Shown: piece after piece, positions 1 through 64,000 of the stretch
Layout of the letters: every line of letters starts with the position of its first letter
Position numbering within the stretch: the stretch's first letter is position 1
NCBI GenBank assembly: GCA_947628505.1
Contig: CANRAD010000002.1
Span: 62,001 to 126,000, forward strand
DNA: 64,000 nt
Direction of reading: 5' to 3'
From: an uncultured Clostridia bacterium
Lineage (GTDB): Bacteria; Bacillota; Clostridia; Christensenellales; Borkfalkiaceae
Position numbers and translations under genes: made by a program
The notes under the pieces: model-generated
What the model was told of the DNA's origin: nothing
Database searches by the model: none
What the model saw: the letters and a program-made list of their open reading frames with translations, nothing else

Positions 1-72
1 TTTAATTTAAACTGTTTTGGTCCGCAAAATTCCCGAGCCGTAAGCGCCGTAAAATTCTGCGCGTCTGAAAAT

Positions 73-942
73 TTATCTCAAATCCTTCGTCGCGATATTG
101 TCCATATCGTCATAGGCCTGATTTTCGCCGCACATTCCCCAGATAAAGGTGTAATTATGCGTGCCTACGCCGCTGTGAATGGACCAGCTCGGCGAGATGA
201 CCGCCTGTTCGTTGTGCATTATGATATGGCGCGTTTCCCGAGGCTGGCCCATAAGATGGATAATCGCTTCGTTTTCGGGAAGTTCGAAATACATATACAC
301 TTCCATTCTTCTTTCGTGCGTATGGCTGGGAAGGGTGTTCCATGCCGAACCTTCGGCTATTTCCGTCATTCCCATGGCGAGCTGACAGCTCTCGCAAACG
401 TCGCCTATTATGAATTGGTTTATTGTGCGCTTGTTTATCGAGGCGAGATCCCCGAGATGTCTCTGCACGCAATATCTCGTGCCTTCGGGAGGTTTCACTC
501 CCTCAACCGGCTTTACGATCTTAACGGTGGGATACGCCTTGTGCGCGGGGCATGAATTTATATAGAACTTCGCGGGCTCTTTGCCGTCGCACGACGAGAA
601 CTCGATCTGTTTGGTTCCCAAACCTATATATATGCCCTCTTTATGGCCTATTTCCCATTTCTTGCCGTCGAGAGTTATAACGCCCGCGCCGCCGATGTTT
701 ATTACGCCCATTTCTCTTCTTTCGAGGAAATATTCGGTTGCGAGCTCCTTGAACGTGCCGAGAGACAAAGTCTTTTTTACGGGCATCGCGCCGCCGGCTA
801 TTATTCTGTCCTGATGGGAATACGTAAGCAGTATTTCGTCTTCCTCGAACAGCTTTTTAATGAGGTATTTTTCCCTGAGCTCTTTGGTATCGTAATGTTT
901 CGAGTCGTCGGGGTGGTTGGAATACCTTATATCGAATTTCAT
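73..942 (-). CDS. kduI: 5-keto-4-deoxyuronate isomerase KduI
   Basis: KduI interconverts 5-keto-4-deoxyuronate and 2,5-diketo-3-deoxygluconate, a cytoplasmic step in the use of unsaturated uronates from pectin or glycosaminoglycans. The 289-residue protein has the usual family length (about 280) and aligns in my reading along its whole length. The C-terminal cupin carries the metal-binding set: PSHTHERRMEVY (two His and one Glu) near residue 207 and a further His in WSIHSGVGTHNY near 255. It is the last gene seen of a minus-strand operon (kdgA, kdgK, TIM-barrel protein, kduI) and starts 1 bp after the stop of the gene before it, so translation is probably coupled. The matching dehydrogenase KduD lies in a second operon at 9.2 kb. 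Function is inferred from family and context; both agree. Confidence 0.95.
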   Translation of the reverse strand: MKFDIRYSNHPDDSKHYDTKELREKYLIKKLFEEDEILLTYSHQDRIIAGGAMPVKKTLSLGTFKELATEYFLERREMGVINIGGAGVITLDGKKWEIGHKEGIYIGLGTKQIEFSSCDGKEPAKFYINSCPAHKAYPTVKIVKPVEGVKPPEGTRYCVQRHLGDLASINKRTINQFIIGDVCESCQLAMGMTEIAEGSAWNTLPSHTHERRMEVYMYFELPENEAIIHLMGQPRETRHIIMHNEQAVISPSWSIHSGVGTHNYTFIWGMCGENQAYDDMDNIATKDLR

Positions 943-943
943 T

Positions 944-1783
944 TTATACTTCCTCCCATATTTTCTTAATATATTGTGTGCAAGGCACTATGTCCTCGCC
1001 TGTGGTTCCTTCGAGCACGAGCACGGCGTCTTTATCGTAATCCTTGATTTTTTTGAGAAGCGCCCGATAGTCGAACATTCCTTTGCCCGGCGCCACCTGT
1101 TTCAGTTTTCCGTCTTCGAACACGCAGTCTTTCATATGGAACACCAGAATGTTCCCCGCAAAAGTCTTCAAGCCCTCGTCGAATATGGAAAGATAATCGG
1201 AATAATTGGAAGCGTCGAGATAATTGTAAATGTCGAATATCACCTTGACGTTGTCCGCGTTAATGGCGTCGACGGCGCGTTTGAGAGTGGCCACGTCGTA
1301 ACAGACATGTCCCGCGGCGCCCTCCATGCCTATATAGGCGCCCACGCTCTTCGCATATCCGGCAAGTTCGCGGAATGTGGAAATTACCGTCTGCAACGCT
1401 TCTTCCGTTCTGTTCAAAGGGTTGTACGTCCATTTGTCGTCGTTGAAACTGCCCGTCTCGGAGCCCACCACGGGACAGCCGAGCAACGCGGAATATTTCA
1501 GATAATCCCTGAACACCTGCTTGCACCGCGCGACCTTTTCTTTATCGGAATGTACCGGATTGAAATACGCGCCGATAAGCCCGACTTTTATGCCTTCTCT
1601 TTTCAAGGTTTCGCCTATAAGGCGCGCCTTCTCTTCGTCGATGCCTCCGGGAGCGTATTTTATCTCGTCCATAAATTTATATGCGACGAGCTGAACGGCC
1701 GAAATGCCGCACGCATGCATTTTCTCTATTGCGTTTTCAAGACCTTTAACGCCCAAATCGTGCGTTCGGAAAGCAACCTGCAT
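944..1783 (-). CDS. TIM-barrel sugar phosphate isomerase/epimerase family protein
   Basis: A 279-residue protein of the xylose-isomerase-like TIM-barrel family (AP_endonuc_2 type), which includes sugar isomerases and epimerases. Barrel strands are readable as IKVGLIGAYF, AYIGMEGAAGH, VKVIFDIYNY, NILVFHMKD and AVLVLEGTTG, with acidic and His residues at strand ends as expected for a divalent metal site. I chose the ATG at 1783, which has AAAGGA six bases upstream; a start 15 codons earlier would read through a GC-rich hairpin and looks non-coding. It sits between KDG kinase and KduI, so it probably isomerises a uronate-derived sugar acid, but the substrate cannot be read from the sequence. Confidence 0.82.
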   Translation of the reverse strand: MQVAFRTHDLGVKGLENAIEKMHACGISAVQLVAYKFMDEIKYAPGGIDEEKARLIGETLKREGIKVGLIGAYFNPVHSDKEKVARCKQVFRDYLKYSALLGCPVVGSETGSFNDDKWTYNPLNRTEEALQTVISTFRELAGYAKSVGAYIGMEGAAGHVCYDVATLKRAVDAINADNVKVIFDIYNYLDASNYSDYLSIFDEGLKTFAGNILVFHMKDCVFEDGKLKQVAPGKGMFDYRALLKKIKDYDKDAVLVLEGTTGEDIVPCTQYIKKIWEEV

Positions 1784-1798
1784 ATCTGTCCTTTCTCC

Positions 1799-1890
1799 GT
1801 GCGGACCGCGGCTGCGCGCGGCCCGCACGGCAATATGTCGGATTTAATGTGTTTGTCCGCCCTTACGGAGCTTGCCGCAGCGGGCGGAAT
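1799..1890 (-). other. Two GC-rich hairpins in the kdgK / TIM-barrel gap
   Basis: The 130-bp gap between the two operon genes holds two inverted repeats: GTGCGG/CCGCAC with a second stem inside it (1799-1828) and TCCGCCC/GGGCGGA (about 1857-1890). Neither has a T-tract in the direction of transcription, so they are unlikely to be terminators. They may be RNA processing or mRNA-stability hairpins that set different levels of the kinase and isomerase messages; that role is inference. Confidence 0.45.
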
Positions 1891-1913
1891 TTATGCGATA
1901 AATAACTCTTCGG

Positions 1914-2951
1914 TTATCTCTGAACGCGGCCGGAGCCGTCGCCGCCGGCCAACGCCTCTACTTCCTTTCTCGAAACGAGGTTGAAGTCGCCGGGTATCGT
2001 ATGCTTCAAAGCGGAAGCCGCAACGCCGAATTCGAGCGCCGCTTTCCAATCCTTCTCGTCGAGGAATCCGGTGATGACGCCGCCCGCAAAGCTGTCGCCG
2101 CCGCCTACGCGGTCTACGATGGGGCTTATGCGATAGGTCTTGGAATGATAGAATTCGCCCGTCGCGCCGTTATAGATGCACGCCGACCAACCGTTGTCGG
2201 AAGCCGAATGTGAAACGCGGAGCGAAGAAATTGCGTATTTGAAGTTGAATTTTGCGGTCATCTGCTCGAATATTGACTTATAGCCCGCGAGTTCGAGTTC
2301 GCCGCTCGTAACGTTGGTCTTGCCGGGTTTGAATCCGAGCACGAGTTCCGCGTCCTCTTCGTTGCCTATGCACACGTCAACGTACTGCATGAGGTTCGTC
2401 ATGACTTTCTGAGCCTTTTCGCTCGACCACAGTTTCTTGCGGAAGTTGAGGTCTACGGAAACGGTTACGCCGTGTTTTTTAGCCGCTTTGAGAGCTTCCT
2501 CCGTGAGAACGGCCGCGCTGTCGGATACTGCGGGAGTGATGCCCGTGAAATGGAACCAATCCGCGCCCTCGAAGATAGCGTCGAAATCGAAATCCTTGGC
2601 GGTTGCCGTGGATATGGATGAATGTGCTCTGTCGTAAACCACTTTGGAAGGTCTCATGGACGCGCCCGTTTCGAGATAGTATATGCCGAGACGTTCGCCG
2701 CAACGCGCTATATGGTCGGTTTGTACGTTGTATTTACGGAGAGCCGCAACGGCGCATTCGCCGAGCTCGTTGTCGGGAACGGCGGTTACGAATTCCGCTT
2801 TATGACCGTAGTTTGCGCACGACACCGCAACGTTCGCCTCGCCGCCGCCATAATTGATATCGAATTCGTCGGCCTGAATGAACTTCTCGTTGTTGGGTGT
2901 GGAAAGACGAAGCATTATTTCGCCCATGGTTACGATTTTCTTGACTTTCAT
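1914..2951 (-). CDS. kdgK: 2-keto-3-deoxygluconate kinase (PfkB family)
   Basis: KDG kinase phosphorylates 2-keto-3-deoxygluconate to KDPG with ATP. The 345-residue protein shows the PfkB plan: N-terminal MGEIMLRLSTP, the substrate loop INYGGGEANVAVSCANYG near residue 33, and the C-terminal signature DRVGGGDSFAGG near residue 285, where Asp of GGGDSF is the catalytic base. DLNFRKKLW in the centre is typical of KdgK within the family. The kinase lies directly downstream of the KDPG aldolase gene, so the two consecutive reactions are co-transcribed. The last ten or so residues (GGDGSGRVQR) run into a GC-rich gap and are probably not conserved. Confidence 0.93.
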   Translation of the reverse strand: MKVKKIVTMGEIMLRLSTPNNEKFIQADEFDINYGGGEANVAVSCANYGHKAEFVTAVPDNELGECAVAALRKYNVQTDHIARCGERLGIYYLETGASMRPSKVVYDRAHSSISTATAKDFDFDAIFEGADWFHFTGITPAVSDSAAVLTEEALKAAKKHGVTVSVDLNFRKKLWSSEKAQKVMTNLMQYVDVCIGNEEDAELVLGFKPGKTNVTSGELELAGYKSIFEQMTAKFNFKYAISSLRVSHSASDNGWSACIYNGATGEFYHSKTYRISPIVDRVGGGDSFAGGVITGFLDEKDWKAALEFGVAASALKHTIPGDFNLVSRKEVEALAGGDGSGRVQR

Positions 2952-3045
2952 AATTTTTCTCCTTATTTATGAAAAATGATTTTTTATTTCTTTTTTAAAA
3001 AGCGTCGGCCGCCCGCCGCAAAAACGCCGCCCGCGGCCCGCGTTT

Positions 3046-4029
3046 TTACTTTTTGAGAACGAGATGCACGGCAAATCCGCCGAATTCGTGTTTGAGATAC
3101 GCAACGTTCATTACGCCCTCTGCGTTGTACTTTATCGAGCTCTCGTCTATTTCGTAGCCGCGGAGTTTAAGCTGATACGCCGCGCGCTTTACCGAATTGG
3201 TCTGAACGGCTATGTGTCCGTAAGTGCCCTTGAAAGGCTTTTTCATCATCTCCATATAAGTGGAAGCGAAAACCGAGCTGTTGCCCACTTTCTTGGTAAA
3301 TCCGAACGCCGCTTCGAATTCGTCGGCAACTTTCTCCGCCTCTTCGGGATTTGCGCAGTTGAGACCTACGTGAACCATCGTAAAGCCGAGCATCTTGTCG
3401 ATAGCCTCGCGGCAGAGCCTGGTTATGCCCGCCCAATCCTCTTCTTCGAGGAGTTTTGCGGGAACTATCCAACTGCCTCCGCAGCAGACAACCTTTTTAT
3501 ATGCGAGATACGTGTTGAGATTATCGGCCGTTACGCCGCCCGTGGGCATAAAGCGCATCGTGGTGTAAGGTCCGCATACCGACTTTATGTAGGGAAGTCC
3601 GCCCGCCTGCTCCGCGGGGAAGAATTTGGCGAAATTCAACCCGAGTTCGAGCGCCTGTTCAATCTCGCTCGCCGAAGAAAGTCCGGGCGCAAACGGTATG
3701 CCCTTGTCGAGGCAGTGCTTTACCACTTTCGGATTGAGCCCGGGAGCAACGCAGAATTTCGCGCCCGCCGCATATGCCGCGTCCGCCTGTTCGCAGGTTA
3801 AAACGGTGCCCGCGCCCACAAGCATGTCGGGATAGGCCTTAACCATTCTCTTTATCACTTCGTCGGCGCCAGCCGCGCGGAACGTTACCTCCGCACAGTT
3901 GATGCCGCCGTCCCTCAGAGCCTTCGCCAGCTTTTCGGCGTTCTCCACTTTGTCAAGTTTGATTACCGGCACGATGCCGACGTTTTCAAGTTCGTCGACA
4001 ACGGCGTTTATCTTTTCGATTACTGTCAT
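3046..4029 (-). CDS. KDPG/KHG aldolase fused to a VOC (glyoxalase-like) domain
   Basis: Residues 1-212 are a class I 2-keto-3-deoxy-6-phosphogluconate aldolase: AEVTFR places the general-acid Glu at 47, GAGTVLT the phosphate loop near 72-78, and FAKFFPAE the Schiff-base Lys at 135, followed by PTGG. A normal KdgA (about 205-215 residues) ends there. Here the protein goes on, without linker, into a domain of about 110 residues starting FTMVHVGLNCANPEEAEKV, which reads as a single VOC/glyoxalase module. The start at ATG 4029 is preferred to one 10 codons upstream because GGGGG lies four bases before it. It is the first gene of the uronate operon. The VOC half may bind a metal and a related keto-acid; its role is unknown to me. 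Confidence 0.9.
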   Translation of the reverse strand: MTVIEKINAVVDELENVGIVPVIKLDKVENAEKLAKALRDGGINCAEVTFRAAGADEVIKRMVKAYPDMLVGAGTVLTCEQADAAYAAGAKFCVAPGLNPKVVKHCLDKGIPFAPGLSSASEIEQALELGLNFAKFFPAEQAGGLPYIKSVCGPYTTMRFMPTGGVTADNLNTYLAYKKVVCCGGSWIVPAKLLEEEDWAGITRLCREAIDKMLGFTMVHVGLNCANPEEAEKVADEFEAAFGFTKKVGNSSVFASTYMEMMKKPFKGTYGHIAVQTNSVKRAAYQLKLRGYEIDESSIKYNAEGVMNVAYLKHEFGGFAVHLVLKK

Positions 4030-4041
4030 AAAACCCCCGTT

Positions 4042-4085
4042 TTGTGCAAAGTTACACAATTTTGTTATTTAACAACACTATTATA
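4042..4085 (-). promoter_or_regulatory. Promoter and candidate operators of the uronate operon
   Basis: On the minus strand a TATAAT -10 box (4080-4085) is followed by TTGTTA-AA-TAACAA (4062-4075), a perfect 6-bp inverted repeat that would cover the start of transcription. A second dyad, TTGTG-N8-CACAA (4042-4059), lies just before the kdgA start. Both look like operators for a dimeric repressor of the LacI or GntR type. No regulator gene for them is visible in the window. The -35 box is poor. Confidence 0.5.
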
Positions 4086-4190
4086 ATAACGCTCCCGCTC
4101 TCTTTCCATACATTAAACGGATTTGTTTATGTATTTTACGGATATGTCTGGACGACCGTTACCGGCGGCCGCGGCGAAAGAAAAAAGGTA

Positions 4191-4219
4191 TTGACATAAG
4201 AGAACGGCTGTGATAATAT
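4191..4219 (+). promoter_or_regulatory. Sigma-A promoter of the Mn riboswitch/ATPase unit
   Basis: Perfect TTGACA (4191-4196), 17-bp spacer, TATAAT-like TAATAT (4214-4219). Predicted start about 4226, exactly at the 5' strand of riboswitch stem P1. Confidence 0.85.
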
Positions 4220-4225
4220 TAGTAC

Positions 4226-4340
4226 ATAAAAGGGAGTAGTTGCAAGCGCGGCAAACGCCATGACATGGGAAATCCCCTCGGGTGCCGCCACCGGTTACGG
4301 TAACAAGACTTTTAGCGGCGGCTATAAGTCTTTTTGTTTT
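4226..4340 (+). ncRNA. yybP-ykoY (Mn2+) riboswitch with intrinsic terminator
   Basis: The leader carries the hallmark yybP-ykoY segments: AAAAGGGAGTAG at the 5' side and AACAAGACTTTTAG at the 3' side, closed by P1 TAAAAG (4227-4232) with CTTTTA (4309-4314). The 3' P1 strand is shared with a terminator: GACTTTTAGC (4307-4316), loop GGCG, GCTATAAGTC (4321-4330), then TTTTTGTTTT. Metal-bound aptamer and terminator are therefore exclusive, which predicts an ON switch: Mn2+ lets transcription continue into the ATPase gene. The family is known to sense Mn2+ and to precede exporters such as MntP and the P-type ATPase YoaB of Lactococcus. Assignment rests on motif recognition by eye, not a covariance model. 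Confidence 0.88.
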
Positions 4341-4405
4341 ACGGAACGCGGTTACGGCGATTAGTTTGCCGCCGCAAGGCAAATAATAGTTGAGAGGAGA
4401 AAAAA

Positions 4406-7027
4406 GTGAATTATTTTGATTTGCCCGTTTCGGAAGCGCTTGAAAAGCTGGGCGCAACCGAAAACGGTCTCGCGGGCGACGAGGCTTCGGCGAGACTCGG
4501 AAAAACGGGGCGCAACGTCCTTGTCGGAAAAAAGAGAAAGCCCGCGATAGTGAGGTTTTTAATGCAGTTCGCCGACGCCATGATAATAGTTCTGCTCGTC
4601 GCCGCGGCGGTTTCGGCGGGATTTGCGATATACGAACACATTGCGCACGGCGCGGAACTGACGGAGCTCATCGATTCCGGCATAATACTCGTCATAGTCG
4701 TTTTAAACGCCGTTATAGGGTTCATTCAGGAAAATAAGGCCGAAAGCGCGCTCGACGCGCTTCGCGAGAGGAACAAGCCTTTCGTAAAGGTGATAAGGAA
4801 CGGCGCGCAGTCGCTCGTGCCGGCCGAGGAGATAACCACGGGCGACATAGTTGCTCTCGAAGCCGGCGACGTGGTGCCCGCGGATATGCGGCTCGTCTCC
4901 TCCGCCTCCCTTAAAATCGAAGAGGCGGCGCTCACGGGCGAGAGCGTGCCCGCCGAAAAACACGCCGACGCCGTCATTCCCTCCGACGCGCCGCTCGGAG
5001 ACAGAATCAATATGGCGTATCTCGGCGGCACGGTAACATACGGCAGAGGCAAGGGCGTGGTTACAGCGGTTGGCATGCAGACGGAAATGGGCAAAATAGC
5101 CGATATGCTCGCCTCCGCGAAAGAAGAGCCGTCTCCGCTCAACAAACAGCTTTCGAAAACGGCAAAAGTGCTTTCGCTCGCCGTGCTCGCAATAGCGGCC
5201 GTAATTTTCACCGTGGCGATGATACGCGATTATACATCTTTTGCCGAATCGTTCATGACGGCGGTAGCGATCGCCGTTGCGGCAATACCGGAAGGTCTGC
5301 CCGCGGTGGTTACCATAGTGCTTGCAATGGGCGTTCAGAAGATGTCCCGCCGCAACGCGATAGTCAAAAACCTCTCGTCGGTAGAAACTCTCGGCTGTTG
5401 CGAGATAATATGTTCGGACAAAACGGGCACGCTCACACTCAACAGAATGACGGTTAAAGACGAAGCGTGCCCCTCCGGAAATCTCGCGCTTTTAAAAGAC
5501 ATTCTCTGCCTTTGCAACGATACGACCGTAACGGAGAGCGGACTTGCCGGCGATCCCACGGAGACCGCGCTCGTGGCCTACTCGTTCGGCGAAAACGGCG
5601 AAGGATACGCCGAATACACGGCCGAAAACCGGCGCGTCGACGAACTGCCTTTCGACAGCATACGAAAGCTGATGACAACCGTCAACGAACGCGAAAACGG
5701 CATATATTCCTACACAAAGGGCGCCGTCGACATGCTGCTCGCAAGATGCGACAAAATACTCGGAGAGGACGGCGTGCGCGATATTACCGAAGAGGATATA
5801 AAGCGCATAGAGGCCGATAACGCCGCAATGGCGAAGCGCGCTTTGAGAGTGCTCGCCGCGGCATACTGCGAGGGCAACAGTCTCAAAGAAACCAACCTCA
5901 TATTCGTGGGGCTCGTGGGAATGATAGATCCGCCGCGACCGGAAGTCAAGGCCGCCGTGGAAAAATGCCGCACTGCCGGAATGAAGCCGCTCATGATAAC
6001 GGGCGACCACTTGGATACGGCGCGGGCCATAGCCGCCGAGCTCGGCATACTCGAAGAAGGCGGGCTCTGCGCCACGGGCGCTCAGCTCGACGCGATGAGC
6101 GACGAAGAACTCGACAGAGACATAATGAAGTATTGCGTGTTTGCGCGCGTGAGCCCCGAAAACAAGATGAGAATAGTCAGGGCCTTCCGCTCGCAGGGCA
6201 AGGTTACGGCCATGACGGGCGACGGCGTAAACGACGCGCCGTCCATTAAAGAGGCGGATATAGGCATAGGAATGGGTATCACGGGCACGCAGGTCTCCAA
6301 AGAGGCCTCGGACATGGTGCTCGCCGACGACAATTTCGCGACAATCGTGGACGCCGTGGAAGAGGGCAGAAAAATCTTCACGAACATAACGAAGGCGATA
6401 CAATTTCTGCTCTCCGCGAATATCGCCGAAGTGCTGTGTCTGTTCATAGCCTCGGTAATACTCAACGAACAGTTCCTTACGCCCGTAATGATACTTTGGG
6501 TGAACCTCATAACCGATTCGTTCCCCGCCCTCTCGCTTGGCACGGAAGCCGCCGAAAGAGACGTTATGAGTCTGCCGCCGCGGAAGAACAAGGGATCGCT
6601 TTTTGCGGGCGCGATGGGCAGAGACATAATAATTCAGGGTATTCTCCAAACGGGGCTCGTTCTGGCGGCGTATCTGATAGGCGAGCACGTGCTCGATACC
6701 GCGCATTACGAAGTCTCTATGACGATGGCGTTCGTAAGCCTTTGCTTTATCCAGCTCTTCCACTCGTTCAATCTGCGTTCGCAACGCGGAAGCATACTCA
6801 ATAAAAAGCTGTTTTCGAATATATATCTCGATATTTCCGCATTGTTGGGAGTAGTACTCACGCTTATAGTGGTTCTCGTTCCATGGTGCAACGGCATATT
6901 CCACACAAGCCCCTTGAATTGGCAGGAGTGGCTTGTGTCCATAGGCGTTTCCGTCGCCATAATCCCCCTCGTGGAAATCGAAAAACTCATAGTGCGCTTT
7001 GTCGGCAAAAGGAAAAACCGGAAATAA
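4406..7027 (+). CDS. P2-type cation-transporting ATPase, probable Mn2+ (or Ca2+) exporter
   Basis: A complete P2-type pump of 873 residues, in the size range of bacterial SERCA/PMCA-like enzymes. Visible motifs: TGESVPAEK in the actuator domain, AAIPEGLPAVV in membrane helix 4 (the ion site), ICSDKTGTLT with the phosphorylated Asp at 338, the nucleotide-binding KGAVDML, MITGDH, and TGDGVNDAPS. About ten membrane helices are arranged 2+2+6. The start is a GTG at 4406 with GAGAGGAG upstream. Family alone would suggest Ca2+; the Mn2+ riboswitch directly upstream makes Mn2+ efflux the better guess, as for Lactococcus YoaB. The gene stands alone in its transcript and ends at a strong bidirectional terminator. 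Confidence 0.92.
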   Translation: MNYFDLPVSEALEKLGATENGLAGDEASARLGKTGRNVLVGKKRKPAIVRFLMQFADAMIIVLLVAAAVSAGFAIYEHIAHGAELTELIDSGIILVIVVLNAVIGFIQENKAESALDALRERNKPFVKVIRNGAQSLVPAEEITTGDIVALEAGDVVPADMRLVSSASLKIEEAALTGESVPAEKHADAVIPSDAPLGDRINMAYLGGTVTYGRGKGVVTAVGMQTEMGKIADMLASAKEEPSPLNKQLSKTAKVLSLAVLAIAAVIFTVAMIRDYTSFAESFMTAVAIAVAAIPEGLPAVVTIVLAMGVQKMSRRNAIVKNLSSVETLGCCEIICSDKTGTLTLNRMTVKDEACPSGNLALLKDILCLCNDTTVTESGLAGDPTETALVAYSFGENGEGYAEYTAENRRVDELPFDSIRKLMTTVNERENGIYSYTKGAVDMLLARCDKILGEDGVRDITEEDIKRIEADNAAMAKRALRVLAAAYCEGNSLKETNLIFVGLVGMIDPPRPEVKAAVEKCRTAGMKPLMITGDHLDTARAIAAELGILEEGGLCATGAQLDAMSDEELDRDIMKYCVFARVSPENKMRIVRAFRSQGKVTAMTGDGVNDAPSIKEADIGIGMGITGTQVSKEASDMVLADDNFATIVDAVEEGRKIFTNITKAIQFLLSANIAEVLCLFIASVILNEQFLTPVMILWVNLITDSFPALSLGTEAAERDVMSLPPRKNKGSLFAGAMGRDIIIQGILQTGLVLAAYLIGEHVLDTAHYEVSMTMAFVSLCFIQLFHSFNLRSQRGSILNKKLFSNIYLDISALLGVVLTLIVVLVPWCNGIFHTSPLNWQEWLVSIGVSVAIIPLVEIEKLIVRFVGKRKNRK

Positions 7028-7045
7028 CTTAACCGCCACAAAATA

Positions 7046-7074
7046 ACGCCCCGCGGCAGATTGCCGCGGGGCGT
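7046..7074. terminator. Bidirectional terminator between ATPase and lipoprotein genes
   Basis: A perfect 13-bp stem ACGCCCCGCGGCA / TGCCGCGGGGCGT with loop GAT. The T-run is modest on either strand (TTGACTTTATATT on plus, TTATTTTG on minus). It separates the convergent genes ending at 7027 and 7100. Confidence 0.85.
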
Positions 7075-7099
7075 TGACTTTATATTGATTTTTACAAAC

Positions 7100-8467
7100 T
7101 CAGCGCCTCCAATAGCGGTCATAATAAGTTGAATTCAAATAAGTAGCGTTCTGCGCGGGATTGGTAACGGTTAACCAATCCGAAAGTATCATATTGTCGT
7201 ATTTTGAAACATGCCAGCCATTAATATTTTTAAACGTTACGCTTGCAAGGCTCGAACAATACATAAATGCCCGCTTGTCTATAAAAGTAACGCCGTTACC
7301 TATTATTACGCTCGTAAGGTTTGTGCAACCATTGAACGCCTCTTGACCGATAGAAGTAACGCTGTCGGGTATTTCTATGCTTGTAATACTCACGCAACCG
7401 GCAAACGCACTATTACTGATTACGGTAACCGGTTTGCCCATGTAAGAGCAAGGTATAACTATATCCGTTTCAACGGCGTCGCCAATTCCGTCTAACGAAT
7501 AATATCCGCCCCTGTCGGTTAATTTCAATCCGCGCGTATAATTTAAAGCGACGTTACAAATAGTGCATTTGTCTCCGCCGTCAAAATAATGCGCGTCCGG
7601 GTTTATCTCAATTTTTAAGTCGTCAGCCTTAATTTCATTGTTATCTCTGCCGAAATATTTATTGCAGACAGAACACTCATAATGCCCTTTTATGCCCGTC
7701 GCCGAACATGTGGCGGGAATTTCTTCAATCCATTCGCCTAACTTGTGGGCGGTCGGAACTATATCTATATCCTCTGTCCTTGTATGCTCATTATTGTATT
7801 CACAAGTAAACTTTTTCGTGCCCGTATCTGTGCAGGTCGCGTCTTTTGTAACTATTCCGCCGTCCCATTTGTGCGCGTCTTCGTCGATTGCTATGGTCAA
7901 GGCAGTGAGCGTTGTTTCTACTTTCTTATCGTCAAAGTATTTTCCGCAGGCGCAATAATAGTGGGCTTTTGTGCCCGTCGCCGAACATGTCGAAGGCTTC
8001 TCGTCGATTAGTAAGCCGTATGTATGCGCCGTCTCGTCTACGGCAATTTCCAACTCGGTAAGTGTTTTTTCGTTTTTCTCCTCGTCGAAGTATTTATTGC
8101 ACTCGGAGCATTGGTAATGTTTGAGTATACCTTCTTCCGTGCATGTTGAGGGTTTTTCGTCGATAAGCGAGCCGTATGTATGCGCCGTCGCATCTACGGC
8201 GATTTCCAACTCGGTAAGCGTTTTTTCGGTTTTCTCCTCGTCGAAGTATTTTTGACAGCCCTCGCAATAATAGTGCGCCTTTAACCCTTTCTGCGTGCAT
8301 GTCGCGGGTTTTTCTTCAATAAGCTCGCCGTAAATGTGCGTATGTCCGCCTCCGCCGCCCGAACTGCCGTCCGAACCGCCGCTCTGTACGTTACATGCCG
8401 AAAGGCCTATGGCAAGACACACTATGCATAAAACGCCCAAAAGCACAATTAAAAGTTTCTTTTTCAT
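7100..8467 (-). CDS. Surface lipoprotein with Cys/His repeats and BspA-like LRRs
   Basis: The 455-residue protein begins with a lipoprotein signal (MKKKLL, hydrophobic core, LSAC with lipidated Cys 25) and a Gly/Ser-rich linker. Residues about 42-300 hold five tandem modules of roughly 40-50 residues of the form H-x-YG-LI-EKPxTC-x3-G-x4-YxCxxCxKYF, each with one spaced Cys plus a CxxC pair that could bind a metal. BspA-type LRR_5 repeats follow (SNSAFAGCVSITSIEIPDSV and two more). The C-terminus NPAQNATYL...YYDRYWRR resembles the end of the LRR lipoprotein at 19.5 kb. The gene is monocistronic behind a long structured leader. Exact ligand unknown; a surface binding or adhesion role is inferred from the LRR family. 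Confidence 0.88.
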   Translation of the reverse strand: MKKKLLIVLLGVLCIVCLAIGLSACNVQSGGSDGSSGGGGGHTHIYGELIEEKPATCTQKGLKAHYYCEGCQKYFDEEKTEKTLTELEIAVDATAHTYGSLIDEKPSTCTEEGILKHYQCSECNKYFDEEKNEKTLTELEIAVDETAHTYGLLIDEKPSTCSATGTKAHYYCACGKYFDDKKVETTLTALTIAIDEDAHKWDGGIVTKDATCTDTGTKKFTCEYNNEHTRTEDIDIVPTAHKLGEWIEEIPATCSATGIKGHYECSVCNKYFGRDNNEIKADDLKIEINPDAHYFDGGDKCTICNVALNYTRGLKLTDRGGYYSLDGIGDAVETDIVIPCSYMGKPVTVISNSAFAGCVSITSIEIPDSVTSIGQEAFNGCTNLTSVIIGNGVTFIDKRAFMYCSSLASVTFKNINGWHVSKYDNMILSDWLTVTNPAQNATYLNSTYYDRYWRR

Positions 8468-8480
8468 TGTATCTCCTTTT

Positions 8481-8737
8481 GTGCGGTAAAAAAATAAGGC
8501 GTGCCTTTAAAAGACACGCCGCACGGTATCTCTTAAAGGTTACCACGCCATAAAACTTTCCGCACGATTACTCGTCAATAAAAGCCAGAGATACGCAATG
8601 CCTATTGCCATCGGCTTTTATTGACTTTTGCCGGAAAAATTATACCCAAAAAACAGGTATTAAGTTAACCTTTTGAACATTGAAGCTAAAAGGGCATAAA
8701 AATACCGTACGGATATTTTAAGTTTTATAACGTGGTA
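8481..8737 (-). ncRNA. Long structured leader RNA with terminator (candidate cis-regulator)
   Basis: The 5' leader of the lipoprotein gene. An 18-bp closing stem pairs 8720-8737 with 8541-8558 (UACCACG... with ...CGUGGUA) and contains two adjacent G-U pairs. Inside is a perfect 13-bp stem GTCAATAAAAGCC/GGCTTTTATTGAC topped by a small hairpin GCAAT-AGGC-ATTGC. GTATCTC just after it (8588-8594) is complementary to GAGATAC (8526-8532) outside the closing stem. The leader ends with a terminator, GGCGTG...CACGCC (8498-8520) followed by TTATTTTTTT, only about 20 nt before the ribosome binding site. The same plan occurs at 44.95-45.13 kb in front of another lipoprotein. I do not recognise it as a known riboswitch class. 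Confidence 0.72.
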
Positions 8738-8742
8738 GCTTA

Positions 8743-8771
8743 ACTATATCACCGCACAAAAAATTTGTCAA
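8743..8771 (-). promoter_or_regulatory. Sigma-A promoter of the lipoprotein leader
   Basis: TTGACA (8766-8771), 17-bp spacer, TATAGT (8743-8748), six bases before the 5' strand of the closing stem. The -35 box is the first sequence after the tandem repeat array that starts at 8772. Confidence 0.82.
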
Positions 8772-9008
8772 GTGCGTGGCGCACACCCGGGTTTCTTTAT
8801 TGCTCTTTTATTTGACTTACTTCCGCTCCCGTCAACGGTGCGTGTCGCACTCCCGAGGTGCGTGTCGCACTCCCGGGTTTCTTTATTGCTCTTTTATTTG
8901 ACTTACTTCCGCTCCCGTCAACGGTGCGTGGCGCACACCCCGGTTTCTTTATTGCTTTTTTATTTGACCTACTTCCGCTCCCGTCAACGGTGCGTGGCGC
9001 ACACCGCA
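8772..9008. repeat. GC-rich tandem array, about three units of ~80 bp
   Basis: Units read TTTCTTTATTGCT(C)TTTTATTTGAC, then ACTTCCGCTCCCGTCAACGG, then GTGCGTGGCGCACACCC with few changes, plus a partial duplicate of the GTGCGTGTCGCAC part at 8848-8875. Each unit contains the dyads TTGAC...GTCAA and GTGCG...CGCAC. Short open frames run through it because units are multiples of three, but they lack independent ribosome binding sites and cover only the repeat. A related array lies at 15.29-15.69 kb. Confidence 0.8.
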
Positions 9009-9009
9009 C

Positions 9010-9038
9010 AAAAAAAGACGAGCCCGAAAAAGCCCGTC
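9010..9038 (-). terminator. Intrinsic terminator after kduD
   Basis: On the minus strand GACGGGC (9032-9038) pairs with GCTCGTC (9017-9023), followed by seven T (9010-9016). It ends the carbohydrate operon whose last gene is kduD; the 160 bp between holds nothing else I can name. Confidence 0.75.
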
Positions 9039-9201
9039 CTCTTATTCAAATTTCACTGCGCAAGCAAGGTTTCCTTGCGCCGGCTTTCTCGCACGGCGTA
9101 AGGAACAACACCGCCTTTTTCTTTGCGCTCGCTCGTCCTTAAACGTAAATGACCGGGGCAAAGCGAAACTTTATGCCGCTATGCCACGCATATATGCGCC
9201 G

Positions 9202-9954
9202 TCAGCGCGCAAGCCAGCCGCCGTCGACCGCTATGGTAAACCCGTTCACATAGTCGCTCGCCGCCGAAGCGAGGAATACAGCCGCGCCTTCGAGGTCTTC
9301 GGGAGTGCCCCATCTGCCCGCGGGAATACGCGCAAGGATATCCGCCGAACGCTCGCTGTCCTGACGGAGCGCTTCCGTGTTGTTTGTGGCCATATATCCC
9401 GGAGCTATGCCGTTTACGTTTACGCCGTATTTCGCCCACTCGTTCGCGAGCGTCATGGTTATTCCCCTTACGCCCGACTTCGAAGCGGTGTACGAAGGCA
9501 CTCTTATGCCGCCCTGATAGGAGAGCATAGAGGCGATATTTATGATTTTGCCGCCCGAATGTTGCTTTATGAACTGTTTGCCGACGGCCTGCGTGAGGAA
9601 GAACACCGTTTTGAGATTGACGTTTATAACCGTATCCCAATTCTCCTCCGAAAACTCTATGGAATCCTGTCTTTTTATAACGCCCGCGTTGTTGACGAGA
9701 ATGTCTATTCTGCCGAATTTCGCAACGGCTTCGTCGATTATGCGGGGTATGACGTCTATACTGCTCAAATCGGCAATTACGTTATAGAAATTTTCGCCGA
9801 GCATTTCGGCCGTTTCGGTTGAAGGACGGCGGGATACGCCCACCACCTTTGCGCCGGCTTCCACATACGCCCTGCATATGCCCTGTCCGAGCCCCGTGTT
9901 GCTGCCCGTTACCAAAGCTACCTTTCCGTCAAGTCTGAATTTATCGAGTATCAT
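9202..9954 (-). CDS. kduD: 2-dehydro-3-deoxy-D-gluconate 5-dehydrogenase KduD (SDR)
   Basis: A classical short-chain dehydrogenase of 250 residues that reduces 2,5-diketo-3-deoxygluconate to KDG with NAD(P)H, the step after KduI. The Rossmann motif is TGSNTGLGQG near residue 17, NNAG near 88, catalytic Ser in NIASML near 140, and Tyr-Lys in SYTASKSG near 154-158. VVGVSRR and the C-terminal GRWGTPEDLEGAAVFL match KduD. It is the last gene of the adh-GH43-MATE-deacetylase-kduD operon, whereas kduI is in the separate operon at 0.1 kb, so both operons are probably co-regulated by uronate. Confidence 0.93.
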   Translation of the reverse strand: MILDKFRLDGKVALVTGSNTGLGQGICRAYVEAGAKVVGVSRRPSTETAEMLGENFYNVIADLSSIDVIPRIIDEAVAKFGRIDILVNNAGVIKRQDSIEFSEENWDTVINVNLKTVFFLTQAVGKQFIKQHSGGKIINIASMLSYQGGIRVPSYTASKSGVRGITMTLANEWAKYGVNVNGIAPGYMATNNTEALRQDSERSADILARIPAGRWGTPEDLEGAAVFLASAASDYVNGFTIAVDGGWLAR

Positions 9955-10020
9955 TTTTTCCTCCCAAATTTTTATCGGTTATTATAATACAACTTTCGCC
10001 GCGGTTTTGCAAGCGTCAAA

Positions 10021-10878
10021 TCATATTTCTTTGTCAAATAGTACGGTTTCGCCCGCGTTTATTTCGTAAACCTTGCCGCGTATTTCGAGCCATACGGGCA
10101 TGGCGGACGGATTGCGGACGCGCTCGCCGTCAAGAGAGAATTCGAGAGAAGAATATGCCTTCGCATACGCATATATCTCGCCGTTCGTCGCATACCAGAT
10201 ATCCTCTCTGCCCGAAAGCAGACGGCAGAAATCTTCGAGTACGCTCCAATTGTCCGAATCGTCGAATTCGTAGCTGTGCCCCCACACGTAGAAAAGCCAG
10301 GGCTCTCTGTGCTTGAACTGCCTTTCCGGCGAATCGTTGGAAAATTGCGCCGCAAGCCCCATAAGTTGCGGATCGGTGTGATGACATGTGGGGTGCCACA
10401 AAAGAAAATTTTCGGGCAGCGAAAACGCGTGCGTCGACTGCGTTGTGCGGGCGTAATCGACTCCGAGCGACGGCAGAATTGACACTATCTTATCGTTATA
10501 GCCGTTATAAGCGTAGGCCATTCCCCTTACGATTCTTCCGAATTTTTTTTCGAGATACGCGCGGTTCGAAACTATTTCGTTCACGGCCTCGGGAAGGGGC
10601 ACTTTATCGAGGTATATGTGCCGTGCGCCGTGCATTGCGATTTCGTGGACGTTGTTGTAGAATGTGAGATATGTCTGCTCTTCGTCCATTCTGTCGTGCC
10701 AACGCTCGCAGTCGAACAAGAGACTGTTTAAGTTGAACGTGCCCTTCATTCCGTATTTGTCGAGCGTTCTGATAAGTCTCTTGTCGGCCTTTACGCCGTC
10801 GTCGTAGCTGAATGTGAGGGCTTTGCTTTTGCCCCCCGGAAAGCGCATATATTTTTCTTCGAACATCTGACGGAACAT
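10021..10878 (-). CDS. Polysaccharide deacetylase family protein
   Basis: A 285-residue NodB-like (carbohydrate esterase 4-type) protein without a signal peptide. ALTFSYDDGVKAD near residue 20 supplies the two Asp of motif 1 (the catalytic base and a metal ligand) and HEIAMHGARHIYL near 75-85 the metal-binding His pair. The rest fits short, divergent bacterial deacetylases. I start it at ATG 10878, with AGAGGT eight bases upstream; an in-frame start 24 codons earlier would overlap the MATE gene. It lies 13 bp after MATE and 66 bp before kduD, so it belongs to the uronate/pectin operon and may remove acetyl groups from imported oligosaccharides; that substrate is inferred. Confidence 0.85.
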   Translation of the reverse strand: MFRQMFEEKYMRFPGGKSKALTFSYDDGVKADKRLIRTLDKYGMKGTFNLNSLLFDCERWHDRMDEEQTYLTFYNNVHEIAMHGARHIYLDKVPLPEAVNEIVSNRAYLEKKFGRIVRGMAYAYNGYNDKIVSILPSLGVDYARTTQSTHAFSLPENFLLWHPTCHHTDPQLMGLAAQFSNDSPERQFKHREPWLFYVWGHSYEFDDSDNWSVLEDFCRLLSGREDIWYATNGEIYAYAKAYSSLEFSLDGERVRNPSAMPVWLEIRGKVYEINAGETVLFDKEI

Positions 10879-10891
10879 ATATCGACCTCTT

Positions 10892-12460
10892 TTATCTCTC
10901 TTCTTCGGTTGTTTCGCCGGAGTCTTCCTCCGCGGCGGGGTTGAGTACATCTTCCGCCGCGCCGACGGCTTCGCCGCACGCCGCGGGCGCTTCGGATTTA
11001 TCCTTCAAAAGCCCCGAGGCCTTTTTCCATCTGCCCGACAAAAGCCGCGAGAAGAACAGAACCGACCTCAACACCCAATCGGAACACATTCCTATCCAAT
11101 ATCCCATAGCTCCGAGTTGGGGCATGCCGGGTATTTTATCGGTAGTGAGCAGAAACGCAAGTCCCACTCGCATTATAAACATAGAGGCAATGGCGCACCA
11201 CATGACGTATTTGACGTCGCTCGTCGCTTTCAATATCCCCGGCGTGGTAAACGAAAGCGGATAGGTGAAAAATTGGAACGCAAGGCAGAAATAAAGACAG
11301 TGTTCGCCTATCGTCTTTGCCTCCGCCGTATAGCCGTACATATGCGATATGAACGGCACGAGCGCAAGAATAACGCCAACGCATATTCCGTTCGCTATAT
11401 ACGACAGAAGAAACATTCTGCGCATATAGTACTTGACCTGATCGGTATCGCCCGCGCCGACAGCCTGACCTATTACCGTAAGACACGAAGTGCCAACGCC
11501 GCCGCCGACCACCGAGGCGATATTGTTTATCTGGTTCGCTATCGCGTTGCCGTTCGCCTGAACGTTTACGTATACCGCTTTGCCGTCGGCGTCGATTATC
11601 TTTATGCTCTTTGCGCCCGTGGCGTAAACGCCGGCGTTTACGAAAGTGTTCGTCATGAGCTTGCCGAGCTGAAAGAGCGCGCTTTCGATTCCGCTCGGAA
11701 TTGCTATTCTGAGGATTTTCTTTATGAGCGCGCCGTTAAAGCGGAACTTTTCGAAAATCCGCACGCAAACCACGTTTTTCTTATTGCCGAGGAGCACAAG
11801 CATGAATATTGCGGGTATAGCCCTGCAAAACAGCGTCGCGAGCCCCGCGCCCAAAACGCCCATATTGAGCACGAAGAGAAATATCGCGTTCAATCCGACG
11901 TTCACTGCGCAACTTATCGCCGCGCTCGCCATAGTGGAAAAGCTCTTGCGTTGCGCCCTCAAAAGCGCCGCGCAAGCGTTGAACAGACCTATGAACGGGA
12001 ACGATGCCGCCGTAACGTAAAAGTATGTCTGCTGATATGAGAAAGTCGAACTTTCCACGTCGCCGTAAAAGAGCTTGATTATGGGCCAATTTAGCGCCAG
12101 ACACGCCACGCCTATCGCCGTGGAAATACAGATGACGAGCATGAGCATCTGCTTTGCGCTTTTGTTCGCGCCTTCTCTATCGTTTGCCCCGAGCAATTGC
12201 GATGTTACTATCGCGCCGCCCGTCGCAAACGCCGAAAAGAGCTGGATTATGAGATTGTTGATATAGTCTATATTGCCTACGGCGTTGCTCGCGTTGCTTC
12301 TCACCGCTTCGGGAGCGTTTATGTTCGAGACCATGAGCGAATCGAAAAGCCCCAGCGAAGTGGAAAAAATTTGTTCGATTACAATAGGCAGAATGAGCCA
12401 CAAAAGCTGCTTGCCCGTAAACAGAGTATATTTTCTCTTTTCTTTTACCGCATTCGCCAT
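10892..12460 (-). CDS. MATE family efflux transporter
   Basis: A 522-residue membrane protein with 12 predicted helices, two MatE halves and the usual internal repeat (PIVIEQIFSTSLGLFDSLMVS in the first, IAIPSGIESALFQLGKLMTN in the second). Na+ or H+-driven drug export is the family function. The cytoplasmic tail after residue 470 is unusually long and acidic (many Glu and Ala). Its place between GH43 and a polysaccharide deacetylase gene in one operon is odd for a drug pump and could mean export of a sugar-acid or aglycone; that is inference. Confidence 0.9.
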   Translation of the reverse strand: MANAVKEKRKYTLFTGKQLLWLILPIVIEQIFSTSLGLFDSLMVSNINAPEAVRSNASNAVGNIDYINNLIIQLFSAFATGGAIVTSQLLGANDREGANKSAKQMLMLVICISTAIGVACLALNWPIIKLFYGDVESSTFSYQQTYFYVTAASFPFIGLFNACAALLRAQRKSFSTMASAAISCAVNVGLNAIFLFVLNMGVLGAGLATLFCRAIPAIFMLVLLGNKKNVVCVRIFEKFRFNGALIKKILRIAIPSGIESALFQLGKLMTNTFVNAGVYATGAKSIKIIDADGKAVYVNVQANGNAIANQINNIASVVGGGVGTSCLTVIGQAVGAGDTDQVKYYMRRMFLLSYIANGICVGVILALVPFISHMYGYTAEAKTIGEHCLYFCLAFQFFTYPLSFTTPGILKATSDVKYVMWCAIASMFIMRVGLAFLLTTDKIPGMPQLGAMGYWIGMCSDWVLRSVLFFSRLLSGRWKKASGLLKDKSEAPAACGEAVGAAEDVLNPAAEEDSGETTEEER

Positions 12461-12494
12461 TTTAAGCCTCTTCGGTCAAGCGCCGAAAAACTCG

Positions 12495-13985
12495 TCAGTT
12501 CTTTTTCGTTACGCGGAAGAATTTGAAGGTGGCATATCCCTTGGAATTTTCCGCCGAAGAACGGGCGTATATGCCGAGCTTTGCGCCCACCCATCTGCCT
12601 TTTGACGCGTAAAATTTATGCGTAAACGCGCTTCCGCCGAAAGTATAACGTATGGCAAGTTTGTGCCGTTCTTCGTAGCGCGCGCTTATCTGGAAAGTTA
12701 CGTAGTCGTCGTCGTAAGGCTGACTGCGGCAGAGGGTTTCGTCCTCTTCGCCGCCTATGGAACCTTTTCTTATTTCAAGATAGTTGCGGCCCTCCGAGCG
12801 CACCACGCAGATATACGAATATTCCCTGCCGAACACCGTGAAGCCCGTTTCGTCGCCGTCGGCCGCAAGGTCGAGCCGGCATTTGCATTTCAACGAGAAA
12901 TTCTCGTACTGTACTTTCTGCATTATGAGCTGGGGCACGTCTGAAAGGGCGTTCTTGCCGTAATATATGCAGTTCAACCGCAACCCGTGCCTGAATTTAA
13001 ACCAATCGGGCGAGGGATTTGCGGGCGTTTGCCATACCGGCGAAAGTCTGTCTTTATCGAATTCGTCCGAAGGATTTATGCAATAGTCCGTTTTGACGTC
13101 CACGGGGTATTCGCCGCCGTCCACGGGCGAACCGCCGATGAGGTCGTCCGGCGCGTCGCCGCAGAGCGGCCAATCGTGCGCCCACGTTACGGGTTGCAGA
13201 TGCACCACCCTGCCGAAGGGGCCCATGTCCTGAAAATGCATAAACGCCCAGCGTTTGCCCTCGTCGTCGAGGTCGATAAGCGCTCCCTGATGAGGGCCGT
13301 TGACGTCGGTATCGCCCTGCATCATGATTATCTTGCTCTCGTAGGGCCCGTATATCTTTTCGGAGCGCAAGGCAACCTGCCAACCGCACTGAAATCCGCC
13401 CGCCGGAGCCAAAATATAATAGTATTTGCCTATTTTATGAAATTTGGGACCTTCTATTTTCGGATTGTTGTCGTGCCCGTCATAGACGAACGCATATTTC
13501 GCGGCGGGCTCTTTAAGATATTCGTCCGTTTCGAAGACGGCGAGCTTCGAATTGAATCCCGCGCGGCTTTTCGCAAAGGCGAACACCACATAGCACTTGC
13601 CGTTCGCCCAGATGGGACAAGGATCTTCATAGCCCTTGCCTTCGAGGAGCGGCCTCAAAAGCGACCACTTGCCGTATATATCGCTCGTTTCGGAGACGTA
13701 TATCCCCTCGTCCGGGAACGGAATAAGACAGTAAAACTTGCCGTCCCGATAGCGCAGCGACGGCGCCCACGCGCCGTCTCCGTGGCACACTTTATTGAAT
13801 CTCTCGAAAGGTATCGTCGGCAGAACGTAGTTTATTATCTCCCATTCCACAAGGTTTTTGGAGTGCAGAACGGGCACTCCCGGCACATGGTTGAACGAAG
13901 AAGCAACCATATAAAAATCTTCGCCCACTCTTATTACGTCGGGATCGGAATAGTCCGACAATATCACCGGATTCCGGTATTTCAT
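12495..13985 (-). CDS. Glycoside hydrolase family 43 enzyme (beta-xylosidase / arabinofuranosidase type)
   Basis: A 496-residue cytoplasmic enzyme with no signal peptide. Residues 1-300 form the GH43 five-bladed propeller: YSDPDVIRVGEDFYM holds the general-base Asp near 14, GYEDPCPIW the pKa-modulating Asp, and NPKIEGPKFHK the catalytic Glu, followed by the GPHQGAL metal/His region. Residues about 330-496 form the C-terminal beta-sandwich seen in longer GH43 members. The ATG at 13985 is chosen because AAAGGCGG lies eight bases upstream; a GTG three codons earlier is possible. Grouping with kduD and a deacetylase points to debranching of pectic or xylan oligosaccharides inside the cell. Confidence 0.9.
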   Translation of the reverse strand: MKYRNPVILSDYSDPDVIRVGEDFYMVASSFNHVPGVPVLHSKNLVEWEIINYVLPTIPFERFNKVCHGDGAWAPSLRYRDGKFYCLIPFPDEGIYVSETSDIYGKWSLLRPLLEGKGYEDPCPIWANGKCYVVFAFAKSRAGFNSKLAVFETDEYLKEPAAKYAFVYDGHDNNPKIEGPKFHKIGKYYYILAPAGGFQCGWQVALRSEKIYGPYESKIIMMQGDTDVNGPHQGALIDLDDEGKRWAFMHFQDMGPFGRVVHLQPVTWAHDWPLCGDAPDDLIGGSPVDGGEYPVDVKTDYCINPSDEFDKDRLSPVWQTPANPSPDWFKFRHGLRLNCIYYGKNALSDVPQLIMQKVQYENFSLKCKCRLDLAADGDETGFTVFGREYSYICVVRSEGRNYLEIRKGSIGGEEDETLCRSQPYDDDYVTFQISARYEERHKLAIRYTFGGSAFTHKFYASKGRWVGAKLGIYARSSAENSKGYATFKFFRVTKKN

Positions 13986-14056
13986 AAATTTCACCGCCTT
14001 TGGATATTTCGCATTATATCACTTATTTTTGCGCGTTTCAACATTCCGACGGAATA

Positions 14057-15220
14057 TTACAGACAAAGTTCGTAAATTTTTTCCACGTCCGCCGCGGTAA
14101 GAGGGATAAATCCGTTGATGACGCCGCCGCCCGTCGCTTTCGCCGCCATCTTCGCAAAGTTTTCCCTGCCTATTTTCAGTCCGCCGAGCGTGCTTTCGAG
14201 CCCGAGCGTCCCGAAGAAAAACCGCGAAAGCTCAGAAATGCCGTATTCCGCCGCCTGCTCTTTTGTGTAAGTCGCCGGCGCGCCGAAAACGTTATATCCG
14301 AACTGCGCCGCTTTCGGAAGCGTTTTTTCGTTCAGACAGTATCCCAGCCAACGGGGCGTCAATATCGCAAGCCCGAGGCCGTGTGTGATATCGTAAAACG
14401 CCGAAAGCTCGTGCTCCATCGGATGCACGCTCCACGCATGCGTTTTCCCGCCCGTTATAAAGCCGTTTATCGCCCAGCTCGAAGCCCACATGAGGTTTGC
14501 GCGGGCCTCGTAATCGCACGGTTTTTTCATGGCGACGGGCGCGTATTTTATAACCGTCCGCATAAGCGTTTCCATTATTCCGTCGAGCATATATAAATCC
14601 GGTTCGGTCGTGAAATATGTCTCCATTATGTGCGAAAGAATGTCCGCCGAACCGGCCGCGGTCTGGAATGAGCTTACGCTGTATGTGAGCGCAGGATCCA
14701 AAAACGACGCTTGGGGGCGCAATATGTCTTCCATTCTGCCGAGTTTCTCGTTTGTGGCAAGATTTGTTATAACCCCGCCGCCATCCATCTCGGAACCCGT
14801 AGCCGAAAGCGTTAAAACCGTTACCACCGGCAACGCGCTTTCTATCGGCGCGCGCTCGGATAAAAACAACCACGGATCGAAATCAACCTTCGCGCCCGCC
14901 GCCATGTACTTGGAAGCGTCAAGCGTCGAACCGCCGCCAACGGCGAGAATGACGTCTATTCCGTGCTCCTTGCACATATTCGCGCCCTCGCGAACGCTCT
15001 CTATGCGCGGATTGGGCGCAATGCCCGAAAGCTCGTAAATTTCGAGCCCCGCCGACTTCAACTCTTTCATCACGCGGTCGTACAGCCCGGATTTTTTTAT
15101 CGAGCCGCCGCCGTATGTCAAAAGCACGCGCTTGCCGTATTTTTTGAGCTCGTCGCCGAGCATGCACAGTTTGTCGCCGAAATAAATTTTTGTAGGTATA
15201 TTGTAGATAAATCCGTTCAT
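14057..15220 (-). CDS. Iron-containing alcohol dehydrogenase (butanol dehydrogenase-like)
   Basis: A group III Fe-dependent alcohol dehydrogenase of 387 residues. The NAD(P)-binding motif GGGSTLDASKYMAAG is near residue 95 and the metal ligands are readable as DILSHIMETYF (Asp and His, near 190-195) and HPMEHELSAFYDITHGLGLA (two His near 260-280). The sequence is closest in feel to BdhA/YqhD enzymes, which reduce aldehydes with NADPH. It is the first gene of the minus-strand operon and has a consensus promoter just upstream. It could remove aldehydes or balance redox during sugar-acid fermentation; substrate not determined. Confidence 0.9.
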   Translation of the reverse strand: MNGFIYNIPTKIYFGDKLCMLGDELKKYGKRVLLTYGGGSIKKSGLYDRVMKELKSAGLEIYELSGIAPNPRIESVREGANMCKEHGIDVILAVGGGSTLDASKYMAAGAKVDFDPWLFLSERAPIESALPVVTVLTLSATGSEMDGGGVITNLATNEKLGRMEDILRPQASFLDPALTYSVSSFQTAAGSADILSHIMETYFTTEPDLYMLDGIMETLMRTVIKYAPVAMKKPCDYEARANLMWASSWAINGFITGGKTHAWSVHPMEHELSAFYDITHGLGLAILTPRWLGYCLNEKTLPKAAQFGYNVFGAPATYTKEQAAEYGISELSRFFFGTLGLESTLGGLKIGRENFAKMAAKATGGGVINGFIPLTAADVEKIYELCL

Positions 15221-15260
15221 CTTTCAGTCCCCCTTTTTTTCGATTTTGAAATTTACACTA

Positions 15261-15289
15261 ATTATAATTCTTTATCGCTTATTTGTCAA
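15261..15289 (-). promoter_or_regulatory. Sigma-A promoter of the adh-GH43-MATE-deacetylase-kduD operon
   Basis: TTGACA (15284-15289), 17-bp spacer, TATAAT (15261-15266): a perfect consensus promoter. The spacer sequence AAGCGATAAAG is also present in every unit of the tandem array that begins at the -35 box. Confidence 0.88.
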
Positions 15290-15690
15290 ACAGCGGCGGC
15301 GTGTCGCCGTATCCGGGTATCTTTATTGCTTTATCGCTTGGCTTGCTCCCGCTCCATTCAAGCGGCGGCGTGTCGTCGCGGCCGAGTATCTGCGACGTGT
15401 CGTCGCGGCCAGGTTTCTTTATTGCTTTACTACTTGACTTGCTTCCGTTCCATTCAAGCGGCGGCGTGTCGCCGCAGCCGGGTATCTGCGACGTGTCGTC
15501 GCAGCCGTGTATCTTTATTACTTTACCGCTTGACTTGCTCCCGTTCCATTCAAACGTGTGGCGGGGCGCCGCGGCCAAGTATCTGCGACGTGTCGTCGCA
15601 GCCGAGTATCTTTATTGCTTTATCGCTTGGCTTGCTCCCGCTCCATTCAAGCGGCGGCGTGTCGTCGCAGCCGGGTTTCTTTACAGTTCG
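15285..15690. repeat. GC-rich tandem array, four to five ~96-bp units
   Basis: Units share TATCTTTATTGCTTTA, then CTTGACTTGCTCCCG(C/T)TCC, ATTCAAGCGGCGGCGTGTCG and a variable run of one or two CGACGTGTCGTCGCAGCC blocks. Internal dyads (TTGA...TCAA, CGGCGGCGTGTCGCCG) would fold as hairpins. The TTTATTGCT...TTGACTT.CTTCCG core is the same as in the array at 8.77 kb, so both belong to one family. Open frames across it are chance products of 96-bp (3n) units and the frame breaks near 15.55 kb. Confidence 0.8.
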
Positions 15691-15739
15691 CTTTTTTGGC
15701 AATCTCCGACGCCTATATTTTCTTTCCCGTCTTTCAATT

Positions 15740-15774
15740 AAAAACGCCGCGCGCGGAAATTTCCGCGCGCGGCG
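15740..15774 (-). terminator. Terminator downstream of the secreted beta-sandwich protein gene
   Basis: A perfect 30-bp palindrome, CGCCGCGCGCGGAAA (15745-15759) with TTTCCGCGCGCGGCG (15760-15774), followed on the minus strand by TTTTTAATTG. It lies 150 bp after the stop codon at 15928; the stretch between has no visible feature. Confidence 0.82.
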
Positions 15775-15927
15775 CCCCCCAAAATAGTGAGGAAAGGGGG
15801 TAATTCGCTCTGCCTGAAGTTGAAGAAAAAAGGCAGTTTGAACTCGGAAGTATTTATTACGCCGTAAAATTATTGCCAAAAACATTCGTCCGATTTGCCA
15901 CGCATACTATGCCGGGCTGTTCGGATA

Positions 15928-17709
15928 TCATACCTTTTCCACTTTGAAAGTGAAACTTACCGTTGCCGTCTCCTCGCCGAAAAACTCGAACAACAAGTCT
16001 ACGTCCGTCTTGTTTTCCTCGCTTGCCGGTACGACAAACGTGCCCTCGGTTTTATCGGAAGGAACGACTGCTTCTCCCATTTGCAGATTTGTTTCAACGG
16101 TTACGCCGCTTCCGTCCGTATATGTAAGAGTTATTCTGTAAGTTCCCTCTTCGAGCCCGAGAAGATGATATACGGTGAAATTGTCCGTGCCCGTAAGCGT
16201 TACGCTGACCTCTTCTCCGAGAGTTACAACGTGTTCGTCCGTATCGGGATTTTCCAACTCGCCCGCCGTCAACGTTACCATTGCGGCGAAGTTCTCGGAA
16301 TACTCGCCCTCATACGAAGCGATGAGAATGAGCTCGACGGGGGCTTCCGCGTCATATGCGGGCAACTCTATGGTAGTTGCGTATCCGGCCGCGCCGTTCT
16401 CCATTGTGTATTCCGCTCCGTTTACCAAAGCCGTTATTACAAGGCCGTTCATTATCGCGGAATAGGGTATATCGGTTATTTCGAGAGTATACTTGCCCTC
16501 TTCATAACCGACGAGCGTTACGGGATATTCCGCTTCTTCCTCCGCCGCTACGGGAATGAGTTCCGCATTATCGGCGTCCTCGGTGCTGACGCCGAGCGTT
16601 TCCACGGTATATGCCGTAAAATCCATGTATACGGACGCGCTGTCCGCGCTTCCGCCGTCGGCAAGTCCCACAAAAGTTATTTCAATGTTGAGGGGAACGC
16701 CCGCCGAAAGATATACGGGAACGCCCGCCGAAAGCTCCTGTCCGTTCCAATAATCGTCGGTGTACGCCCATAAAGCTATGTCGGGGTTTTCGACGCTCGC
16801 GTCGCTGAAAACGGGAGTATACCAGCCGGACGTCTCTGCCGTATACACGGCGGCTACGGGTTCATAGAGAACCATATCCACTCTGCCGGGCAAAACCTGC
16901 GCGGGAGCGGGAGCTTCTTCCAGAGCAATGTTCGCCGTGTAGTCCTTTCCCGATTGGTTGGTAACCGTAACGAGCGAAACGCCCTCCTTAACTTCCGTTT
17001 CCGCCGCATACGAGAAGTCTTCGCCGTTATACGTTAACGACGAAGACTTACCGCCGCAACTTAAGCTTATGTTGACGTTTGAATCTTCTTCATATACGCC
17101 TATGTCGGCAAGGAAGAGATAATTTCCCGCAGGCACGTCTACGAGAGCAATCTCTACCGAACCCTTATCGGGAATAACCACGCCGTCGAGGGAATAATCG
17201 TAACCTACGCCGAGCGAAAGAACGGTGAGCTTCGCGTCTGCGGTAACGGTAACCGTCCTCTCGACGGTTTCGCCCTCAACCTCCACCGCTTCCGAGGCCG
17301 GAGTGGAAAGCGTTATGCTCTCGCCCTCGCCCGAAACGGTGATAACGGCTCTGTAAACGCCGCTTGCATAGCTCATATACTGCTCGCCGGCCTGCGAGCC
17401 CGTCTTTACGTACAGCGAAGCGGTGAACCACTCTGACTGCGCGTCTGTTCTGACGTTGTCGAGTTGCAGAAGATACTGTCCTTCGGAAACTCCGCTCAAC
17501 GTTAAAGTCTGCGGCTGCTCTCTGTTGACAGTTACGCTCACCGCTTCTCCGCCGAGAACAAGCTCGCCGCTTTCGGCGGCTTCGGTAAGCGCGAACGCCT
17601 GAATGCCGACGGGCGCAAACGCAAAAGTCGCTACCGCCGTTGCCGAAACGCAAACGCATGAAAGCGCCGCCATCAATTTTTTGCCGAAATTCATTTTCGA
17701 TGCATTCAT
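15928..17709 (-). CDS. Secreted/cell-surface protein of repeated beta-sandwich domains
   Basis: A 593-residue protein with a typical Sec signal (MNASKMNFGKKLMAAL, hydrophobic core, cleavage near AFA-L), no lipobox and no LPxTG. The mature part is acidic and consists of several beta-rich repeats with phrases such as VSVTVNREQPQTLTLSGV, GQYLLQLDNV, GSVEIALVDVPAGNYLFLAD and GKYTLEITDIPYSAIM, which resemble the C-terminal pre-peptidase/CBM-like sandwich repeats of secreted Clostridia proteins. No catalytic motif is visible. I start it at ATG 17709, eight bases after AAAGGAG. It is monocistronic. A role in binding surface glycans is possible but not shown. Confidence 0.72.
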   Translation of the reverse strand: MNASKMNFGKKLMAALSCVCVSATAVATFAFAPVGIQAFALTEAAESGELVLGGEAVSVTVNREQPQTLTLSGVSEGQYLLQLDNVRTDAQSEWFTASLYVKTGSQAGEQYMSYASGVYRAVITVSGEGESITLSTPASEAVEVEGETVERTVTVTADAKLTVLSLGVGYDYSLDGVVIPDKGSVEIALVDVPAGNYLFLADIGVYEEDSNVNISLSCGGKSSSLTYNGEDFSYAAETEVKEGVSLVTVTNQSGKDYTANIALEEAPAPAQVLPGRVDMVLYEPVAAVYTAETSGWYTPVFSDASVENPDIALWAYTDDYWNGQELSAGVPVYLSAGVPLNIEITFVGLADGGSADSASVYMDFTAYTVETLGVSTEDADNAELIPVAAEEEAEYPVTLVGYEEGKYTLEITDIPYSAIMNGLVITALVNGAEYTMENGAAGYATTIELPAYDAEAPVELILIASYEGEYSENFAAMVTLTAGELENPDTDEHVVTLGEEVSVTLTGTDNFTVYHLLGLEEGTYRITLTYTDGSGVTVETNLQMGEAVVPSDKTEGTFVVPASEENKTDVDLLFEFFGEETATVSFTFKVEKV

Positions 17710-18140
17710 ATGCAACACTCCTTTGTTTTTCATTCTCTCCCCCGCTCTTCCCCTGATTGCGTTTGACGCTCTCCGGGAAAACAGCGGGCCTTTTTTGCGT
17801 TTTGTAATATCCGCTTCCTCATTTTTTCAAAAGAATTATCCCCTCTTTTACCTCCTTTTGTTTTTTATCGTTTTTATCGAAGTCCCCGTTTTTTGTTTTG
17901 CATATTTGAATAAACGGGCATTAAAAAATTCAATGGTATCGTTAATCGTTGTATGTTTATACACTTTTATTTTAACATACCGAACTTAAAAGTCAAGAAA
18001 ACCGACGGACTTTTAAGGAAATTTCTCCCTCAATATACATAAATTTTCAGAATATTCGTAAAAAACGGCATTTAGTTCAATGGTTAACGATATCGTTGAA
18101 TATTTATGCGGCGGTTTGCCCGCTGTTTTCAAGGGTGCGT
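17710..18140. other. AT-rich intergenic region with dyads next to a recombinase gene
   Basis: This 430-bp gap holds an inverted repeat CTTAAAAGTC / GACTTTTAAG (17985-18017). Two imperfect copies of a TTCAATGGT-plus-ATCGTT motif are also present (17929-17951 and 18076-18100); the second contains the 12-bp palindrome AACGATATCGTT. A copy of a 16-bp repeat found on the other side of the recombinase gene lies at 18024-18039. These are plausible recombinase or regulator binding sites. No open frame is convincing. Confidence 0.5.
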
Positions 18141-19095
18141 TTATTGTAAATATTTTCCCAATTTGTTCATCATTGCACACTTGTGTTCGGGCAAGCTGTG
18201 CACATAGCAATTGAGAGTTATCGAGGCGTTGCGATGCCCCAGAATTTCCGAGAGCGTTTTTACGTCCATTCCGCATTCGAGAGCGCGCGTGGCGAATGTG
18301 TGCCTTAAAGAGTGCATGCCCATATGCGGCAGACCGAGTTTTTTCAAAACTATCGAGAAAGTGTTTTCGTATGAGCGCATTGAAACGACTTTGCCGTTTT
18401 TGCCCTCTACCACGAACGAAGTGCGCGAATTCTTTCTGAGTTCCCTCAGCGTCGGCATTATCTGCCGCGGAAGCGGTATTTCGCGTTGCGAGGAGCGCGT
18501 TTTAGGCGGCTCTATGAACTTCATATATCCGCCGCCGGAATAGCTGTCGTGGCAACTCTTTTTAACCGAAAGCACCTGCTTGCGGAAATCGATGTCGCTC
18601 CATTCGAGAGCGAGCAACTCGCCCACCCGAAGTCCCGTGTAAAGACAGAGCACTATTCCGTACAGTTTCGGATTTCGTTGACTGTTCACGAAGTTTTCGA
18701 GCTTTTTCTGCGCAGGAAGGGTGAGACACTCTATTTCCCGCGTGCGTCGGACTTTGAATCGCATTTTATCTGAATACTGCTTTTCCACGAATCCGAGTTC
18801 TTCCGCGCTCTGCAACGAACGTCTTACAAGCGAAATCGCTCCTTTTACGGTTGTTCCCGCATATATTGCGGCGATCTCGGCAACGAATTTCTGCAACACG
18901 GGAGCTGTGAGGTCCGCAAGCTCGCAATCGCCCAGCCGCGGGATTATCTGATTGTTTATGCAACTCAGATACCGCACGGACGTGCGTGCTTTGAGCGCGG
19001 GCAACGTCATCTCGTACCATATGTCAAGCCAATCTTTGTATTTCATTGTACTTCCCTCCTTAAAAAGTATCTTTCCGAGTCTCCCTCAATATACA
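18024..19095. mobile_element. Direct repeats bracketing a solitary tyrosine recombinase
   Basis: TCTCCCTCAATATACA occurs at 18024-18039 and 19080-19095 in the same orientation, 102 bp after the stop and 34 bp before the start of the recombinase gene. Sixteen identical bases flanking exactly one integrase gene suggest attachment sites of a one-gene element of about 1.06 kb, or recombination sites the enzyme acts on. No other cargo lies between them. Confidence 0.5.
18141..19046 (-). CDS. Tyrosine recombinase/integrase
   Basis: A 301-residue tyrosine recombinase with an N-terminal core-binding SAM-like domain (residues about 1-85) and a complete catalytic domain: Arg in YTGLRVGELLALEW near 150, HSLRHTFATRALECG near 245-250 (HxxR), His in LSEILGHRNASI, and the nucleophile Tyr in LNCYVHS. 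It starts with AGGAGGG upstream. It is a close paralogue of the recombinase at 38.8 kb: both share LSEILGH, CAMMNKLGK and the same length. Both sit beside genes for surface proteins, so a role in DNA rearrangement of surface loci is possible, besides element mobility. Confidence 0.92.
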   Translation of the reverse strand: MKYKDWLDIWYEMTLPALKARTSVRYLSCINNQIIPRLGDCELADLTAPVLQKFVAEIAAIYAGTTVKGAISLVRRSLQSAEELGFVEKQYSDKMRFKVRRTREIECLTLPAQKKLENFVNSQRNPKLYGIVLCLYTGLRVGELLALEWSDIDFRKQVLSVKKSCHDSYSGGGYMKFIEPPKTRSSQREIPLPRQIMPTLRELRKNSRTSFVVEGKNGKVVSMRSYENTFSIVLKKLGLPHMGMHSLRHTFATRALECGMDVKTLSEILGHRNASITLNCYVHSLPEHKCAMMNKLGKYLQ

Positions 19096-19130
19096 AGATT
19101 GTCTTTCGATTGCCTTTATTAAGTTGTAAA

Positions 19131-19151
19131 AGCGCGTTCCGCGCTTTTTTT
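19131..19151 (+). terminator. Intrinsic terminator without an obvious gene
   Basis: AGCGCG-TTC-CGCGCT (19131-19145) followed by a run of T on the plus strand. No plus-strand gene precedes it; it may stop antisense transcription leaving the recombinase region or guard the downstream lipoprotein promoter. The rest of 19.15-19.35 kb shows nothing. Confidence 0.6.
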
Positions 19152-19358
19152 CGGCAAAACCGCTCTTCGATTGACCTTGAAAAGCCGCTTTTCGTCCCTT
19201 TTCCGCGGCGGCACAAGGCGGCGCGGGAAATAAGTTTGCCTTTAAAAGCGAAAAATTCTAACGCTTTTCATAAATCGACGGGCGTGTCGGCAAAATTGTT
19301 TCATTAACTTGTTAAAGCGACGCGATTATACAATATATGTCAATTTGCGCATATCGTC

Positions 19359-19433
19359 TTGACACTTCTTCATTTATACGTTAGAATAAAAACAGATAAC
19401 AATTTTATATAAAGCCCCCGCTGCGGGGGCTTT
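19359..19433 (+). promoter_or_regulatory. Promoter and terminator-like hairpin in the leader of the LRR lipoprotein
   Basis: TTGACA (19359-19364), 17-bp spacer, TAGAAT (19382-19387). The predicted transcript starts about 19394 and runs at once into a perfect stem AAAGCCCCCG-CTG-CGGGGGCTTT (19411-19433), then a smaller GCTG...CAGC hairpin and A/T-rich sequence before the start codon at 19531. The first stem may act as an attenuator or stabilise the 5' end of the mRNA. Confidence 0.65.
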
Positions 19434-19530
19434 GCTGTGGTAACAGCAAAAAAAATTTTGCGCGTTTTTTGCGCGTTTTACGGCAGAAGCGGGGTTCGTC
19501 CCCGAAATAATATTCAAGGGAGATTTTAAC

Positions 19531-22389
19531 ATGCGAGGTAAAAAGTTTCTCATTACTGCGGCGTTGGCGGCAGTTTTTGCCGTTGCCGCCGTTTTCGGAG
19601 GCTGTCAGCACGCGTCCAGAGGCAACCCGGAGCACGTTCACGATTTCGGCGATTGGGCAATCGCCGTCGACGCCACGTGCACGGAGCCGGGCACAATGAA
19701 ACGCGAGTGCCGCGTGCCCGGGTGTGAAGAATACGAAACTTCGACGATTGCCCCGAAAAACCACGAGTACGGCGATTGGGTTGTCAGTCAGGAAGTTACG
19801 TGCACGACGGACGGCGAAAAATATCAAGAATGTACAAGACCGGGGTGCGGGCATCGGAATACGCAAACCATAGAACATCACGGGCACGAGTACGGCGAAG
19901 AAAAATACGGCTACAATTTCGATACGCACTGGCGCAAGTGCACTAAGTGCGGACAAAAGGAAACGGCCGCGCCTCACGAATACAACCCGGGCGAAACCGT
20001 TTGCAAAAAGTGCGGCTGGGACACGAGCCTTGACGTGCTCGCATTCGCGCTGAACGGAGACGGACAATCCTATAAAGTAACGGGATTCAAGGATAAAAAC
20101 CAACCGTCCGCGAAAATCATAATACCGGACGAATTCAACGATATGCCCGTTACCGAGGTGGACGAATTTGCGTTCACGACGGGATATTTAGATCACTTCT
20201 CGCCGCTTTCCGAAGTGGTGTTCGGCAACAACATCAGAAAAATAGGCGTATCGGCGTTCTGGCATTGCACCAATATAACCGAATTGGTTTTGCCGGAAAG
20301 CCTCGAAACCATCGGCAAATACGCGTTTTCGAGTTGCAGCGGCATACAGAACATAACTTTCGGCAACGGTCTCAAATTAATCGACTGTCAGGGATTTTAC
20401 GGCTGCACGTCTTACGAAGAATTGAATTTGCCCGATTCGCTCGAAACGCTCGGAGAATCGGCGTTCTGTTATAACACCGGCCTGAAACGCGTAAATTGCG
20501 GCGATAACCTTAAAACGGCGGATATGTTTGCGTTTTACGGTTGTTCGGAGCTTACGGACATCGACTTCGGCAACAGCCCGGTTTCCCTCTATTATCAAAC
20601 GTTCGGCGAGTGCACGAATCTCAAAAATGTCATATTGAGCGACAATATCGTATCCATAGGCGATAAGCAAGTGTTCCAAAATTGCAACTCGATTGACTAC
20701 AATGAGAAAGACGGAGTGAAATATCTCGGCAACGAGCACAACTTATACGTCGCGGCAATGAAGTGCGTCAACGACGCAAAGACTGATTTCGTTTCGGAGG
20801 AGGGCACTGCGGTTATAGCTGCCGCGGCGTTCGAGGAAATCGGAACTTTGCAGAGCGTCGTGCTCTCCGACAGCGTGCGTACAATAGATCCCAGCGCTTT
20901 TTCGGGCTGTTCGGGTTTGAATCACCTGACTTTAGGTTCCGGCATAAAAAATATCAACAGATCTGCCTTCTACGATTGCGAAGCTATAGAGCGCGTGGAC
21001 GTAGGCTCAATCGAAACGTGGCTCGGCATAACTTTCGCGTTTAACGAAAACGATATCGGTCAGGAGAAATACCGCGGATACGTAAATCCCCTATATTACG
21101 GGGCGGAACTTTACGTTGACGGAACGAAGCTTACAAGCCTCCAAGTGCCGCTCGGCATAACGAAAATATCGTCTTTCGCGTTTGTGGGATACGACTTTAT
21201 CACTTCCGTATTCATCGGCAGAGACGTAGAACAGATAGGACTTTTCGCCTTCAAAGAATGTCCGAACATCACGGAGCTCACCGTTTCGCCGGATAACGGA
21301 TATTTCCGCTCGGACAACAACTGCGTCATAGAAAAATCTGCCGAAAAAATAGTTTTGGGTTGCTCGTCGAGCGATATAAACGACGTAATCGGAGTTAAGG
21401 AAATCGGAGAATATGTGTTCGAAGACATAAATTTCCAAAACAAAGACGTAACCATACCGGACAGCGTGCAGACAATAGGCGAATATGCTTTCAGCAGTGC
21501 GAAAATCAGGATTCTCAGAGTGGGCAACGGCCTCAAAAAGTGTTGCGAGAACGCGTTCTGGGGCGTGGGCGTGCGCGAAGGGCAATCATCGGTAACCAAG
21601 ATACACGAAATCTACATAAGCGATATAAACAGTTGGTGCGCCATTGATTTCGAGAACGAATACGCCATGCCGATAGATTGGGAGTCCAACGCATATATTG
21701 CCGGACAAATTATAACCAACTATCAGTCGACGGGGCTCGAAATCCCGCGCACGGTAAAAGAGGTTAAACCTTACGCCTTCTTCAACACGGCCATAAATAT
21801 TCTCAAAATATCGTCCGAAACGACTAAAATAGACGCAACGTCTTTCGCTAAGACATGCAACCTCGGCGACATTTCCGTCGAAGAGGAAAACCCCGTTTAC
21901 AAGCTCTCTGCAACGGGCGACGGCATAATAGACGTAACCACAAAAACGCTCTTCCTCTGCAAAAACAAAACTAACGTCGACTTCACCTCGGACGATATCG
22001 AGAAAGTCGGCGCGTATGCGTTCGCTTACAGAGGCATGAAGAGCATCTTACTGCCGGACAAAATAACGGAAATAGGCGAATATGCGTTCCAGAGTTGCGA
22101 TATGGAGCACATAACCATACCGACGTCGGTAACAAAGATATGCGATTACGCTTTCGAAGATTGCAGAGATCTCGTTTCGATAACCATTCCCGAAAACGTA
22201 ACTTACATAGGTTATAACGCTTTCAATTGCGGCGCCTCGTACTGCAATCTTCAAAGCGCCGAGTTCGCCGATCCGAACGGTTGGGAACGCAAATATTTGG
22301 AACACGAATATGCAGCCGTCGATGTAAACAATCCGTCCCAAAACGCGAAGAATCTCATCGAGCACGGCTATGTCTGGAAAAAACAATGA
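19531..22389 (+). CDS. Large BspA-like leucine-rich repeat lipoprotein
   Basis: A 952-residue surface lipoprotein. Lipobox VFGGC places the lipidated Cys near residue 27. Residues about 35-165 hold three or four Cys/His modules (DATCTEPGTMKRECRVPGC and kin) related to those of the protein at 7.1 kb. The rest is a long solenoid of LRR_5 (BspA, Treponema TpLRR-like) repeats: IRKIGVSAFWHCTNITELVL, LETIGKYAFSSCSGIQNITF and about fifteen more. The C-terminus NPSQNAKNLIEHGYVWKKQ again resembles the 7.1-kb protein. BspA relatives bind host matrix proteins or other cells; the ligand here is unknown. It starts with GGGAG upstream and ends at a strong terminator. Confidence 0.92.
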   Translation: MRGKKFLITAALAAVFAVAAVFGGCQHASRGNPEHVHDFGDWAIAVDATCTEPGTMKRECRVPGCEEYETSTIAPKNHEYGDWVVSQEVTCTTDGEKYQECTRPGCGHRNTQTIEHHGHEYGEEKYGYNFDTHWRKCTKCGQKETAAPHEYNPGETVCKKCGWDTSLDVLAFALNGDGQSYKVTGFKDKNQPSAKIIIPDEFNDMPVTEVDEFAFTTGYLDHFSPLSEVVFGNNIRKIGVSAFWHCTNITELVLPESLETIGKYAFSSCSGIQNITFGNGLKLIDCQGFYGCTSYEELNLPDSLETLGESAFCYNTGLKRVNCGDNLKTADMFAFYGCSELTDIDFGNSPVSLYYQTFGECTNLKNVILSDNIVSIGDKQVFQNCNSIDYNEKDGVKYLGNEHNLYVAAMKCVNDAKTDFVSEEGTAVIAAAAFEEIGTLQSVVLSDSVRTIDPSAFSGCSGLNHLTLGSGIKNINRSAFYDCEAIERVDVGSIETWLGITFAFNENDIGQEKYRGYVNPLYYGAELYVDGTKLTSLQVPLGITKISSFAFVGYDFITSVFIGRDVEQIGLFAFKECPNITELTVSPDNGYFRSDNNCVIEKSAEKIVLGCSSSDINDVIGVKEIGEYVFEDINFQNKDVTIPDSVQTIGEYAFSSAKIRILRVGNGLKKCCENAFWGVGVREGQSSVTKIHEIYISDINSWCAIDFENEYAMPIDWESNAYIAGQIITNYQSTGLEIPRTVKEVKPYAFFNTAINILKISSETTKIDATSFAKTCNLGDISVEEENPVYKLSATGDGIIDVTTKTLFLCKNKTNVDFTSDDIEKVGAYAFAYRGMKSILLPDKITEIGEYAFQSCDMEHITIPTSVTKICDYAFEDCRDLVSITIPENVTYIGYNAFNCGASYCNLQSAEFADPNGWERKYLEHEYAAVDVNNPSQNAKNLIEHGYVWKKQ

Positions 22390-22430
22390 ACCGTTAAAAT
22401 GCGTTCGGAAGAAAACTTCAACATTATAAA

Positions 22431-22458
22431 AACTCCCGCGGAAATATCCGCGGGAGTT
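22431..22458. terminator. Bidirectional terminator between LRR lipoprotein and MATE genes
   Basis: AACTCCCGCGGA (22431-22442), loop AATA, TCCGCGGGAGTT (22447-22458), with T-runs on both sides. It serves the convergent genes ending at 22389 and 22470. Confidence 0.9.
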
Positions 22459-22469
22459 TTATGTCTGTT

Positions 22470-23885
22470 TTACTGAGCCTCTTCCCCTTCCGGAGGTTTA
22501 TCCTCGCAAACTTCCGGCGATTCGGAGAAGCGAAGTTTTTTATACAAAACCAAAAAGAATATCAGATGCGTCGCCGCGGTCAGAACCCACGAAACGGGAT
22601 AGGATATCGCGAGCCACATGAGATTGTGGAAATAGGGTATCGGGAAGATAAAGAATATCCATATGAGCCTGAAAACGCACGCGCCGCATGCGGATATCAC
22701 CGTCGGCAGCACCGAATAGCCTATGGAGCGCAACGCATAGGCGAACGTATCCATAAATCCGCACAGAAAATATGTGCTCAACAGCACCACGAGGCGCTGT
22801 TCTCCCCAATATACCGCCTGCGGATCGCTGACGTAAAGCCCCAGGAGCGGAATCCTCGCAAGCAGTATTACGCCGCTCAAAATAAACCATACGGCCGAAA
22901 CCAGCCCGAGGACATAGAGAACCACTCTCATTATGTTCCCCTTGTTCTTTGCGCCGTAATTCGCGGAAGCGAACGTTACCGTTCCCTGCGCGCACGTATT
23001 CATTGCGGTGTACACGAAACCTTCGAGCGAAGAGGCGGCGCCGTTACCGTCGGTGATGACTGCTCCCGCCGCGTTGCTGAGCTCGTTTACGCTCGTCTGT
23101 ATCATTATGTTCGAGATGGAGAATATAAAGCTCTGCAATCCCGCCGGCAGACCTATGCGCACTATTTCGAGAGTTTCTTTAAGATATATTCTGACGTTTT
23201 TGAGTCTGAATTCGAAAAAACCGCCCTTTTTGAATATAATGTACAGAACCGTCATGAGCGCGGCGAAAAATTGGGATATGGCCGTGGCTATGGCCACGCC
23301 CGGAACGTCGAGCTTTATCACCGCCACAAACAAGAGGTTCAGAAGAACGTTTATGACGCCTGAGGCCGTGAGAAAATAAAACGGTTTGCGGGTGTCGCCC
23401 ACCGCCCTTAAAAGCGCCGCGACGAAATTGTATATTATCGTAAACGGCACGCCGATAAAGTATATGAAGAGATAGTCGGTGGCGAGTTCGATGACTTCTG
23501 CGTTCGTGCCCATCCATCTGAGAAAAATCCCCGAACATGCGGCGCCGAACGCGCCTACCGCCACGCCGATAATGAGCGAAAGCGACATCGCGGTGTAGGC
23601 CACTCTTTTCCCTTTCTCCGCGTCTCCCGCGCCGAAACAGCGCGACATCAACACGTTTACGCCGATAGCCAACCCCAAAAAGAGATTGACTATAAGATTT
23701 ATAAGCGCGTTCGTCGACGAAATAGCGCCCACGGAGTGTTCGGAGCCGAATATCCCGCACACGATAAGGTCGCTCGCCGTGTACAGAAGCTGCAATATAC
23801 CGGTGAGCATGAGCGGCGCTATGAATATGCAGAGGTTCTTTAAAAGCCCCTTTTTCGACGTCATGTCTATTTCTCTGAAAGCCAT
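22470..23885 (-). CDS. MATE family multidrug efflux transporter
   Basis: A 471-residue, 12-helix MATE transporter with two homologous halves (PLMLTGILQLLYTASDLIVCG at the start, IGLPAGLQSFIFSISNIMIQ in the middle). Length and pattern are normal for the NorM/DinF-like bacterial branch that expels cationic drugs with Na+ or H+. It differs clearly from the MATE at 10.9 kb, with a shorter, charged C-terminus. It appears monocistronic and is divergent from the permease gene at 24.0 kb, so the two may share an upstream control region of about 150 bp. Confidence 0.92.
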   Translation of the reverse strand: MAFREIDMTSKKGLLKNLCIFIAPLMLTGILQLLYTASDLIVCGIFGSEHSVGAISSTNALINLIVNLFLGLAIGVNVLMSRCFGAGDAEKGKRVAYTAMSLSLIIGVAVGAFGAACSGIFLRWMGTNAEVIELATDYLFIYFIGVPFTIIYNFVAALLRAVGDTRKPFYFLTASGVINVLLNLLFVAVIKLDVPGVAIATAISQFFAALMTVLYIIFKKGGFFEFRLKNVRIYLKETLEIVRIGLPAGLQSFIFSISNIMIQTSVNELSNAAGAVITDGNGAASSLEGFVYTAMNTCAQGTVTFASANYGAKNKGNIMRVVLYVLGLVSAVWFILSGVILLARIPLLGLYVSDPQAVYWGEQRLVVLLSTYFLCGFMDTFAYALRSIGYSVLPTVISACGACVFRLIWIFFIFPIPYFHNLMWLAISYPVSWVLTAATHLIFFLVLYKKLRFSESPEVCEDKPPEGEEAQ

Positions 23886-24032
23886 ATTTCGCCTGCCGAT
23901 ATATTATATCACATAGTTTTATGTTTGCAAGCGCGAAAAGCATTTGTTTTTTATAAAAGTCGGCGCATATATTTGATTTTATCGGCGCACGGTGATAAAA
24001 TATATCGCGGTTTCACATTTACGGAAAAAATT

Positions 24033-25340
24033 ATGATTGCAACATTGGTTATATGCGGCGCAACCGTGGCGGCGATGATCTGCGGCGTGCTGTTCTTCCC
24101 GAAAATAAAGCTCGGCCCGTTAAAAATAGACAGTTATTGGGTGATAACTCTGCTCGGAGCCTGTATTTTGCTCGCAAGCGGGCAAGCGGACGTCGCGGCC
24201 GTGGGCAAGGCGCTCGTGGCCGACACCGCCGTAAATCCGCTCAAAATACTCGTGCTGTTCATTTCGATGACGGTGCTCTCCGTCTTTCTCGACGAGCTCG
24301 GATTTTTCAGATTTCTCGCGAGCGCCGCGCTGAGAAAAGCCGGAAGCGGACAGAAAAAACTGTTTTTATATCTGTATGCAACCGTTTCCGTTCTCACCGT
24401 GTTCACTTCCAACGACGTCATAATACTTTCGTTTACTCCGTTTATCTGCTACTTCGCAAAGACAGCAAAGATAAACCCCGTGCCCTATCTTGCGGCGGAA
24501 TTTGTGGCCGCAAACACTTGGAGCATGCTGTTCATAATAGGCAATCCGACAAATATATATCTCGCCACTTCTTACGGCGAAGACTTTGCAAACTACCTCA
24601 AACTCAGTCTTTTCCCCACGATTTTTGCGGGAACGTGTGCGTTTTTCGTGCTGTATATTCTGTTCCGCAAAAAACTTTCGGCGCCCATTGTCGGCGAAGC
24701 CGAGGACGCGCGTATAGAAAACAAACCCATGCTCGCGGCGGGAATAATTCACCTTGCCGTCTGCACGGTGTTTCTCGCCGTAGGCTCGTATATCGGCGTT
24801 GAGATGTGGATAGTTTCCGCGTGCGCCGTGGGAAGTCTTGCAATCTGCGCGCTCATCATGTGCGCGGCGCAGAAAAAAAAGCCGAAAGAACTTTCGGCAT
24901 GTTTTATGAGGGCGCCCTGGCAATTGGTTCCTTTCGTACTCGCCATGTTCGCGCTGATTGAAGGACTCGGGCAGAACGGCGCAACCCGCGCATTCGCAGA
25001 TTTCTTAGGCAGCGATTTCGCCGTGTTGAAGTACGGCGTAAGCTCGTTTTTCGCCTCGAATCTGATAAACAATATACCTATGAGCGTGCTGTATTCATCC
25101 GTGCTCAACTATTCCGACGCCGGCTTGGGCGCAATGTTTGCAACGGTGATAGGCTCCAATCTCGGCGCGTTTTTAACGCCTGTCGGCGCGCTCGCCGGGA
25201 TAATGTTTTCGGCTATTGCCGGAGAACACGGCGTCAAATTCGGATATGTCGATTTTCTGAAAACGTGCGCGATAGCGGCCGTTCCCGCGCTGTTCGCCGC
25301 GCTCGGCGGACTTTATCTCGCGCTCCTATGCTTCGGCTGA
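24033..25340 (+). CDS. ArsB/SLC13-type anion permease
   Basis: A 435-residue membrane protein with about 11 helices of the ion-transporter superfamily that includes ArsB and the SLC13/DASS carriers. Two signature re-entrant loops are visible: TSNDVIILSFTPF with GNPTNIYLATSYG in the first half and NLINNIPMSVL with GSNLGAFLTPVGALAG in the second. ATG 24033 is chosen because the earlier in-frame region (23.93-24.03 kb) is not hydrophobic and has no ribosome binding site; the site before 24033 is itself weak. No ars genes are nearby, so arsenite is only one possible substrate; carboxylate or another anion is equally likely. Confidence 0.82.
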   Translation: MIATLVICGATVAAMICGVLFFPKIKLGPLKIDSYWVITLLGACILLASGQADVAAVGKALVADTAVNPLKILVLFISMTVLSVFLDELGFFRFLASAALRKAGSGQKKLFLYLYATVSVLTVFTSNDVIILSFTPFICYFAKTAKINPVPYLAAEFVAANTWSMLFIIGNPTNIYLATSYGEDFANYLKLSLFPTIFAGTCAFFVLYILFRKKLSAPIVGEAEDARIENKPMLAAGIIHLAVCTVFLAVGSYIGVEMWIVSACAVGSLAICALIMCAAQKKKPKELSACFMRAPWQLVPFVLAMFALIEGLGQNGATRAFADFLGSDFAVLKYGVSSFFASNLINNIPMSVLYSSVLNYSDAGLGAMFATVIGSNLGAFLTPVGALAGIMFSAIAGEHGVKFGYVDFLKTCAIAAVPALFAALGGLYLALLCFG

Positions 25341-25390
25341 CGCGCTCCGCGGGGCGTTGCGGCAAAAATTAAAATAGGCGCTAAAAACGC

Positions 25391-25419
25391 TTGTAATTTT
25401 TGAAAATTGCATATATAAT
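25391..25419 (+). promoter_or_regulatory. Promoter of tRNA-Gln
   Basis: TTGTAA (25391-25396), 17-bp spacer, TATAAT (25414-25419), about 18 bp before the tRNA 5' end. Confidence 0.75.
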
Positions 25420-25436
25420 GATTAGGTAATATTTAT

Positions 25437-25511
25437 TGGGGTGTAGCCAAGCGGTAAGGCAACGGACTCTGACTCCGTCATTCGGGTGTTCGAATCACTT
25501 CGCCCCAGCCA
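25437..25511 (+). tRNA. tRNA-Gln (anticodon CUG), with encoded CCA
   Basis: A 75-nt tRNA with acceptor TGGGGTG/CGCCCCA, D-arm, anticodon loop CTCTGAC giving CUG (Gln), T-arm around TTCGAAT and discriminator G with encoded CCA. The T-stem is imperfect (GGGTG/CACTT, two G-U pairs). The part from the anticodon loop onward is apparently supplied by the inserted element; the displaced original 3' end with a perfect T-stem (GTTGG/CCAGC) is at 44,049-44,093. A terminator (25517-25552, GGGCGGTTTTTAGC stem, then GTTTTTTG) follows, also on the element side. Confidence 0.93.
25467..25484 (+). other. attL core of the element
   Basis: CTCTGACTCCGTCATTCG inside tRNA-Gln. Identity with the right copy stops abruptly on both sides (GGA before it here, TTC at the right end), which defines the crossover segment. 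Confidence 0.82.
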
Positions 25512-25587
25512 ATTTTGGGCGGTTTTTAGCGATTTTCAGCTAAAAACCGCCCGTTTTTTGTCTTTTGAAATTGCTTCTTTTTTGCGA

Positions 25588-25618
25588 TTGGGGGATAATT
25601 GGGGGAAAATTGGGGGAC
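25588..25618 (+). other. Candidate integrase arm-type sites, left end
   Basis: Three closely spaced direct copies of TTGGGGGA between the tRNA and the integrase gene. Two copies with the same spacing recur at 43936-43963, 90 bp inside the right end. Tandem short repeats near both ends are the usual look of arm sites for tyrosine integrases. Confidence 0.5.
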
Positions 25619-25632
25619 GAGCGCGGAGTTTT

Positions 25633-25712
25633 CAAAACAGCACAGTGCGCTGTTTTGCCGCGCGAGATGAGTGAGCGCATCCGTCCCGCGCGAACGGTGT
25701 CCGAGTTGTCCG
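25633..25712. repeat. Hairpin-containing repeat, copy A
   Basis: A stem CAAAACAGC-N7-GCTGTTTTG followed by ATGAGTGAGCGCATCCG and CCCGCGCGAACGGTG. A second copy at 28298-28364 keeps the stem and the downstream sequence with few changes. Both copies lie in the mobility part of the element, one beyond the integrase gene, one upstream of the relaxase gene. Function unknown. Confidence 0.6.
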
Positions 25713-25750
25713 TTGCCCTTACGGACAACGAGAAAAATTTTCGGTCCTCG

Positions 25751-27028
25751 TTAAATTTTATAATTAACTTTTTCGGCTTCACTGAGGATATATTCTTCCG
25801 AATAGTCGGTATATCCCCTATCCACGCGGGAGGTTACAACTCCCGCCTCCTGCTCGTGTCCGTCCCAAAGCATTACCACTTCGGGGTTGACGCCCGCTTC
25901 CTTGCACCTTGTAATAAAGGTATATCTCAGTTCGTGCGGATGGTGATGAGGAAACAATCTCTTAACCTGTGAAGCTATCGCGTTGGGGTTGGTGTCCCTT
26001 GCCTTGTCAAAGTCAACATAGGGCAACACTCTTCTAAACACAGGCGTGAACGGTATTCTACGCTCAACGACGTTCTTGCCCATGCGCTCTTTGCTTGTGT
26101 CGCAAACAAGGTATTTACCGTCTATAATTCTGATACTTTTCAGTTCGGACTGCCGAAGTCCGAAGTAAAGCAATACCAAAAGTGCCGAGCTTGTCGCGCC
26201 GTCCGTTCTCGCCGTGCAATATTCCACAAGTTTCTTTTCTTCTTCCTTTGTGAATGCGCTTCCTTTTTTGCTTTCAAAGTGCGGCAAGACGATTTTTCTC
26301 ATAGGCGACAGAATGTTGAAATCCTCAACAGCCATATCGAAAATACAGTTAAGCTGTAATTTCAACTTCTCTGCCGTTCTGCCCTTACCCTGGTCCACAA
26401 ATCCGAACAGAAAATTTTGCACCATATTCCTGTCAATATCCGTTAGATGTAAATGTCCGAAAACAGGTTTTAAATTTACGTTAAACGAGCGCAGGTACTC
26501 TTTGTAGGTGGACGGTTTTGTGGTCTTTTCCTTTATTTTGAGCCATTCCTCGGCGTAGTCCGAAAAAGTCAAAGTGTCTGCCGTGCGGCAATTTTGATTG
26601 ATTTTTTGTTTTTTGGTTGGCTTACCGTTGGCGTGGTCGTTTAGCTTTTCTATAAACTTCTGCTTCATAATTTCAAAGTTTGCCGAACTTACTTCTATGT
26701 TAAACCCGTTTCTGCGGTAGCGCGCCTCATACACTCCCTTATGGTAGCGATATGATACTATTTCACTGTTATAGGCAAATATGTGTCTGTATATCTGCGG
26801 CATTTTTTGAATCTCCTTTTTACTGAATTTGATTTTGCCGCAGTTTTTTACACTGTCTTTCCCTTCCCTTTGTATTCTCACGGCTTCCCGTGATACGTTT
26901 TGCCCTGCATGGGCAATAGGTTGTTCGGCAAGCATTTTGCGGTATGCTTCTGTCTGCAAATTCAAAAACCTTGCAAACAGCTCGTTCATGTCTGCCGTTG
27001 TTACCGGTTGTGATTCCTTATACTGCAA
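25751..27028 (-). CDS. Tyrosine integrase of the tRNA-Gln element
   Basis: A 425-residue phage/ICE-type integrase. After an N-terminal variable region, residues about 90-150 look like an arm-binding domain (YRYHKGVYEARYRRNGFN), then a core-binding domain (LTFSDYAEEWLKIKEK) and the catalytic domain: Arg in LYFGLRQSELKSI, HELRYTFITRCKEAG (HxxR), His in LWDGHEQ, and Tyr in RGYTDYSEEY. It is placed next to the left end reading towards attL, the standard arrangement. The HEQEAGVV stretch between the His and the Tyr is slightly unusual. The first 30 residues may not be translated; the nearest good ribosome binding site (AAGGAG) precedes the first ATG. Confidence 0.92.
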   Translation of the reverse strand: MQYKESQPVTTADMNELFARFLNLQTEAYRKMLAEQPIAHAGQNVSREAVRIQREGKDSVKNCGKIKFSKKEIQKMPQIYRHIFAYNSEIVSYRYHKGVYEARYRRNGFNIEVSSANFEIMKQKFIEKLNDHANGKPTKKQKINQNCRTADTLTFSDYAEEWLKIKEKTTKPSTYKEYLRSFNVNLKPVFGHLHLTDIDRNMVQNFLFGFVDQGKGRTAEKLKLQLNCIFDMAVEDFNILSPMRKIVLPHFESKKGSAFTKEEEKKLVEYCTARTDGATSSALLVLLYFGLRQSELKSIRIIDGKYLVCDTSKERMGKNVVERRIPFTPVFRRVLPYVDFDKARDTNPNAIASQVKRLFPHHHPHELRYTFITRCKEAGVNPEVVMLWDGHEQEAGVVTSRVDRGYTDYSEEYILSEAEKVNYKI

Positions 27029-27233
27029 TTCTCCTTATTGTTTTATTTGTGAAGCGGTATGTTCTACCGCTTGAAATACAGTTACTATGTCCTCTCACCA
27101 TATTCACAAAAGTTCCTCCTTAATTTATTAAAAAGTATTCAGTTGTGATTAAGTTGTAAGATATACCGTAACAGATTGTTAATACGATATATCACAGTTC
27201 GCTTGATTTGTCAAGACCCAAAAGTAAAGTTTT

Positions 27234-28157
27234 TTACTTGCTCCAACCACCTCGCTTGCCGTGGAAAGGAGTGGGCGGATTTTTCTTATGACGGGCTTTT
27301 GAGAGAAGTGCCTCAAACTCGTCGGGATAGGTTTCTATTATGTCTGTTACCATTCTGTACGCTTTCTCCGACGTGCGCAACTTTCGTTCCTGTTCCTGCA
27401 CAAGATTGAATAGGTCTTTTGAATCTCTATTCTTGATTTCAAGCTGTTGCTTATATGCGGCATTGTCCTTGCGCAGAGAGGTTATTTCTTCGGCAACCTC
27501 TTTTTTCTTTTTAGGCAACGGCTGGTTTTTAATGGCTTCAACTTCCTCGTGTACTCCGTCAAGATATGCCCGCGCTTGTTGTTCGGCTTGCTTTATTATC
27601 TCGGCTTTGTACTCCGCCGTAGGCTTGTGCTTTGCCGTGCTACCTTCTTTCCCTCGCTGTAATCCCCACTTCTTGCCGACGGCTTCGTGAAAGTCAGTCT
27701 GTAACTCCCGTAACGCTACTCTGTCGAATAGCTGTTTGGAACACAGTCTGCCGTCCAGCACGGGAATCAGATTGAGGTGCAAGTGCGGCGAAGTTTCATC
27801 GACGTGGACTACCGCAGAGATTATGTTTTCCTCGCCATAACGTTCGGCGAAGAACTCCGTGCAGTCCGTAAAGAATTGACGTTGTTCTTCGGGCGATAGC
27901 CCCTCGAAAAATTCCTTGTCTGAACCGAGAATAAATGAATTTATGAGTACGGCGTCGTCCTTGATTTTTCTTTTCTGTGCAAGCTCCTTTATTCGTTGGT
28001 TGATATAGGTTATGTAACTGCAACCGCGCTGAACTATGTGATAGTTGCCGCCCGTGCGCTTTAAATCTATATCGGGATTTTTTGTTGGCGTGTAATTTTT
28101 ATCTCTCTCGTTCTCGCGCTCGATGCCTTTGACGTCGGCGCGTTTGTATTTATCCAT
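27234..28157 (-). CDS. MobV-family relaxase (Mob/Pre)
   Basis: A 307-residue plasmid-type relaxase that nicks oriT for conjugal mobilisation. The MobV signature HVDETSPHLHLNLIPV near residue 115-130 contains the metal-binding HxH, and NPDIDLKRTGGNYH near 27 is the conserved N-terminal motif. The C-terminal third (residues about 190-290) is a charged coiled coil (AEEITSLRKDNAAYKQQLE), as in Mob/Pre proteins. The protein is shorter than pMV158 MobM (about 490 residues), within the range of MobV proteins in Firmicutes IMEs. oriT lies 65 bp upstream of its start. The last residues are basic (KKNPPTPFHGKRGGW). Confidence 0.93.
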   Translation of the reverse strand: MDKYKRADVKGIERENERDKNYTPTKNPDIDLKRTGGNYHIVQRGCSYITYINQRIKELAQKRKIKDDAVLINSFILGSDKEFFEGLSPEEQRQFFTDCTEFFAERYGEENIISAVVHVDETSPHLHLNLIPVLDGRLCSKQLFDRVALRELQTDFHEAVGKKWGLQRGKEGSTAKHKPTAEYKAEIIKQAEQQARAYLDGVHEEVEAIKNQPLPKKKKEVAEEITSLRKDNAAYKQQLEIKNRDSKDLFNLVQEQERKLRTSEKAYRMVTDIIETYPDEFEALLSKARHKKNPPTPFHGKRGGWSK

Positions 28158-28222
28158 ATGGCATACTAAATAACTTATAATTTTGTCCTCCTTAATCTTT
28201 TAACCTTTTGCCTGCGGCGAAA

Positions 28223-28240
28223 GGTATAACTCACTATACC
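28223..28240 (-). other. MobV-type origin of transfer (oriT)
   Basis: The minus strand reads GGTATAGTGAGTTATACC, an inverted repeat whose centre TATAGTGAGTTATAC differs by one base from the pMV158 oriT core TATAGTGTGTTATAC as I remember it. It lies directly upstream of the relaxase gene on the same strand, as in MobV plasmids. The nick is expected between G and TTATAC. Confidence 0.78.
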
Positions 28241-28297
28241 AAATCGCTATCGCGGTTTGGTGCCGTTCGCCCTTGCAGGGATGAGTTCCGCGTTCGC

Positions 28298-28364
28298 CAA
28301 ACAGCACAGTGCGCTGTTTGGGCGGAACGAAATGAGTGAGCGCATTCGTCCCGCGCGAACGGTG
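28298..28364. repeat. Hairpin-containing repeat, copy B
   Basis: CAAACAGC-N7-GCTGTTTG, then ATGAGTGAGCGCATTCG and CCCGCGCGAACGGTG, about 80-90% like copy A at 25633. It lies between oriT and the upstream gene. It may be part of the transfer origin region or a hairpin for complementary-strand synthesis; unknown. Confidence 0.6.
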
Positions 28365-28441
28365 ACCGAACGCGGTGTTGTCCTTACGCCGCGTGAGACC
28401 TGTTTTACAATTTAGCATTATCTTCGGTGTGTAATCGGCGT

Positions 28442-29083
28442 TTATTCGGCGTGCAGATTCTCACGGTATTTCGCAATTACATTGTATATATGCAAGCCGT
28501 TAAGCTCGGTCTTGTTTGCCTTAATATACTCATATAACCCGCGCATATCCACGCCTTCCAATATCCTGTTGTCCGTTCGTAAGTTGCCCGTTATAAACGG
28601 GAAATCTTGGCGTATCGTTTCCAACGTAATTTGTTTGGTGGAATGTTTCGCCGCTCTGTCGGACTGACATTTGCTCTTTAAAAGAGGTACTCTGATTGCA
28701 GAGAAATAGCTCTTTACGACAGCGCACTCCTCGTCTGTAACAAGCTCCTCGCCGAACATATATCCGCAGATTTGCTTGATTAAAATACCTGCCTCGCTGT
28801 CTTTCAAACAGAAGAATATGTTTGCGTAGATTGAACGGAAAGTAAACCGCCGCTCCCTTACAATGGGCGTGTTGTTGCCCGTTAGCTCGCGGTCTTTCTC
28901 GGCTTTGAAGCCGTCCGAAAGGAGTAGGAACAGGCAAGTTACTTTGTCCGTTGCAAGCTCGTCCGGCTCCTTGTCGCGGAACATATAGTCCACAAGTTTT
29001 TTTATGTACTGACCCGCCTCGGCGTGGCTCAAACTTGCGATGTTGTCCATATAGGACTTGTAAAAGTTGAATTGTTTTATCAT
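28442..29083 (-). CDS. DUF6291-like protein, replication/mobility associated
   Basis: A 213-residue protein made of two related halves: FYKSYMDNIASLSHAEAGQYIKKLVDYMF at the N-terminus and IYANIFFCLKDSEAGILIKQICGYMFGEEL near residue 85. This repeated pattern is typical of DUF6291-like proteins found near replication genes of phages and mobile elements. The rest (IRQDFPFITGNLRTDNRILEGVDMRGLYEYI) is not assigned by me. It starts with GGAGG upstream and precedes oriT and the relaxase in the same orientation. A role in replication or its control is inferred from company only. Confidence 0.6.
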   Translation of the reverse strand: MIKQFNFYKSYMDNIASLSHAEAGQYIKKLVDYMFRDKEPDELATDKVTCLFLLLSDGFKAEKDRELTGNNTPIVRERRFTFRSIYANIFFCLKDSEAGILIKQICGYMFGEELVTDEECAVVKSYFSAIRVPLLKSKCQSDRAAKHSTKQITLETIRQDFPFITGNLRTDNRILEGVDMRGLYEYIKANKTELNGLHIYNVIAKYRENLHAE

Positions 29084-29967
29084 GCTTCCTCCTTAAATTT
29101 TTTCTTGTTTGCCGTTGTTTTACGACTGCGGCGGAAGTCAAAAGTTTTGCATTGGAATTACACCTCCTTATTTATCTTTAATGTCCCCTCACTTGGTAGG
29201 CAAGTAAGAAGCCCTTTTCACAACCATTTTTAAAAAATTTTTTATGCCTTACAATTGGTAGTCAAGTGACAAGCCGGAATTATATAGGTTGACGAAAAAT
29301 TTTATTTAACATTTTTTAAGGTTTTACATAGCCTTTCACTTATTAGAGAAAAATCGGCCCACATACACCCATTTATTTAAAAACTTTTTTTCACTTTATA
29401 ATTTTACAAAACCAAACAAGTAAGTTTTTATTAGTAAATTAAACCCTCCTAACAACACCAAAAAAGCCGATGACTGCTTCTCCACAAGTCACCGACTTTA
29501 ACCGAATTTGGTATTTTATATTACCCTATGTTGGTTAGACATTCTATAAAGTTTTAGGTTGAGATTATCTCATATTACCCTCATATAATTAGATAAAATT
29601 ATCACCGAAAATTTCAAAAATCCAAAAAATTTTTTCTAAAAAATTGTACAACAACAAAGCCCAACCTCGCACAACGAAAAAACAATAAAGTCACGTCATA
29701 GACCTTTTAAAAGTGCAAGGCAGCTCGGCAAATCTTTTTGCCGAGTGAGAAGTAGGACATACTTCTCATCATACCGCCGCTTCATTGCGGCAAGGGCACA
29801 CTCCGCCCATCTGTAACTTAATTATAACACTATAATTTGCAAATCAAACAATTAAGTCACAATTTTTTGCTTTTATGTTTGGCAAAAGTTTGAATTGCAC
29901 AATTAGTCCTTTTGAATTTAATATCAATGTTTCCTATCATATCAAATCAAAAAAATTCAAATGAAAA
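29084..29967. other. 880-bp AT-rich non-coding region with several hairpins
   Basis: No credible gene. Two copies of a TTGGTAG(G/T)CAAGT(A/G)A(G/C)AAGCC motif lie at 29193-29213 and 29255-29275, each with a small ACTTG/CAAGT dyad, 62 bp apart. A stem AAAGCCGATGACT / AGTCACCGACTTT (29465-29500) with T-run on the minus strand looks like a terminator. Three adjacent hairpins follow: CTCGGCAAA/TTTGCCGAG (29724-29745), TGAGAAGTA/TACTTCTCA (29746-29768) and GCCGC/GCGGC (29776-29791). On the minus strand a TATAAT-like box precedes these, so they may form a small RNA; they could equally be a single- or double-strand replication origin of the element. Confidence 0.55.
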
Positions 29968-32721
29968 TCACATCCCCAATTTATTGCCGTAAAGAGTAGT
30001 ATTGGTATCCATCAAATTAGCATCGGTTTTAAGACGAGTATAGTAGCCAACTATTCCGCCCACATAACTGTTGCCTATAATTTCAGCTTCGTTTGTGCAA
30101 TATGTAATTTCGAAATAGCCATAAAAATAATCTTTTCCGCCTACGCCATAATTAATTATATTATTCATACCATAAACTTCACCAAATATTCCTCCTATAC
30201 GGTCATTGCCTTTTACTTTATTAATGTTTTTATTGCTTTTTACTGTATATGTAACATCTTTCTTACCTATAGGCATTGTCAAATAACCTGCTATTCCTCC
30301 AACTTGGATTTTTCCTTCTATTTCTCCATTATTTATGTTATTATCTGCTCTACCATTTGCGGAGATATTTAAATATCCGACAAGTCCACCCACATAGGAG
30401 CCATCAGTAATTTTAATATCTGCATTATTTGTACAGCTAATTATTCCAGTGCAATAGCCTGCTATTCCGCCTACATAAGATCTACTATTTCCGCTTTCAA
30501 TAATAGCTGTTGTTGAAACAATTTCACCATTATTTATCGCGTTTTCAATTATTCCGCTATATCCAGCAAACCCTCCAACATATCCTTTACCTGCAATTAT
30601 ATTATTATTTGTTTGTCCCGTAGCCTTTATATTTGTATCTGGTGAATATCCCACAAAGCCCCCAACATAATTCCCACCACAAATATTTGCGGTATTACTA
30701 CAAACATTCAATTTTGTCACTCTTGTTCCATACCCAATTAATCCACCTATATAATCTCCAACTCCAATTATTTCTGCTACATTGTCCAATATTGATATCT
30801 CAAAATAACCATAATAATAATCCTTACCGCCCACGCCATAATTAATTATTTTGTTCATACCGTAAACTTCCCCGATTATTCCTCCTATACAATTATTACC
30901 TCTTACTATGTTAGTGTTTTTATTATTTTCTACTGTATATGTAATGTTTTTCTTATCTGCGGGCATAGTTAAATATCCAGCTATGCCCCCAACTTTATCC
31001 GTGCCTACAACTTCTCCTTTATTTTCATTATTGTTAAGCATCCCATTGTTAGTTACATTAACATAGCCAACAAGCCCACCAACATAAATACCATTGTTCA
31101 CCTTAATGTCGGCATTATTAACACACTGAATAAGTCCATTGCAATACCCAGCTATCCCGCCTACATATGCTCGACTATCACTGCCTTCAACAATAACCCC
31201 AGTCGAAATTATCGTACCACTATTTATTGCATTTTGTATCACACCTGTATAGCCTGCAAAACCGCCAACATAGCCTTTACCAGTTATGGTATTGTTATTT
31301 TCCGATCCTGCTGCTTGAATATTTGTACCAGACGAATAGCCTACATAGCCACCCACATAGTTACCGCCGTTGATATCTGCTTTATTTTCACAAACCGTTA
31401 TTTTAGATAATGATGTTGCATATCCGACCAAGCCACCGACATAATCACTTCTACCTTGTATTTCTGCCGAATTTGAAGATTCCGATATTTCCGTGCCCCC
31501 AACACTTTTGCCTAATATACCCCCCACACAGCTATTCCCTTTCACGATATTGTTATTAATATCATTAACTATAGTTGTATTTACCGAGCAATATCCGGCT
31601 ATGCCCCCAACATTATCTGTTCCTTGAATTTCACCATTATTGCTATTGTTATTTATTTTATCATTACCGCTTGCAGAAATATTTCCGGCAATTCCACCAA
31701 CGTTATTTTTGCCTAAAACAGTTGCATCATTAGTGCAGTTTGATACAACAGAATTATTGTTATAACCTACAACTCCGCCGACATTGTCGTAGTACAACGG
31801 ATTAATCGTGCCGGAAACAGTAACCCCGTCTATCGTCCCTTGATTCGTGCCGCACAGTATGCCTGCCGTGCTGGCATCGCCGCGAGAGGTTATATTAGCA
31901 TTTTCAATTGTTAAATTCTTTACCGTGCCTTGCAATGTGCCGAATAATCCCAAATTGGAATCATTGACCGAGTTTATGGTTAAATTTTTAATCTTATAAT
32001 CACCGCCAATCAATGTGCCGCTAAAGCCGCTTATAGGTGACCAATTTTCTGCTGCCAAATCAATATCAGCACCCAAAATATATTTACCAGATGCATTATT
32101 CAACGCTTTAAGTTCGTCAGCCGATGATATTTTTTTATAATATTTGAACTCGTCGCCGACGGATGATTTGTCCTCCCACTCACACACAAAGCCTTTTATA
32201 GTGCTTGAACTTGACGCAAATACATTCCATTTGCCCGTTTTAGACCACCGTGTATCCGAGTTATTTGCATAAATCCCCAAATAATTTTCATTATCCCCAT
32301 GCGGCGCAGTGGGGTGCCAATTGGAATAATTAAATTCTTCCCCATGGATCCATACGAAATTTTGCCCGCTTTTATAGGCGCCCAACCAACAAGCGAAATT
32401 TACTTTTTTAACAATATTTTCAACAAAAGTTTGCTCTTCTTGACTTGTTATGGTAGCCAAGTGACCACCTAAATTTTCGCAATAGTTTTCAGCGTTCTGC
32501 CAATCCCTATGTTCTTTATATACATAATAGTAATGCCCGTTAAAAGAATACAGGTCTAAATTTAAATTATCAAAATGCTCCGTTGGGTAAGATATATTAT
32601 TCTCATCGTTATTACTATTCGGGTCAGAATTATCGCCGTTATTGTTGCAAGCGGCTAATCCGAACGAAATGCAAAATGCAGACATTATTGTTAACAGAAA
32701 AATAATTACGTTCCTTTTCAT
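29968..32721 (-). CDS. Lipoprotein with C-type lectin-like domain and GLUG repeats
   Basis: A 917-residue surface lipoprotein. Lipobox GLAAC puts the lipidated Cys near residue 25. Residues about 55-190 form a C-type lectin-like fold: FNGHYYYVYKEHRDWQNAENYCENLGGHLATI, then WLGAYKSGQNFVWIHGE and FVCEWED, with only part of the usual disulfides. The remainder (about 215-900) is a series of more than twenty GLUG-type units (VGGIAGYC, YVGGLVGYA, YVGGFVGYS) likely to form a beta-helix. The second half of the GLUG region is a near duplicate of the first (two stretches starting at ENNKNTNIVRGNN and KSNKNINKVKGND). It is the last gene of a four-gene operon, 5 bp after the M50-like protease gene. Confidence 0.9.
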   Translation of the reverse strand: MKRNVIIFLLTIMSAFCISFGLAACNNNGDNSDPNSNNDENNISYPTEHFDNLNLDLYSFNGHYYYVYKEHRDWQNAENYCENLGGHLATITSQEEQTFVENIVKKVNFACWLGAYKSGQNFVWIHGEEFNYSNWHPTAPHGDNENYLGIYANNSDTRWSKTGKWNVFASSSSTIKGFVCEWEDKSSVGDEFKYYKKISSADELKALNNASGKYILGADIDLAAENWSPISGFSGTLIGGDYKIKNLTINSVNDSNLGLFGTLQGTVKNLTIENANITSRGDASTAGILCGTNQGTIDGVTVSGTINPLYYDNVGGVVGYNNNSVVSNCTNDATVLGKNNVGGIAGNISASGNDKINNNSNNGEIQGTDNVGGIAGYCSVNTTIVNDINNNIVKGNSCVGGILGKSVGGTEISESSNSAEIQGRSDYVGGLVGYATSLSKITVCENKADINGGNYVGGYVGYSSGTNIQAAGSENNNTITGKGYVGGFAGYTGVIQNAINSGTIISTGVIVEGSDSRAYVGGIAGYCNGLIQCVNNADIKVNNGIYVGGLVGYVNVTNNGMLNNNENKGEVVGTDKVGGIAGYLTMPADKKNITYTVENNKNTNIVRGNNCIGGIIGEVYGMNKIINYGVGGKDYYYGYFEISILDNVAEIIGVGDYIGGLIGYGTRVTKLNVCSNTANICGGNYVGGFVGYSPDTNIKATGQTNNNIIAGKGYVGGFAGYSGIIENAINNGEIVSTTAIIESGNSRSYVGGIAGYCTGIISCTNNADIKITDGSYVGGLVGYLNISANGRADNNINNGEIEGKIQVGGIAGYLTMPIGKKDVTYTVKSNKNINKVKGNDRIGGIFGEVYGMNNIINYGVGGKDYFYGYFEITYCTNEAEIIGNSYVGGIVGYYTRLKTDANLMDTNTTLYGNKLGM

Positions 32722-32726
32722 AATAT

Positions 32727-33557
32727 TTATCCCCTATTTTTTATCTTTTCTATACAAGCAATGACAGCCTTTATTACAAAAGCCAACAATACGGTTATAC
32801 CGGCAAAAATTCCCGCTATTGCAAGGAAGCCTATTATTATGAACGAAAAAGACGTCATGGCACTCGTAGTTGCTTCCAACGCAGGCATAGACACGAAATA
32901 CATTATTATGTCTGCAATTAGAAGTAACGCCGCTATAAATAAAAAACCTTTGAATCCGCCTTTAATATCCGACGTGCTTAACTCCATATGACTTGCAATC
33001 ATAAAAGAAAGCACGATAAATACCCACCACAGAATACTTCCCGTGTTTGTAAAGCCGAAAATATCTTCGACTATATCCCAAAATATTTGCAAACTTGCAG
33101 AGTAGGTTGACGCCTCAAACAGGTTAAACGATATAAGCGGGATAAATTTAAGCTCGTCAACCACTTCCGAAAAAATACTCGGCACAAGCAAATACATTAA
33201 GAGGAATATTACTCCGCTTCCGCCCAAAATAGGTGCAATCCCTATAAAGAAGTTGCCGATTTGATGGTACAAATTTCTCGGATTATATGAATGATTGACA
33301 TAACCGAGCGTACCGTCCGAATCGGGCTGATACAGCTTTATTTCAGTAACTTTATGCCCAAAAACCACGCACATAAGAGCGTGGCTTAATTCGTGAACGG
33401 GCGTACCGATTATTCCCGTGGCAATAATTATTTTTGAAGCATTTTCGCCGACTATTTTATAAAATGCCTTTCGGCAGAGGGTAATCAATAGTCCGAAAAC
33501 TACGATTACCCCTACCGTAAATATAAGCTGATATAAAAAGTTATAAAGTATTTCCAT
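32727..33557 (-). CDS. M50-like integral membrane metalloprotease
   Basis: A 276-residue membrane protein with about six to seven helices. GTPVHELSHALMCVVFGH near residues 51-68 contains HELSH, the HExxH zinc motif of site-2-protease (M50) and related membrane proteins, placed in a hydrophobic helix. A second conserved loop may be FIGIAPILGGSGV near 110. The third metal ligand (usually NxxPxxxLDG) is not obvious, so this may be an M50-like protein of different function. It is between lipoprotein genes with 5-6 bp gaps on both sides, which suggests it acts on, or helps in export or shedding of, these lipoproteins. Confidence 0.7.
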   Translation of the reverse strand: MEILYNFLYQLIFTVGVIVVFGLLITLCRKAFYKIVGENASKIIIATGIIGTPVHELSHALMCVVFGHKVTEIKLYQPDSDGTLGYVNHSYNPRNLYHQIGNFFIGIAPILGGSGVIFLLMYLLVPSIFSEVVDELKFIPLISFNLFEASTYSASLQIFWDIVEDIFGFTNTGSILWWVFIVLSFMIASHMELSTSDIKGGFKGFLFIAALLLIADIIMYFVSMPALEATTSAMTSFSFIIIGFLAIAGIFAGITVLLAFVIKAVIACIEKIKNRG

Positions 33558-33563
33558 TTTCGC

Positions 33564-36428
33564 TTACGCTTGGTATTTAACGGTTACTTCAGTCGATAAA
33601 TTTGAATCGAGAAGATAATTTCCGCTTTCGTCAAATACACCGCCCAAAACCTGTACCTGAACTTTATACTCCGCATTCGGAGTTGTCATGGTGAACGTAA
33701 TTGAAACTTCATCACCGCTTTCCGCATATTTATCCGTTCTTTCCAATCCGCCTATAAAGAATTTATAGCCCGTTGCGGATTCATACTTCTTTATGGTAAT
33801 TTTTAATTGATTATTACCCGGTGTTGTATCTACTTTAAAGGCATTGGCATTAGTCAATTCCTCCTGTTGCTGTACGGGTTGCGTGAGGCGGTTGACCCTT
33901 TGAGTAAACGAATAAACTTCGGAATTTACAATGTCGGCATTATTACCGATTGCTCTTATGCTTATCTCGTACTCCCCCTCGGTAGTAAATTTGGGGGTGT
34001 ATGAATTTGTATCAATTGAAGTCCAAGTTGCATCTCTGCTCAATTTGATTTCATACCCGACTGCTTGCGGCACTATATCCCAAGTATAATTTGCGCCTGA
34101 TTTAGTTACAGAAGTTATTGCAGCTAACTTTGTAAAATTAAACTCATTCGAGCGAGGCGAATCCACGGTCTGAACATTATCACCGTTTGCAACAACCGAA
34201 ACAACGTAATTCCCGGCTTCAAAATTGCTCATAGAATATGAAGTACCCGTAACCCTTACGCTTTGTTCATCGCCATTGTCTTTTCTGAAATATAACGTGT
34301 AGTCATTTGCATTTATGCTGTCAACCGACGAGGGATTCCATACAAGATTATCGCCGTTAACTTTTACGTTGGCAGGTCTGTTATACTTGCTTATCGTGCG
34401 CGTTGCGGATACATCCGAATCGATAATATCCGAACCGTTGCCGACGGCAAACACGCTAATCTGCGTACCCATTCCTTCATTTATGCTGCTTAAATATCCG
34501 AGTAAAGCAAACGAGGTTGAATCGGCATTGTATTCTTGAGTTCCGAGAATAACCCTATATGCGGTTGCATGGGGAACTTGCGCCCAAGTTAAATTGCCGC
34601 TTACTATATTGAGACTTGTGGGCGTAGCTAATTTGGTAACGGAAAGCGCATTTGAAAATCCCCCCGTAATTACTTCTTCACTGTTGCCCATAGCCTGAAC
34701 GTATATAGTATGCTCGCCTGCCGCAAGGTCGGTTATCGTATAGGACGTTGTAGTTATTTCTGTTCTGTTTCCGTCTATTGTAAGAACGTATTTGCTTGTA
34801 TGATTTACGTTATCCCACGATAACTGCCTGCCGCTGATTGCAAGATTTTGAGGCGTAGCAAGTTTTGTAACATTAAATTCAAGAGGAACGTTACTGTCAA
34901 GAACTGCACCGTTTGAAGTTACCTTGCCGCGCGCAACTATTTTAAAGTTTACGACCGATTCTTCCGTTTTGTTTGTCATTTTTGAAAGGTCAACGGAGAA
35001 CGTAGTGCCGCTTGTAACAGTAGCAATTTCCACGTCGTCGGCAAGCAACGCATAACTTTCCGCACCTACAACGGCATTAAAGGTCACGGAAACCTGATTT
35101 TGTTCCAAAGGTCTGTTTACAATATTATGATTTTTAGGCGTTGCCAATCTCTTTACGGAATACGCAGTACTGTATTTGGATTCATACACGCCTCCCGTTC
35201 CGAGAGTTGTCGCCTTGACCTCCACAAGATAGTCGCCTGCATCCGTGAATGGATAGGAATATACAAACGTATCCTCACCGACAGAAGCCGTATGCACTAC
35301 TTCCGTTCCTTTTTTAATTCTTAAAGTATATCCCGCACTGCCTGCAACTTGATTCCAACGGATCACTCCGTCACCGTAAGTTACCACGGGACTACGCAGT
35401 ATAGATAATGTTATTTCTTCCGACCAATGCGAGAAATAAAAATCACTTGAACCGAGAGGTAATATCTGAATTCTGTAACTCGACCCGCTGTAAATTTCGC
35501 TGAACTCGTTGGTAGTCAAATCCTCGTTGCGGACAATGCCGTTAATCTTGATTCTGTATCTGACTGCGTTTTGCGACGCCGACCATTTAAGCACACCGTC
35601 AACAACATTCAAACCTTCAACGGGTGCAATATAGGTGTAGGATAAAGCCTCGCTGTAAACCGAATCATATACTTTTGACGTAGCGTTACCTACCGCGTAC
35701 ACGGAAATCTGAAAATCCTGATTACCGGCTATATAGTCATAGCTGTTTGTTGAAGTTTCAAATTCCTCGTTGCCTATTTTAATGACGTAACCCGTTGCGG
35801 AATCGACTTTATCCCATCTGAAAGTTTCGCTGTCATATGTAATGTTTTGAGGCGTAGAGAGAACAGAGCCTGTTATAGTGTCGCTCCAAACCGAAAAGTA
35901 AGGAATATTTCCGTCTGTGCTTTCGGCTTGTCCTTTTAACGCCCTGACCTTAAAAGTGAAAGAGCCGCTTTCGGAAGGGTAGCTGGTTGTTTTGGCAGAA
36001 GATATCTGTCCGTTATACATAACCTCGTAACTTTCCGCCGTATCCAAAGCCGCCCAAACAAAATTACCTTGTTCTACTTTTACTTCGGTTACTTGCCCTA
36101 TATTTTCAAACCGAATAGAATATGTGGGGTTTTTATCGTCGCCCTCTTTTATTACGGCTTCTATATAGAAATCAAAATCCTCGCCCTTTGAATCATAGCG
36201 ATATGAAACTTTATCGGTAGCTTGACTTACTATTGCCTCATCGCCGTTATCGATTTTAATTTTATAGTTTTTGGCGTTTTGCACGCTATCCCATGTTATT
36301 GTTTCGCCGTTATAGGTTAAATTGGTTATACTTTTCGCACCCTCATCGTTTGAACAAGCCGCGAATATAACCGCAATACCCATAATCATCAATAAACTGA
36401 TAATTAAAACCACTAATTTTTTCTTCAT
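33564..36428 (-). CDS. Lipoprotein with about ten fibronectin-III-like repeats
   Basis: A 954-residue lipoprotein (MKKKLV, hydrophobic core, FAAC at about residue 25). The mature protein is a string of beta-sandwich repeats of about 85-95 residues of fibronectin III type, each with a W-x-x-V-x-x-A-x-x-Y signature such as ITWDSVQNAKNYKIKID, FRWDKVDSATGYVIKIG, IRWNQVAGSAGYTLRIK and LTWAQVPHATAYRVILG. No catalytic or sorting motif is seen. It lies 6 bp before the protease gene and 17 bp after the LRR lipoprotein gene in one operon. A stalk-like or binding function at the cell surface is likely. Confidence 0.88.
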   Translation of the reverse strand: MKKKLVVLIISLLMIMGIAVIFAACSNDEGAKSITNLTYNGETITWDSVQNAKNYKIKIDNGDEAIVSQATDKVSYRYDSKGEDFDFYIEAVIKEGDDKNPTYSIRFENIGQVTEVKVEQGNFVWAALDTAESYEVMYNGQISSAKTTSYPSESGSFTFKVRALKGQAESTDGNIPYFSVWSDTITGSVLSTPQNITYDSETFRWDKVDSATGYVIKIGNEEFETSTNSYDYIAGNQDFQISVYAVGNATSKVYDSVYSEALSYTYIAPVEGLNVVDGVLKWSASQNAVRYRIKINGIVRNEDLTTNEFSEIYSGSSYRIQILPLGSSDFYFSHWSEEITLSILRSPVVTYGDGVIRWNQVAGSAGYTLRIKKGTEVVHTASVGEDTFVYSYPFTDAGDYLVEVKATTLGTGGVYESKYSTAYSVKRLATPKNHNIVNRPLEQNQVSVTFNAVVGAESYALLADDVEIATVTSGTTFSVDLSKMTNKTEESVVNFKIVARGKVTSNGAVLDSNVPLEFNVTKLATPQNLAISGRQLSWDNVNHTSKYVLTIDGNRTEITTTSYTITDLAAGEHTIYVQAMGNSEEVITGGFSNALSVTKLATPTSLNIVSGNLTWAQVPHATAYRVILGTQEYNADSTSFALLGYLSSINEGMGTQISVFAVGNGSDIIDSDVSATRTISKYNRPANVKVNGDNLVWNPSSVDSINANDYTLYFRKDNGDEQSVRVTGTSYSMSNFEAGNYVVSVVANGDNVQTVDSPRSNEFNFTKLAAITSVTKSGANYTWDIVPQAVGYEIKLSRDATWTSIDTNSYTPKFTTEGEYEISIRAIGNNADIVNSEVYSFTQRVNRLTQPVQQQEELTNANAFKVDTTPGNNQLKITIKKYESATGYKFFIGGLERTDKYAESGDEVSITFTMTTPNAEYKVQVQVLGGVFDESGNYLLDSNLSTEVTVKYQA

Positions 36429-36445
36429 TTTTATCCTCCTAAAAG

Positions 36446-38560
36446 TTAAAACTTATCAGCAGTCCATATATGGTCGGAAATTTCTTTCCATTTGTCCGCC
36501 GAACGATATTGTTCGAGAACATCGGGCGTGTTCTTGATATATATACCGTAATCGGCGTTTATTCCTTCAAAAACATTATCTCCGAGAATAGGCGGCAATC
36601 CCTCTAAAATAATCGAAGAAAGTGACGAACAGTTATAAAATGCCCTATCGCCTATTTCCTCAATGTATTGTGTGAGGGTTATCTTCTCTATGGGTGAAAA
36701 CGAAAAGGCATTTGCGGAAATCTTAACAATTTTATGCGCATTCAATATTTCCGGCACAACCACTTCCGCATCCGTTCCGAAATACTGCCTTATCGCATAA
36801 CCGCCTTCAACCTCCTCAACGGCGTAATCGCCGAAAATATTGCCCAAAGAGTAGATTGATTGACTGAAATCTTTCCACTTGTTTGCTATTTGAAAATTTC
36901 TGATAACTCCGCTCGGAACATATATTGAAAAGGTTTGCGCAACTCCGTCAAATACATTATCCCCTAACGTCGGCACTTTACTTATTTCGATTATCATTGC
37001 TTTCAAGTTCAAGCAATTTGCAAAAACGCTGTCTTCAAACGATATGCTCGTCGAATTTGAATTTAATTTAACGCTTACAAGATTTCTGCAATTTTCAAAT
37101 GCTCCGTTTTCAATAGAAGAAATTTTTCCGCCGAGAGTTATGCTCTGTAATTTGGAACTGCTGAATGCATATTCCGAAATTCTTGTCGTTGAAGAATCTA
37201 TTTCATATGTTTTTCCATCTTTATTGGCAGGATACTGAATTATATATGAGGAGTTGCCGACCTTGTAATAAAGCACCCCGTTCAAAGCTGAATACCTTTC
37301 GTTTCCTGCCCCAACGGTAAATTCTTTTAGCATTGCCATGTTTCTGAAAGCACCGTCGCCTATCGAATTGACATTATCGGGAATTTCAATTTCCTCTATC
37401 AACGAACACCCGGAAAAAGCCTCCTTGCCTATGGTTGTTACGGCGTTTGGTATAATAATTGAAGACAATTTTTCGCATCCGCTGAAAATTCTTTCGGGAA
37501 GGCTTTGGACGGATAGCGGAATGTTTACTTTTTCCAAAGCATTACAGTTTTGAAAAGCACCGGAAGATATTTGCTTTATACTTTGAGGCAAAAGTACCGT
37601 TTTTAATGTCGACGACTGTACGCTTTTCAACCGCGTAACCGGTTTACCGTAATATGAATCGGGTATAACTATCTTTTCGTCATTGCCGCTGTAAGACACT
37701 TCGTATTCTCTATCGCTTGTGAATGAAATCGTTTCAAACAGTAAAATGTTATTTGTCCCTTCAGTAAACTTTGCGTATAACGCTACCGAACTATCAAAAT
37801 GTTCGGGAATTGTAAAAGGAAAACTAATCGGTGACAAATGCGTTTGGTCAAGGCACCAAGCCTCGAAACAGAAGTTATCTTTTGTGGAAACAGGTAAGCT
37901 ATTTAACACCGTTCCGATAGGATACGAAACACTTTCAACTGCGCTCCCATCAGTAACAAAATTAAACATCACCGTTTTAATTCCCCAATGAGCGTATAAG
38001 GTTGAACCGTTTTCGCCTTTGGGATAAACGGAAAAATTATATACATTTGCCGATTCCGAAAAATTACCTATTGAATCTACTATTTGATTACCGTCGGTTT
38101 CGGCTGTGTACCATCCTTGAAATGAATATCCCGTCCTCAAAGGTATAGGGAAACGGTCTGTTATCTCTTCGTCATAAACAACCGAAATTTCATCAACTTC
38201 GTTTTGCGAAGTTGCGCCGCAATATTCAAATTTTATTTTATATGTGTTTGCACTCCAATGGGCATAAACGCTTGTGGAATTATTTTCTTTCCACGTTATT
38301 CCTGCACTACTTCCGGAGGAATCGGTATATGCCGAACCACCTTCGACTTCGCTATACCACCCCCAAAACGTATATCCATCTTTTTCAAGCGCATCAAATG
38401 AATATTCGTTTCCCAATATGACAGTTTCTTCTCTTAAAAACTCATCTCCGTCAAATAACGACACTTTAACCGATTTTTGATTTGTACAAGCACAAACAGT
38501 TAAAATTACCGATACAAGAATTAAGAATATGATTATCGGAAGACATATCTTCTTTCTCAA
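36446..38560 (-). CDS. Lipoprotein with Listeria-Bacteroides (Flg_new) and LRR_5 repeats
   Basis: A 704-residue lipoprotein, first gene of the surface operon. The start is a TTG at 38560 with GGGAGGAG five bases upstream. The signal ends at VCAC (residue about 25). Residues about 30-265 hold three Listeria-Bacteroides repeats (DGYTFWGWYSEVEGGSAY, RTGYSFQGWYTAETDG, FCFEAWCLDQTH) as in InlB, and about 300-700 BspA-like LRR_5 repeats (VTTIGKEAFSGCSLIEEIEI, NSIGDGAFRNMAMLKEFTV). This domain pair is typical of adhesins of gut Clostridia. Ligand unknown. Confidence 0.9.
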   Translation of the reverse strand: MRKKICLPIIIFLILVSVILTVCACTNQKSVKVSLFDGDEFLREETVILGNEYSFDALEKDGYTFWGWYSEVEGGSAYTDSSGSSAGITWKENNSTSVYAHWSANTYKIKFEYCGATSQNEVDEISVVYDEEITDRFPIPLRTGYSFQGWYTAETDGNQIVDSIGNFSESANVYNFSVYPKGENGSTLYAHWGIKTVMFNFVTDGSAVESVSYPIGTVLNSLPVSTKDNFCFEAWCLDQTHLSPISFPFTIPEHFDSSVALYAKFTEGTNNILLFETISFTSDREYEVSYSGNDEKIVIPDSYYGKPVTRLKSVQSSTLKTVLLPQSIKQISSGAFQNCNALEKVNIPLSVQSLPERIFSGCEKLSSIIIPNAVTTIGKEAFSGCSLIEEIEIPDNVNSIGDGAFRNMAMLKEFTVGAGNERYSALNGVLYYKVGNSSYIIQYPANKDGKTYEIDSSTTRISEYAFSSSKLQSITLGGKISSIENGAFENCRNLVSVKLNSNSTSISFEDSVFANCLNLKAMIIEISKVPTLGDNVFDGVAQTFSIYVPSGVIRNFQIANKWKDFSQSIYSLGNIFGDYAVEEVEGGYAIRQYFGTDAEVVVPEILNAHKIVKISANAFSFSPIEKITLTQYIEEIGDRAFYNCSSLSSIILEGLPPILGDNVFEGINADYGIYIKNTPDVLEQYRSADKWKEISDHIWTADKF

Positions 38561-38575
38561 CTATACTCCTCCCAT

Positions 38576-38648
38576 ATGAACAAATTTTATATTTTTTGTT
38601 CATCTATTAAAACAATAGGCGAACAGAACACGAGGGTTTGTTCGCCTA
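38576..38648 (-). promoter_or_regulatory. Two inverted repeats in the leader of the surface operon
   Basis: ATGAACAAA / TTTGTTCAT (38576-38603) lies directly before the ribosome binding site, and TAGGCGAACA / TGTTCGCCTA (38616-38648) precedes it and is followed on the minus strand by TTGTTTTAATA, like a weak terminator. The first could hide the ribosome binding site or serve as an operator; the second may stop read-through from the recombinase gene. Confidence 0.5.
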
Positions 38649-38808
38649 TATGGTAAATTATGTAAATTGAGCTTTTACATTTACTTAAATTTCAACAATT
38701 TTCTTGACTATTCGCTTTTATAATGCTAAAATTTATATGTAGAGATACATCTATTGTTTTATTGTATGAACAAAATCGTGAGCCTCGGCTTGCGGTTTTT
38801 TTATTGTT

Positions 38809-39717
38809 TTACTGTAAGTTTTTGCCAAGCTTATTCATCATCGCGCACTTGCGTTCCATAAGACTGTGAACATATCTTTTCAGCGTTATCGCAGGGTCGT
38901 TGTGCCCCAAAATTTCCGATAAAGTCTTGACGTCCATTCCGCACTCTATCGCCCGCGTTGCAAATGTATGCCGCAAACTGTGAAAACCTTTATGCGGTAT
39001 GTGCAAACGGTTCAGCAGTAACTCAAAAGTCCTTTGGTATGACCTTATCGAAATCTCTGCCCCGTCACTTCCGCTTATAACGTAAATGCTTTTGCTATGC
39101 CTTTTCATTTCTCTCAAATATGGAATTACCGTTCTCGGAATTGGAATTACTCTGCGTGAACTTCTTGTCTTAGGCGTGTCTGTTGTCTTTTGATACTTAC
39201 CGTTTTCCCAACCGTCGTGGCAGGTTTTTGAGACGGTTATCAGACCTTTTACAAAGTCTATATCGCCCCATTCGAGGGCGAGCAGCTCGCCTATCCGCAA
39301 CCCCGTGTACAGACACAGTAATATGCCGTACAGCTTGGGTTTTTTCTTGCCGATTATGAATTGCTCTATTTGCCGTTGTTCGGCTGTTGAGAAGCACTCG
39401 ATTTGCTTTTCTTCGTGCTTTGGATACTGAATACTACCCGAATACTGCCTTTGCACTAATCCCATTATTTCGGCGCGTTGCAGGGAATTTTTGAGTACGG
39501 TGATTATTCCGTTGACCGTGTTTGCGGCGTATCTCTCGGTTATTTTTGCCGTGAAGTTTTGAAGAACCGAAGAAGTCAGAAGGTCCATTTCATATTCACC
39601 CAAATCTGGAATTATAAGCCGCGTTGCTATATCGCTGTATCTTTGGTATGTCCGTAATTTTTTGAGCGGCTTGACTGTTGTCATAAGCCACTCATTCAGC
39701 CATTGTTTGTATTGCAT
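38809..39717 (-). CDS. Tyrosine recombinase/integrase (paralogue of the one at 18.1 kb)
   Basis: A 302-residue recombinase, complete: Arg in YTGLRIGELLALEW near 150, HSLRHTFATRAIECG, His in LSEILGHNDPAI and Tyr in LKRYVHS. It matches the enzyme at 18.1 kb in length, in domain order and in many positions (both end CAMMNKLGK.LQ), although one is chromosomal and the other lies inside the integrated element. It is directly upstream of the surface lipoprotein operon, in the same orientation. It may be a remnant of a nested element or a recombinase that rearranges the surface operon. I found no convincing repeat pair around it. Confidence 0.92.
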   Translation of the reverse strand: MQYKQWLNEWLMTTVKPLKKLRTYQRYSDIATRLIIPDLGEYEMDLLTSSVLQNFTAKITERYAANTVNGIITVLKNSLQRAEIMGLVQRQYSGSIQYPKHEEKQIECFSTAEQRQIEQFIIGKKKPKLYGILLCLYTGLRIGELLALEWGDIDFVKGLITVSKTCHDGWENGKYQKTTDTPKTRSSRRVIPIPRTVIPYLREMKRHSKSIYVISGSDGAEISIRSYQRTFELLLNRLHIPHKGFHSLRHTFATRAIECGMDVKTLSEILGHNDPAITLKRYVHSLMERKCAMMNKLGKNLQ

Positions 39718-39745
39718 ATCTTCTCCATTAAATTTATTTGTGCAA

Positions 39746-39781
39746 AAATTATACGCCGCTCGGAAGAGCGGCGTATAATTT
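39746..39781. terminator. Strong hairpin upstream of the recombinase gene
   Basis: A perfect 16-bp stem, AAATTATACGCCGCTC (39746-39761), loop GGAA, then its complement (39766-39781); on the minus strand TTTTTGC follows. It would block read-through from the radical SAM operon into the recombinase gene. Confidence 0.8.
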
Positions 39782-39867
39782 ATATTTACTTTCTATCCTT
39801 GCTTATATTAATTTTTATTGGTGCAAAACAAATAGTTAACCTATTTACATTAGTACATTATATTAAA

Positions 39868-39895
39868 AAATAACGGATATAAATCTCCGTTATTT
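39868..39895 (-). terminator. Terminator of the radical SAM peptide operon
   Basis: AAATAACGGA (minus strand, 5' side 39886-39895) pairs with TCCGTTATTT, followed by T-rich TTTTAATATAAT, 20 bp after the radical SAM stop codon. Confidence 0.8.
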
Positions 39896-39914
39896 TTCTA
39901 TTTGCTTTATATGT

Positions 39915-41195
39915 TTAAGATTCATTAATATATCTATCTAATAAGTGCCTTATATAATATTCACTATAAAAACAAGAATCGCCCTCAGGTAAATCTTGCT
40001 TTTGTGCCGGACAACCTCCTAAACAAATAGGAAATATTTTACATTTCTTACATATTTCAAGAGGTTCATTTTTTATAAATCTCATCAAATAATCGTTGTA
40101 AAATAGACCTGTAGTTATATTTCCAATGATTTTATCTTCTTGCCCAACATGATGTTCGCATTTATATAATTCTCCATCGGGTCCTATTACTTTATTTTGC
40201 AATTTAAAAAGTCCACAAAAAGTTTTATTATATTTATATAAGCGAGGATTATATTTTCTTCCCATTAATTCGCAAATATATTTATCAAATTCAATTCTTT
40301 TATTATCAAATTCAATTTGCGATAAAAATTTTTCGCCTCTACACCCAGCATAATCAATAAGTTTGGCGAGATAAATATTAAGATTTTTATGATTACCACA
40401 AGTATCAACTAATTGCTTGGCTACTATTTTCAAATCATCATAATTATTTCCATCACAGTTAAGTCGAATCGAAACTTTAACAAAATCTAATGAATCTTTA
40501 ATGTTTTTTATTAAATTATTATATTGTTTTATTGTTGCTCGTTTCCTTTTGCAGTAAACTTCTTCTGTCCCATCTACAGTTATCTGTACTCTCTTTAAAC
40601 TGCATTCTTTAGATAAATATTCAACCTTTTCTTTATCTAAAAGAACACCATTAGTTATCATGCTTGCAGTATAATTGATGACTCGCTTGTTGATTAATGA
40701 TTTAAAGTAATCGTTAAACTTAATAATTTGAGAATAAGCAATTAACGGCTCACCCCCAAACCATCCAATATTTACCGCTTTAATATCAGTATCAATATCT
40801 TTCTTGATATATTCAGCTACTGCTTTAATTGTTTGATCACTGATTGTCTTATTAGTTCTAAATCCATTTTCAAAACAATAATCACAATTTAGATTACATG
40901 AAAGCGTTGGTGCAATTACAAATGTTCGAGATTTTGATGATTGAGACAGTATCGTTATTTGCTCATTCAATATAATTTTATTATATTCATTTAAAGCTAC
41001 TGGTTTTATTAATCCTTGATTCAATAATTCGTCAAAATAGTTACACTTGTATTTATCATCAATTTCATTTTTCAAAATTAATTCATATATTTCCTTTTCC
41101 AATTTGCATAATGCACCAGAAAACGAATTATATAAATAAACGAATCTATCAGTTTTTTTTAAAACAATATTATAGTAGGAACAATTATATTTCAT
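39915..41195 (-). CDS. Radical SAM/SPASM peptide-modifying enzyme
   Basis: A 426-residue radical S-adenosylmethionine enzyme. LSCNLNCDYCF gives the 4Fe-4S motif CxxxCxxC at Cys 100, 104 and 107; GWFGGEPLI is the SAM-binding GGE motif, and about ten further Cys between residues 300 and 415 (FCGLFKL, LYKCEHH, CKKCKIFPICLGGCPAQ) form a SPASM domain with extra clusters. Residues 1-90 are a helical N-terminal part that could bind the leader peptide. The start (ATG 41195) lies 2 bases after the stop of a Cys-rich peptide gene, so it is translationally coupled. Such enzymes usually make thioether or other crosslinks at Cys of ribosomal peptides; the linkage here is unknown. AT-rich, unlike the chromosome. 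Confidence 0.9.
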   Translation of the reverse strand: MKYNCSYYNIVLKKTDRFVYLYNSFSGALCKLEKEIYELILKNEIDDKYKCNYFDELLNQGLIKPVALNEYNKIILNEQITILSQSSKSRTFVIAPTLSCNLNCDYCFENGFRTNKTISDQTIKAVAEYIKKDIDTDIKAVNIGWFGGEPLIAYSQIIKFNDYFKSLINKRVINYTASMITNGVLLDKEKVEYLSKECSLKRVQITVDGTEEVYCKRKRATIKQYNNLIKNIKDSLDFVKVSIRLNCDGNNYDDLKIVAKQLVDTCGNHKNLNIYLAKLIDYAGCRGEKFLSQIEFDNKRIEFDKYICELMGRKYNPRLYKYNKTFCGLFKLQNKVIGPDGELYKCEHHVGQEDKIIGNITTGLFYNDYLMRFIKNEPLEICKKCKIFPICLGGCPAQKQDLPEGDSCFYSEYYIRHLLDRYINES

Positions 41196-41197
41196 AA

Positions 41198-41338
41198 CTA
41201 ATCTTGAGAACAACCCATTCCATCGCCACTGCACTCATAATCATAGTCACAGCCACAATCATCACAATCACAGGAACAGTAATCATCACAATCATTATAG
41301 CTGTTATTAAACATATTAGCCTTAATTAAAATTTCCAT
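41198..41338 (-). CDS. Cys/Asp-rich precursor peptide D (46 aa)
   Basis: A 46-residue peptide beginning MEILIKANMF, with eight Cys in the second half (CDDYCSCDCDDCGCDYDYEC and a final GCSQD). The spacing CxC and DCDC with alternating Asp is striking. It has AAAAGGAG seven bases before its ATG and ends 2 bases before the radical SAM gene. Its first residues match the start of the three other peptides of the operon (ME/K-I/V-LI-x-A/S-N), which marks a shared leader. No GG-type or other cleavage site is obvious. I infer that it is a substrate of the enzyme. Confidence 0.82.
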   Translation of the reverse strand: MEILIKANMFNNSYNDCDDYCSCDCDDCGCDYDYECSGDGMGCSQD

Positions 41339-41366
41339 TTTATTTCTCCTTTTAAATAATTTTAAA

Positions 41367-41564
41367 TTAAGCACCCATCATACAATCATCATAACGACAA
41401 TCGACATCACAAGTGCAATCATCTTTTGAACAATCCCCATCACAATAAGTTTTTGAATAATAATCTTTATCACACGAACAATAGTTATCACAATCACAAG
41501 CACAATAAATATCACAATCTGGTTCAATGGACTTTAGTAAATTTGATGCAATCAATATTTCCAT
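41367..41564 (-). CDS. Cys/Asp-rich precursor peptide C (65 aa)
   Basis: A 65-residue peptide beginning MEILIASNLLKSIEPDCD, with twelve Cys in DC, CxC and YC pairs and the C-terminus YDDCMMGA. GAGGAGG lies six bases before ATG 41564; an apparent start five codons earlier is inside this ribosome binding site. The last residues DDCM(M/I)GA are shared with peptide B, so the two are recent duplicates of different length. It lies 28 bp upstream of peptide D. Heavy Asp content suggests either metal binding or a strongly acidic modified peptide. Confidence 0.82.
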   Translation of the reverse strand: MEILIASNLLKSIEPDCDIYCACDCDNYCSCDKDYYSKTYCDGDCSKDDCTCDVDCRYDDCMMGA

Positions 41565-41588
41565 CCCTTTCCTCCTCAAAAATTGATA

Positions 41589-41726
41589 TTAAGCACCTAT
41601 CATACAATCATCCCCGTGATAATAATTAGCATCACATGAACAATCTTGACAGTCATTGCAATCATTATCGCAAGTTCCATTATTCATAAATTGAGTAAAT
41701 GGATTTGCTGAAATCAATACTTCCAT
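41589..41726 (-). CDS. Cys/Asp-rich precursor peptide B (45 aa)
   Basis: A 45-residue peptide beginning MEVLISANPFTQFMNN, with six Cys (TCDNDCNDCQDCSC and DDC) and the C-terminus HGDDCMIGA, nearly the end of peptide C. AAGGAG lies seven bases before its ATG. It starts 30 bp after the stop of the membrane protein gene and is followed 24 bp later by peptide C. Leader-like start and Cys-rich core follow the same plan as the other three peptides. Confidence 0.8.
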   Translation of the reverse strand: MEVLISANPFTQFMNNGTCDNDCNDCQDCSCDANYYHGDDCMIGA

Positions 41727-41756
41727 AATACACTCCTTAATTTAATAATAGGCTAA

Positions 41757-42356
41757 TTATTGCTGACTTGCTCTAGTTATTTCTTCCAGAGAGTAGCTTA
41801 TACTCAGTTGATTATTTAAAATGTTAAGATGTTTAGTACCTAAATATTTCCTTAATAAGTACACCTCATCTTTTCTCTGTCCATATTGGGCATCCGAGCT
41901 AATTTTATATAGAAAATGTTCTTCTGCTTCAGTTAAATAATCAATTCTGCATTCCATTTTATAAAAAATATCGTTTGCCAAAACCGTAGGAATAACAATC
42001 GGTCTATCTTCTACTATCGTGCCCACATTACAATCTATAATAAGCTTATTGTCAATTAAAACTTTAATTTGACAATTATTGATTTTGGATTTTTCTATGT
42101 TTTTAATAATCATACAAAAATTAGAATTGCTTAATATTGTTAGCCCATTATATAAATCTGTAAATATTCGAGCATTTTTGATAGCAGCTCGATCACTTAT
42201 ATTATCAGTCTTATCTAAAAACGATACTGCAGGCACTACTCTTCTGTGCTTTTTATCATAATATCTTTGAAAACCGATAGTAATTGCCAAAGTTATAATA
42301 CTTGTAATTAAAGCCATTATACTTGCAATTAAAGTAAAAAAATCATCAGTTGTCAT
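41757..42356 (-). CDS. Membrane-anchored protein of the peptide cluster, unknown function
   Basis: A 199-residue protein with one N-terminal membrane helix (residues about 8-30, FTLIASIMALITSIITLAIT) and a soluble, mainly beta-strand-like remainder of about 165 residues. I do not recognise the family. It starts 8 bases after the stop of peptide A (the stop, AGGTAAG and ATG follow each other closely) and sits between peptide genes A and B, so it is certainly part of the operon. Possible roles are immunity, export aid or anchoring of the modified peptides; there is no ABC transporter or protease next to it. AT-rich like the radical SAM gene. Confidence 0.75.
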   Translation of the reverse strand: MTTDDFFTLIASIMALITSIITLAITIGFQRYYDKKHRRVVPAVSFLDKTDNISDRAAIKNARIFTDLYNGLTILSNSNFCMIIKNIEKSKINNCQIKVLIDNKLIIDCNVGTIVEDRPIVIPTVLANDIFYKMECRIDYLTEAEEHFLYKISSDAQYGQRKDEVYLLRKYLGTKHLNILNNQLSISYSLEEITRASQQ

Positions 42357-42364
42357 TTACTTAC

Positions 42365-42505
42365 CTACACAGCATCGCTACACTCATAGCCGTTATCAAC
42401 ACAATATGCCGAACAATCATTATTGCATGTATCTGGGGATTCATACTCTTCACATATGTCTTTAGAATCAAAGTCAAAATTATTAGAATTTATTAAAATT
42501 TTCAT
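42365..42505 (-). CDS. Cys-rich precursor peptide A (46 aa)
   Basis: The first gene of the cluster, 46 residues, beginning MKILINSNNFDFDSK, with five Cys (ICEEYES, TCNNDCSAYC, YECSDAV). It is less Asp- and Cys-dense than peptides B to D, but the start follows the same M-x-I-L-I-x-x-N pattern. AAGGA lies eight bases before the ATG. About 260 bp of AT-rich sequence upstream, to the nuclease gene, should hold the promoter; I could not settle on one (a TATAAAG/TATAGC stretch at about 42,540 is a candidate). Confidence 0.72.
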   Translation of the reverse strand: MKILINSNNFDFDSKDICEEYESPDTCNNDCSAYCVDNGYECSDAV

Positions 42506-42769
42506 ATGTATATTCCTTACTATCTTACAATATTTGTTTGCTATACTTTATAGACGATATGAAAGTTTACTTTGTTACAGCAACTTATAAAAGAAACTAT
42601 AAGTGAAAATGACACCAACTTAAAGCCAGCACTATAACCATATACTAAAAATAAAATACCATATACTCTTTAATATGTCAAGTAAAGGAGGAAGTTTGTA
42701 TGGCGTCCTCCTTTACAGCATTTGTTTTTCTTTTATTTTTAGGATAATTTATGCTTATTTTAATAATTA

Positions 42770-43813
42770 TTATTCCACACCCTCGGCAAGCTCTATATAC
42801 TCTTTTAATTTCTTTTGTAATAGCTTTTTGTCAATGAGTTTGAGCTTGTACTCCGAAACCATTGTCGGCGAAAGCGAGCGGCTTAAAGCGTATTCCACAA
42901 CTTCGTCGTCCTTCTTGGCGCAGAGTATTACGCCGACGCTCGGATTTTCGTTCGTTTTTTTCACGTCGCGGTCGAGAGCTTCGAGATAAAGATTCATCTT
43001 GCCGACATACTCAGGCTTAAACTCGTCAATTTTTAGTTCAAACGCCACAAGGCAAGAAAGCCCGCGGTGATAGAAAAGTAGGTCGATATAATAGTCATGC
43101 CCGCCCACCTGCAAGCGGTATTCCTCACCGATAAATGAAAAGTCCTTGCCTATTTCCAAAATAAAATTCTTCAAGTTCCGCACGATTGACTTTTGCAAAT
43201 CTTTTTCGCTGACGACTTCGGGGACATCGAGAAATTCCAAAGTGTAGGTGTCGAGAAAAGCGTTCGACGTGCTTTTCTTTGCTTCGGTTATTGCAGGCGT
43301 TGTCGGCTTTTGAGAAAGCATAAACCGCTCATAATAAGCGCTGTCTATCTGACGGGCAAGCTCGCGTTTTGAATATCTTTCCTTTACGCACAACGCCATA
43401 TAAAAATAACGTTCTTCGGCAGACTTGCAAGACGACATTATTTGCAAATGGTTAGTCCAACTCAATTGTGTCAACAGCGTTGACACTTTTTCATCGGAAA
43501 TGCCGAATAATTGTGTCACCACTGGTGACACTTTTTCATCTTTGCCATAAAGTTCGTAGAATTGCCGCATACGGTAAAGTCCCCGACGGGTAAATCCTTT
43601 GAGTTCGGGGTAATTTTTAGCGAAAAAGTCGGCAAGACCTTCCACATAAGAATCGCCATAAGCTGCATTGCGGGAATTTTCGGACACATATTTGCCGATT
43701 TGCAAATACATGTTGATGAGTTCCTCGTTTACCTTATAGTACGCGCGCTCCCGCGCCGCCTGAATAATTTTTACGATTTCGGAATAACTGTTGTCCGGCA
43801 ACATATAACTCAC
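42770..43813 (-). CDS. DUF1016 (YhcG-type) PD-(D/E)XK nuclease domain protein
   Basis: A 347-residue protein of the YhcG/DUF1016 family. The N-terminal half (residues about 10-150) is the DUF1016_N helical domain (INMYLQIGKYVSE, YPELKGFTRRGLYRMRQFY). The C-terminal half has the nuclease core GHDYYIDLLFYHRGLSCLVAFELKI, with Asp and ExK as expected for PD-(D/E)XK enzymes. Start: GTG 43813, or ATG three codons later with AGGTGAG before it, which I think equally likely. Such proteins are frequent on mobile elements, where they are linked to restriction modification or processing of DNA. It is the last gene before the right end. Confidence 0.88.
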   Translation of the reverse strand: MSYMLPDNSYSEIVKIIQAARERAYYKVNEELINMYLQIGKYVSENSRNAAYGDSYVEGLADFFAKNYPELKGFTRRGLYRMRQFYELYGKDEKVSPVVTQLFGISDEKVSTLLTQLSWTNHLQIMSSCKSAEERYFYMALCVKERYSKRELARQIDSAYYERFMLSQKPTTPAITEAKKSTSNAFLDTYTLEFLDVPEVVSEKDLQKSIVRNLKNFILEIGKDFSFIGEEYRLQVGGHDYYIDLLFYHRGLSCLVAFELKIDEFKPEYVGKMNLYLEALDRDVKKTNENPSVGVILCAKKDDEVVEYALSRSLSPTMVSEYKLKLIDKKLLQKKLKEYIELAEGVE

Positions 43814-43935
43814 CTGAAAATATTTAGGAATATTTTAATACTCATAGTTTATATCAAATCCTTGATATTGTCAACCGCAATGAATTGTTGAAGGTTAAAA
43901 ATGCCCCCGTTTTGCTTTAAAACAGACGACTTATT

Positions 43936-43963
43936 GTTTGGGGGATAATTGGGGGATTGGGAA
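43936..43963 (+). other. Candidate integrase arm-type sites, right end
   Basis: TTTGGGGGATAATTGGGGGA, matching the left-end copy at 25586-25605 base for base over GGGGGATAATTGGGGGA. It lies about 90 bp inside attR. Confidence 0.5.
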
Positions 43964-44048
43964 AGACAAAATATAAAAAACTGCGATTTTTAGCCGATTT
44001 TTGCTCAAAAACGGCTCATTTTGAGGATATTTTTACTCACCGAATTTC

Positions 44049-44093
44049 CTCTGACTCCGTCATTCGTTGGTTCGAATCCAGCTACCCCAGCCA
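44049..44093 (+). pseudogene. Displaced 3' end of tRNA-Gln (attR)
   Basis: From the anticodon loop to CCA: the 18-bp core, then GTTGG-TTCGAAT-CCAGC, a perfect T-arm, and TACCCCA-G-CCA. The 5' half is missing (ACTCACCGAATTTC precedes), so it is not a gene. Its acceptor strand would pair with the TGGGGTG of the intact tRNA at 25437, which supports the view that this is the chromosome's original 3' end. Confidence 0.88.
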
Positions 44094-44386
44094 AATGCGC
44101 TGTTTTTCGTTCATTTTGGGTTAAATTTGAACGATTAACGGCGCGATTTTTTATTTTCAAAGCCGTTTCCAAGCGTTTTTTTCGCTGTTTTTGGGGACTT
44201 TTTGGGGACCAAACCGTCATTCAAAGGTTATAATCGTCTTTTATTTCCCCTCTCATTGCCACTTGCCGTTATTTAAAAAGCAAACTTCTTAAAAATCGGT
44301 TATTTGCCGTAAAACAACTCCGCCCGACGTTTCGGTCAACCGAAACGTCGGGCGGAAATTTAAGTCGGGCGGAAATTTAAATATTT
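44094..44386. other. Intergenic region right of the element
   Basis: Contains TTTTTGGGGACTTTTTGGGGACC (in two overlapping TTTTTGGGGAC copies, 44187-44210), a motif of the kind seen close to the ends of tRNA-targeting elements. It may be a scar of an earlier insertion at the same tRNA. A perfect 16-bp stem CCGCCCGACGTTTCGG (44320-44335) with its complement (44340-44355) is the probable terminator of the XRE regulator gene. Confidence 0.55.
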
Positions 44387-44701
44387 TTATTTTTCGCATA
44401 TATCCAATACTCTGTCCGAGATTAATTTAAACACCTCGTCGGTTCTGTACGCGTTTAAAACTTTTCGCTCCGCTTCCGATAAAAGACTTGTATCCGGCAG
44501 TCCGAAAAGCTCGTATAAGGTTATGCCCAACATTTCACATATCGTCGGTATATATTTTATCGGCACGCTCACTCTGCCCTCAACCCAATGCGATATCGTT
44601 CCCTCGGTCTTCCCGCACGCAACCGCAAGCTCCTTTTGCTGTATGCGCGATTGCGCCAGATATTTCTTTAAATTTTGGCCGATTGCCTTTTCGTCGAACA
44701 T
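44387..44701 (-). CDS. XRE-family helix-turn-helix regulator
   Basis: A 104-residue regulator. Residues 8-65 form the HTH: IGQNLKKYLAQSRIQQKELAVACGKTEGTISHWVEGRVSVPIKYIPTICEMLGITLYELFG in outline, with the recognition helix at TEGTISHW. The C-terminal 40 residues (LSEAERKVLNAYR) are common in phage and ICE regulators. It is divergent from a strong promoter at 44785-44813. The 200-bp gap has facing copies of AATTTTAAAC / GTTTAAAATT (about 44735 and 44822), which might be its operators. Confidence 0.88.
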   Translation of the reverse strand: MFDEKAIGQNLKKYLAQSRIQQKELAVACGKTEGTISHWVEGRVSVPIKYIPTICEMLGITLYELFGLPDTSLLSEAERKVLNAYRTDEVFKLISDRVLDICEK

Positions 44702-44784
44702 AAAATCACCTTAATTTTTATGTTCAATATATAGTAATTTTAAACTCAGGTAAAGTTAGCTTTAAAATTGTTATAAATTAAATC

Positions 44785-44922
44785 TTGACAATTTAATATT
44801 TCTAAACTATAATGTGTTCAAAGTTTAAAATTATAAAATAAAAGCGCGGCGAACGGGAAATGATTTCGTGGGAAGAAATTGACGCGGTTAAAGCGAAAGC
44901 CGTAAAAACACAATTTTCTTGA
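44785..44922 (+). promoter_or_regulatory. Consensus promoter followed by a possible 20-residue peptide frame
   Basis: TTGACA (44785-44790), 17-bp spacer, TATAAT (44808-44813). The first frame downstream, 44860-44922, encodes only MISWEEIDAVKAKAVKTQFS with a weak ribosome binding site; its stop codon overlaps the -35 box of the next promoter. It could be a leader peptide or the truncated start of a lost gene. Confidence 0.45.
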
Positions 44923-44947
44923 CAAAATGTCGCGTCAGTGCTATATT
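44919..44947 (+). promoter_or_regulatory. Sigma-A promoter of the second structured leader
   Basis: TTGACA (44919-44924), 17-bp spacer, TATATT (44942-44947), five bases before the closing stem, the same layout as at 8.74-8.77 kb. Confidence 0.85.
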
Positions 44948-44951
44948 TTAT

Positions 44952-45128
44952 TTACCACATTTTTTTACAATTCCTATAATTTGCATCGAAATACACAATC
45001 CGGCATTGTGTATCTCTTTTGACAATTTAATTTTCGATGCAATCGAATTATTGTAAAAAGGTGTGGTAACCGTGAGAGATACCGTGCGGTGTGCTCTTTC
45101 GGGAGCACACCTTATTTTTTTGCCGCAC
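44952..45128 (+). ncRNA. Structured leader RNA with terminator, second copy
   Basis: Same plan as 8481-8737. The closing stem pairs 44952-44970 with 45050-45068 (UACCACA...ACAAU with AUUGU...UGUGGUA), with two adjacent G-U pairs at the same place. An inner stem TTGCATCGAAA/TTTCGATGCAA is different in sequence from the first copy but placed alike. The top hairpin has ATTG(T)GTATCTC, and GTATCTC (45010-45016) is complementary to GAGATAC (45076-45082). Then comes GTGCGG, the terminator GGTGTGCTC/GAGCACACC (45088-45111) with TTATTTTTTT, CCGCAC (45123-45128) and the ribosome binding site. Stems covary between copies; GGTAACC, AGAGATACCGTGCGG and the T-run are identical. Confidence 0.74.
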
Positions 45129-45143
45129 GAAAGGAGAAAGTTT

Positions 45144-46097
45144 ATGAAAAAGAAATTGCTTGCCGTTTTGATTGCGCTCATTTCAGTAATAACGCTCGCG
45201 TTCGCCCTTCCCGCGTGCAACGTATCGTCTGGCGGTCGTGGAAGCGCAAATAACGGCGCCAACCCCGGCGTAAATAACGATGATGATAAAGAAAATATTA
45301 TTGATAAATTAAGCGATATAACTAAAACAGTAGAAACCGACTCTTATTATAGAAGTTTGGGTGAAAGATGTATGAAAAACAATAGAATTTTAGATCCCGA
45401 CATGAAACCTATCCCATTTAAATTTTTAAGAAATCATGGCCATAATGTAGATGCATATTTGGATGGCACACTAGATGTGTTTGCCAGCAGTTACATTTAT
45501 GATAATGATAAAAACCACATATATGTTTCAGTAAAAGCAGAAAATGTTTCAACCAGCCAATACGGAAATTACTACACCAACTATGTGCTAAAATATCCAT
45601 TAGCCGATCAAGAATATTCAGATTATGTTACATTAAGTAAAAACGGCGCTATCCAAGCATTTTACTTTATTCAAGAGTTAGATAACCAAAAAACTCCTGA
45701 AATGTTATCAAAAGCAAATGTTGCTAAAAAAACTTATGATAAAATGATTGAAAAATATCCGAACACATTATTAAATCCTGAAAAATATAATTCTTTAGAG
45801 GTTGATATCTTAGCATTGAATGATAATAAAATCTCTATGAATATAAGAAATGGTAGCAAGTCAAACTATTTAAAAACTAAAATTGGTTCTCTTGATTTTA
45901 GGCAAACAGAATATACAAAATTATATAAATATGATAATGATGTTTATTATTTAGTTGACCCTGTCGAAGTTTTTGCTTTAGATTTTGATAATTATCCATA
46001 TTCTTTACAAGATATAACCTCATTTAGTTATGGTGAAAAATTTACCGGAACTAATCCTTATCCATATTCTTTATTTGATAATGTAAAAAACAAATAA
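45144..46097 (+). CDS. Lipoprotein of unknown function
   Basis: A 317-residue lipoprotein. MKKKLLAVL, hydrophobic core and LPAC (lipidated Cys about 24), then NVSSGGRGSANNG. This start is strongly like that of the 7.1-kb lipoprotein (CNVQSGGSDG), though the rest differs: here it is an AT-rich, mixed alpha/beta domain (YYRSLGERCMKNNRILD, VYYLVDPVEVFALDF) that I do not recognise. ATG 45144 follows AAAGGAG; an open frame upstream reads through the leader and is not coding. The sharp change in composition after the signal region suggests that leader and signal peptide were joined to a foreign body. Terminator at 46197-46223. Confidence 0.8.
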   Translation: MKKKLLAVLIALISVITLAFALPACNVSSGGRGSANNGANPGVNNDDDKENIIDKLSDITKTVETDSYYRSLGERCMKNNRILDPDMKPIPFKFLRNHGHNVDAYLDGTLDVFASSYIYDNDKNHIYVSVKAENVSTSQYGNYYTNYVLKYPLADQEYSDYVTLSKNGAIQAFYFIQELDNQKTPEMLSKANVAKKTYDKMIEKYPNTLLNPEKYNSLEVDILALNDNKISMNIRNGSKSNYLKTKIGSLDFRQTEYTKLYKYDNDVYYLVDPVEVFALDFDNYPYSLQDITSFSYGEKFTGTNPYPYSLFDNVKNK

Positions 46098-46196
46098 ATA
46101 TAGTTTTCAATAAAAAATCACAAAATTTCGCAAACTTTACGGATTTACAATAATTCGACGCAGGAGATTTCCGAGAAAGATAATTAAAAAAATAAG

Positions 46197-46223
46197 GAGC
46201 ACGGACTTGCCGTGCTCTTTTTT
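46197..46223 (+). terminator. Terminator of the lipoprotein gene
   Basis: GAGCACGG (46197-46204), loop ACTTG, CCGTGCTC (46210-46217), TTTTTT. Confidence 0.9.
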
Positions 46224-46273
46224 GTTGAAATATATTGCGAAAACACGCATTTCAACGCCTTTTGAGGTTGCGC

Positions 46274-47191
46274 TTACCATCGGTCTGTGCGGTCGTTCTC
46301 AGGTTTTTCGCCCGAGATTTCGGCGAAATAATCTTCGCAAAGGGCCAATATTTTAAGCTGTAACGGCCCGAATCTTTTATTCTTGTGATAAATGAGCCGA
46401 TATGCGCGGGAGAAATCGCAACCCTTTACCCTCAGCTCTTTCAATTGTCCGCTTTCGGTATGTTCCGTAAGCAGATTCTTCGGCAACACAGCTATTCCCA
46501 CTCCTCGCTTCGCGCAAGATATCAGCGCCTCGTTGCTCGAAGATTCCACAAACGGCGCTATCGTCAACTCTTCCGCGGCAAGAACCGCGTCTATAAGATC
46601 TCTCGACGCGCTACCCTTCTCTCTGACGAGCAAGGGATATTTTATGAGTTCACCGAGAGTAATCTCTTCCGGAAGGGCAAATTCGTCCGCGGCCGCCGCG
46701 ATAAGTCTGTCGTGGGAAAGTATGCGCGATACGAAGTTCTTCGATTGCACGACGCCCTCGACCATGGCGAAATCAAGTTTCCCGCCCGCAAGCTCTTCCT
46801 CTATTACGGACGTCTTGTTTATTACTGCCGACAAATTGACCTGCGGAAACTTCTCTCTTATCTCCCTTATTATCTGCGGCATATACAGTTTGCCTATCGT
46901 TAACGACGAGCCTATGCGCAGCTGCGCGTTTGCCTCGCTCGCCCCGGCAAGGCTCTCGAATTCGCCGAAAGACGCAACCGCTTCTCTCGCTTTGACAAGC
47001 AGACGCTTGCCGCAATCGGTGAGCACGAGCCTTTGGTTTATTCTTTCAAAGAGCGAAACGCCGTAATATTTTTCTATTTCGGCAACGGTTTGACTGACCG
47101 CCGGTTGCGCTATGTGCAACGTCTCCGCGGCCTTGGTTATGCCGCCGCAATCGCATACCGCTATAAACGTTTTTAAGTGCCTTATCGTCAT
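46274..47191 (-). CDS. LysR-family transcriptional regulator
   Basis: A 305-residue LysR protein. The N-terminal winged helix is clear (MTIRHLKTFIAVCDCGGITKAAETLHIAQPAVSQTVAEIEKYYG), followed by the linker helix and a periplasmic-binding-like sensor domain (LRIGSSLTIGKLYMPQIIREIREKFP). It is of the CysB/CysL-like type by general look. It is divergent from the two chromate transporter genes with a 100-bp gap, the standard layout for a LysR regulator and its target. The ligand could be an oxyanion or sulfur metabolite; that is inference from the neighbours. Confidence 0.92.
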   Translation of the reverse strand: MTIRHLKTFIAVCDCGGITKAAETLHIAQPAVSQTVAEIEKYYGVSLFERINQRLVLTDCGKRLLVKAREAVASFGEFESLAGASEANAQLRIGSSLTIGKLYMPQIIREIREKFPQVNLSAVINKTSVIEEELAGGKLDFAMVEGVVQSKNFVSRILSHDRLIAAAADEFALPEEITLGELIKYPLLVREKGSASRDLIDAVLAAEELTIAPFVESSSNEALISCAKRGVGIAVLPKNLLTEHTESGQLKELRVKGCDFSRAYRLIYHKNKRFGPLQLKILALCEDYFAEISGEKPENDRTDRW

Positions 47192-47195
47192 ATAA

Positions 47196-47226
47196 TAATC
47201 TATTGCTTATATACTTTATAAGATTA
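47196..47226. promoter_or_regulatory. Candidate LysR operator
   Basis: Nested dyads TAATCT-N19-AGATTA (47196-47226) and CTTATA-N5-TATAAG (47206-47222) directly upstream of the regulator start, between the divergent genes; LysR sites are typically T-N11-A dyads. Confidence 0.45.
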
Positions 47227-47290
47227 TACTATTTTACTTATTTGTTGTCAACAAGTATAATATACGGGCGGATATGCGAGGAGGCGGAGC

Positions 47291-47881
47291 GTGAAGAAGG
47301 CGATAAAACTGTTTTTTATAATGTTGAAAATAGGACTGTTCACTTTCGGCGGCGGATACGCTATGATAGCTCTGCTCGAAAACGAATTTGTATCCAAACG
47401 CAATTGGATGAGCGACGGCGAATTCGCGGAAATGGTTGCGATAGCCGAATCCACGCCGGGGCCGATAGCCATAAACGCGGCGACATATATCGGATACAGA
47501 CAAAAGGGCGTTTTCGGCGCCGTTCTTTCGACGATAGCGGTGTGTATTCCGTCTTTTGCGGTTATATATGTGATATCGCTGTTTTTCAACGAGTTTTTGA
47601 AGATTGCATGGGTGGCCGCCGCGTTCAGAGGAATACAGGCGGGCGTTGTAGTTCTGATATCGCTTGCGGGAATAAAAATGTTCATAAAGATGAAGAAAAG
47701 CCTCTTCAACGTTCTCGTGGCCGCCGCGACTTTTATCTGCATGATAATGTTTTCGCTGTTTGCCGTGGACTTCTCCTCGGTGTTTTACATTCTCATAAGC
47801 GCCGTTTCGGGACTTTTGATTTTTCTCGTCAAACGCATGCGCGAACGCAAGAAAAGGAGCGAAAATAATGATATATCTTAA
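47291..47881 (+). CDS. chrA: Chromate transporter, N-terminal-type half (short ChrA)
   Basis: A 196-residue single-domain CHR protein: FIMLKIGLFTFGGGYAMIALLE near residue 10-30 and SESTPGPIAINAATYIGY-like IAESTPGPIAINAATYIG near 55-75 are the family's two signatures. About five to six helices follow. Short CHR proteins work as pairs of opposite topology, and the second half is the next gene, overlapping by 14 bp. GTG start at 47291 with GGAGGCGGA before it. Family members export chromate, but in anaerobes without chromate genes the natural substrate is unclear (sulfate or another oxyanion). Confidence 0.92.
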   Translation: MKKAIKLFFIMLKIGLFTFGGGYAMIALLENEFVSKRNWMSDGEFAEMVAIAESTPGPIAINAATYIGYRQKGVFGAVLSTIAVCIPSFAVIYVISLFFNEFLKIAWVAAAFRGIQAGVVVLISLAGIKMFIKMKKSLFNVLVAAATFICMIMFSLFAVDFSSVFYILISAVSGLLIFLVKRMRERKKRSENNDIS

Positions 47882-48437
47882 ACTTTTCCTGACGTTTCTG
47901 AAAATCGGCGCGGTTTCGTTCGGCGGGGGATACGGAATGATATCGCTCATACGCGAAGAAGTTCTCGCCGCCGGCTGGCTCCCCGAAAAAGAACTCGTTG
48001 ATTTTATCGCCGTTTCCGAAAGCACTCCCGGGCCGGTTGCCGTGAACATGGCCACTTTCATCGGCTCTTCACAAGCCGGGATGACGGGCGCGCTGACGGC
48101 GACCGCGGGCGTGGTTCTGCCGTCGTTTATAATCATACTTTTAATTGCCGCGCTCGTCAAAAAGATAGCGGAATATGCGGGAGTGAAAGCCGTTTTAGGC
48201 GCCGTTACTCCGGCAGTTACTGGGCTGATAACGGCCACGGCCGCTATTCTTTTTCTGAGTTGCGTAACGGGATTGCGGACGGTCGGCGACCGCGCGACGT
48301 GCGATTGGAAAGCTCTCATTATCACGGCGATAATTTTGCTCGTTGCGGCAGTATATCGGAAGATACGCAAAAAATCTTTCCCGCCGGCGCTGCTGTTGCT
48401 GATATCGGGCGGGTTGGGCATAGCGCTGTATCTTTAA
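47868..48437 (+). CDS. chrA: Chromate transporter, second half (short ChrA)
   Basis: A 189-residue CHR protein with the same signatures (FLKIGAVSFGGGYGMISLIR, VSESTPGPVAVNMATFIGS). Its start overlaps the end of the first half by 14 bp (AGGAGCG before ATG), which secures equal synthesis of both subunits. See the first half for function. The gene ends 70 bp before a terminator that serves the opposite strand. Confidence 0.92.
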   Translation: MIYLKLFLTFLKIGAVSFGGGYGMISLIREEVLAAGWLPEKELVDFIAVSESTPGPVAVNMATFIGSSQAGMTGALTATAGVVLPSFIIILLIAALVKKIAEYAGVKAVLGAVTPAVTGLITATAAILFLSCVTGLRTVGDRATCDWKALIITAIILLVAAVYRKIRKKSFPPALLLLISGGLGIALYL

Positions 48438-48508
48438 CCGCGTGTCAAAACCTCTTCAACGTTACAGTCGCTCTTCCGCGTCAAGAAAATTCGAATATAT
48501 ATTGAAAA

Positions 48509-48539
48509 TCGGCCTGCGGCATTGTCTGCCGCGGGCCGA
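48509..48539 (-). terminator. Terminator after gluconate 5-dehydrogenase gene
   Basis: TCGGCCTGCGGCA (48509-48521) with TGCCGCGGGCCGA (48527-48539), one mismatch, followed on the minus strand by TTTTCAATATAT. Confidence 0.75.
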
Positions 48540-48579
48540 ATTGCAAAGTATATTGAGTTTTCGTACCTTAACCGAAGAT

Positions 48580-49380
48580 TTACGGCTGCTTGCCGATATA
48601 TGCGAGAATTCCGCCGTCGACATAGAGTATGTGGCCGTTCACGAAATCCGAGGCTTCGGACGCGAGGAATACCGCAGGGCCCATAAGGTCCTTGGTTTCG
48701 CCCCAGCGCTCCGCGGGCGTTTTGGCGATTATGAAGCTATCGAAAGGATGGCGCGAGCCGTCGGGCTGACGTTCTCTCAAAGGCGCCGTCTGGGGAGTGG
48801 CTATATAGCCCGGGCCTATGCCGTTGCATTGGATATTGTATTTGCCGTATTCCGAGCAGATATTGCGGGTGAGCATTTTAAGGCCGCCCTTTGCCGCCGC
48901 ATATGCGGAGACGGTTTCTCTGCCGAGCTCGCTCATCATCGAGCAGATATTTATGATTTTGCCGTGGCCCTTCTTTATCATGGAAGGTATAACCGCTTTG
49001 GAAACGATAAAGGGCGCGTTGAGGTCTACGTCGACCACTTTTCTGAATTCCGCGGCGCTCATTTCGGTCATGGGAATACGCCTTATTATGCCGGCGTTGT
49101 TCACGAGTATGTCGATAACTCCCACTTCTTTTTCGATTCTTGCGACAAGCGCGTTAACCGCTTGTTCGTCGGTTACGTCGCAGACATAGCCGTGCGCCTT
49201 TATTCCGGCTTCGGCATACGCCTTTACGCCCTTTTCCACCAACTCTTCGTTGATATCGTTGAATACTATCGTCGCCCCGGACTGCGCATAGGCCGAAGCG
49301 ATGGCGAATCCTATTCCGTAGGACGCGCCCGTAACCCAAGCGATTTTGCCTTTAAGTGAAAAATGCTGTTCAAATCCCAT
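48580..49380 (-). CDS. Gluconate 5-dehydrogenase-like SDR
   Basis: A 266-residue short-chain dehydrogenase. TGASYGIGFA is the Rossmann motif near residue 18, NNAGIIRR near 92, catalytic Ser in NICSMMSE near 146, and Tyr-Lys in SAYAAAKGG near 160-164. The insertion QTAPLRERQPDGSRHPFDSFI near 200 is characteristic of gluconate 5-dehydrogenases (IdnO/Gno), which reduce 5-ketogluconate. It is alone in its transcript, but functionally connects to the sugar-acid operons at 0-4 and 9-15 kb. KduD-type activity cannot be excluded from sequence only. Confidence 0.87.
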   Translation of the reverse strand: MGFEQHFSLKGKIAWVTGASYGIGFAIASAYAQSGATIVFNDINEELVEKGVKAYAEAGIKAHGYVCDVTDEQAVNALVARIEKEVGVIDILVNNAGIIRRIPMTEMSAAEFRKVVDVDLNAPFIVSKAVIPSMIKKGHGKIINICSMMSELGRETVSAYAAAKGGLKMLTRNICSEYGKYNIQCNGIGPGYIATPQTAPLRERQPDGSRHPFDSFIIAKTPAERWGETKDLMGPAVFLASEASDFVNGHILYVDGGILAYIGKQP

Positions 49381-49509
49381 TTAAGTTCTCCTTAAAAATT
49401 TATTTGCGGATACATTATACCACGCGGACGGAAATATGTAAATACCGCCGCGATTTTTTATGGCGACAATTTTTCGCGTTTTTTACGCGTCTCGCGGCTT
49501 TTCGGACGG

Positions 49510-50058
49510 TTATAGAAGTTTTATGAGTTTACAGCTATCCAAACCGACGCTCCAAAAATCTTTGAGGGGAATACCTTTTATTCTGCATATTATGCTTGCG
49601 TTCATGGCGCCGTGGCCGACGATGATTACGTCTTTGCCGCTTCCGACAAGCGGTTTTGCAACTTTTTCCAGAAATTCGCCCGTTCTTTCATACAGTTCAA
49701 AAAAGCTCTCCGCGCCCTCGGGCGGGATATAGCTTTCGGGGCGGTTGAAAAACGCCGCCATGGGGCCCTCGGCGGCCGGGAAACTGTCCTGCGCGCCTTC
49801 ATACGCGCCGAAACTCATTTCGACGAGCCGTTCGTCGCATATTATGGGAATATTGCGGTTTTTTAAAACAATTTCCGCCGTTTCTTTCGCGCGGGAAAGC
49901 GGCGAGCAATAACAGATATCGAAATGCACGTCGGCATATTCGGCGGCCGCCCTTGCGGCCATCTGTCTGCCCTCGGTGTTCAAGGGGATATCCGTTCTCC
50001 CCTGCAAGCGGCGATTTTTGTTCCAATCGGTGGCGCCGTGGCGCATTATATACAACAT
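49510..50058 (-). CDS. Histidine phosphatase family protein
   Basis: A 182-residue phosphoglycerate-mutase-like phosphatase: MRHGATDWN holds the catalytic His near residue 7 and RHG arginine, CSPLSRAKETAEI the second arginine, EMSFGAYEG the Glu, and IVGHGAMNASI the second His near 150. Size and pattern match alpha-ribazole phosphatase (CobC) and broad-specificity sugar phosphatases. It is monocistronic, with AGAGGT before the ATG. Transcription reading from the S-box at 50.7 kb, if it passed the terminator, would reach this gene in the sense direction. Confidence 0.92.
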   Translation of the reverse strand: MLYIMRHGATDWNKNRRLQGRTDIPLNTEGRQMAARAAAEYADVHFDICYCSPLSRAKETAEIVLKNRNIPIICDERLVEMSFGAYEGAQDSFPAAEGPMAAFFNRPESYIPPEGAESFFELYERTGEFLEKVAKPLVGSGKDVIIVGHGAMNASIICRIKGIPLKDFWSVGLDSCKLIKLL

Positions 50059-50155
50059 ATTCGGACCTCTTTTTTTGCGGGCGCGCGGAGAGCGGACCGA
50101 CGCGGGCGCGAATAAAATTCTTTAGAATGAGCAAACTGTTTGAACGGAGGCAAAG

Positions 50156-50590
50156 ATGATAGAACACGATACGATAGAGCTGTTGCGCGAGTGCGACGCC
50201 GGGATTCAGATGGGAATATCCGCCATCGACGAGGTTAAAGACCGCGTTGAAAGCGGCGATTTCAAAGGCGCTCTCGACAATTATCAGCGCGAATACGCTC
50301 TTCTGCAAAACGAAATGCAGAGCGTTCTGCACGACTACCGCGACGAAGGGAAGGATCCCAATCCCATCGCAAAAGGAATGTCGTGGATGAAAACAAATTT
50401 AACTATGGCGATGAACGGCGACGATTCCACCGTGACCGACCTCATAACCGACGGCTGCAATATGGGCATAAAGTCGATAAATAAGTATCTCAACGACTAC
50501 AAAGCCGCCGACGGCAGAGCCAAGGATTTCGCGCGCCGGCTCATCGAATTACAGGACAGACAACTTAAAGAAATGCGGAAATTCCTTTGA
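50156..50590 (+). CDS. Small four-helix (DUF2383/ferritin-like) protein
   Basis: A 144-residue soluble protein, predicted as four long helices: IELLRECDAGIQMGISAIDEVK, DFKGALDNYQREYALLQNEMQSVLHDY, STVTDLITDGCNMGIKSINKYLND and RAKDFARRLIELQDRQLKEMRKFL. It has the look of DUF2383/PA2169-like ferritin-like bundles, but the metal-binding Glu/His set is not complete, so metal binding is doubtful. GGAGG lies before the ATG. Its 3' flank holds a terminator used on both strands, and an S-box riboswitch faces it from downstream, so its message may be controlled by antisense RNA. Confidence 0.72.
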   Translation: MIEHDTIELLRECDAGIQMGISAIDEVKDRVESGDFKGALDNYQREYALLQNEMQSVLHDYRDEGKDPNPIAKGMSWMKTNLTMAMNGDDSTVTDLITDGCNMGIKSINKYLNDYKAADGRAKDFARRLIELQDRQLKEMRKFL

Positions 50591-50636
50591 TTGTTCATAG
50601 CGCAATCTTCTGTTTTTGCCGCAAGAGATAAGAAAA

Positions 50637-50661
50637 GCCCATCGTTACGACGGGCTTTTTT
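50637..50661. terminator. Bidirectional terminator between helical protein gene and S-box
   Basis: GCCC-A-TCG (50637-50644), loop TTA, CGA-C-GGGC (50648-50655), with TTTTTT on the plus side and TTTTC on the minus side. For the minus-strand transcript it is the terminator of the S-box riboswitch. Confidence 0.8.
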
Positions 50662-50763
50662 GTCCATCGTACAGCCTTTGGCACCTTACCGTAGCTATCG
50701 GCAGGTTGCCGTGCGGTCATCGGGGCTGTCCCTCGCGCAACTCTTTATGGTTACTGTTTTTAC
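50662..50763 (-). ncRNA. SAM (S-box, SAM-I) riboswitch
   Basis: On the minus strand the sequence runs AAAGAG, GAGGGACAGCCCCGATGA, CACGGCAACC, a P3-like hairpin, then AAGGTGCCAA: all the conserved blocks of the S-box core in order and spacing. The closing stem is short (CCAT/ATGG) and the part after GGTGCCAA is shorter than usual, so P4 may be reduced. A terminator follows immediately (50655-50633 on minus). No biosynthetic or transport gene for methionine lies downstream on that strand: the next sequence is the antisense of the helical protein gene, then the histidine phosphatase gene. Confidence 0.85.
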
Positions 50764-50769
50764 GGATAT

Positions 50770-50798
50770 ATGATATCAGATTGGAAACAAAATGTCAA
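50770..50798 (-). promoter_or_regulatory. Promoter of the S-box transcript
   Basis: TTGACA (50793-50798), 17-bp spacer, TATCAT (50770-50775); start predicted about 50,763, just before the aptamer. Confidence 0.83.
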
Positions 50799-50920
50799 TC
50801 GCAATATAGTTTGCGATTTTTGCGCGCGTTACTGTTTTGCGCGCCGGAACCCGCTGCTGTGCGTATTGAAGCATAGCAAGGCTATAAAAACGAAAAAGAC
50901 CGCGCTATAACGACGAAAAT

Positions 50921-53401
50921 GTTTTAAGTAAGTATTTAAAGAATAACAAGACTCTCAAACCATAGCGGCAATGCCTGTAAAGCCCGTAAACGTTTAACTA
51001 CTTACAGAATAACAAGACTCTCAAACATTGCAGAAGTTGGGCTTCTAACTTTGCAACGTTTAACTACTTACAGAATAACAAGACTCTCAAACATGAACCC
51101 ATTTTGTTTACGAGCGCGCAAAGTTTTAACTACTTACAGAATAACAAGACTCTCAAACGCGTTCGCGATGATACAAACGACCATAAGCGTTTTAACTACT
51201 TACAGAATAACAAGACTCTCAAACACAACGCTATGTGATACAATAATTTTATCAGTTTTAACTACTTACAGAATAACAAGACTCTCAAACAGGTTCAAAG
51301 TAACCTCACGTAATCAATATGTTTTAACTACTTACAGAATAACAAGACTCTCAAACCAACCGTCTTTTATTTCGCCCGTTTTGTCGGTTTTAACTACTTA
51401 CAGAATAACAAGACTCTCAAACAAGGAAGGATTTTTTATTGTGGCCGACAATGTTTTAACTACTTACAGAATAACAAGACTCTCAAACACCTCATCAAGA
51501 TTAAATATATAATTATTTGTTTTAACTACTTACAGAATAACAAAACTCTCAAACCTTGACGGCGACACTTTCACCACGGCTACGGTTTTAACTACTTACA
51601 GAATAACAAGACTCTCAAACTTCGCCAAGCATATTTTGGATCATTGCAAGGTTTTAACTACTTACAGAATAACAAGACTCTCAAACAAGGCGCAATTGAC
51701 CAACAGCGCCGCGCGAGTTTTAACTACTTACAGAATAACAAGACTCTCAAACACCGCAAAGGCCTTTGGAGCTTTGTCAAAAGTTTTAACTACTTACAGA
51801 ATAACAAGACTCTCAAACCTGACCATCCACGCGCGCCCGGTATATGGCGTTTTAACTACTTACAGAATAACAAGACTCTCAAACCGAATTGCGTCCAAAG
51901 TCGCGGCCAAAAGGGTTTTAACTACTTACAGAATAACAAGACTCTCAAACATGTCCTTGAAGATCTTAAAAAGGATCCCGGTTTTAACTACTTACAGAAT
52001 AACAAGACTCTCAAACAAATAACAACGCCGTTTTTTACAAGTACCTGTTTTAACTACTTACAGAATAACAAGACTCTCAAACTAATACTTCGGCGTAAAT
52101 GGTTTGATTGTGGTTTTAACTACTTACAGAATAACAAGACTCTCAAACGGATGAAAATTTACGCAAACGGAAAAATCGGTTTTAACTACTTACAGAATAA
52201 CAAGACTCTCAAACTTAATTTTTTTAATATGTACACGCGCGCGGGTTTTAACTACTTACAGAATAACAAGACTCTCAAACTGCGCCGTCCGCTGTAAGTC
52301 TGACGGACTTGTTTTAACTACTTACAGAATAACAAGACTCTCAAACACTAACTACGAACAACAAGCACAAGACTTTGTTTTAACTACTTACAGAATAACA
52401 AGACTCTCAAACGTGAGCGTTATACTTCGGATCACCTTATAGGTTTTAACTACTTACAGAATAACAAGACTCTCAAACAAAAGAAGGTAAAGGTTGCGAC
52501 TGAAAAAAGTTTTAACTACTTACAGAATAACAAGACTCTCAAACTGTGTTGCAATGGACGTTAGCATCACCAAGGTTTTAACTACTTACAGAATAACAAG
52601 ACTCTCAAACCCGAACAGTGAGTATTACGAAAAACAACTGTTTTAACTACTTACAGAATAACAAGACTCTCAAACACTCGTGTACTTTATCGGTCATAAG
52701 TATGAGTTTTAACTACTTACAGAATAACAAGACTCTCAAACGGGATATAGATACTGGTCCTGGCTCTCTGGGTTTTAACTACTTACAGAATAACAAGACT
52801 CTCAAACTACACACGGTTGTTTTTTAGAAGTATTAGAGTTTTAACTACTTACAGAATAACAAGACTCTCAAACCATAATACTATATTATGTAAATGTGTT
52901 GCGGTTTTAACTACTTACAGAATAACAAGACTCTCAAACCCTGCGCGAGGTCAGGAAGCTTTTTATAACGTTTTAACTACTTACAGAATAACAAGACTCT
53001 CAAACATAGCCGATAAAGTAAACGAGTTCATTTTTGTTTTAACTACTTACAGAATAACAAGACTCTCAAACACAACTTTCAGATTCATAATTGCGAATAC
53101 GGTTTTAACTACTTACAGAATAACAAGACTCTCAAACGTCAATTGAGAAGATGTTCTATGTTGAAGAGTTTTAACTACTTACAGAATAACAAGACTCTCA
53201 AACTGCAATTCTTGCAAACGGAATTTGACTTTAGTTTTAACTACTTACAGAATAACAAGACTCTCAAACCCAACACCAAAGTGAGGCTTTTTTATATGTG
53301 TTTTAACTACTTACAGAATAACAAGACTCTCAAACCGCGACGTGAGCAGAGAGCGCTCATCCAGAGTTTTAACTACTTACAGAATAACAAGACTCTCAAA
53401 C
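50921..53401 (-). CRISPR. Type II-A CRISPR array, 38 repeats and 37 spacers
   Basis: 36-bp repeats beginning, in the crRNA direction (minus strand), GTTTGAGAGTCTTGTTATTC and ending AGTAGTTAAAAC; spacers of 30 bp, two or so of 29. The repeats are identical except at 51519-51554 (one base change), at 50991 and 51057 (changed last bases), and in the clearly degenerate copy at about 50921-50960, where only 21 bases match. Degeneration at the left end and the csn2-side leader at the right end show transcription from right to left, as for the cas genes. New spacers should be added at 53.4 kb. Spacer targets cannot be judged here. Confidence 0.97.
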
Positions 53402-53473
53402 CTCAAATTTAAAAGCGTGAAAGCGCGTATAGACAGTACGGCTATCCCGTAAGTAATGCTTATTTTAACATAT
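53402..53473 (-). promoter_or_regulatory. CRISPR leader with leader-anchoring sequence
   Basis: The 72-bp stretch between the csn2 stop and the first repeat. On the minus strand it ends AAATTTGAG directly against the repeat: ATTTGAG is the leader-anchoring motif known to direct spacer insertion in type II-A systems. A TTAAAAT box 60 bp upstream could be part of the array promoter, unless the array is read through from the cas operon. Confidence 0.8.
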
Positions 53474-54169
53474 TCAATCGTAATGTTCAAGAATTTCACA
53501 TAAATCTTCGGTAATTATTATTGCCTTTTCCTCAGGCAAAAGAGGGCGGACTTTGCTGTTTTCTATGAGCAACAACCCAATCTTTTCAAGGGCGCAATGT
53601 CGATATAATGACATTAAATCATCGTCGCAAAGTACTGCTTTGAGATTGACGAAAACAAAAAAGTTGCAGTGTTTAAGTTCTGCCAACGCGTTAATATAGC
53701 AGATTATCTTTTCCAAAAGCGTATCATATGTTTTCTCAAAACGCACGTTGGCGCATTTGAGGAGTTCTTCTATCGTCAACTCGCCGTATGTCAACGAAAA
53801 CGGCAAAGTTTCAAACAGCTCTGCAAACAGCTGTCCGACGCCGGTATTAACGGACGACAATTTAAATTGCTCTTTACCGTATCGGCATGTCTCGGCAAGA
53901 TTCTTAAAGAGCAAACCGATAACTTTCTTGTCATTTAAATCAAAATGAAACGGATCGCAAATAATGCAACCCTCTTTTTCTGCGGAAACAGGCTTGCCGT
54001 TTCTTAAAAAGCTGAGTTCGCTTTCGTCCCCTCCGACACTGCAATCAAACATATCGACGAATTTATAAAATTCATGAGGATTTTCTATAATCAATAACTG
54101 TACAAACTCGCAGGAGATAGTTATCGGCGTTTCGAGCGACGTATGATAGACTACTGCAATCTCGTTCAT
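53474..54169 (-). CDS. csn2: CRISPR adaptation protein Csn2
   Basis: A 231-residue Csn2 of the short type. Characteristic parts are VQLLIIENPHEFYKFVDMF near residue 25, the strand IICDPFHFDLNDKKVI near 70, and NFFVFVNLKAVLCDDDLMSLY with IGLLLIENS near 165-200. Csn2 forms a tetrameric ring that holds DNA ends during spacer capture, with Cas1, Cas2 and Cas9. Its presence makes the locus type II-A. It follows cas2 by 2 bp and precedes the array leader. Confidence 0.93.
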   Translation of the reverse strand: MNEIAVVYHTSLETPITISCEFVQLLIIENPHEFYKFVDMFDCSVGGDESELSFLRNGKPVSAEKEGCIICDPFHFDLNDKKVIGLLFKNLAETCRYGKEQFKLSSVNTGVGQLFAELFETLPFSLTYGELTIEELLKCANVRFEKTYDTLLEKIICYINALAELKHCNFFVFVNLKAVLCDDDLMSLYRHCALEKIGLLLIENSKVRPLLPEEKAIIITEDLCEILEHYD

Positions 54170-54171
54170 TA

Positions 54172-54492
54172 TTACACCTCGATTATTCTGTCGGGCGAAT
54201 CAATGGTCAGTTGTTGTTCTTCTCCCACAAGATATTCTATACGCGAAAATTGGTTTTCGGTTATCTCCAATAATTCCACCACGCCGTCGGCCGGCAAATT
54301 GTTTTTAATACGCTGTTTTACAGCAAGGCTTGTAACATTATTGATAACCAGCCTCGAATAAACCGATTTTTGCATCATAATAAACCCGTTGCGCACAAGA
54401 TACTTATGAAACGCAGCGTATTCTCTTCTGTCTTTATCCGTTTGCATGGGCAGATCGAAAAAAACAATCAATCGCATAAATTTATAATTCAT
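54172..54492 (-). CDS. cas2: CRISPR-associated endoribonuclease/integration protein Cas2
   Basis: A 106-residue Cas2: MNYKFMRLIVFFDLPMQTDKDRREY has the first strand and the conserved Asp of FFDLP, and YSRLVINN follows as the middle strand. Cas2 bridges two Cas1 dimers in the spacer integrase. The ATG at 54492 overlaps the end of cas1 by 11 bp; starting at the internal Met before RLIVFFD is possible but less usual for type II-A. Confidence 0.95.
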   Translation of the reverse strand: MNYKFMRLIVFFDLPMQTDKDRREYAAFHKYLVRNGFIMMQKSVYSRLVINNVTSLAVKQRIKNNLPADGVVELLEITENQFSRIEYLVGEEQQLTIDSPDRIIEV

Positions 54493-55360
54493 TCATCTCC
54501 TCTTCGGGAAAAATCATATGCGAAGAATCGCCCTCGTTTAAAGCCGCTATAACGCTTCTGACATAGTCGCGTATCGCCACGTCAAGCGTCGTCCGTTTGC
54601 CGCCGGATATAATGTCCATATTGAGTATATCTGCCATTTTGCGTTTAAAATCCCCGTCTCCGTCTTCGATTAAAAGCGCACGTCTGTCAACCAACGGCCG
54701 CAAAGGTTCCATAATGTCGCAACCGAAATTAAAATCGTTGAATTCGTTTTTATGGTGTATGCCGAGTTGCGTGCAATAGCCGCAAGCAACTATCTCCCTA
54801 TTGCAAGCGGAAAGAACGACGGCATAGCCATAGTTTAGACAGCCGTTTAAAAATCCTCCGAGCCGACGGGAATTGTTTCCGCCGAGTAAACAGTTAAAAT
54901 ATACTTTCGCCGCATGTCCTTCGCGGTTTGATGCGTCGTCCGGTTGCACCTCTTCCGCATAAGCCGACAGCATTTGCGCTTGTTGTGCGTATCCATAGGA
55001 CAGCAAAACCGACATTTGCGCCAAGATTTTGCGGCGCACTATCTTTTGCCATACTTCCGATTTGATATAATCGTTCCAAGCCGACTGCGCTTTGTATTTT
55101 TTCGAAGTGTTCACCGTTCCGTAATAGGGCAACAATTCGGAACACGGATTGCATTTTTCGTCGCAGAATATCACCTTGATATTTCTTCGCATAAGCTCGC
55201 ACAAAAGAGCCGCCGTGAGCGATACCGCCGTGCTTTGAATTATCAACGTATTTATTTCATCGATAAATATATGCTTTTCCTGTTCACCGCGGATTATAAG
55301 GCTGTTAAGCCGGACTTCCAGCTTGCAACGCGACTTTATCACTACAACGCGGAAGCCCAC
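54482..55360 (-). CDS. cas1: CRISPR integrase Cas1
   Basis: A 292-residue Cas1 of the type II-A branch. N-terminal beta domain (RVVVIKSRCKLEVRLNSLII) and C-terminal helical domain with the metal-binding residues: Glu in SNREGHAAKVYF near 148, His in LGIHHKNEFNDFNFGCDIMEPLRP near 205 and Asp/Glu in the same stretch. The start is GTG 55360, one base after the cas9 stop, with GGAAAGGAAG before it. It inserts spacers together with Cas2. Confidence 0.96.
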   Translation of the reverse strand: MGFRVVVIKSRCKLEVRLNSLIIRGEQEKHIFIDEINTLIIQSTAVSLTAALLCELMRRNIKVIFCDEKCNPCSELLPYYGTVNTSKKYKAQSAWNDYIKSEVWQKIVRRKILAQMSVLLSYGYAQQAQMLSAYAEEVQPDDASNREGHAAKVYFNCLLGGNNSRRLGGFLNGCLNYGYAVVLSACNREIVACGYCTQLGIHHKNEFNDFNFGCDIMEPLRPLVDRRALLIEDGDGDFKRKMADILNMDIISGGKRTTLDVAIRDYVRSVIAALNEGDSSHMIFPEEEMNEL

Positions 55361-55361
55361 T

Positions 55362-58300
55362 TTATATCTTCCTTTCCCTTACGTCCAGACCGCATGCCGA
55401 AATATGCACGACGGTAAATTCGGTTTTTGTTATGTTTTTATTTATAAGCAATTTGCCGCAATTCGCTTTTTCGTCCAACAAGGTCAAATCGGAAGTCTCC
55501 GCATTGCATTTTAAAAATTTCGCAATCTGAACAAGTACTTTTGCCTGTTCAAATACGGTAAGCGCCCTGAATTTATCGGATTTGTTTTCAAGAGTATTGC
55601 GGAAATAAACGGCGCCGGAAATTCCGCCGTACATCTTTTTTGAAAGTTGGCGCAGCATATCCCGGTATAGCTCTTCGTTTTGCGGACGGTCGACTTTCAA
55701 CTTTACTTCGCCGAAACGGTTGGTATGCATTATAAATTCTTCAACCGAAAGGTCTTCAATCATTCCCGATTTTTCCCGGCCGAGCAATTTGCAAAGGGCT
55801 TTTACGTATCTGTCGGTCTTTTCGTCCGTGTACCATTGAATTGCGTTATGCAGACTAATTTGCGAACCGGTAATTCCCGCTATATAGGCGGGGAAACCGT
55901 TTACTTTTACAAGCGCTTTAACGCGCAGACAAGGCACTAAAAGTTCGGGCTCCGTAAGTTTGCAGCCGTCTTTGAGATAAGCCGAAATTTTATCGCCGTC
56001 GCCGTGGGCGTTATAGTCCACAAGTACGGGAATTGCCTCTATTGTCTTTATGGGATTGCCCTTTTTATCCTTTGATTTAACTATTGCAAAATACGCGGTT
56101 TTGAGCGATTTATAGCCGCCGTATTTTTTGAAGTCGGAAACTGCGCCCTTGCCCTTTAAAGGCGTATTTACCCCGTCGTCGTCTTTACCGTATACAGTTT
56201 GGTCATAGAACGCGCCGCCTCCTATTAAGGGATACCGCGTAACCGACATACTCATGCGCGACAGCACGGAACGCACGGTCCCGAGGGAATTTTCATCCCA
56301 TGCTCCCGCCACGTCGTATGTAAATAATTTGTCGAGATTTATCTGCCTCTGCGAGCCGTCGCTTTCCTTACGGCGGAAATAATCGGAAAGGCGTGTGAAA
56401 CGCACGTCGTAAACGTTGCCTACGACGATATTCAGATATGCGTCGCGGGCGTGATGCAAGTCGTTTGTCTCGCGGCACTTGGGTATATTGAATTTATCCC
56501 TGAAATCGGAGACGTTCGCCGCTTTGCTGTAAACTATTTTCGTACCCTTTTCGCCGAACTTGCGCTTTAACAATTCCGCAACCGCCTTAGCCATCTGGTT
56601 GGTGTATACGAGTTGACGGTTTACAAACCCTTCGTAATCCTCGTCCGTCAAAGGCTTCCTGCGCGTAAGCCGCGCCCACTTTTCGTCGCTTATCAGTTGC
56701 TTTTCACGCAAGAGCTTCCAAAACGGCGATTGGTTGCTAAAACCGTCCGGCAGAGGATATATGTCCGTTTTTTCTCTGTTTTTTGAACGAAGAACGAGCA
56801 CTTTGTTGTCAAGGCTGTCGTCCTTTACGAGCGAACGCGGGATAATATGGTCAACGTCGTATAAGTCCGATTTGAGTTGCAACAGATCTATCTGCTCCCC
56901 CGAATACATACATCTCCCGAGTTGGCGGTAATAGAGATATAATTTTTCACTTTCAAGGTCGGCGGCTTTCTCCTCCCTCAATTCGCGTTTCAAATCGTCT
57001 ATGCCCGCAACCGTTTCAAATAGGGATAACAGTTGCTCCTTTCTCGAAACGGTGCGCTTTTTGAGTTCGGGCGCGGACGGCTGCCGCGTAACTTCCACAA
57101 AAATCTTGTCGGGGCAACGGTTCAGAGCTTTTACGTATTCGTCAACCATAACAAGGGATTGCCATATGCCGCGGCGAAGCTGAGGGGCGACATAGAGCTC
57201 CTGCACGTCCTTATATCCTATCTCGCTCTCCCGAACGCCGTTCTCATCTGAAATGGAATCGCGGAACGAATATTTTTCGCCGAACAATATCTCGTTAAGG
57301 TTCAGATTTGTATTATACAGCTCGGAGAGAACCGTATATTTTCTCCCGGCGGCATCTTCTCCGCCCGCGATTTCCATAAGAAACTTATACGACAGCCTGC
57401 CGAAGTCTTTGAAAAGTGTGAGCCCTTTTATCCACTTGATATTTTCGGTAATTTCGCCGTAAGCGGCGTATTTTTTGAGAAGATATTTCTCGACTATATT
57501 CTTATCCGAGCTGATCGTATGCCAAAGAATAATATCTTCGCAGATTTCCGGGTGTTCGTCCGCAAACGCGCCCAATTTGCTTTTTAGAGTTATATACGAG
57601 CGCATATTGGCTTTAAAATCCCCGTCCTTGCCCGAGAGGATGATTTTTTCGTTCTTTTGCGCATGTCCGTGGGATATTAAGTAGCTTATTATCTTTTTGT
57701 CGCCTACCTGACGATCCGCAAGGAAAAGGTTGTTAAACAGTTCTTGTTTCAGTGCTACGGATATCGGCTCGCCGTTAATACGCAGTTTGTTGAGCTGATT
57801 TAAAACGTTAAACGCCTGATAATACATCGAACACTTCGGCAAGACGTCCTCGGTGAACAGATAACTGCATTTGCCCGTCATTCTGCGTATAAAGTTCTCG
57901 TTGCTCCTTTCGAAGTCAACCTTATCTTCAAAATTCCACGGAGTGATTTTGCCCTCGCGGCGGACTATCCAACTGTTTTCGCTATGCGGATTGAGAGGGC
58001 CGACGAAATAGGGAATACGGAACAGAAAAATCGAGCGGATTTTCTTCGCGGGAGTGATTCCGTCGCCGTCTTTAACGCCGAACACGGGGAAATCACGGCA
58101 GAGATTATCGAGAATTTTATCGAGCTCTTCGAGGTTGAGCTGATGCGGGAACAGACCGTTGTCGGCGTTGAGAATTTTAGGCAAAAACGTTCCGTCGTTA
58201 AGCTCGCCCGTTATGCTCTCCCATAATATTTTCCCGTCTTCGTCTTCGGGAGGGGTGGCAAGCGCTTTTAAAAGATACTTTGTAAACTCGTCGTAAGAAT

Positions 58301-59378
58301 TATTCTTTTTGACGTTTATTTTTTTGCGGGAAGGCTTGGTATAGCCGATATATTTGACATAATTTGCAGTTTGCGACGTGCTTTTGAATACTTCGCAGTA
58401 TAAATCGTGAGAATAATATTTCGAAATAAGTTTTTTGAGATTTGCAAGATCGCGCCCGTGCTTTTCGTAAATTTTAATCATGGCCTGCGACACGTTCTCG
58501 CTTCCGCCGAGAATTTTTTCGAGACGCACGAATTTGTAAATTTTTCTCATACAATCAAAAAGGACAAATCCGTCGCCGAGGGTTTCGGCTTTGGCGTCAA
58601 ACTCCTCGTCGGGAATATCGAGCGAAAAACTCTTTTCATCACAGTCTTCGAAAATATCCGAAGGTTTGCTTTTGCCGCCGAGCATAAACGTTACTATGGC
58701 TTTCATTTGGCGCGTTTCGCCGAAGAGCTTAAAAAGTTCTTTCTTCTTGTCGTTCATGCGTTCAGTCGAATCGACAGCGATACGAAGGAAATTTTCGGCG
58801 TAGTGCTCATCCAAAGACGGCGCGTCGTCGAAAAGTTGCTCCGAAACCGAGTTGAACTCCGTAAAAAGAGCCGATAGATTCCTGTTCCCCACCGAATAAG
58901 AACCGTCGAAAAGAAAGTGTCCGCGATATTTAATTATGTGATGTAGGGCGAGATAATACAGCCGCAAATCGGTCGCGCCGTTATCTATGAGTTTTTTCCG
59001 CAAATGGAAAATGGTCGGAAATTCGGCGTAAAATTGTCTGTCCGTATAGTCGTCGTCGGCAAACAGCGCAAATTTCGGCAAACCGTCGGGCTTGTCCTCC
59101 GTATGCAACGAGCTGTATTTAAGCCTTAAAAAGAATTTATCGTCCGACATATACGGCGCGAATATCTCCTGCAACAGCGTTATGCGCTCTTTGCGCCTTG
59201 CCAATCTTCTCCGTGCGGTGCGGAAAGTTCTTCGTTTGGAAGCGTCATTCGATTCGTCGAAAAGGCGAACTGCCCAAAGGTCTTTGCCCTTGGCGCGCAA
59301 AAGTTCGTAATTTTCGTCGGTGCATGCAATCCCCGCCGAATCCGTGCCTATATCCAGCCCCAAATAAAATTTTTCCAT
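55362..59378 (-). CDS. cas9: CRISPR effector nuclease Cas9 (type II-A)
   Basis: A 1338-residue Cas9. RuvC-I: YLGLDIGTDSAG with Asp 9; arginine-rich bridge helix RRTFRTARRRLARRKERI near 50-67; long recognition lobe to about residue 720; RuvC-II: KIFVEVTRQ with Glu 762; HNH: YDVDHIIPRS with catalytic His 844 and Asn of NKVLVLRSKN; RuvC-III: LHHARDAYLN with His 975 and Asp 979; then the PAM-interacting C-terminal region. All catalytic residues are present, so it should cut double-stranded DNA guided by crRNA and tracrRNA. Size and csn2 company fit type II-A. AAAGGAG lies seven bases before the ATG. The PAM cannot be deduced here. Confidence 0.98.
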   Translation of the reverse strand: MEKFYLGLDIGTDSAGIACTDENYELLRAKGKDLWAVRLFDESNDASKRRTFRTARRRLARRKERITLLQEIFAPYMSDDKFFLRLKYSSLHTEDKPDGLPKFALFADDDYTDRQFYAEFPTIFHLRKKLIDNGATDLRLYYLALHHIIKYRGHFLFDGSYSVGNRNLSALFTEFNSVSEQLFDDAPSLDEHYAENFLRIAVDSTERMNDKKKELFKLFGETRQMKAIVTFMLGGKSKPSDIFEDCDEKSFSLDIPDEEFDAKAETLGDGFVLFDCMRKIYKFVRLEKILGGSENVSQAMIKIYEKHGRDLANLKKLISKYYSHDLYCEVFKSTSQTANYVKYIGYTKPSRKKINVKKNNSYDEFTKYLLKALATPPEDEDGKILWESITGELNDGTFLPKILNADNGLFPHQLNLEELDKILDNLCRDFPVFGVKDGDGITPAKKIRSIFLFRIPYFVGPLNPHSENSWIVRREGKITPWNFEDKVDFERSNENFIRRMTGKCSYLFTEDVLPKCSMYYQAFNVLNQLNKLRINGEPISVALKQELFNNLFLADRQVGDKKIISYLISHGHAQKNEKIILSGKDGDFKANMRSYITLKSKLGAFADEHPEICEDIILWHTISSDKNIVEKYLLKKYAAYGEITENIKWIKGLTLFKDFGRLSYKFLMEIAGGEDAAGRKYTVLSELYNTNLNLNEILFGEKYSFRDSISDENGVRESEIGYKDVQELYVAPQLRRGIWQSLVMVDEYVKALNRCPDKIFVEVTRQPSAPELKKRTVSRKEQLLSLFETVAGIDDLKRELREEKAADLESEKLYLYYRQLGRCMYSGEQIDLLQLKSDLYDVDHIIPRSLVKDDSLDNKVLVLRSKNREKTDIYPLPDGFSNQSPFWKLLREKQLISDEKWARLTRRKPLTDEDYEGFVNRQLVYTNQMAKAVAELLKRKFGEKGTKIVYSKAANVSDFRDKFNIPKCRETNDLHHARDAYLNIVVGNVYDVRFTRLSDYFRRKESDGSQRQINLDKLFTYDVAGAWDENSLGTVRSVLSRMSMSVTRYPLIGGGAFYDQTVYGKDDDGVNTPLKGKGAVSDFKKYGGYKSLKTAYFAIVKSKDKKGNPIKTIEAIPVLVDYNAHGDGDKISAYLKDGCKLTEPELLVPCLRVKALVKVNGFPAYIAGITGSQISLHNAIQWYTDEKTDRYVKALCKLLGREKSGMIEDLSVEEFIMHTNRFGEVKLKVDRPQNEELYRDMLRQLSKKMYGGISGAVYFRNTLENKSDKFRALTVFEQAKVLVQIAKFLKCNAETSDLTLLDEKANCGKLLINKNITKTEFTVVHISACGLDVRERKI

Positions 59379-59396
59379 AATTTTTCTCCTTTGTAC

Positions 59397-59425
59397 TTGA
59401 CATTATTCCTCCGACGAGTTAAACT
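59397..59425 (+). promoter_or_regulatory. tracrRNA promoter
   Basis: TTGACA (59397-59402), 17-bp spacer, TAAACT (59420-59425). The predicted start, about 59,431, coincides with the first base of the anti-repeat. Confidence 0.85.
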
Positions 59426-59430
59426 GAATG

Positions 59431-59522
59431 TACAGAATAACAAGACAGAGTTCAAATAAAAATTTATTCTGATCGTATTTCGCAGCGGCGAAAACCCTCT
59501 CCTTAACGGAGAGGATTTTTTT
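59431..59522 (+). ncRNA. tracrRNA
   Basis: The first 16 nt, TACAGAATAACAAGAC, pair perfectly with the crRNA repeat (GTCTTGTTATTCTGTA). A bulge (GA in crRNA, AGAGT in tracrRNA) and a lower stem GUUUGA:UCAAAU follow, just the geometry of the S. pyogenes duplex. Downstream are a hairpin TTTCGC-AGCG-GCGAAA (59478-59493) and a terminator CCTCTCC-TTAAC-GGAGAGG (59496-59514) with a T7 run. Total about 92 nt. Orientation is plus, opposite to cas9 and the array. Confidence 0.92.
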
Positions 59523-59536
59523 GTTCCGCCTTATTT

Positions 59537-59565
59537 ATGATAATATAAGCCGCCGGGATTGTCAA
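59537..59565 (-). promoter_or_regulatory. Promoter of the cas9-cas1-cas2-csn2 operon
   Basis: TTGACA (59560-59565), 17-bp spacer, TATCAT (59537-59542). The start near 59,530 gives a cas9 5' UTR of about 150 nt that is fully antisense to tracrRNA. Confidence 0.82.
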
Positions 59566-59577
59566 TAGCGAAAAATT

Positions 59578-59619
59578 GAAACCCGCCGCGCTTCAAGCAT
59601 TGTATGCGCGGCGGGTTTC
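59578..59619 (-). terminator. Terminator of the marR-degV operon
   Basis: GAAACCCGCCGCGC (59578-59591) and its exact complement (59606-59619), a 14-bp stem followed on minus by AATTTTTCG. The outer base pairs overlap the degV stop codon. Confidence 0.9.
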
Positions 59620-60472
59620 AGTTGGAAAAGAACGCGACGCCGACCGCGTTGGGGCCGATATGCGTTCCGATCGTGCTCCCGATCAAATGAACGGGAATCT
59701 CTTCGGGGTTGTCGACGTGATTTTCCCACAGCGCCGCACTGTCGCGCAGATATTTTTTGAGATATTCGTCGGAAAGTCCGGAATACATAAGTCCGTATGG
59801 CATGGAAAAATTTATCCCGCCGCATTTTTCCACGAGCTGCATAAGTAAATTGTTGCTCCGCTTGCTGCCTATTGCCTTGCCGGCGAGTTTCACTTCCCCT
59901 CCGACAACCGAAACGACGGGTTTCACCGAGAGCATTTCGCCCGCAAGAGCCGCCACTCCCGAGATTCTGCCGCCTTTCCTCAGATATTTCAACGTATCGA
60001 CGACGGCGAGAACCTGAATTTTCTTCTTTTTTTCGTCCAATTCCATTACGACGGCTTCGGCGCTCCGCCCGTCTTTGAGAAGGCGCAACGCGTATTCGCC
60101 GAGAATCCGCTCTCCCGCGGCGGCATTGAGGCTATCCACGACAAACACTTTCCCCGCGAACCGTCTTGCCGCCTTTTTTGCGCAAGCGAAAGTGCCCGAG
60201 AGCTTCGACGAAATCGTGATGGCAATCACTTGGTCTCCGCTTTTCGTCATGTTTTCAAACGCCTCTCCCCAACGATATTCGTTGATTTGGCTGGTTTTCG
60301 GGAGAGCGTCGCTTTCAATCAACTTTTCGAAGAACTGCTCATGCGAAAGATTGACTCCGTCCAGAAAGGTTTCGCCGCCGAACCCGATCTCCATGGGAAT
60401 CATTGACAGTCCCATTTTCTGCGCTTCATCGCGTTCGATATCGGAGGCGCTGTCAATCAATATTTTTATCAT
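59618..60472 (-). CDS. DegV family fatty-acid-binding protein
   Basis: A 284-residue DegV protein. These bind a fatty acid and in Firmicutes act as FakB, presenting it to the kinase FakA. Domain 1 begins KILIDSASDIERDEAQKMG with the conserved DSASD; VIAITISSKLSGTFACAKKAA near 80-100 carries the Thr/Ser that hold the carboxylate; SVVGGEVKLAGKAIGSKR and the end VHLIGSTIGTHIGPNAVGVAFF are family signatures. It follows the MarR gene by 3 bp. Pairing of FakB with a MarR regulator would fit lipid-responsive control; no fakA is in the window. Confidence 0.93.
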   Translation of the reverse strand: MIKILIDSASDIERDEAQKMGLSMIPMEIGFGGETFLDGVNLSHEQFFEKLIESDALPKTSQINEYRWGEAFENMTKSGDQVIAITISSKLSGTFACAKKAARRFAGKVFVVDSLNAAAGERILGEYALRLLKDGRSAEAVVMELDEKKKKIQVLAVVDTLKYLRKGGRISGVAALAGEMLSVKPVVSVVGGEVKLAGKAIGSKRSNNLLMQLVEKCGGINFSMPYGLMYSGLSDEYLKKYLRDSAALWENHVDNPEEIPVHLIGSTIGTHIGPNAVGVAFFSN

Positions 60473-60475
60473 ATT

Positions 60476-60958
60476 TTAAGATACTCCTTCCGTTTTGACA
60501 TTTTTTCGGGTATAATTTCCGCAAATCTCTGTCAGATTTTCCGAGATAATTCCGAGCGAGCGATAGAGTTGCGCCCGTTCGTCATCCGAAATCCCCGAGC
60601 CGCCTTTTTCGAGAATAGCCGAAATCTTTTCGGCGACAATATGAGCGATATATTCGCCTTTTTCAGTGAGACGGACGGGATTTTTGTACTTCCGCTCGCT
60701 TTTTGCATCGATATAGACAAGCCCTTCATTCGCGAGTTCTTTCACGGTTCGGGACATCATCCCCTTGTCCTCGCCGCATATTTCTCCGAGCTTGGTCAAA
60801 CTTGCCCCCTCAACGCAGTTGTAAAGTCCGAATAAACACTGCACTTGTTTCCCTTTCAACCCGAGTTCCGCCATCTCGACGTTTTTAATCTTTTGAACGC
60901 ACCTCGAGATATTTACCAGCAGCAGAGAAAATGTCGCGTAGCGTTGTTCCATAATCAC
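60476..60958 (-). CDS. MarR-family transcriptional regulator
   Basis: A 160-residue MarR protein with the winged-helix core near residues 35-110 (LGLKGKQVQCLFGLYNCVEGASLTKLGEICGEDKGMMSRTVKELANEGLVYIDAKSERKYKNPVRLTEKG), with the recognition helix at KGMMSRTVKELA and the wing at KSERKYKNPVRL, and a helical dimerisation part at both ends. Its own promoter overlaps a TTGTTG/CAACAA dyad, pointing to autorepression released by a ligand. The degV gene directly follows. Confidence 0.93.
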   Translation of the reverse strand: MIMEQRYATFSLLLVNISRCVQKIKNVEMAELGLKGKQVQCLFGLYNCVEGASLTKLGEICGEDKGMMSRTVKELANEGLVYIDAKSERKYKNPVRLTEKGEYIAHIVAEKISAILEKGGSGISDDERAQLYRSLGIISENLTEICGNYTRKNVKTEGVS

Positions 60959-60970
60959 CTCACGTCCGTT

Positions 60971-61002
60971 ATCATACTATGTTTTTGTTGTCTCGTCAAC
61001 AA
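60971..61002 (-). promoter_or_regulatory. marR-degV promoter with operator dyad
   Basis: TTGACG (60994-60999), 17-bp spacer, TATGAT (60971-60976). A perfect dyad TTGTTG-N6-CAACAA (60985-61002) covers the -35 box, as expected for MarR autorepression. Confidence 0.78.
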
Positions 61003-61219
61003 TTTAAATGTATAAATAAAAAGTTTTCCGGACGGCAGAAAAAATCTTCCGGCACAGATATGTAAGGTTTTTTGGCAGACGTGTTGAGATTTGCAATAAA
61101 AAACGGGGCAAACCATATTGTTCGCTCCATTCTTAATAGGCTCAAATATAACGAAGCCGAACCGAATTCAGCATGCGTTATTTTTAAAAAAGGACAAGGA
61201 CATAAATTATATAGTATCA
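61003..61219. other. Intergenic region without visible feature
   Basis: About 220 bp between the marR promoter and the acetyltransferase promoter. An open frame in phase with the acetyltransferase covers it but has no start signal and unlikely composition; I see no RNA structure in it. Confidence 0.5.
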
Positions 61220-61248
61220 TTGATTTTAAACAGTTACTACGCTATAAT
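61220..61248 (+). promoter_or_regulatory. Promoter of the GNAT gene
   Basis: TTGATT (61220-61225), 17-bp spacer, TATAAT (61243-61248), 45 bp before the start codon. Confidence 0.8.
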
Positions 61249-61293
61249 ATTTGTAACCAAGCGAAGCGGTACAAGGTCCGAGGAGAATTAACT

Positions 61294-61734
61294 ATGGAAA
61301 TACGGAATATGCAAGTCAATGACTATGATAGCGTATATGCGCTATGGCTGAGCTGTCCCGGTATGGGATTGAATAATTTGGATGATTCGCGGGAAGGCAT
61401 TACGAAGTATCTCGCCCGCAATCCCGATACCTGTTTTGTCGCAGAGGAAAAAGGACATATTGTCGGCGCAATTCTTATGGGGCACGACGGGCGCCGCGGT
61501 TATATCAGTCATACGGCAGTATTGCCCGACTACCAAAGGCGCGGCATAGGCAAAACAATGGTCGAAACTGCTCTGAAAGCCTTAAAAGCGCAAGGCATAA
61601 ATAAAGTCAACCTGGTTGTCTTTGCCGACAATAAAAAAGGCAACACATTTTGGGAAAAGATGGGGTTTACTCAACGGCCGGATCTGATATATCGAAATCT
61701 GACTCTTGTAGATATGATACGCATTGATATATAA
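61294..61734 (+). CDS. GNAT family N-acetyltransferase
   Basis: A 146-residue acetyltransferase: MEIRNMQVNDYDSVYALWLSCPG, the strand VGAILMGHDG, then the acetyl-CoA motif HTAVLPDYQRRGIGKTMVETALKAL (Q/RxxGxG/A as RRGIGK) near residue 70-90 and the final NTFWEKMGFTQRPD typical of the RimI-like and YpeA-like branch. Start ATG 61294 has GAGGAG seven bases before it; the longer frame is rejected. Substrate (protein N-terminus or small amine) cannot be told. It is monocistronic. Confidence 0.92.
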   Translation: MEIRNMQVNDYDSVYALWLSCPGMGLNNLDDSREGITKYLARNPDTCFVAEEKGHIVGAILMGHDGRRGYISHTAVLPDYQRRGIGKTMVETALKALKAQGINKVNLVVFADNKKGNTFWEKMGFTQRPDLIYRNLTLVDMIRIDI

Positions 61735-61828
61735 TTTTAAATTGCGCACGGCGGGCGCTAAAATGAATGAATATATGCGATTTTCGCGGCACTCCCGCCG
61801 CTGACCTGATATTGAAATGGGCAGCAAA

Positions 61829-61872
61829 AAACCTAAATCAAACCGATTATATCAATGGCTCAATTTAGGTTT
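61829..61872 (-). terminator. Terminator-like hairpin beside the tRNA-Leu fragment
   Basis: AAACCTAAAT (61829-61838) and ATTTAGGTTT (61863-61872), T6 on the minus strand. It lies right after the 3' end of the tRNA fragment, so it is probably the original tRNA terminator left on the chromosome side. Confidence 0.65.
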
Positions 61873-61876
61873 TGTA

Positions 61877-61930
61877 TGGTGCTTGTGATCGGACTTGAAC
61901 CGATACGGTGTTGCCACCGAGGGATTTTAA
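61877..61930 (-). pseudogene. 3' fragment of tRNA-Leu (UAA), probable att site
   Basis: On the minus strand TTAAAATCCC, a variable arm TCGGTGGCAACACCG, the T-arm with GGTTCAAGTCC and the end ACAAGCACCA: the part of a tRNA-Leu(UAA) from the anticodon to CCA. No 5' half lies to the right, so this is a displaced fragment, by analogy with 44,049. ATTTTAAGGCAAA at its edge (61924-61936) recurs at 61990-62002. The inserted element would extend to the right, beyond the window. Confidence 0.8.
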
Positions 61931-62160
61931 GGCAAATCGCCCCGATTTTCGGTCGATTTTGAGTATTTGAAAAGCATCGAAAACAAGGCATTTTAAGGCA
62001 AAAAATCATTAAAAACAATCAAAAACAAGGCGTTTCCGCTTGTTCCCGTTTTCTGCAAAATTTCCGTACTTCCCAAAATTTCCCAATCATTTTCACATAA
62101 AATTATACGTTTACCAAAGGCAGAATCGCTTGCGAATCCGCGGTTCTGCCTTTAATTTTA
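61931..62160. other. Non-coding left end of a second integrated element
   Basis: Holds the second ATTTTAAGGCAAA copy and TTCCCAAAATTTCCCAATCA (62069-62089; TTGGGAA repeats on the other strand), which resemble arm sites near an element end. A dyad GCAGAATCGC...GCGGTTCTGC (62120-62152), followed by CTTTAATTTTATT, may terminate the plus-strand or the Fic transcript. Confidence 0.5.
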
Positions 62161-63072
62161 TTATTCAATTATCCCAAAATATCTCAGCAATGCCTTGTAG
62201 GCGTCCTGCCCGTCGAGGCAGGTGTCAATCAAATAAACTCTTTCGTTTTCCCATTCACGCAAACCGCGGTAGTAAAACATTTTCTTGCGGTCCTCGATGA
62301 TGAATGGGATAATTTTATGCCGCAAGCACTCCTTAAAGCATATCAGCCTGCCCACCCTGCCGTTGCCGTCCTGAAAGGGGTGGATGCGCTCAAAATTGTA
62401 GTGAAATTCAACTATGTCCTCTATTTTTATTTCCGTTTTGCCGTTATAGTTATGCAATAGCTCCCTCATTTTTTCGGCGACTTTGGACGGCGCAACCGTT
62501 TCAATTCCGCCTACCACGTTGGCTCTTTTCTTGTATTCGCCGACGTTAAACCAGGCGAGATATGAATCCTTCGTGCCCGTCTTTAAAATTTTATGCAGAG
62601 TCTTGACGATGTCTTCGGTAAGGGGCTGTTCGGCGCAATCTATCACGTAGTCCACCGCACGAAAGTGGTTGGCGGTTTCGATGATGTCGTCCACGGGTAC
62701 GCCTTCCTCCGCGCCTATCGTGTTTGTCTCGAATATAAGGCGGGTTTGGTCCTCGGAAAGGCGGCTTCCCTCAATGCGGTTGGAGTTATACGTCAGGCGG
62801 ATTTGCGTTTCGTGATACAGCCCGCCGCTTATTTTTGCACTCTTTTCGTCGCGCAACACCTGCAAAACGGGGTTGTCGCTTATTTCGCGGCAAATATCCC
62901 CGCTTTTACAGCCGAAAAAATTGCATAGCCGTTTAATGACGTTGTCGGCAATCTTTTCGCCCTTTGAAATCTTGGCAATCGTGCGCGAAGATATGCCGGC
63001 TTTTGCCGTTAAATCGGACTTTTTCAGCCCATTCTTCTTTAAAATTTCCAAAAGCCCCGCATAGGAAATCAT
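62161..63072 (-). CDS. HTH-Fic protein (AMP-transferase type)
   Basis: A 303-residue protein. Residues 1-60 form an XRE-type HTH (LKKSDLTAKAGISSRTIAKISKGEKIA), and residues about 95-290 a Fic domain with the intact active motif HPFQDGNGRVGR near 235-246. YNSNRIEGSRL near 95 fits the (S/T)xxxE(G/N) inhibitory motif placed N-terminal to Fic (class II), so activity should be self-restrained. Fic enzymes attach AMP or similar groups to target proteins; HTH-Fic proteins may also control their own promoter. On the element behind a tRNA-Leu fragment it could act as an addiction or defence module. Confidence 0.92.
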   Translation of the reverse strand: MISYAGLLEILKKNGLKKSDLTAKAGISSRTIAKISKGEKIADNVIKRLCNFFGCKSGDICREISDNPVLQVLRDEKSAKISGGLYHETQIRLTYNSNRIEGSRLSEDQTRLIFETNTIGAEEGVPVDDIIETANHFRAVDYVIDCAEQPLTEDIVKTLHKILKTGTKDSYLAWFNVGEYKKRANVVGGIETVAPSKVAEKMRELLHNYNGKTEIKIEDIVEFHYNFERIHPFQDGNGRVGRLICFKECLRHKIIPFIIEDRKKMFYYRGLREWENERVYLIDTCLDGQDAYKALLRYFGIIE

Positions 63073-63278
63073 AATTCACCTCTTAAATCTTTACTTATTA
63101 TAACATATTGTCCGCAAAAAGTAAAGATTTTTACTGTAAAATCCGTGAAATGTAAAGACAAAATACAAGCTGGCGGATAAATGGAAATATAATTCTTTTA
63201 ATCAATATTTTGAAATCATTATAGTAAAAGATTATCAGTATGTTAACAATCTTTTATATAAAACATTTCAATTTAGTC

Positions 63279-63307
63279 TTGATTTTTGAAAAAGTTTGTG
63301 CTAAAAT
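63279..63307 (+). promoter_or_regulatory. Promoter of the AAA ATPase gene
   Basis: TTGATT (63279-63284), 17-bp spacer, TAAAAT (63302-63307), then GGAGG before ATG 63326. Confidence 0.75.
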
Positions 63308-63325
63308 ATTCAATGGAGGCAGATT

Positions 63326-64000
63326 ATGGAACTCAATAATCCCGAAAATATCCTCAATTTACTGTTTTCTTACAATCCATGGTGGCAGTCGGGAGTAATG
63401 CAAAAAGAATTCAATAAGCCGATGAGGCGCTTTGCTTATTACGAGGCGATGAACACTATCGACCGTGAAGATATCAGAAGGTCGGTAATTCTTTGCGGCG
63501 CAAGGCGCACGGGCAAGACGACAATTATGTATCAGGCAATCAGCAAATTGCTTGAACGCAATGTTGCGCCGAAAAATATTCTTTTTATTTCCTTTGACCA
63601 CCCATTGTTAAAACTTTGCACCATTGATAAGGTAATGGAAATATACAAGAGCAATATATCTTCCGACGAAAGCGTCTATTGTTTCTTTGATGAAATTCAG
63701 TATGCTTCGGATTGGAACAGTTGGCTGAAAATTCTCTACGACACCAATCCCCAAATCAAGATTATGGCGACGGGTTCGGCAAGTCCCGTTTTCTCGGACA
63801 AGATTACCGAAAGCGGTTTGGGTCGTTGGACTATAATTCACGTCCCCACTTTATCTTTCTATGAGTATTGCGAATTGCTCAATATCAAAGTTCCCGACTT
63901 GCCCAAAGATTTAAAGCCGACGAGAATGTATTTAAAGTCACAGCAAGAGCAGACCGAGATATTCAACAAGCTCTCTATGCTGCAAGTACATTTTATCAGG
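63326..64000 (+). CDS. AAA ATPase with DUF4143-type architecture (partial, runs off the window)
   Basis: The first 225 residues of an AAA_14/DUF4143 ATPase. Walker A is CGARRTGKTTIMYQ near residue 52-65, Walker B YCFFDEIQYASDW near 110-122, sensor MATGSASPVF near 145. The DUF4143 part would follow outside the window. These proteins are common on accessory DNA of gut bacteria; proposed roles are in DNA or restriction-linked processes, but nothing firm is known to me. GGAGG stands before the ATG. Confidence 0.88.
   Translation, partial: MELNNPENILNLLFSYNPWWQSGVMQKEFNKPMRRFAYYEAMNTIDREDIRRSVILCGARRTGKTTIMYQAISKLLERNVAPKNILFISFDHPLLKLCTIDKVMEIYKSNISSDESVYCFFDEIQYASDWNSWLKILYDTNPQIKIMATGSASPVFSDKITESGLGRWTIIHVPTLSFYEYCELLNIKVPDLPKDLKPTRMYLKSQQEQTEIFNKLSMLQVHFIR

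Follow-up and report, generated by a model that had tools for sequence, protein, structure and literature searches.

What would a single radical-SAM/SPASM enzyme make of four small peptides rich in both Cys and Asp? This question is raised by an operon on the minus strand, positions 39915-42505, of a 64,000-nucleotide stretch of DNA from an uncultured Clostridia bacterium, which we refer to as the window. An earlier note on this DNA had read the operon as a RiPP locus in which one enzyme serves several substrates, a reading that our analysis supports: the four peptides are very probably RiPP substrates of the SPASM enzyme encoded in their operon.

A Peptide Operon on a Mobilizable Element

The operon consists of four peptide genes, a gene for a membrane-anchored protein and the radical-SAM/SPASM gene, all on the minus strand. 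Its first gene encodes peptide 1 (42365-42505; 46 aa, 5 Cys, leader MKILINSN), followed by a 199-aa protein (41757-42356), peptide 2 (41589-41726; 45 aa, 6 Cys, leader MEVLISAN, tail DDCMIGA), peptide 3 (41367-41564; 65 aa, 12 Cys, leader MEILIASN, tail DDCMMGA), peptide 4 (41198-41338; 46 aa, 8 Cys, leader MEILIKAN) and the enzyme (39915-41195; 426 aa). The arrangement of four peptides of 45-65 aa and one SPASM enzyme in one operon had been described in the earlier note, and its coordinates were confirmed. Two bases separate the stop codon of peptide 4 from the ATG of the enzyme, and Shine-Dalgarno-like AGGAG or GGAGG sequences precede peptides 2-4, with a weaker AAGGA before peptide 1.

The shared start of the peptides, also pointed out previously, belongs to this operon alone within its own genome (1,713,578 bases): a DNA pattern slightly wider than M[EK][IV]LIxxN gave four matches genome-wide, all of them in the peptide operon, and the reversed pattern, used as a control, gave none. 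The protein encoded between peptides 1 and 2 had been called a membrane protein, which agrees with the one N-terminal hydrophobic segment recognized by eye. Its homologue at L209, the most closely related locus, is 22% identical (E 7e-10 for this one comparison). It gave no family match in Pfam, PADLOC or PHROG and, in NCBIfam, two matches that both lie far below their cut-offs. A promoter-like site (TTGACA-17-TATTTT, the second hexamer being preceded by TG; 42653-42681, minus strand) and, beyond the end of the enzyme gene, a hairpin with a T-tail (39866-39897; reported on the plus strand and near-symmetric) are both consensus matches, and promoter-like sites are no commoner than in shuffled sequence (21 vs. 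23.5). Over 39730-42700 the GC content is 28%, compared with 44% for each of the two flanking genes, which encode the recombinase and the nuclease.

The mobilizable element proposed earlier was confirmed and mapped: it is integrative, spans 18.6 kb and carries the operon as cargo. Its integration site is a tRNA-Gln(CTG) gene (25437-25511, plus strand) with the att core at 25467-25484. The core repeat CTCTGACTCCGTCATTCG recurs on the plus strand at the right end (44049-44066), behind which the 3' portion of a second tRNA-Gln extends to about 44093. The element was assigned from its integrase and relaxase, the att repeats that flank it and an unoccupied site in a relative. Pfam scans place a tyrosine recombinase next to the tRNA (25751-27028), a Mob_Pre relaxase (27234-28157) and a second tyrosine recombinase adjoining the peptide operon (38809-39717), and the opposite flank of the operon is occupied by a YhcG/DUF1016 PDDEXK nuclease (42770-43813; Pfam and PADLOC), all on the minus strand. 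The absence of an ABC transporter, claimed in the earlier note, held in the Pfam scan of 11 of the 12 element ORFs of at least 150 aa (the twelfth overlaps another gene); among smaller ORFs, the scan covered the four peptides.

The SPASM Enzyme and Homologous Loci

The enzyme carries the radical-SAM motif CxxxCxxC as C100/C104/C107 and SPASM Cys residues at C327, C346, C382, C385, C391, C395 and C408, and all ten of these Fe-S Cys are invariant among the aligned homologues. It scores below the cut-off for 24 of the 25 NCBIfam models listed, the SPASM domain being the sole exception, and its best match is TIGR04463, with 186.7 of the 525 bits needed. The layout of the operon has precedents in Clo7bot and other TIGR04463-like loci. 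In a first tree, a branch with 99/99 support parted 23 sequences, including the Clo7bot and TIGR04463/CefB types, from the window enzyme, and a second tree placed it in a seven-member clade with modest support and left the deep branching order open. A Clo7bot lineage for the enzyme is disfavored by the NCBIfam cut-offs and by the first tree. The first approximately 90 aa, a candidate RRE, match the corresponding part of Clo7bot-like maturases (hhalign 97.7%), compared with just 34.6% over 26 columns for SCIFF maturases. The best solved relative, found with the clade profile, is 5wgg (E 5.2e-29), which we take to be CteB. In PADLOC, the enzyme matched viperin only weakly.

The earlier note had named homologues lacking such peptides as evidence that would count against it; within the clade of the window, Cys-rich peptides were found at six of seven members, the remaining one (L009, on a short contig) having only a 27-aa candidate with 3 Cys. 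Among 36 enzyme loci scanned for small ORFs (ATG starts only, at least 4 Cys), six (the window, L209, L210, L211a, L212 and L155) encode a peptide in which CX2D occurs three or more times, and five of these fall within the clade; of all 36 loci, which for the most part are more distant than the clade, nine had no candidate peptide under this filter. The filter misses the second peptide of L209, which has a GTG start, and three of the four peptides of L184, which have 3 Cys each. The CX2D pattern is not seen in the clade members L009 and L034, and the peptides of the L035/L037 group are CD-rich. At L215 (enzyme 31% identical), the peptide has the leader MEVLLKAN with 6 Cys and 1 Asp and no Asp-rich core, indicating that leader and Asp-rich core are separable; it was taken from a separate reading of the locus, as the scan had misplaced the L215 enzyme coordinates.

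Searches outside whole genomes added no close relatives. In viral contigs searched with the enzyme alone, neither of two stretches was confirmed, and further viral scans gave a best match of 33% to the enzyme (in one scan, among the best 80 of 146 matches). Among the plasmid and phage records listed (in two of these searches, the best 30 of 75 and the best 20 of 70), identity to the respective query did not exceed about 33%. A two-row alignment query against genome contigs reduced 292 stretches to one locus, again L009. Within the family of genome G1214, one of 74 genomes was positive, and within the genus of G1077 one of 34, in both cases the genome itself (E 1e-45 each). The 467-kb contig of L034/L037, viral according to IMG/VR, was not called a phage, as the terminase model PF03237 found nothing.

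Cys-Asp Spacing and the Predicted Crosslinks

CxC and DCDC were first taken as the motif of the peptides, a view superseded by counts of the offsets from Cys to Asp. In the window, Asp stands at +3 (CX2D) for 18 of 31 Cys (expected 7.6), a number that none of 3000 composition shuffles reached; for the six peptides of L209-L212, hand-picked by position, Cys content and leader, the count is 25 of 46 Cys (expected 10.1; 0 of 3000 shuffles), leaving out a second system at L211 (CNPD repeats, 4 CX2D of 6 Cys) and a third (1 of 5). When the Cys positions were held fixed, the +3 count was reached by 1 of 3000 shuffles for the window and by none of 3000 for the homologues. At L212, the peptide has CX2D at 7 of its 8 Cys. 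Offset -1 is raised in the window (14 vs. 8.2, 26 of 3000), an excess that is lost once the Cys positions are fixed (303 of 3000) and is absent from L209-L212 (8 observed vs. 10.8 expected); in the homologues, shuffles with fixed Cys show offset -2 to be raised (15 vs. 9.2, 24 of 3000). The interleaved form CxCDxD is found 5 times in the window against 0.44 expected (0 of 3000) and 3 times in the homologues against 0.55 (70 of 3000). Outside the clade, four of the five small Cys-rich ORFs at L155 (the same place as L030) together have CX2D at 19 of 35 Cys (expected 5.8); being nearly identical copies, these peptides do not each count as independent evidence. Four peptides of clade member L034 instead have Asp at +4 (7 vs. 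1.6 expected, 0 of 3000).

The same +3 step in related clusters suggests that each such Cys is tied to the Asp three residues on, and from these patterns we consider it fairly probable that the enzyme forms ranthipeptide-type thioethers from Cys to Asp (+3). Binding of the short leader M-E-[IV]-L-I would fall to the enzyme's N-terminal domain, a putative RRE; the radical-SAM center would abstract a Cβ hydrogen of Asp, and the Cys thiol would be held at a SPASM cluster, a role for which the binding of a Cys thiol by an auxiliary cluster (PMC10470005) offers background. The Cys sulfur would then be joined to the Asp at i+3, giving many rings per peptide, with interleaved Cys-Asp pairs where the core reads CxCDxD. 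The leader would probably not be removed, and the product may stay in or at the cell, perhaps together with the membrane-anchored protein.

A different linkage, either an S-Cα sactionine or a Cys bond to some other residue in place of the +3 Asp, with Asp providing charge or a turn, seems unlikely to us. It would accommodate peptides 1 and 2, which scarcely obey CX2D (1 of 5 and 2 of 6 Cys, as against 9 of 12 in peptide 3 and 6 of 8 in peptide 4), the several thioether types described for SPASM enzymes (PMC8326336) and the Clo7bot peptides with their 0-3 Asp each, but would leave aside that +3 is the sole Cys-to-Asp step raised in both independent sets, even with Cys positions fixed. Less likely still are metallothionein-like or acidic chelating peptides, partly modified or unmodified by the enzyme, in which Cys and Asp act as ligands. 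Up to 12 Cys and 14 Asp within 65 residues of one peptide, the CxC pairs and the lack of a transporter among the element ORFs scanned would suit such a function, and a compact C/D run could alternatively bind metal; the genes are, however, coupled to a radical-SAM/SPASM enzyme and share a conserved leader, a pairing kept at homologous loci, and the low +4 (3 vs. 7.4 expected in the window, 3 vs. 9.9 in L209-L212) beside the raised +3 would not be predicted by metal ligation itself. The alternation of Asp and Cys points to Cys-Asp crosslinking over metal binding, by analogy with freyrasin at another spacing. Slippage of TGTGAT-like codon repeats in AT-rich DNA, without chemical meaning, is very improbable despite the low GC of the region and the DCDC runs in peptides 3 and 4, as a two-residue repeat would lift +1, +3 and +5 jointly and +5 is not raised (6 vs. 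7.2 expected; homologues 8 vs. 9.6), and as the units of the L212 array vary in their filler and in the gaps that separate them.

Building on Cys-Asp crosslinking, we tentatively suggest a RiPP subclass that follows a spacing code of its own. Its SPASM enzymes would form a rare and mobile lineage that converts CX2D arrays into peptides with as many as nine i/i+3 Cys-Asp rings, these being interleaved where the core reads CxCDxD. The relatives of this lineage keep other steps (CX3D at L034, CD-rich at L035/L037), so that the maturases would differ in their ring-size ruler; the products may remain intracellular and have a function for the mobile element.

Comparison with Known Peptide Systems

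A radical-SAM/SPASM maturase gene beside Cys-rich precursors places the locus with the ranthipeptides by the criterion of that class. SCIFF (CteB-type, thermocellin) likewise combines a SPASM enzyme with a Cys-rich peptide, but its single six-Cys precursor has a different motif, and the window enzyme reaches 80 of 425 bits (TIGR03974). Loci L002, L007 and L008, in the same genome and its genus, are presumably SCIFF-like, named as such from their six-Cys peptide motif. QhpD is described as a radical-SAM enzyme linking Cys to the methylene carbons of Asp or Glu (PMC8172795), the kind of bond proposed here; its substrate is a subunit of a dehydrogenase, in which the linked pairs are separated by 6-9 residues (Cys7-Glu16, Cys27-Asp33, Cys41-Asp49), whereas the window encodes small tandem peptides.

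Closer in layout is Clo7bot/CtpM (TIGR04334), in which one SPASM maturase also accompanies several tandem Cys-rich peptides with a short hydrophobic leader, and a similar one-maturase, multipeptide layout occurs at other TIGR04463-like loci. By eye, the leaders of both lack a GG site, and the absence of one in the window is accordingly no mismatch to known classes, as the earlier note had taken it to be. The enzyme falls far short of the models for Clo7bot (152.4 of 600 bits) and for CefB of the CefA-CefB system (123 of 600 bits), and the Clo7bot peptides are Asp-poor where those of the window are Asp-rich. In the literature searched, which excludes most subscription journals and all preprints, there was no match for CX2D together with RiPP and none for Clo7bot; a search for FlmE, OhkG, TIGR04463, CefB, geopeptide and TIGR04334 gave nothing related by title among the matches listed.

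Closest in its repeats is freyrasin (PapA/PapB), likewise a radical-SAM/SPASM enzyme with a Cys-rich peptide carrying repeated Cys-Xn-Asp, in line or nested. The alternation of Asp and Cys, which the earlier note could match to no class known to it, has a counterpart here, at a different spacing. The window enzyme scores 102.4 bits against a cut-off of 340 for the PapB model NF047865, and the several precursors per enzyme and the mobile element are features that freyrasin does not share. PapB is described as joining Cys S to Asp Cβ in CX3D and as accepting CXnD with n = 0-6 in vitro (PMC9413430), which raises the question of what determines ring size in nature; as homologous enzymes are paired with different Cys-Asp steps (CX2D, CX3D and CD-rich), this question could be addressed by substrate swap. 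Multiply stapled acidic peptides as cargo of a mobile element would, if confirmed, be a product type of unexplored biology and of possible use in peptide engineering. With the Clo7bot precedent, the operon layout is not new; judged from its sequences, the window system is set apart from freyrasin, with its natural CX3D, by its CX2D spacing.

Peptide Operon and Mobilizable Element

Six genes on the minus strand at 39915-42505 form the operon. Peptide 1 is transcribed first, then a 199-aa protein and peptides 2, 3, and 4, and last the radical-SAM/SPASM enzyme (426 aa). Shine-Dalgarno-like sequences precede peptides 2-4, and the ATG of the enzyme is found 2 bases past the stop of peptide 4, so that its translation is probably coupled to that of the peptide. 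The region (39730-42700) has 28% GC, compared with 44% in the genes on both sides. An earlier note had described four peptides with a common start beside one SPASM enzyme, and this is borne out: a DNA pattern for the common start, searched across the whole of the same genome, gave four matches, which are the starts of peptides 1-4, and the reversed control pattern gave none. The common start is therefore not due to chance.

By eye, the 199-aa protein has a single hydrophobic stretch, N-terminal and with basic residues after it, which suggests a membrane-anchored cytoplasmic domain; no family was found for it in Pfam, PADLOC, or PHROGs. The element ORFs scanned included no ABC transporter, and two weak peptidase matches in the element, M50B-like (32727-33557) and M26_N (29968-32721), are both below cut-offs. 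Retention of the product in the cell is plausible, and it may, at a guess, serve the element in competition, stability, or defence.

The same note had placed the operon on a mobilizable element, which also holds. Genes for a tyrosine recombinase and a Mob_Pre relaxase come after a tRNA-Gln gene (25437-25511), and an 18-bp core of the anticodon arm of this tRNA (CTCTGACTCCGTCATTCG) is repeated at 44049-44066, where the 3' part of another tRNA-Gln comes next. In the related genome G048 (locus L179), a single intact tRNA-Gln joins flanks like those on both sides of the element in the window: after a gap, 61 bases upstream of the tRNA resemble the left side at 79%, and 106 bases downstream, tRNA end included, resemble the right side at 91%. 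Judged from this alignment, the G048 locus is the empty site of the element, and together with the repeated core it gives an extent of about 18.6 kb (25467-44066). Similar integrase or mobilization DNA is found beside the same tRNA-Gln in 3 of 12 relatives compared (L173, L180, and L183, other species of the genus). Inside the element the operon has a second recombinase on one side and a YhcG/DUF1016 nuclease (42770-43813) on the other; the nuclease matches the PADLOC candidate defence models PDC-S02. Elsewhere in the window, type II CRISPR genes (Csn2, Cas1, and a 1338-aa Cas9) are encoded at 53474-59378.

Among the loci of homologous enzymes, L209 has a serine recombinase downstream, L211 a phage-type replication protein and L035 an endolysin gene nearby, and L009 an adjoining ORF that is transposase-like from sequence look only; at L210 and L212, where one and three neighbouring genes were scanned, no mobile gene was seen. 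BspA-type leucine-rich-repeat proteins are encoded near the cluster in both the window (36446-38560) and its closest relative, L209 (6511-9948).

Cys-to-Asp Spacing in the Peptides

Asp was counted at every offset from every core Cys and compared with shuffles. In the window peptides Asp stands at +3 (CX2D) for 18 of 31 Cys (7.6 expected; 0/3000 shuffles) and at +4 (CX3D) for 3 (7.4 expected). The six peptides of L209-L212, homologues selected via the enzyme and not via the motif, have Asp at +3 for 25 of 46 Cys (10.1 expected; 0/3000) and at +4 for 3 (9.9 expected). The +3 excess survives shuffling of the non-Cys residues only (window 1/3000, homologues 0/3000). Offset -1 is raised in the window alone (14 vs. 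8.2; 26/3000), an excess lost once Cys are fixed, and offset -2 in the homologues alone with Cys fixed (15 vs. 9.2; 24/3000). The window rule is carried by peptide 3 (9/12 Cys) and peptide 4 (6/8), and is barely followed by peptide 1 (1/5) and peptide 2 (2/6). The interleaved form CxCDxD occurs five times in the window (0.44 expected; 0/3000) and three times in the homologues (0.55 expected; 70/3000).

Small ORFs lying no more than 1.4 kb from one of 36 enzyme genes were scanned if they began with ATG, were 24-110 aa long, and had at least 4 Cys and at least 7% Cys; the coordinates used for one of these genes, L215, were wrong. At least three CX2D in one peptide were found at six loci (the window, L209, L210, L211a, L212, and L155), and nine of the 36 had no candidate peptide under the filter (ATG, 24-110 aa, at least 4 Cys). 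The L034 peptides prefer +4 (7 vs. 1.6 expected), and those of L037/L035 prefer +1 (15 vs. 5.0 expected).

The L209 locus (genome G1214) has the same layout as the window: a 233-aa homologue of the anchored 199-aa protein (22%, E 7e-10), two peptides (MEIIIETAN... and MELIIKSQS..., the second with a GTG start), then the enzyme. The L210 peptide (MEILIKAKPNF...) has 5 Cys, that of L211 has 14 Cys and 16 Asp, and one of two at L212 is an almost pure CX2D array (7/8 core Cys). Four tandem short peptides at L034 start with MK.IK..., the more distant L035 and L037 encode peptides of MxFY/MKFF type, and the sole candidate at L009 is a 27-aa ORF with 3 Cys. A small ORF at L215 (G923:C7; enzyme 31%) has the leader MEVLLKAN, which resembles those of the window, but 6 Cys and 1 Asp. 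At L155 (G640:C90, first seen as L030), five tandem Cys-rich small ORFs lie ahead of a TIGR04463-like enzyme; four are CX2D-rich, with Asp at +3 in 19 of 35 Cys (5.8 expected), these peptides being closely alike and not independent, and the next gene may encode a cobalamin-type radical-SAM protein. L211 (G1111:C4, 2562-7531 of the reversed strand) packs into about 5 kb three radical-SAM-like genes, of which one is on the opposite strand; each adjoins a small ORF rich in D and C, and one of these ORFs has CNPD repeats. L034 and L037 share one 467-kb IMG/VR contig (putatively viral) as two differing D/C-rich peptide systems. Leaders of the type M-x-hydrophobic-[LIV]-[IV] are seen again at loci of the wider family (e.g., MTYLIEGNS, MKYLINGS, and MQMLIEGT); that of Clo7bot is MKFIKKP.

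Enzyme Family and Distribution

The Pfam match in the enzyme is Radical_SAM. Among the best 25 of 53 NCBIfam families at E up to 10, the SPASM domain model alone passed its cut-off (50.7 bits, cut-off 27); TIGR04463, the best-scoring maturase (186.7 bits, cut-off 525), and the Clo7bot (152.4, cut-off 600), PapB (102.4, cut-off 340), and SCIFF (80, cut-off 425) maturase models scored below theirs. The three radical-SAM Cys and the seven SPASM Cys show no variation in either a 12-row or a 7-row alignment; the residue after Cys346 is Glu (CEH or CEN) in the 7-row set and Trp in nine rows of the 12-row set. Among solved structures the best match is 5wgg, taken to be CteB, the thermocellin maturase. 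The N-terminal ~90 residues match those of Clo7bot-like enzymes (97.7%) but those of SCIFF maturases only weakly (34.6% over 26 columns), so that this region is a likely candidate RRE, the predicted leader-binding domain.

In a first tree (30 rows), a 99/99 branch separates 23 rows, Clo7bot and CefB among them, from the window enzyme, L009, L034, L035, L037, L038, and the outgroup. A second tree (35 rows) pairs the window with L209 (100/99) and groups both with L210, L212, L009, L211a, and L034 (91/86); the deeper branching order is not settled, and this seven-member clade is thus moderately supported. L155 falls outside it, and L215 is absent from both trees.

Counting its own genome each time, the enzyme was matched in 7 of the 150 most related genomes (E 1e-15), in 10 of 391 in a class search (1e-30), in 18 of 396 in an order search (1e-30), and, in a phylum search of 398, in 5 (1e-42), or in 19 with a six-row alignment (1e-60). 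Four of the six other matches in the 150 nearest genomes belong to SCIFF-like loci with a six-Cys peptide. The close relatives came from the order search, at 54% (G1214), 39% (G1077), 36% (G1111), and 34% (G1219). With the limit at E 1e-45, the enzyme was found in 1/74 genomes of the family of G1214 and 1/34 of the genus of G1077, in each case that genome itself; this scatter is compatible with horizontal transfer.

Proposed Cross-Link and Known Systems

PMC9413430 describes how PapB links the sulfur of Cys to the Cbeta of Asp in CX3D motifs, which can be in line or nested, and how it takes CXnD with n = 0-6 in vitro; the leader is expected there to bind an RRE. According to PMC10470005, the Cys thiol is bound by an auxiliary cluster and hydrogen is removed from C3 of Asp. 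By analogy, we propose a PapB-like bond at i/i+3 in the window peptides, which would join Cys sulfur to the Asp Cbeta three residues on, and interleaved CxCDxD would then give two locked rings.

The locus is a real and conserved RiPP cluster of known kind, with a substrate code that appears new.

What the first reader, a model, noticed from the sequence alone, without database searches (positions are those of the whole stretch)
39915..42505. Radical-SAM peptide cluster with four Cys/Asp-rich precursors on a mobilizable element
Seen: one SPASM radical SAM gene preceded, in one operon, by four peptide genes of 45-65 residues whose starts share M(E/K)(I/V)LI-x-(A/S)-N and whose cores have 5, 6, 12 and 8 Cys, mostly as DC, CxC and DCDC. 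A single-pass membrane protein lies between them. Known: SPASM enzymes crosslink Cys in several RiPP families (sactipeptides, ranthipeptides). Inference: this is a RiPP locus with one enzyme and several substrates. The alternation of Asp and Cys, the lack of a GG or protease site and the absence of an ABC transporter do not match a class I know; a metal-binding or cell-retained product is possible.
Basis: partly seen in the sequence, partly recalled or inferred. Interest (0 to 1): 0.85.

Follow-up and report, generated by a model that had tools for sequence, protein, structure and literature searches.

The report
Mobile cysteine-aspartate peptide crosslinking gene cluster
A bacterium carries, in a mobile stretch of DNA, one radical enzyme and four tiny cysteine- and aspartate-rich peptides that it probably stitches into crosslinked rings, following a spacing rule (Cys, two residues, Asp) that relatives share and a mass spectrometer can test.

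Summary
Four peptide genes (46, 65, 45, 46 aa; 8, 12, 6, 5 Cys) sharing the start M[EK][IV]LI-x-[AS]-N, a one-helix membrane protein and a radical SAM/SPASM enzyme lie head to tail, in a region with two integrases and a relaxase. The enzyme sits in a supported clade (53 database proteins) and reaches no NCBIfam maturase cut-off. Of 12 near enzymes whose DNA I hold, 9 have such peptides beside them (controls 0 and 0); a 54%-identical enzyme also has a related membrane protein (E 7e-10). The DC/CxC alternation hides a sharper rule: Asp three residues after Cys (CX2D), 47 of 96 Cys against 20.8 in shuffles (z 7.4; next-best spacing z 2.9). Best reading: a ranthipeptide-like RiPP whose enzyme, guided by the short strand-forming leader, links Cys to Asp, as PapB does in CX3D. 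RiPP locus: near certain. CX2D thioethers: about 45%; the rule is not strict and is weaker, carried by few loci, among distant relatives. A 2022 survey noted a recombinase/rSAM/Asp-Cys peptide group, possibly kin. Product role and export are unknown.

The parts
42365..42505 (-). precursor peptide 1 (46 aa, 5 Cys), MKILINSN start
   Evidence: variant P0139 in other sequences
41757..42356 (-). membrane protein, one N-terminal helix plus a beta-rich domain (199 aa); partner also present in L173
   Evidence: 22% identity, E 7e-10, also upstream of the peptides in L173; low-confidence model, pLDDT 64
41589..41726 (-). precursor peptide 2 (45 aa, 6 Cys), MEVLISAN start
   Evidence: variants P0127, P0129, P0136
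41367..41564 (-). precursor peptide 3 (65 aa, 12 Cys), MEILIASN start
   Evidence: variant P0121, 95% identical
41198..41338 (-). precursor peptide 4 (46 aa, 8 Cys), MEILIKAN start
   Evidence: variant P0135
39915..41195 (-). radical SAM/SPASM peptide maturase (426 aa)
39866..39897 (.). terminator-like hairpin just after the enzyme gene; the scan lists it for the plus strand, its use by this operon is inferred
   Evidence: 2 found in region, mean 0.6 in shuffles
42653..42681 (-). promoter-like site upstream of the first peptide (10 of 12, TG before the second hexamer); such sites are not above chance here
   Evidence: 21 found, mean 23.0 in shuffles
38809..39717 (-). tyrosine integrase next to the cluster (302 aa)
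27234..28157 (-). Mob_Pre relaxase (307 aa)
25751..27028 (-). tyrosine integrase next to tRNA-Gln (425 aa)
25437..25511 (+). tRNA-Gln (CTG), possible left attachment site
44049..44093 (+). piece that reads as the 3' part of a tRNA-Gln (my reading), its first 18 bp identical to the intact tRNA-Gln; possible right end of the element
   Evidence: empty site not shown

Best explanation
This is a RiPP cassette of the ranthipeptide kind carried by an integrative mobilizable element. The short hydrophobic leader (MEILI-x-AN) is predicted to dock as a beta strand on the N-terminal recognition domain of the SPASM enzyme (inferred). The enzyme cleaves SAM, abstracts a hydrogen from the side chain of Asp (Asn or Glu in some relatives) and joins that carbon to the sulphur of the Cys three residues before it, repeatedly along each core, so that one enzyme crosslinks four different precursors (inferred from the CX2D statistics and from PapB chemistry). 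The membrane protein is a partner, perhaps immunity or a docking point (guess). The export route is unknown. Shown: gene anatomy, enzyme family and motifs, co-location, leader, CX2D bias, mobile genes around. Not shown: any chemical bond.
Against: No chemistry is shown. The enzyme fails the PapB cut-off (102.4 of 340) and the PapB spacing CX3D is depleted, 12 against 19.7. CX2D is not strict: peptide 1 has one CX2D for five Cys (and lay outside the 900-nt span, so it is not in the 47 of 96); L006 is negative (z -1.0); +3 is the best distance in only 5 of 9 near loci and 4 of 16 distant ones, where L181 and L011 carry most of the signal. Variant P0135 loses one Asp at +3 and P0139 loses a Cys. 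D alone is somewhat raised at +3 in the far-ORF control (13 against 7.2, z 2.4), as it is at +4 and +6. Small peptides by later-fetched distant enzymes (two in L227, one in L230; 3 Cys each) lack it. Three of the 12 near enzymes had no peptide by my criteria (L007, L008, L180; in L180 only 358 nt of upstream DNA exist).
Confidence: 0.5

Rival explanations
1. A sactipeptide-type or other thioether RiPP: the enzyme links Cys to alpha carbons or to mixed acceptors, and CX2D only sets turn geometry or solubility.
For: A top solved relative, 5wgg/5why, is titled as a sactipeptide thioether enzyme; the core is not strictly CX2D.
Against: The bias is specific to one spacing and one orientation: Asp before Cys reaches at most z 1.8 in the clade set and 2.0 in the outer set.
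Confidence: 0.25
2. A cell-retained metal-binding peptide: Cys and Asp bind metal, and the enzyme makes a different change or few crosslinks.
For: Acidic Cys-rich cores, no transporter or protease in the flanking genes and no GG in the four peptides; loose core with repeat-number variation (P0136).
Against: Such peptides sit beside 9 of 12 near enzymes of a peptide-modifying family. The only metal-related Pfam hit among the proteins scanned is an ArsB/CitMHS transporter at 23925-25340, outside the presumed element.
Confidence: 0.15
3. The peptides are not substrates; the enzyme acts on another protein and the Cys-rich ORFs are incidental.
For: Three of 12 near enzymes lack a detected peptide.
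Against: Conserved leader, ribosome sites, variants that stay open, and near-zero controls.
Confidence: 0.04

Closest known systems
Clo7bot peptides and maturase (TIGR04334)
   Same: Tandem short Cys-rich precursors with a hydrophobic MKFIKKP start ahead of one SPASM enzyme; in seven peptides of one plasmid Cys also favours D/E/N at +3 (17 of 45 against 6.7 or, neighbours kept, 9.6; tandem copies, and +7 is raised as well)
   Different: Enzyme 152.4 bits against cut-off 600; leader and core sequence differ; the Clo7bot example has an ABC transporter gene downstream, here none
TIGR04463 family (rSAM_vs_C_rich)
   Same: Highest-scoring named family; its short name refers to Cys-rich peptides
   Different: 186.7 bits against 525; one annotated representative (L219) falls outside the window clade in a quick tree
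PapB / freyrasin (ranthipeptide, NF047865)
   Same: Repeated Cys-then-Asp pairs in one orientation; radical SAM enzyme (PMC9413430, abstract and passages seen)
   Different: CX3D there, CX2D here with CX3D depleted; 102.4 bits against 340
CteB (SCIFF maturase, 5wgg; name recalled) and TigE (8vpo)
   Same: Fold over almost the whole chain
   Different: 18-20% identity; 80 bits against the SCIFF maturase cut-off of 425
Cluster 59 of Kostenko et al. 2022 (PMC9062424, section 4 read; first author recalled)
   Same: Recombinase, rSAM and a peptide with a repeated Asp-Cys motif; modification unknown
   Different: Sequences are in a figure and supplement I could not see; whether it is the same clade is open

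Membership tests
radical SAM/SPASM enzymes | CX3CX2C plus seven-Cys SPASM set | tested here: met
   39 of 39 rows (last SPASM Cys 38 of 39); Pfam PF04055 53.6 of 29.5; TIGR04085 SPASM 50.7 of 27
RRE-dependent RiPP maturases | N-terminal PqqD-like recognition domain | tested here: inconclusive
   Model residues 1-85 give strands then helices, and 5wgg_A and 8vpo align from residues 6 and 1; the domain was not folded or searched alone
Clo7bot maturase (TIGR04334) | curated model score | tested here: not met
   152.4 of 600
TIGR04463 maturase | curated model score | tested here: not met
   186.7 of 525
PapB ranthipeptide maturase (NF047865) | curated model score | tested here: not met
   102.4 of 340
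PapA-type precursor | CX3D spacing | tested here: not met
   D at +4: 12 against 19.7, z -2.2 (group a)
ranthipeptide (class) | Cys thioether to a non-alpha carbon | not testable with these tools
   needs MS/MS or NMR
SCIFF | maturase model score | tested here: not met
   80 of 425; none of the four peptides matches any NCBIfam model at E up to 1
sactipeptide | Cys thioether to alpha carbon | not testable with these tools
   needs MS/MS

The most novel reading that the evidence does not exclude
A whole limb of SPASM peptide maturases, from Clo7bot to this mobile clade, obeys one unrecognised rule: Cys is crosslinked to an acidic or amide residue three positions on (CX2[D/N/E]). The window clade is its most elaborate form, one enzyme making up to a dozen rings in four different substrates as cargo of mobile elements.
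Probability: 0.35. Interest if true: 0.8.

Novelty: new variant of a known kind. Interest (0 to 1): 0.62.

Why it matters
If CX2D is the crosslink rule, sequence alone predicts the ring pattern of a part of SPASM-modified peptides that has no chemistry yet, and a multi-substrate enzyme making tight rings becomes a peptide-engineering tool beside PapB. Its place among mobile genes, patchy in genomes with dozens of relatives in the protein database, suggests a selected trait that moves between bacteria.

Tried and rejected
Asp-Cys (DC) as the motif: weak against shuffles (25 against 21.5, z 1.0; 32 against 25.3, z 1.8), so CX2D replaced it. Homologues by the 65-aa peptide alone: one hit; a 12-peptide profile gave 18, window peptides included. 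Plasmid and phage collections: 11 and 4 records with distant enzymes, at most 33.3% identity; the DNA of the cluster finds no plasmid. Viral contigs: nearest 33%. A Sarcina plasmid relative (L218) shows no peptide with 5 or more Cys in the stretches translated, and an MFS transporter downstream. Defence: the enzyme only brushes viperin models (43.3 bits); set aside because SPASM and precursors are present. Membrane protein: no match in Pfam or PADLOC or PHROGs; low-confidence model, Foldseek lists mostly potassium-channel chains with query-normalised TM under 0.4, not trusted; no homologue in the loci held beyond the window's own copies and L173/L166. Empty site: in G1418 tRNA-Gln is followed by sequence 75% like the right flank, but on the left only 58 bp before the tRNA match, so not shown; and in the 6 genomes (own included, of 41) that hold the searched tRNA-Gln pattern its 3' half is the same as in the intact window tRNA, so the right-hand piece is not the simple displaced half. 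Held-out loci gave one further CX2D-rich peptide of an already used genome, small Cys-poor ones without CX2D, and unrelated ORFs. Literature: TIGR04463 0 papers, Clo7bot 0, RiPP+CXXD+radical SAM 0, RiPP+Asp-Cys+radical SAM 1; CX2D 0 occurrences in the 9 papers holding at least 4 of 6 terms; broader searches; open-licence papers only.
Full report
What is there. On the minus strand, 42505 down to 39915, six genes follow each other with gaps of 2 to 30 nt: peptide 1 (46 aa), a membrane protein (199 aa), peptides 2, 3 and 4 (45, 65, 46 aa) and a 426-aa radical SAM/SPASM enzyme. A terminator-like hairpin, listed for the plus strand, follows the enzyme. All four peptides start with a short hydrophobic segment, M[EK][IV]LI-x-[AS]-N, and go on to cores rich in Cys and Asp.

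The enzyme. It has CX3CX2C (C100, C104, C107) and the seven SPASM cysteines. The AlphaFold2 model is confident (pLDDT 92.2, pTM 0.89, 39-row alignment). The top solved structures, tied in Z, are anSME and the peptide maturases 5wgg/5why (CteB, name recalled) and TigE, the last two over nearly the whole chain. NCBIfam names no equivalog: every named maturase listed is far below its cut-off, and the same holds for ten enzymes from related loci at E up to 1e-30. A quick tree of 120 rows puts it in a 54-row clade (53 database proteins and the L173 copy; SH-aLRT 98), with one Clo7bot and one TIGR04463 representative elsewhere. In that clade three further cysteines, C198, C215 and C266, are nearly invariant (50, 52 and 51 of 53), against 43, 44 and 4 of 90 other relatives; their role is unknown.

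Distribution. The protein database holds 2028 homologues at E up to 0.001; of the 120 listed, 49 full-length ones (the query included) have at least 47% identity, and identity then falls to 40% at P0053. In whole genomes it is patchy: 2 of 391 in the class sample (E 1e-50), and at E 1e-40 8 of 396 in the order, 2 of 251 in the family, 1 of 74 in the family of G752 (G752 itself) and 7 of 398 in the phylum; the query genome is counted in all but the G752 family, and the samples overlap. The eleven other genomes of its genus lack it at that threshold.

Conserved company. I scored all enzyme hits in the loci held and looked for Cys-rich short ORFs (22-110 aa, at least 4 Cys and 8.5% Cys, a ribosome site) within 900 nt upstream or 600 nt downstream, with equal spans on the opposite strand and 4 kb away as controls; spans can be cut by contig ends. 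For 12 enzymes scoring at least 290, 9 have such a peptide and no control does. For 63 scoring at least 190, 25 near, 2 opposite, 1 far; for 67 scoring 100-190, 6, 0, 1; for 66 below 100, 5, 1, 3. Among the 25 some ORFs are plainly something else (zinc-ribbon-like ones in L028/L030, L179). The starts beside the eight other near enzymes are hydrophobic too: MEIIIETA and MELIIKSQ (L173), MIILVDAN (L006), MEILIKAK (L174), MDIILETG (L175), MLILRKPF (L009), MKIIKAAT (L086), MEIIKDAL and MEIIRDAT (L176), MIVLVEAD (L010). In L173 (54% enzyme) two such peptides and a homologue of the membrane protein (22% over 175 columns, E 7e-10) precede the enzyme, and a serine recombinase gene lies 1.5 kb after it. 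A profile of 12 peptides and the earlier single search found variants of all four window peptides in other sequences. In six pairwise comparisons Cys is kept in 42 of 43 places, Asp 49 of 52, other residues 176 of 197. One variant of peptide 2 (P0136) differs by extra NDC triplets.

The hidden motif. I asked at which distance from Cys an Asp stands. In the 13 peptides of the nearest enzymes (9 loci, 96 Cys; peptide 1 is outside the span) Asp is at +3 in 47 cases against 20.8 in shuffles (z 7.4); +1 gives z 2.9 and +4 is depleted (z -2.2). In 26 peptides of more distant enzymes D at +3 is 30 against 14.0 (z 5.2) and D/E/N 52 against 26.9 (z 5.8). In 11 peptides of still more distant ones D is 12 against 7.0 (z 2.3). 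Among 61 Cys-rich ORFs away from enzymes D/E/N at +3 is 26 against 22.6 (z 0.8), D alone 13 against 7.2 (z 2.4, with 2.1 and 2.0 at +4 and +6). In a hand-gathered clade set of 15 peptides with peptide 1 (110 Cys) it is 53 against 23.7 (z 7.9), and against shuffles that keep neighbouring residues 29.4 (z 6.2); Asp before Cys reaches at most z 1.8 there. By locus, +3 is positive in 8 of 9 near loci and the best distance in 5; in the distant group positive in 13 of 16 and best in 4, with L181 and L011 dominating (L028 and L030 hold the same peptides). Of 74 distinct Cxxx words in the near group, 33 end in D (24 have D at +1, 14 at +2). Some relatives are plainly built of it: L176 has CSND, CSSD, CSRD, CGYD, CSYD and CSRD; a peptide beside a third, more distant rSAM gene in L175 has CNPD three times. 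Seven Clo7bot peptides also favour D/E/N at +3 (17 of 45 against 6.7), but they are tandem copies.

How it probably works. PapB of freyrasin joins Cys to the beta carbon of Asp in CX3D motifs, accepts Cys-Xn-Asp with n from 0 to 6, and did not crosslink a transposed peptide with Asp before Cys (PMC9413430: abstract and passages seen). NxxcA joins Cys23 to Asn20, three residues away in the other direction (PMC8326336, passages). A SPASM enzyme with a CX2D-rich substrate set therefore most likely makes Cys-Asp thioethers, guided by the strand-forming leader. The bond, the docking and the role of the membrane protein are inference. The four peptides hold no GG and the flanking genes are no protease or transporter, so the product may keep its leader, use host functions, or stay inside; a weak M50B-protease-like hit (below cut-off) lies 6.4 kb from the enzyme gene, at 32727-33557.

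Setting. A tRNA-Gln (25437-25511), an integrase (25751-27028) and a Mob_Pre relaxase (27234-28157) lie at the left, and a second integrase (38809-39717) next to the cluster; at 44049-44093 lies a piece that I read as the 3' part of a tRNA-Gln, its first 18 bp identical to the intact one. An 18.6 kb integrative mobilizable element is the natural reading; the empty site was not shown, and the 3' halves do not fit a single simple insertion.

What is known. Kostenko et al. 2022 (PMC9062424, section 4 read) report a group with a recombinase, an rSAM and a peptide with an Asp-Cys motif repeated up to six times and say the modification is difficult to predict; it may be this clade or a neighbour, which I could not check. 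I found no paper naming CX2D or CXXD in this setting (open-licence library only).

Noticed in passing
window 42770-43813: YhcG/DUF1016-type gene (PF06250, PF17761) next to the cluster; matches PADLOC candidate defence family PDC-S02 (414.7 bits).
   Followed up: no
window 39918-41195: Three extra near-invariant cysteines in the enzyme clade (C198, C215, C266); C266 is almost private to it (51 of 53 against 4 of 90).
   Followed up: partly
window 36446-38560; L173 8511-13853: A BspA-type leucine-rich repeat protein lies near the cassette in both the window and L173, where it is the large ORF just upstream of the membrane protein.
   Followed up: no
window 32727-33557: A 276-aa protein with a below-cut-off Peptidase_M50B match (22.9 of 26) inside the presumed element; could it cut the leader? 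Untested.
   Followed up: no
window 41367-41726: Peptides 2 and 3 and variants P0136, P0137 share the end DDCM[IM]GA; P0136 differs from peptide 2 by added NDC triplets, so core length varies by repeats.
   Followed up: partly
L175 4307-9440: Three different rSAM genes, each beside its own Cys/Asp peptide, within about 5 kb in one genome (G647).
   Followed up: partly
window 25437-25511 and 44049-44093: tRNA-Gln may be an insertion hot spot: in G1418 sequence 75% like the window's right flank directly follows a tRNA-Gln.
   Followed up: partly
L218 2478-5053: Small Sarcina plasmid with a distant radical SAM enzyme followed by an MFS transporter; no Cys-rich peptide seen in the stretches translated.
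   Followed up: no
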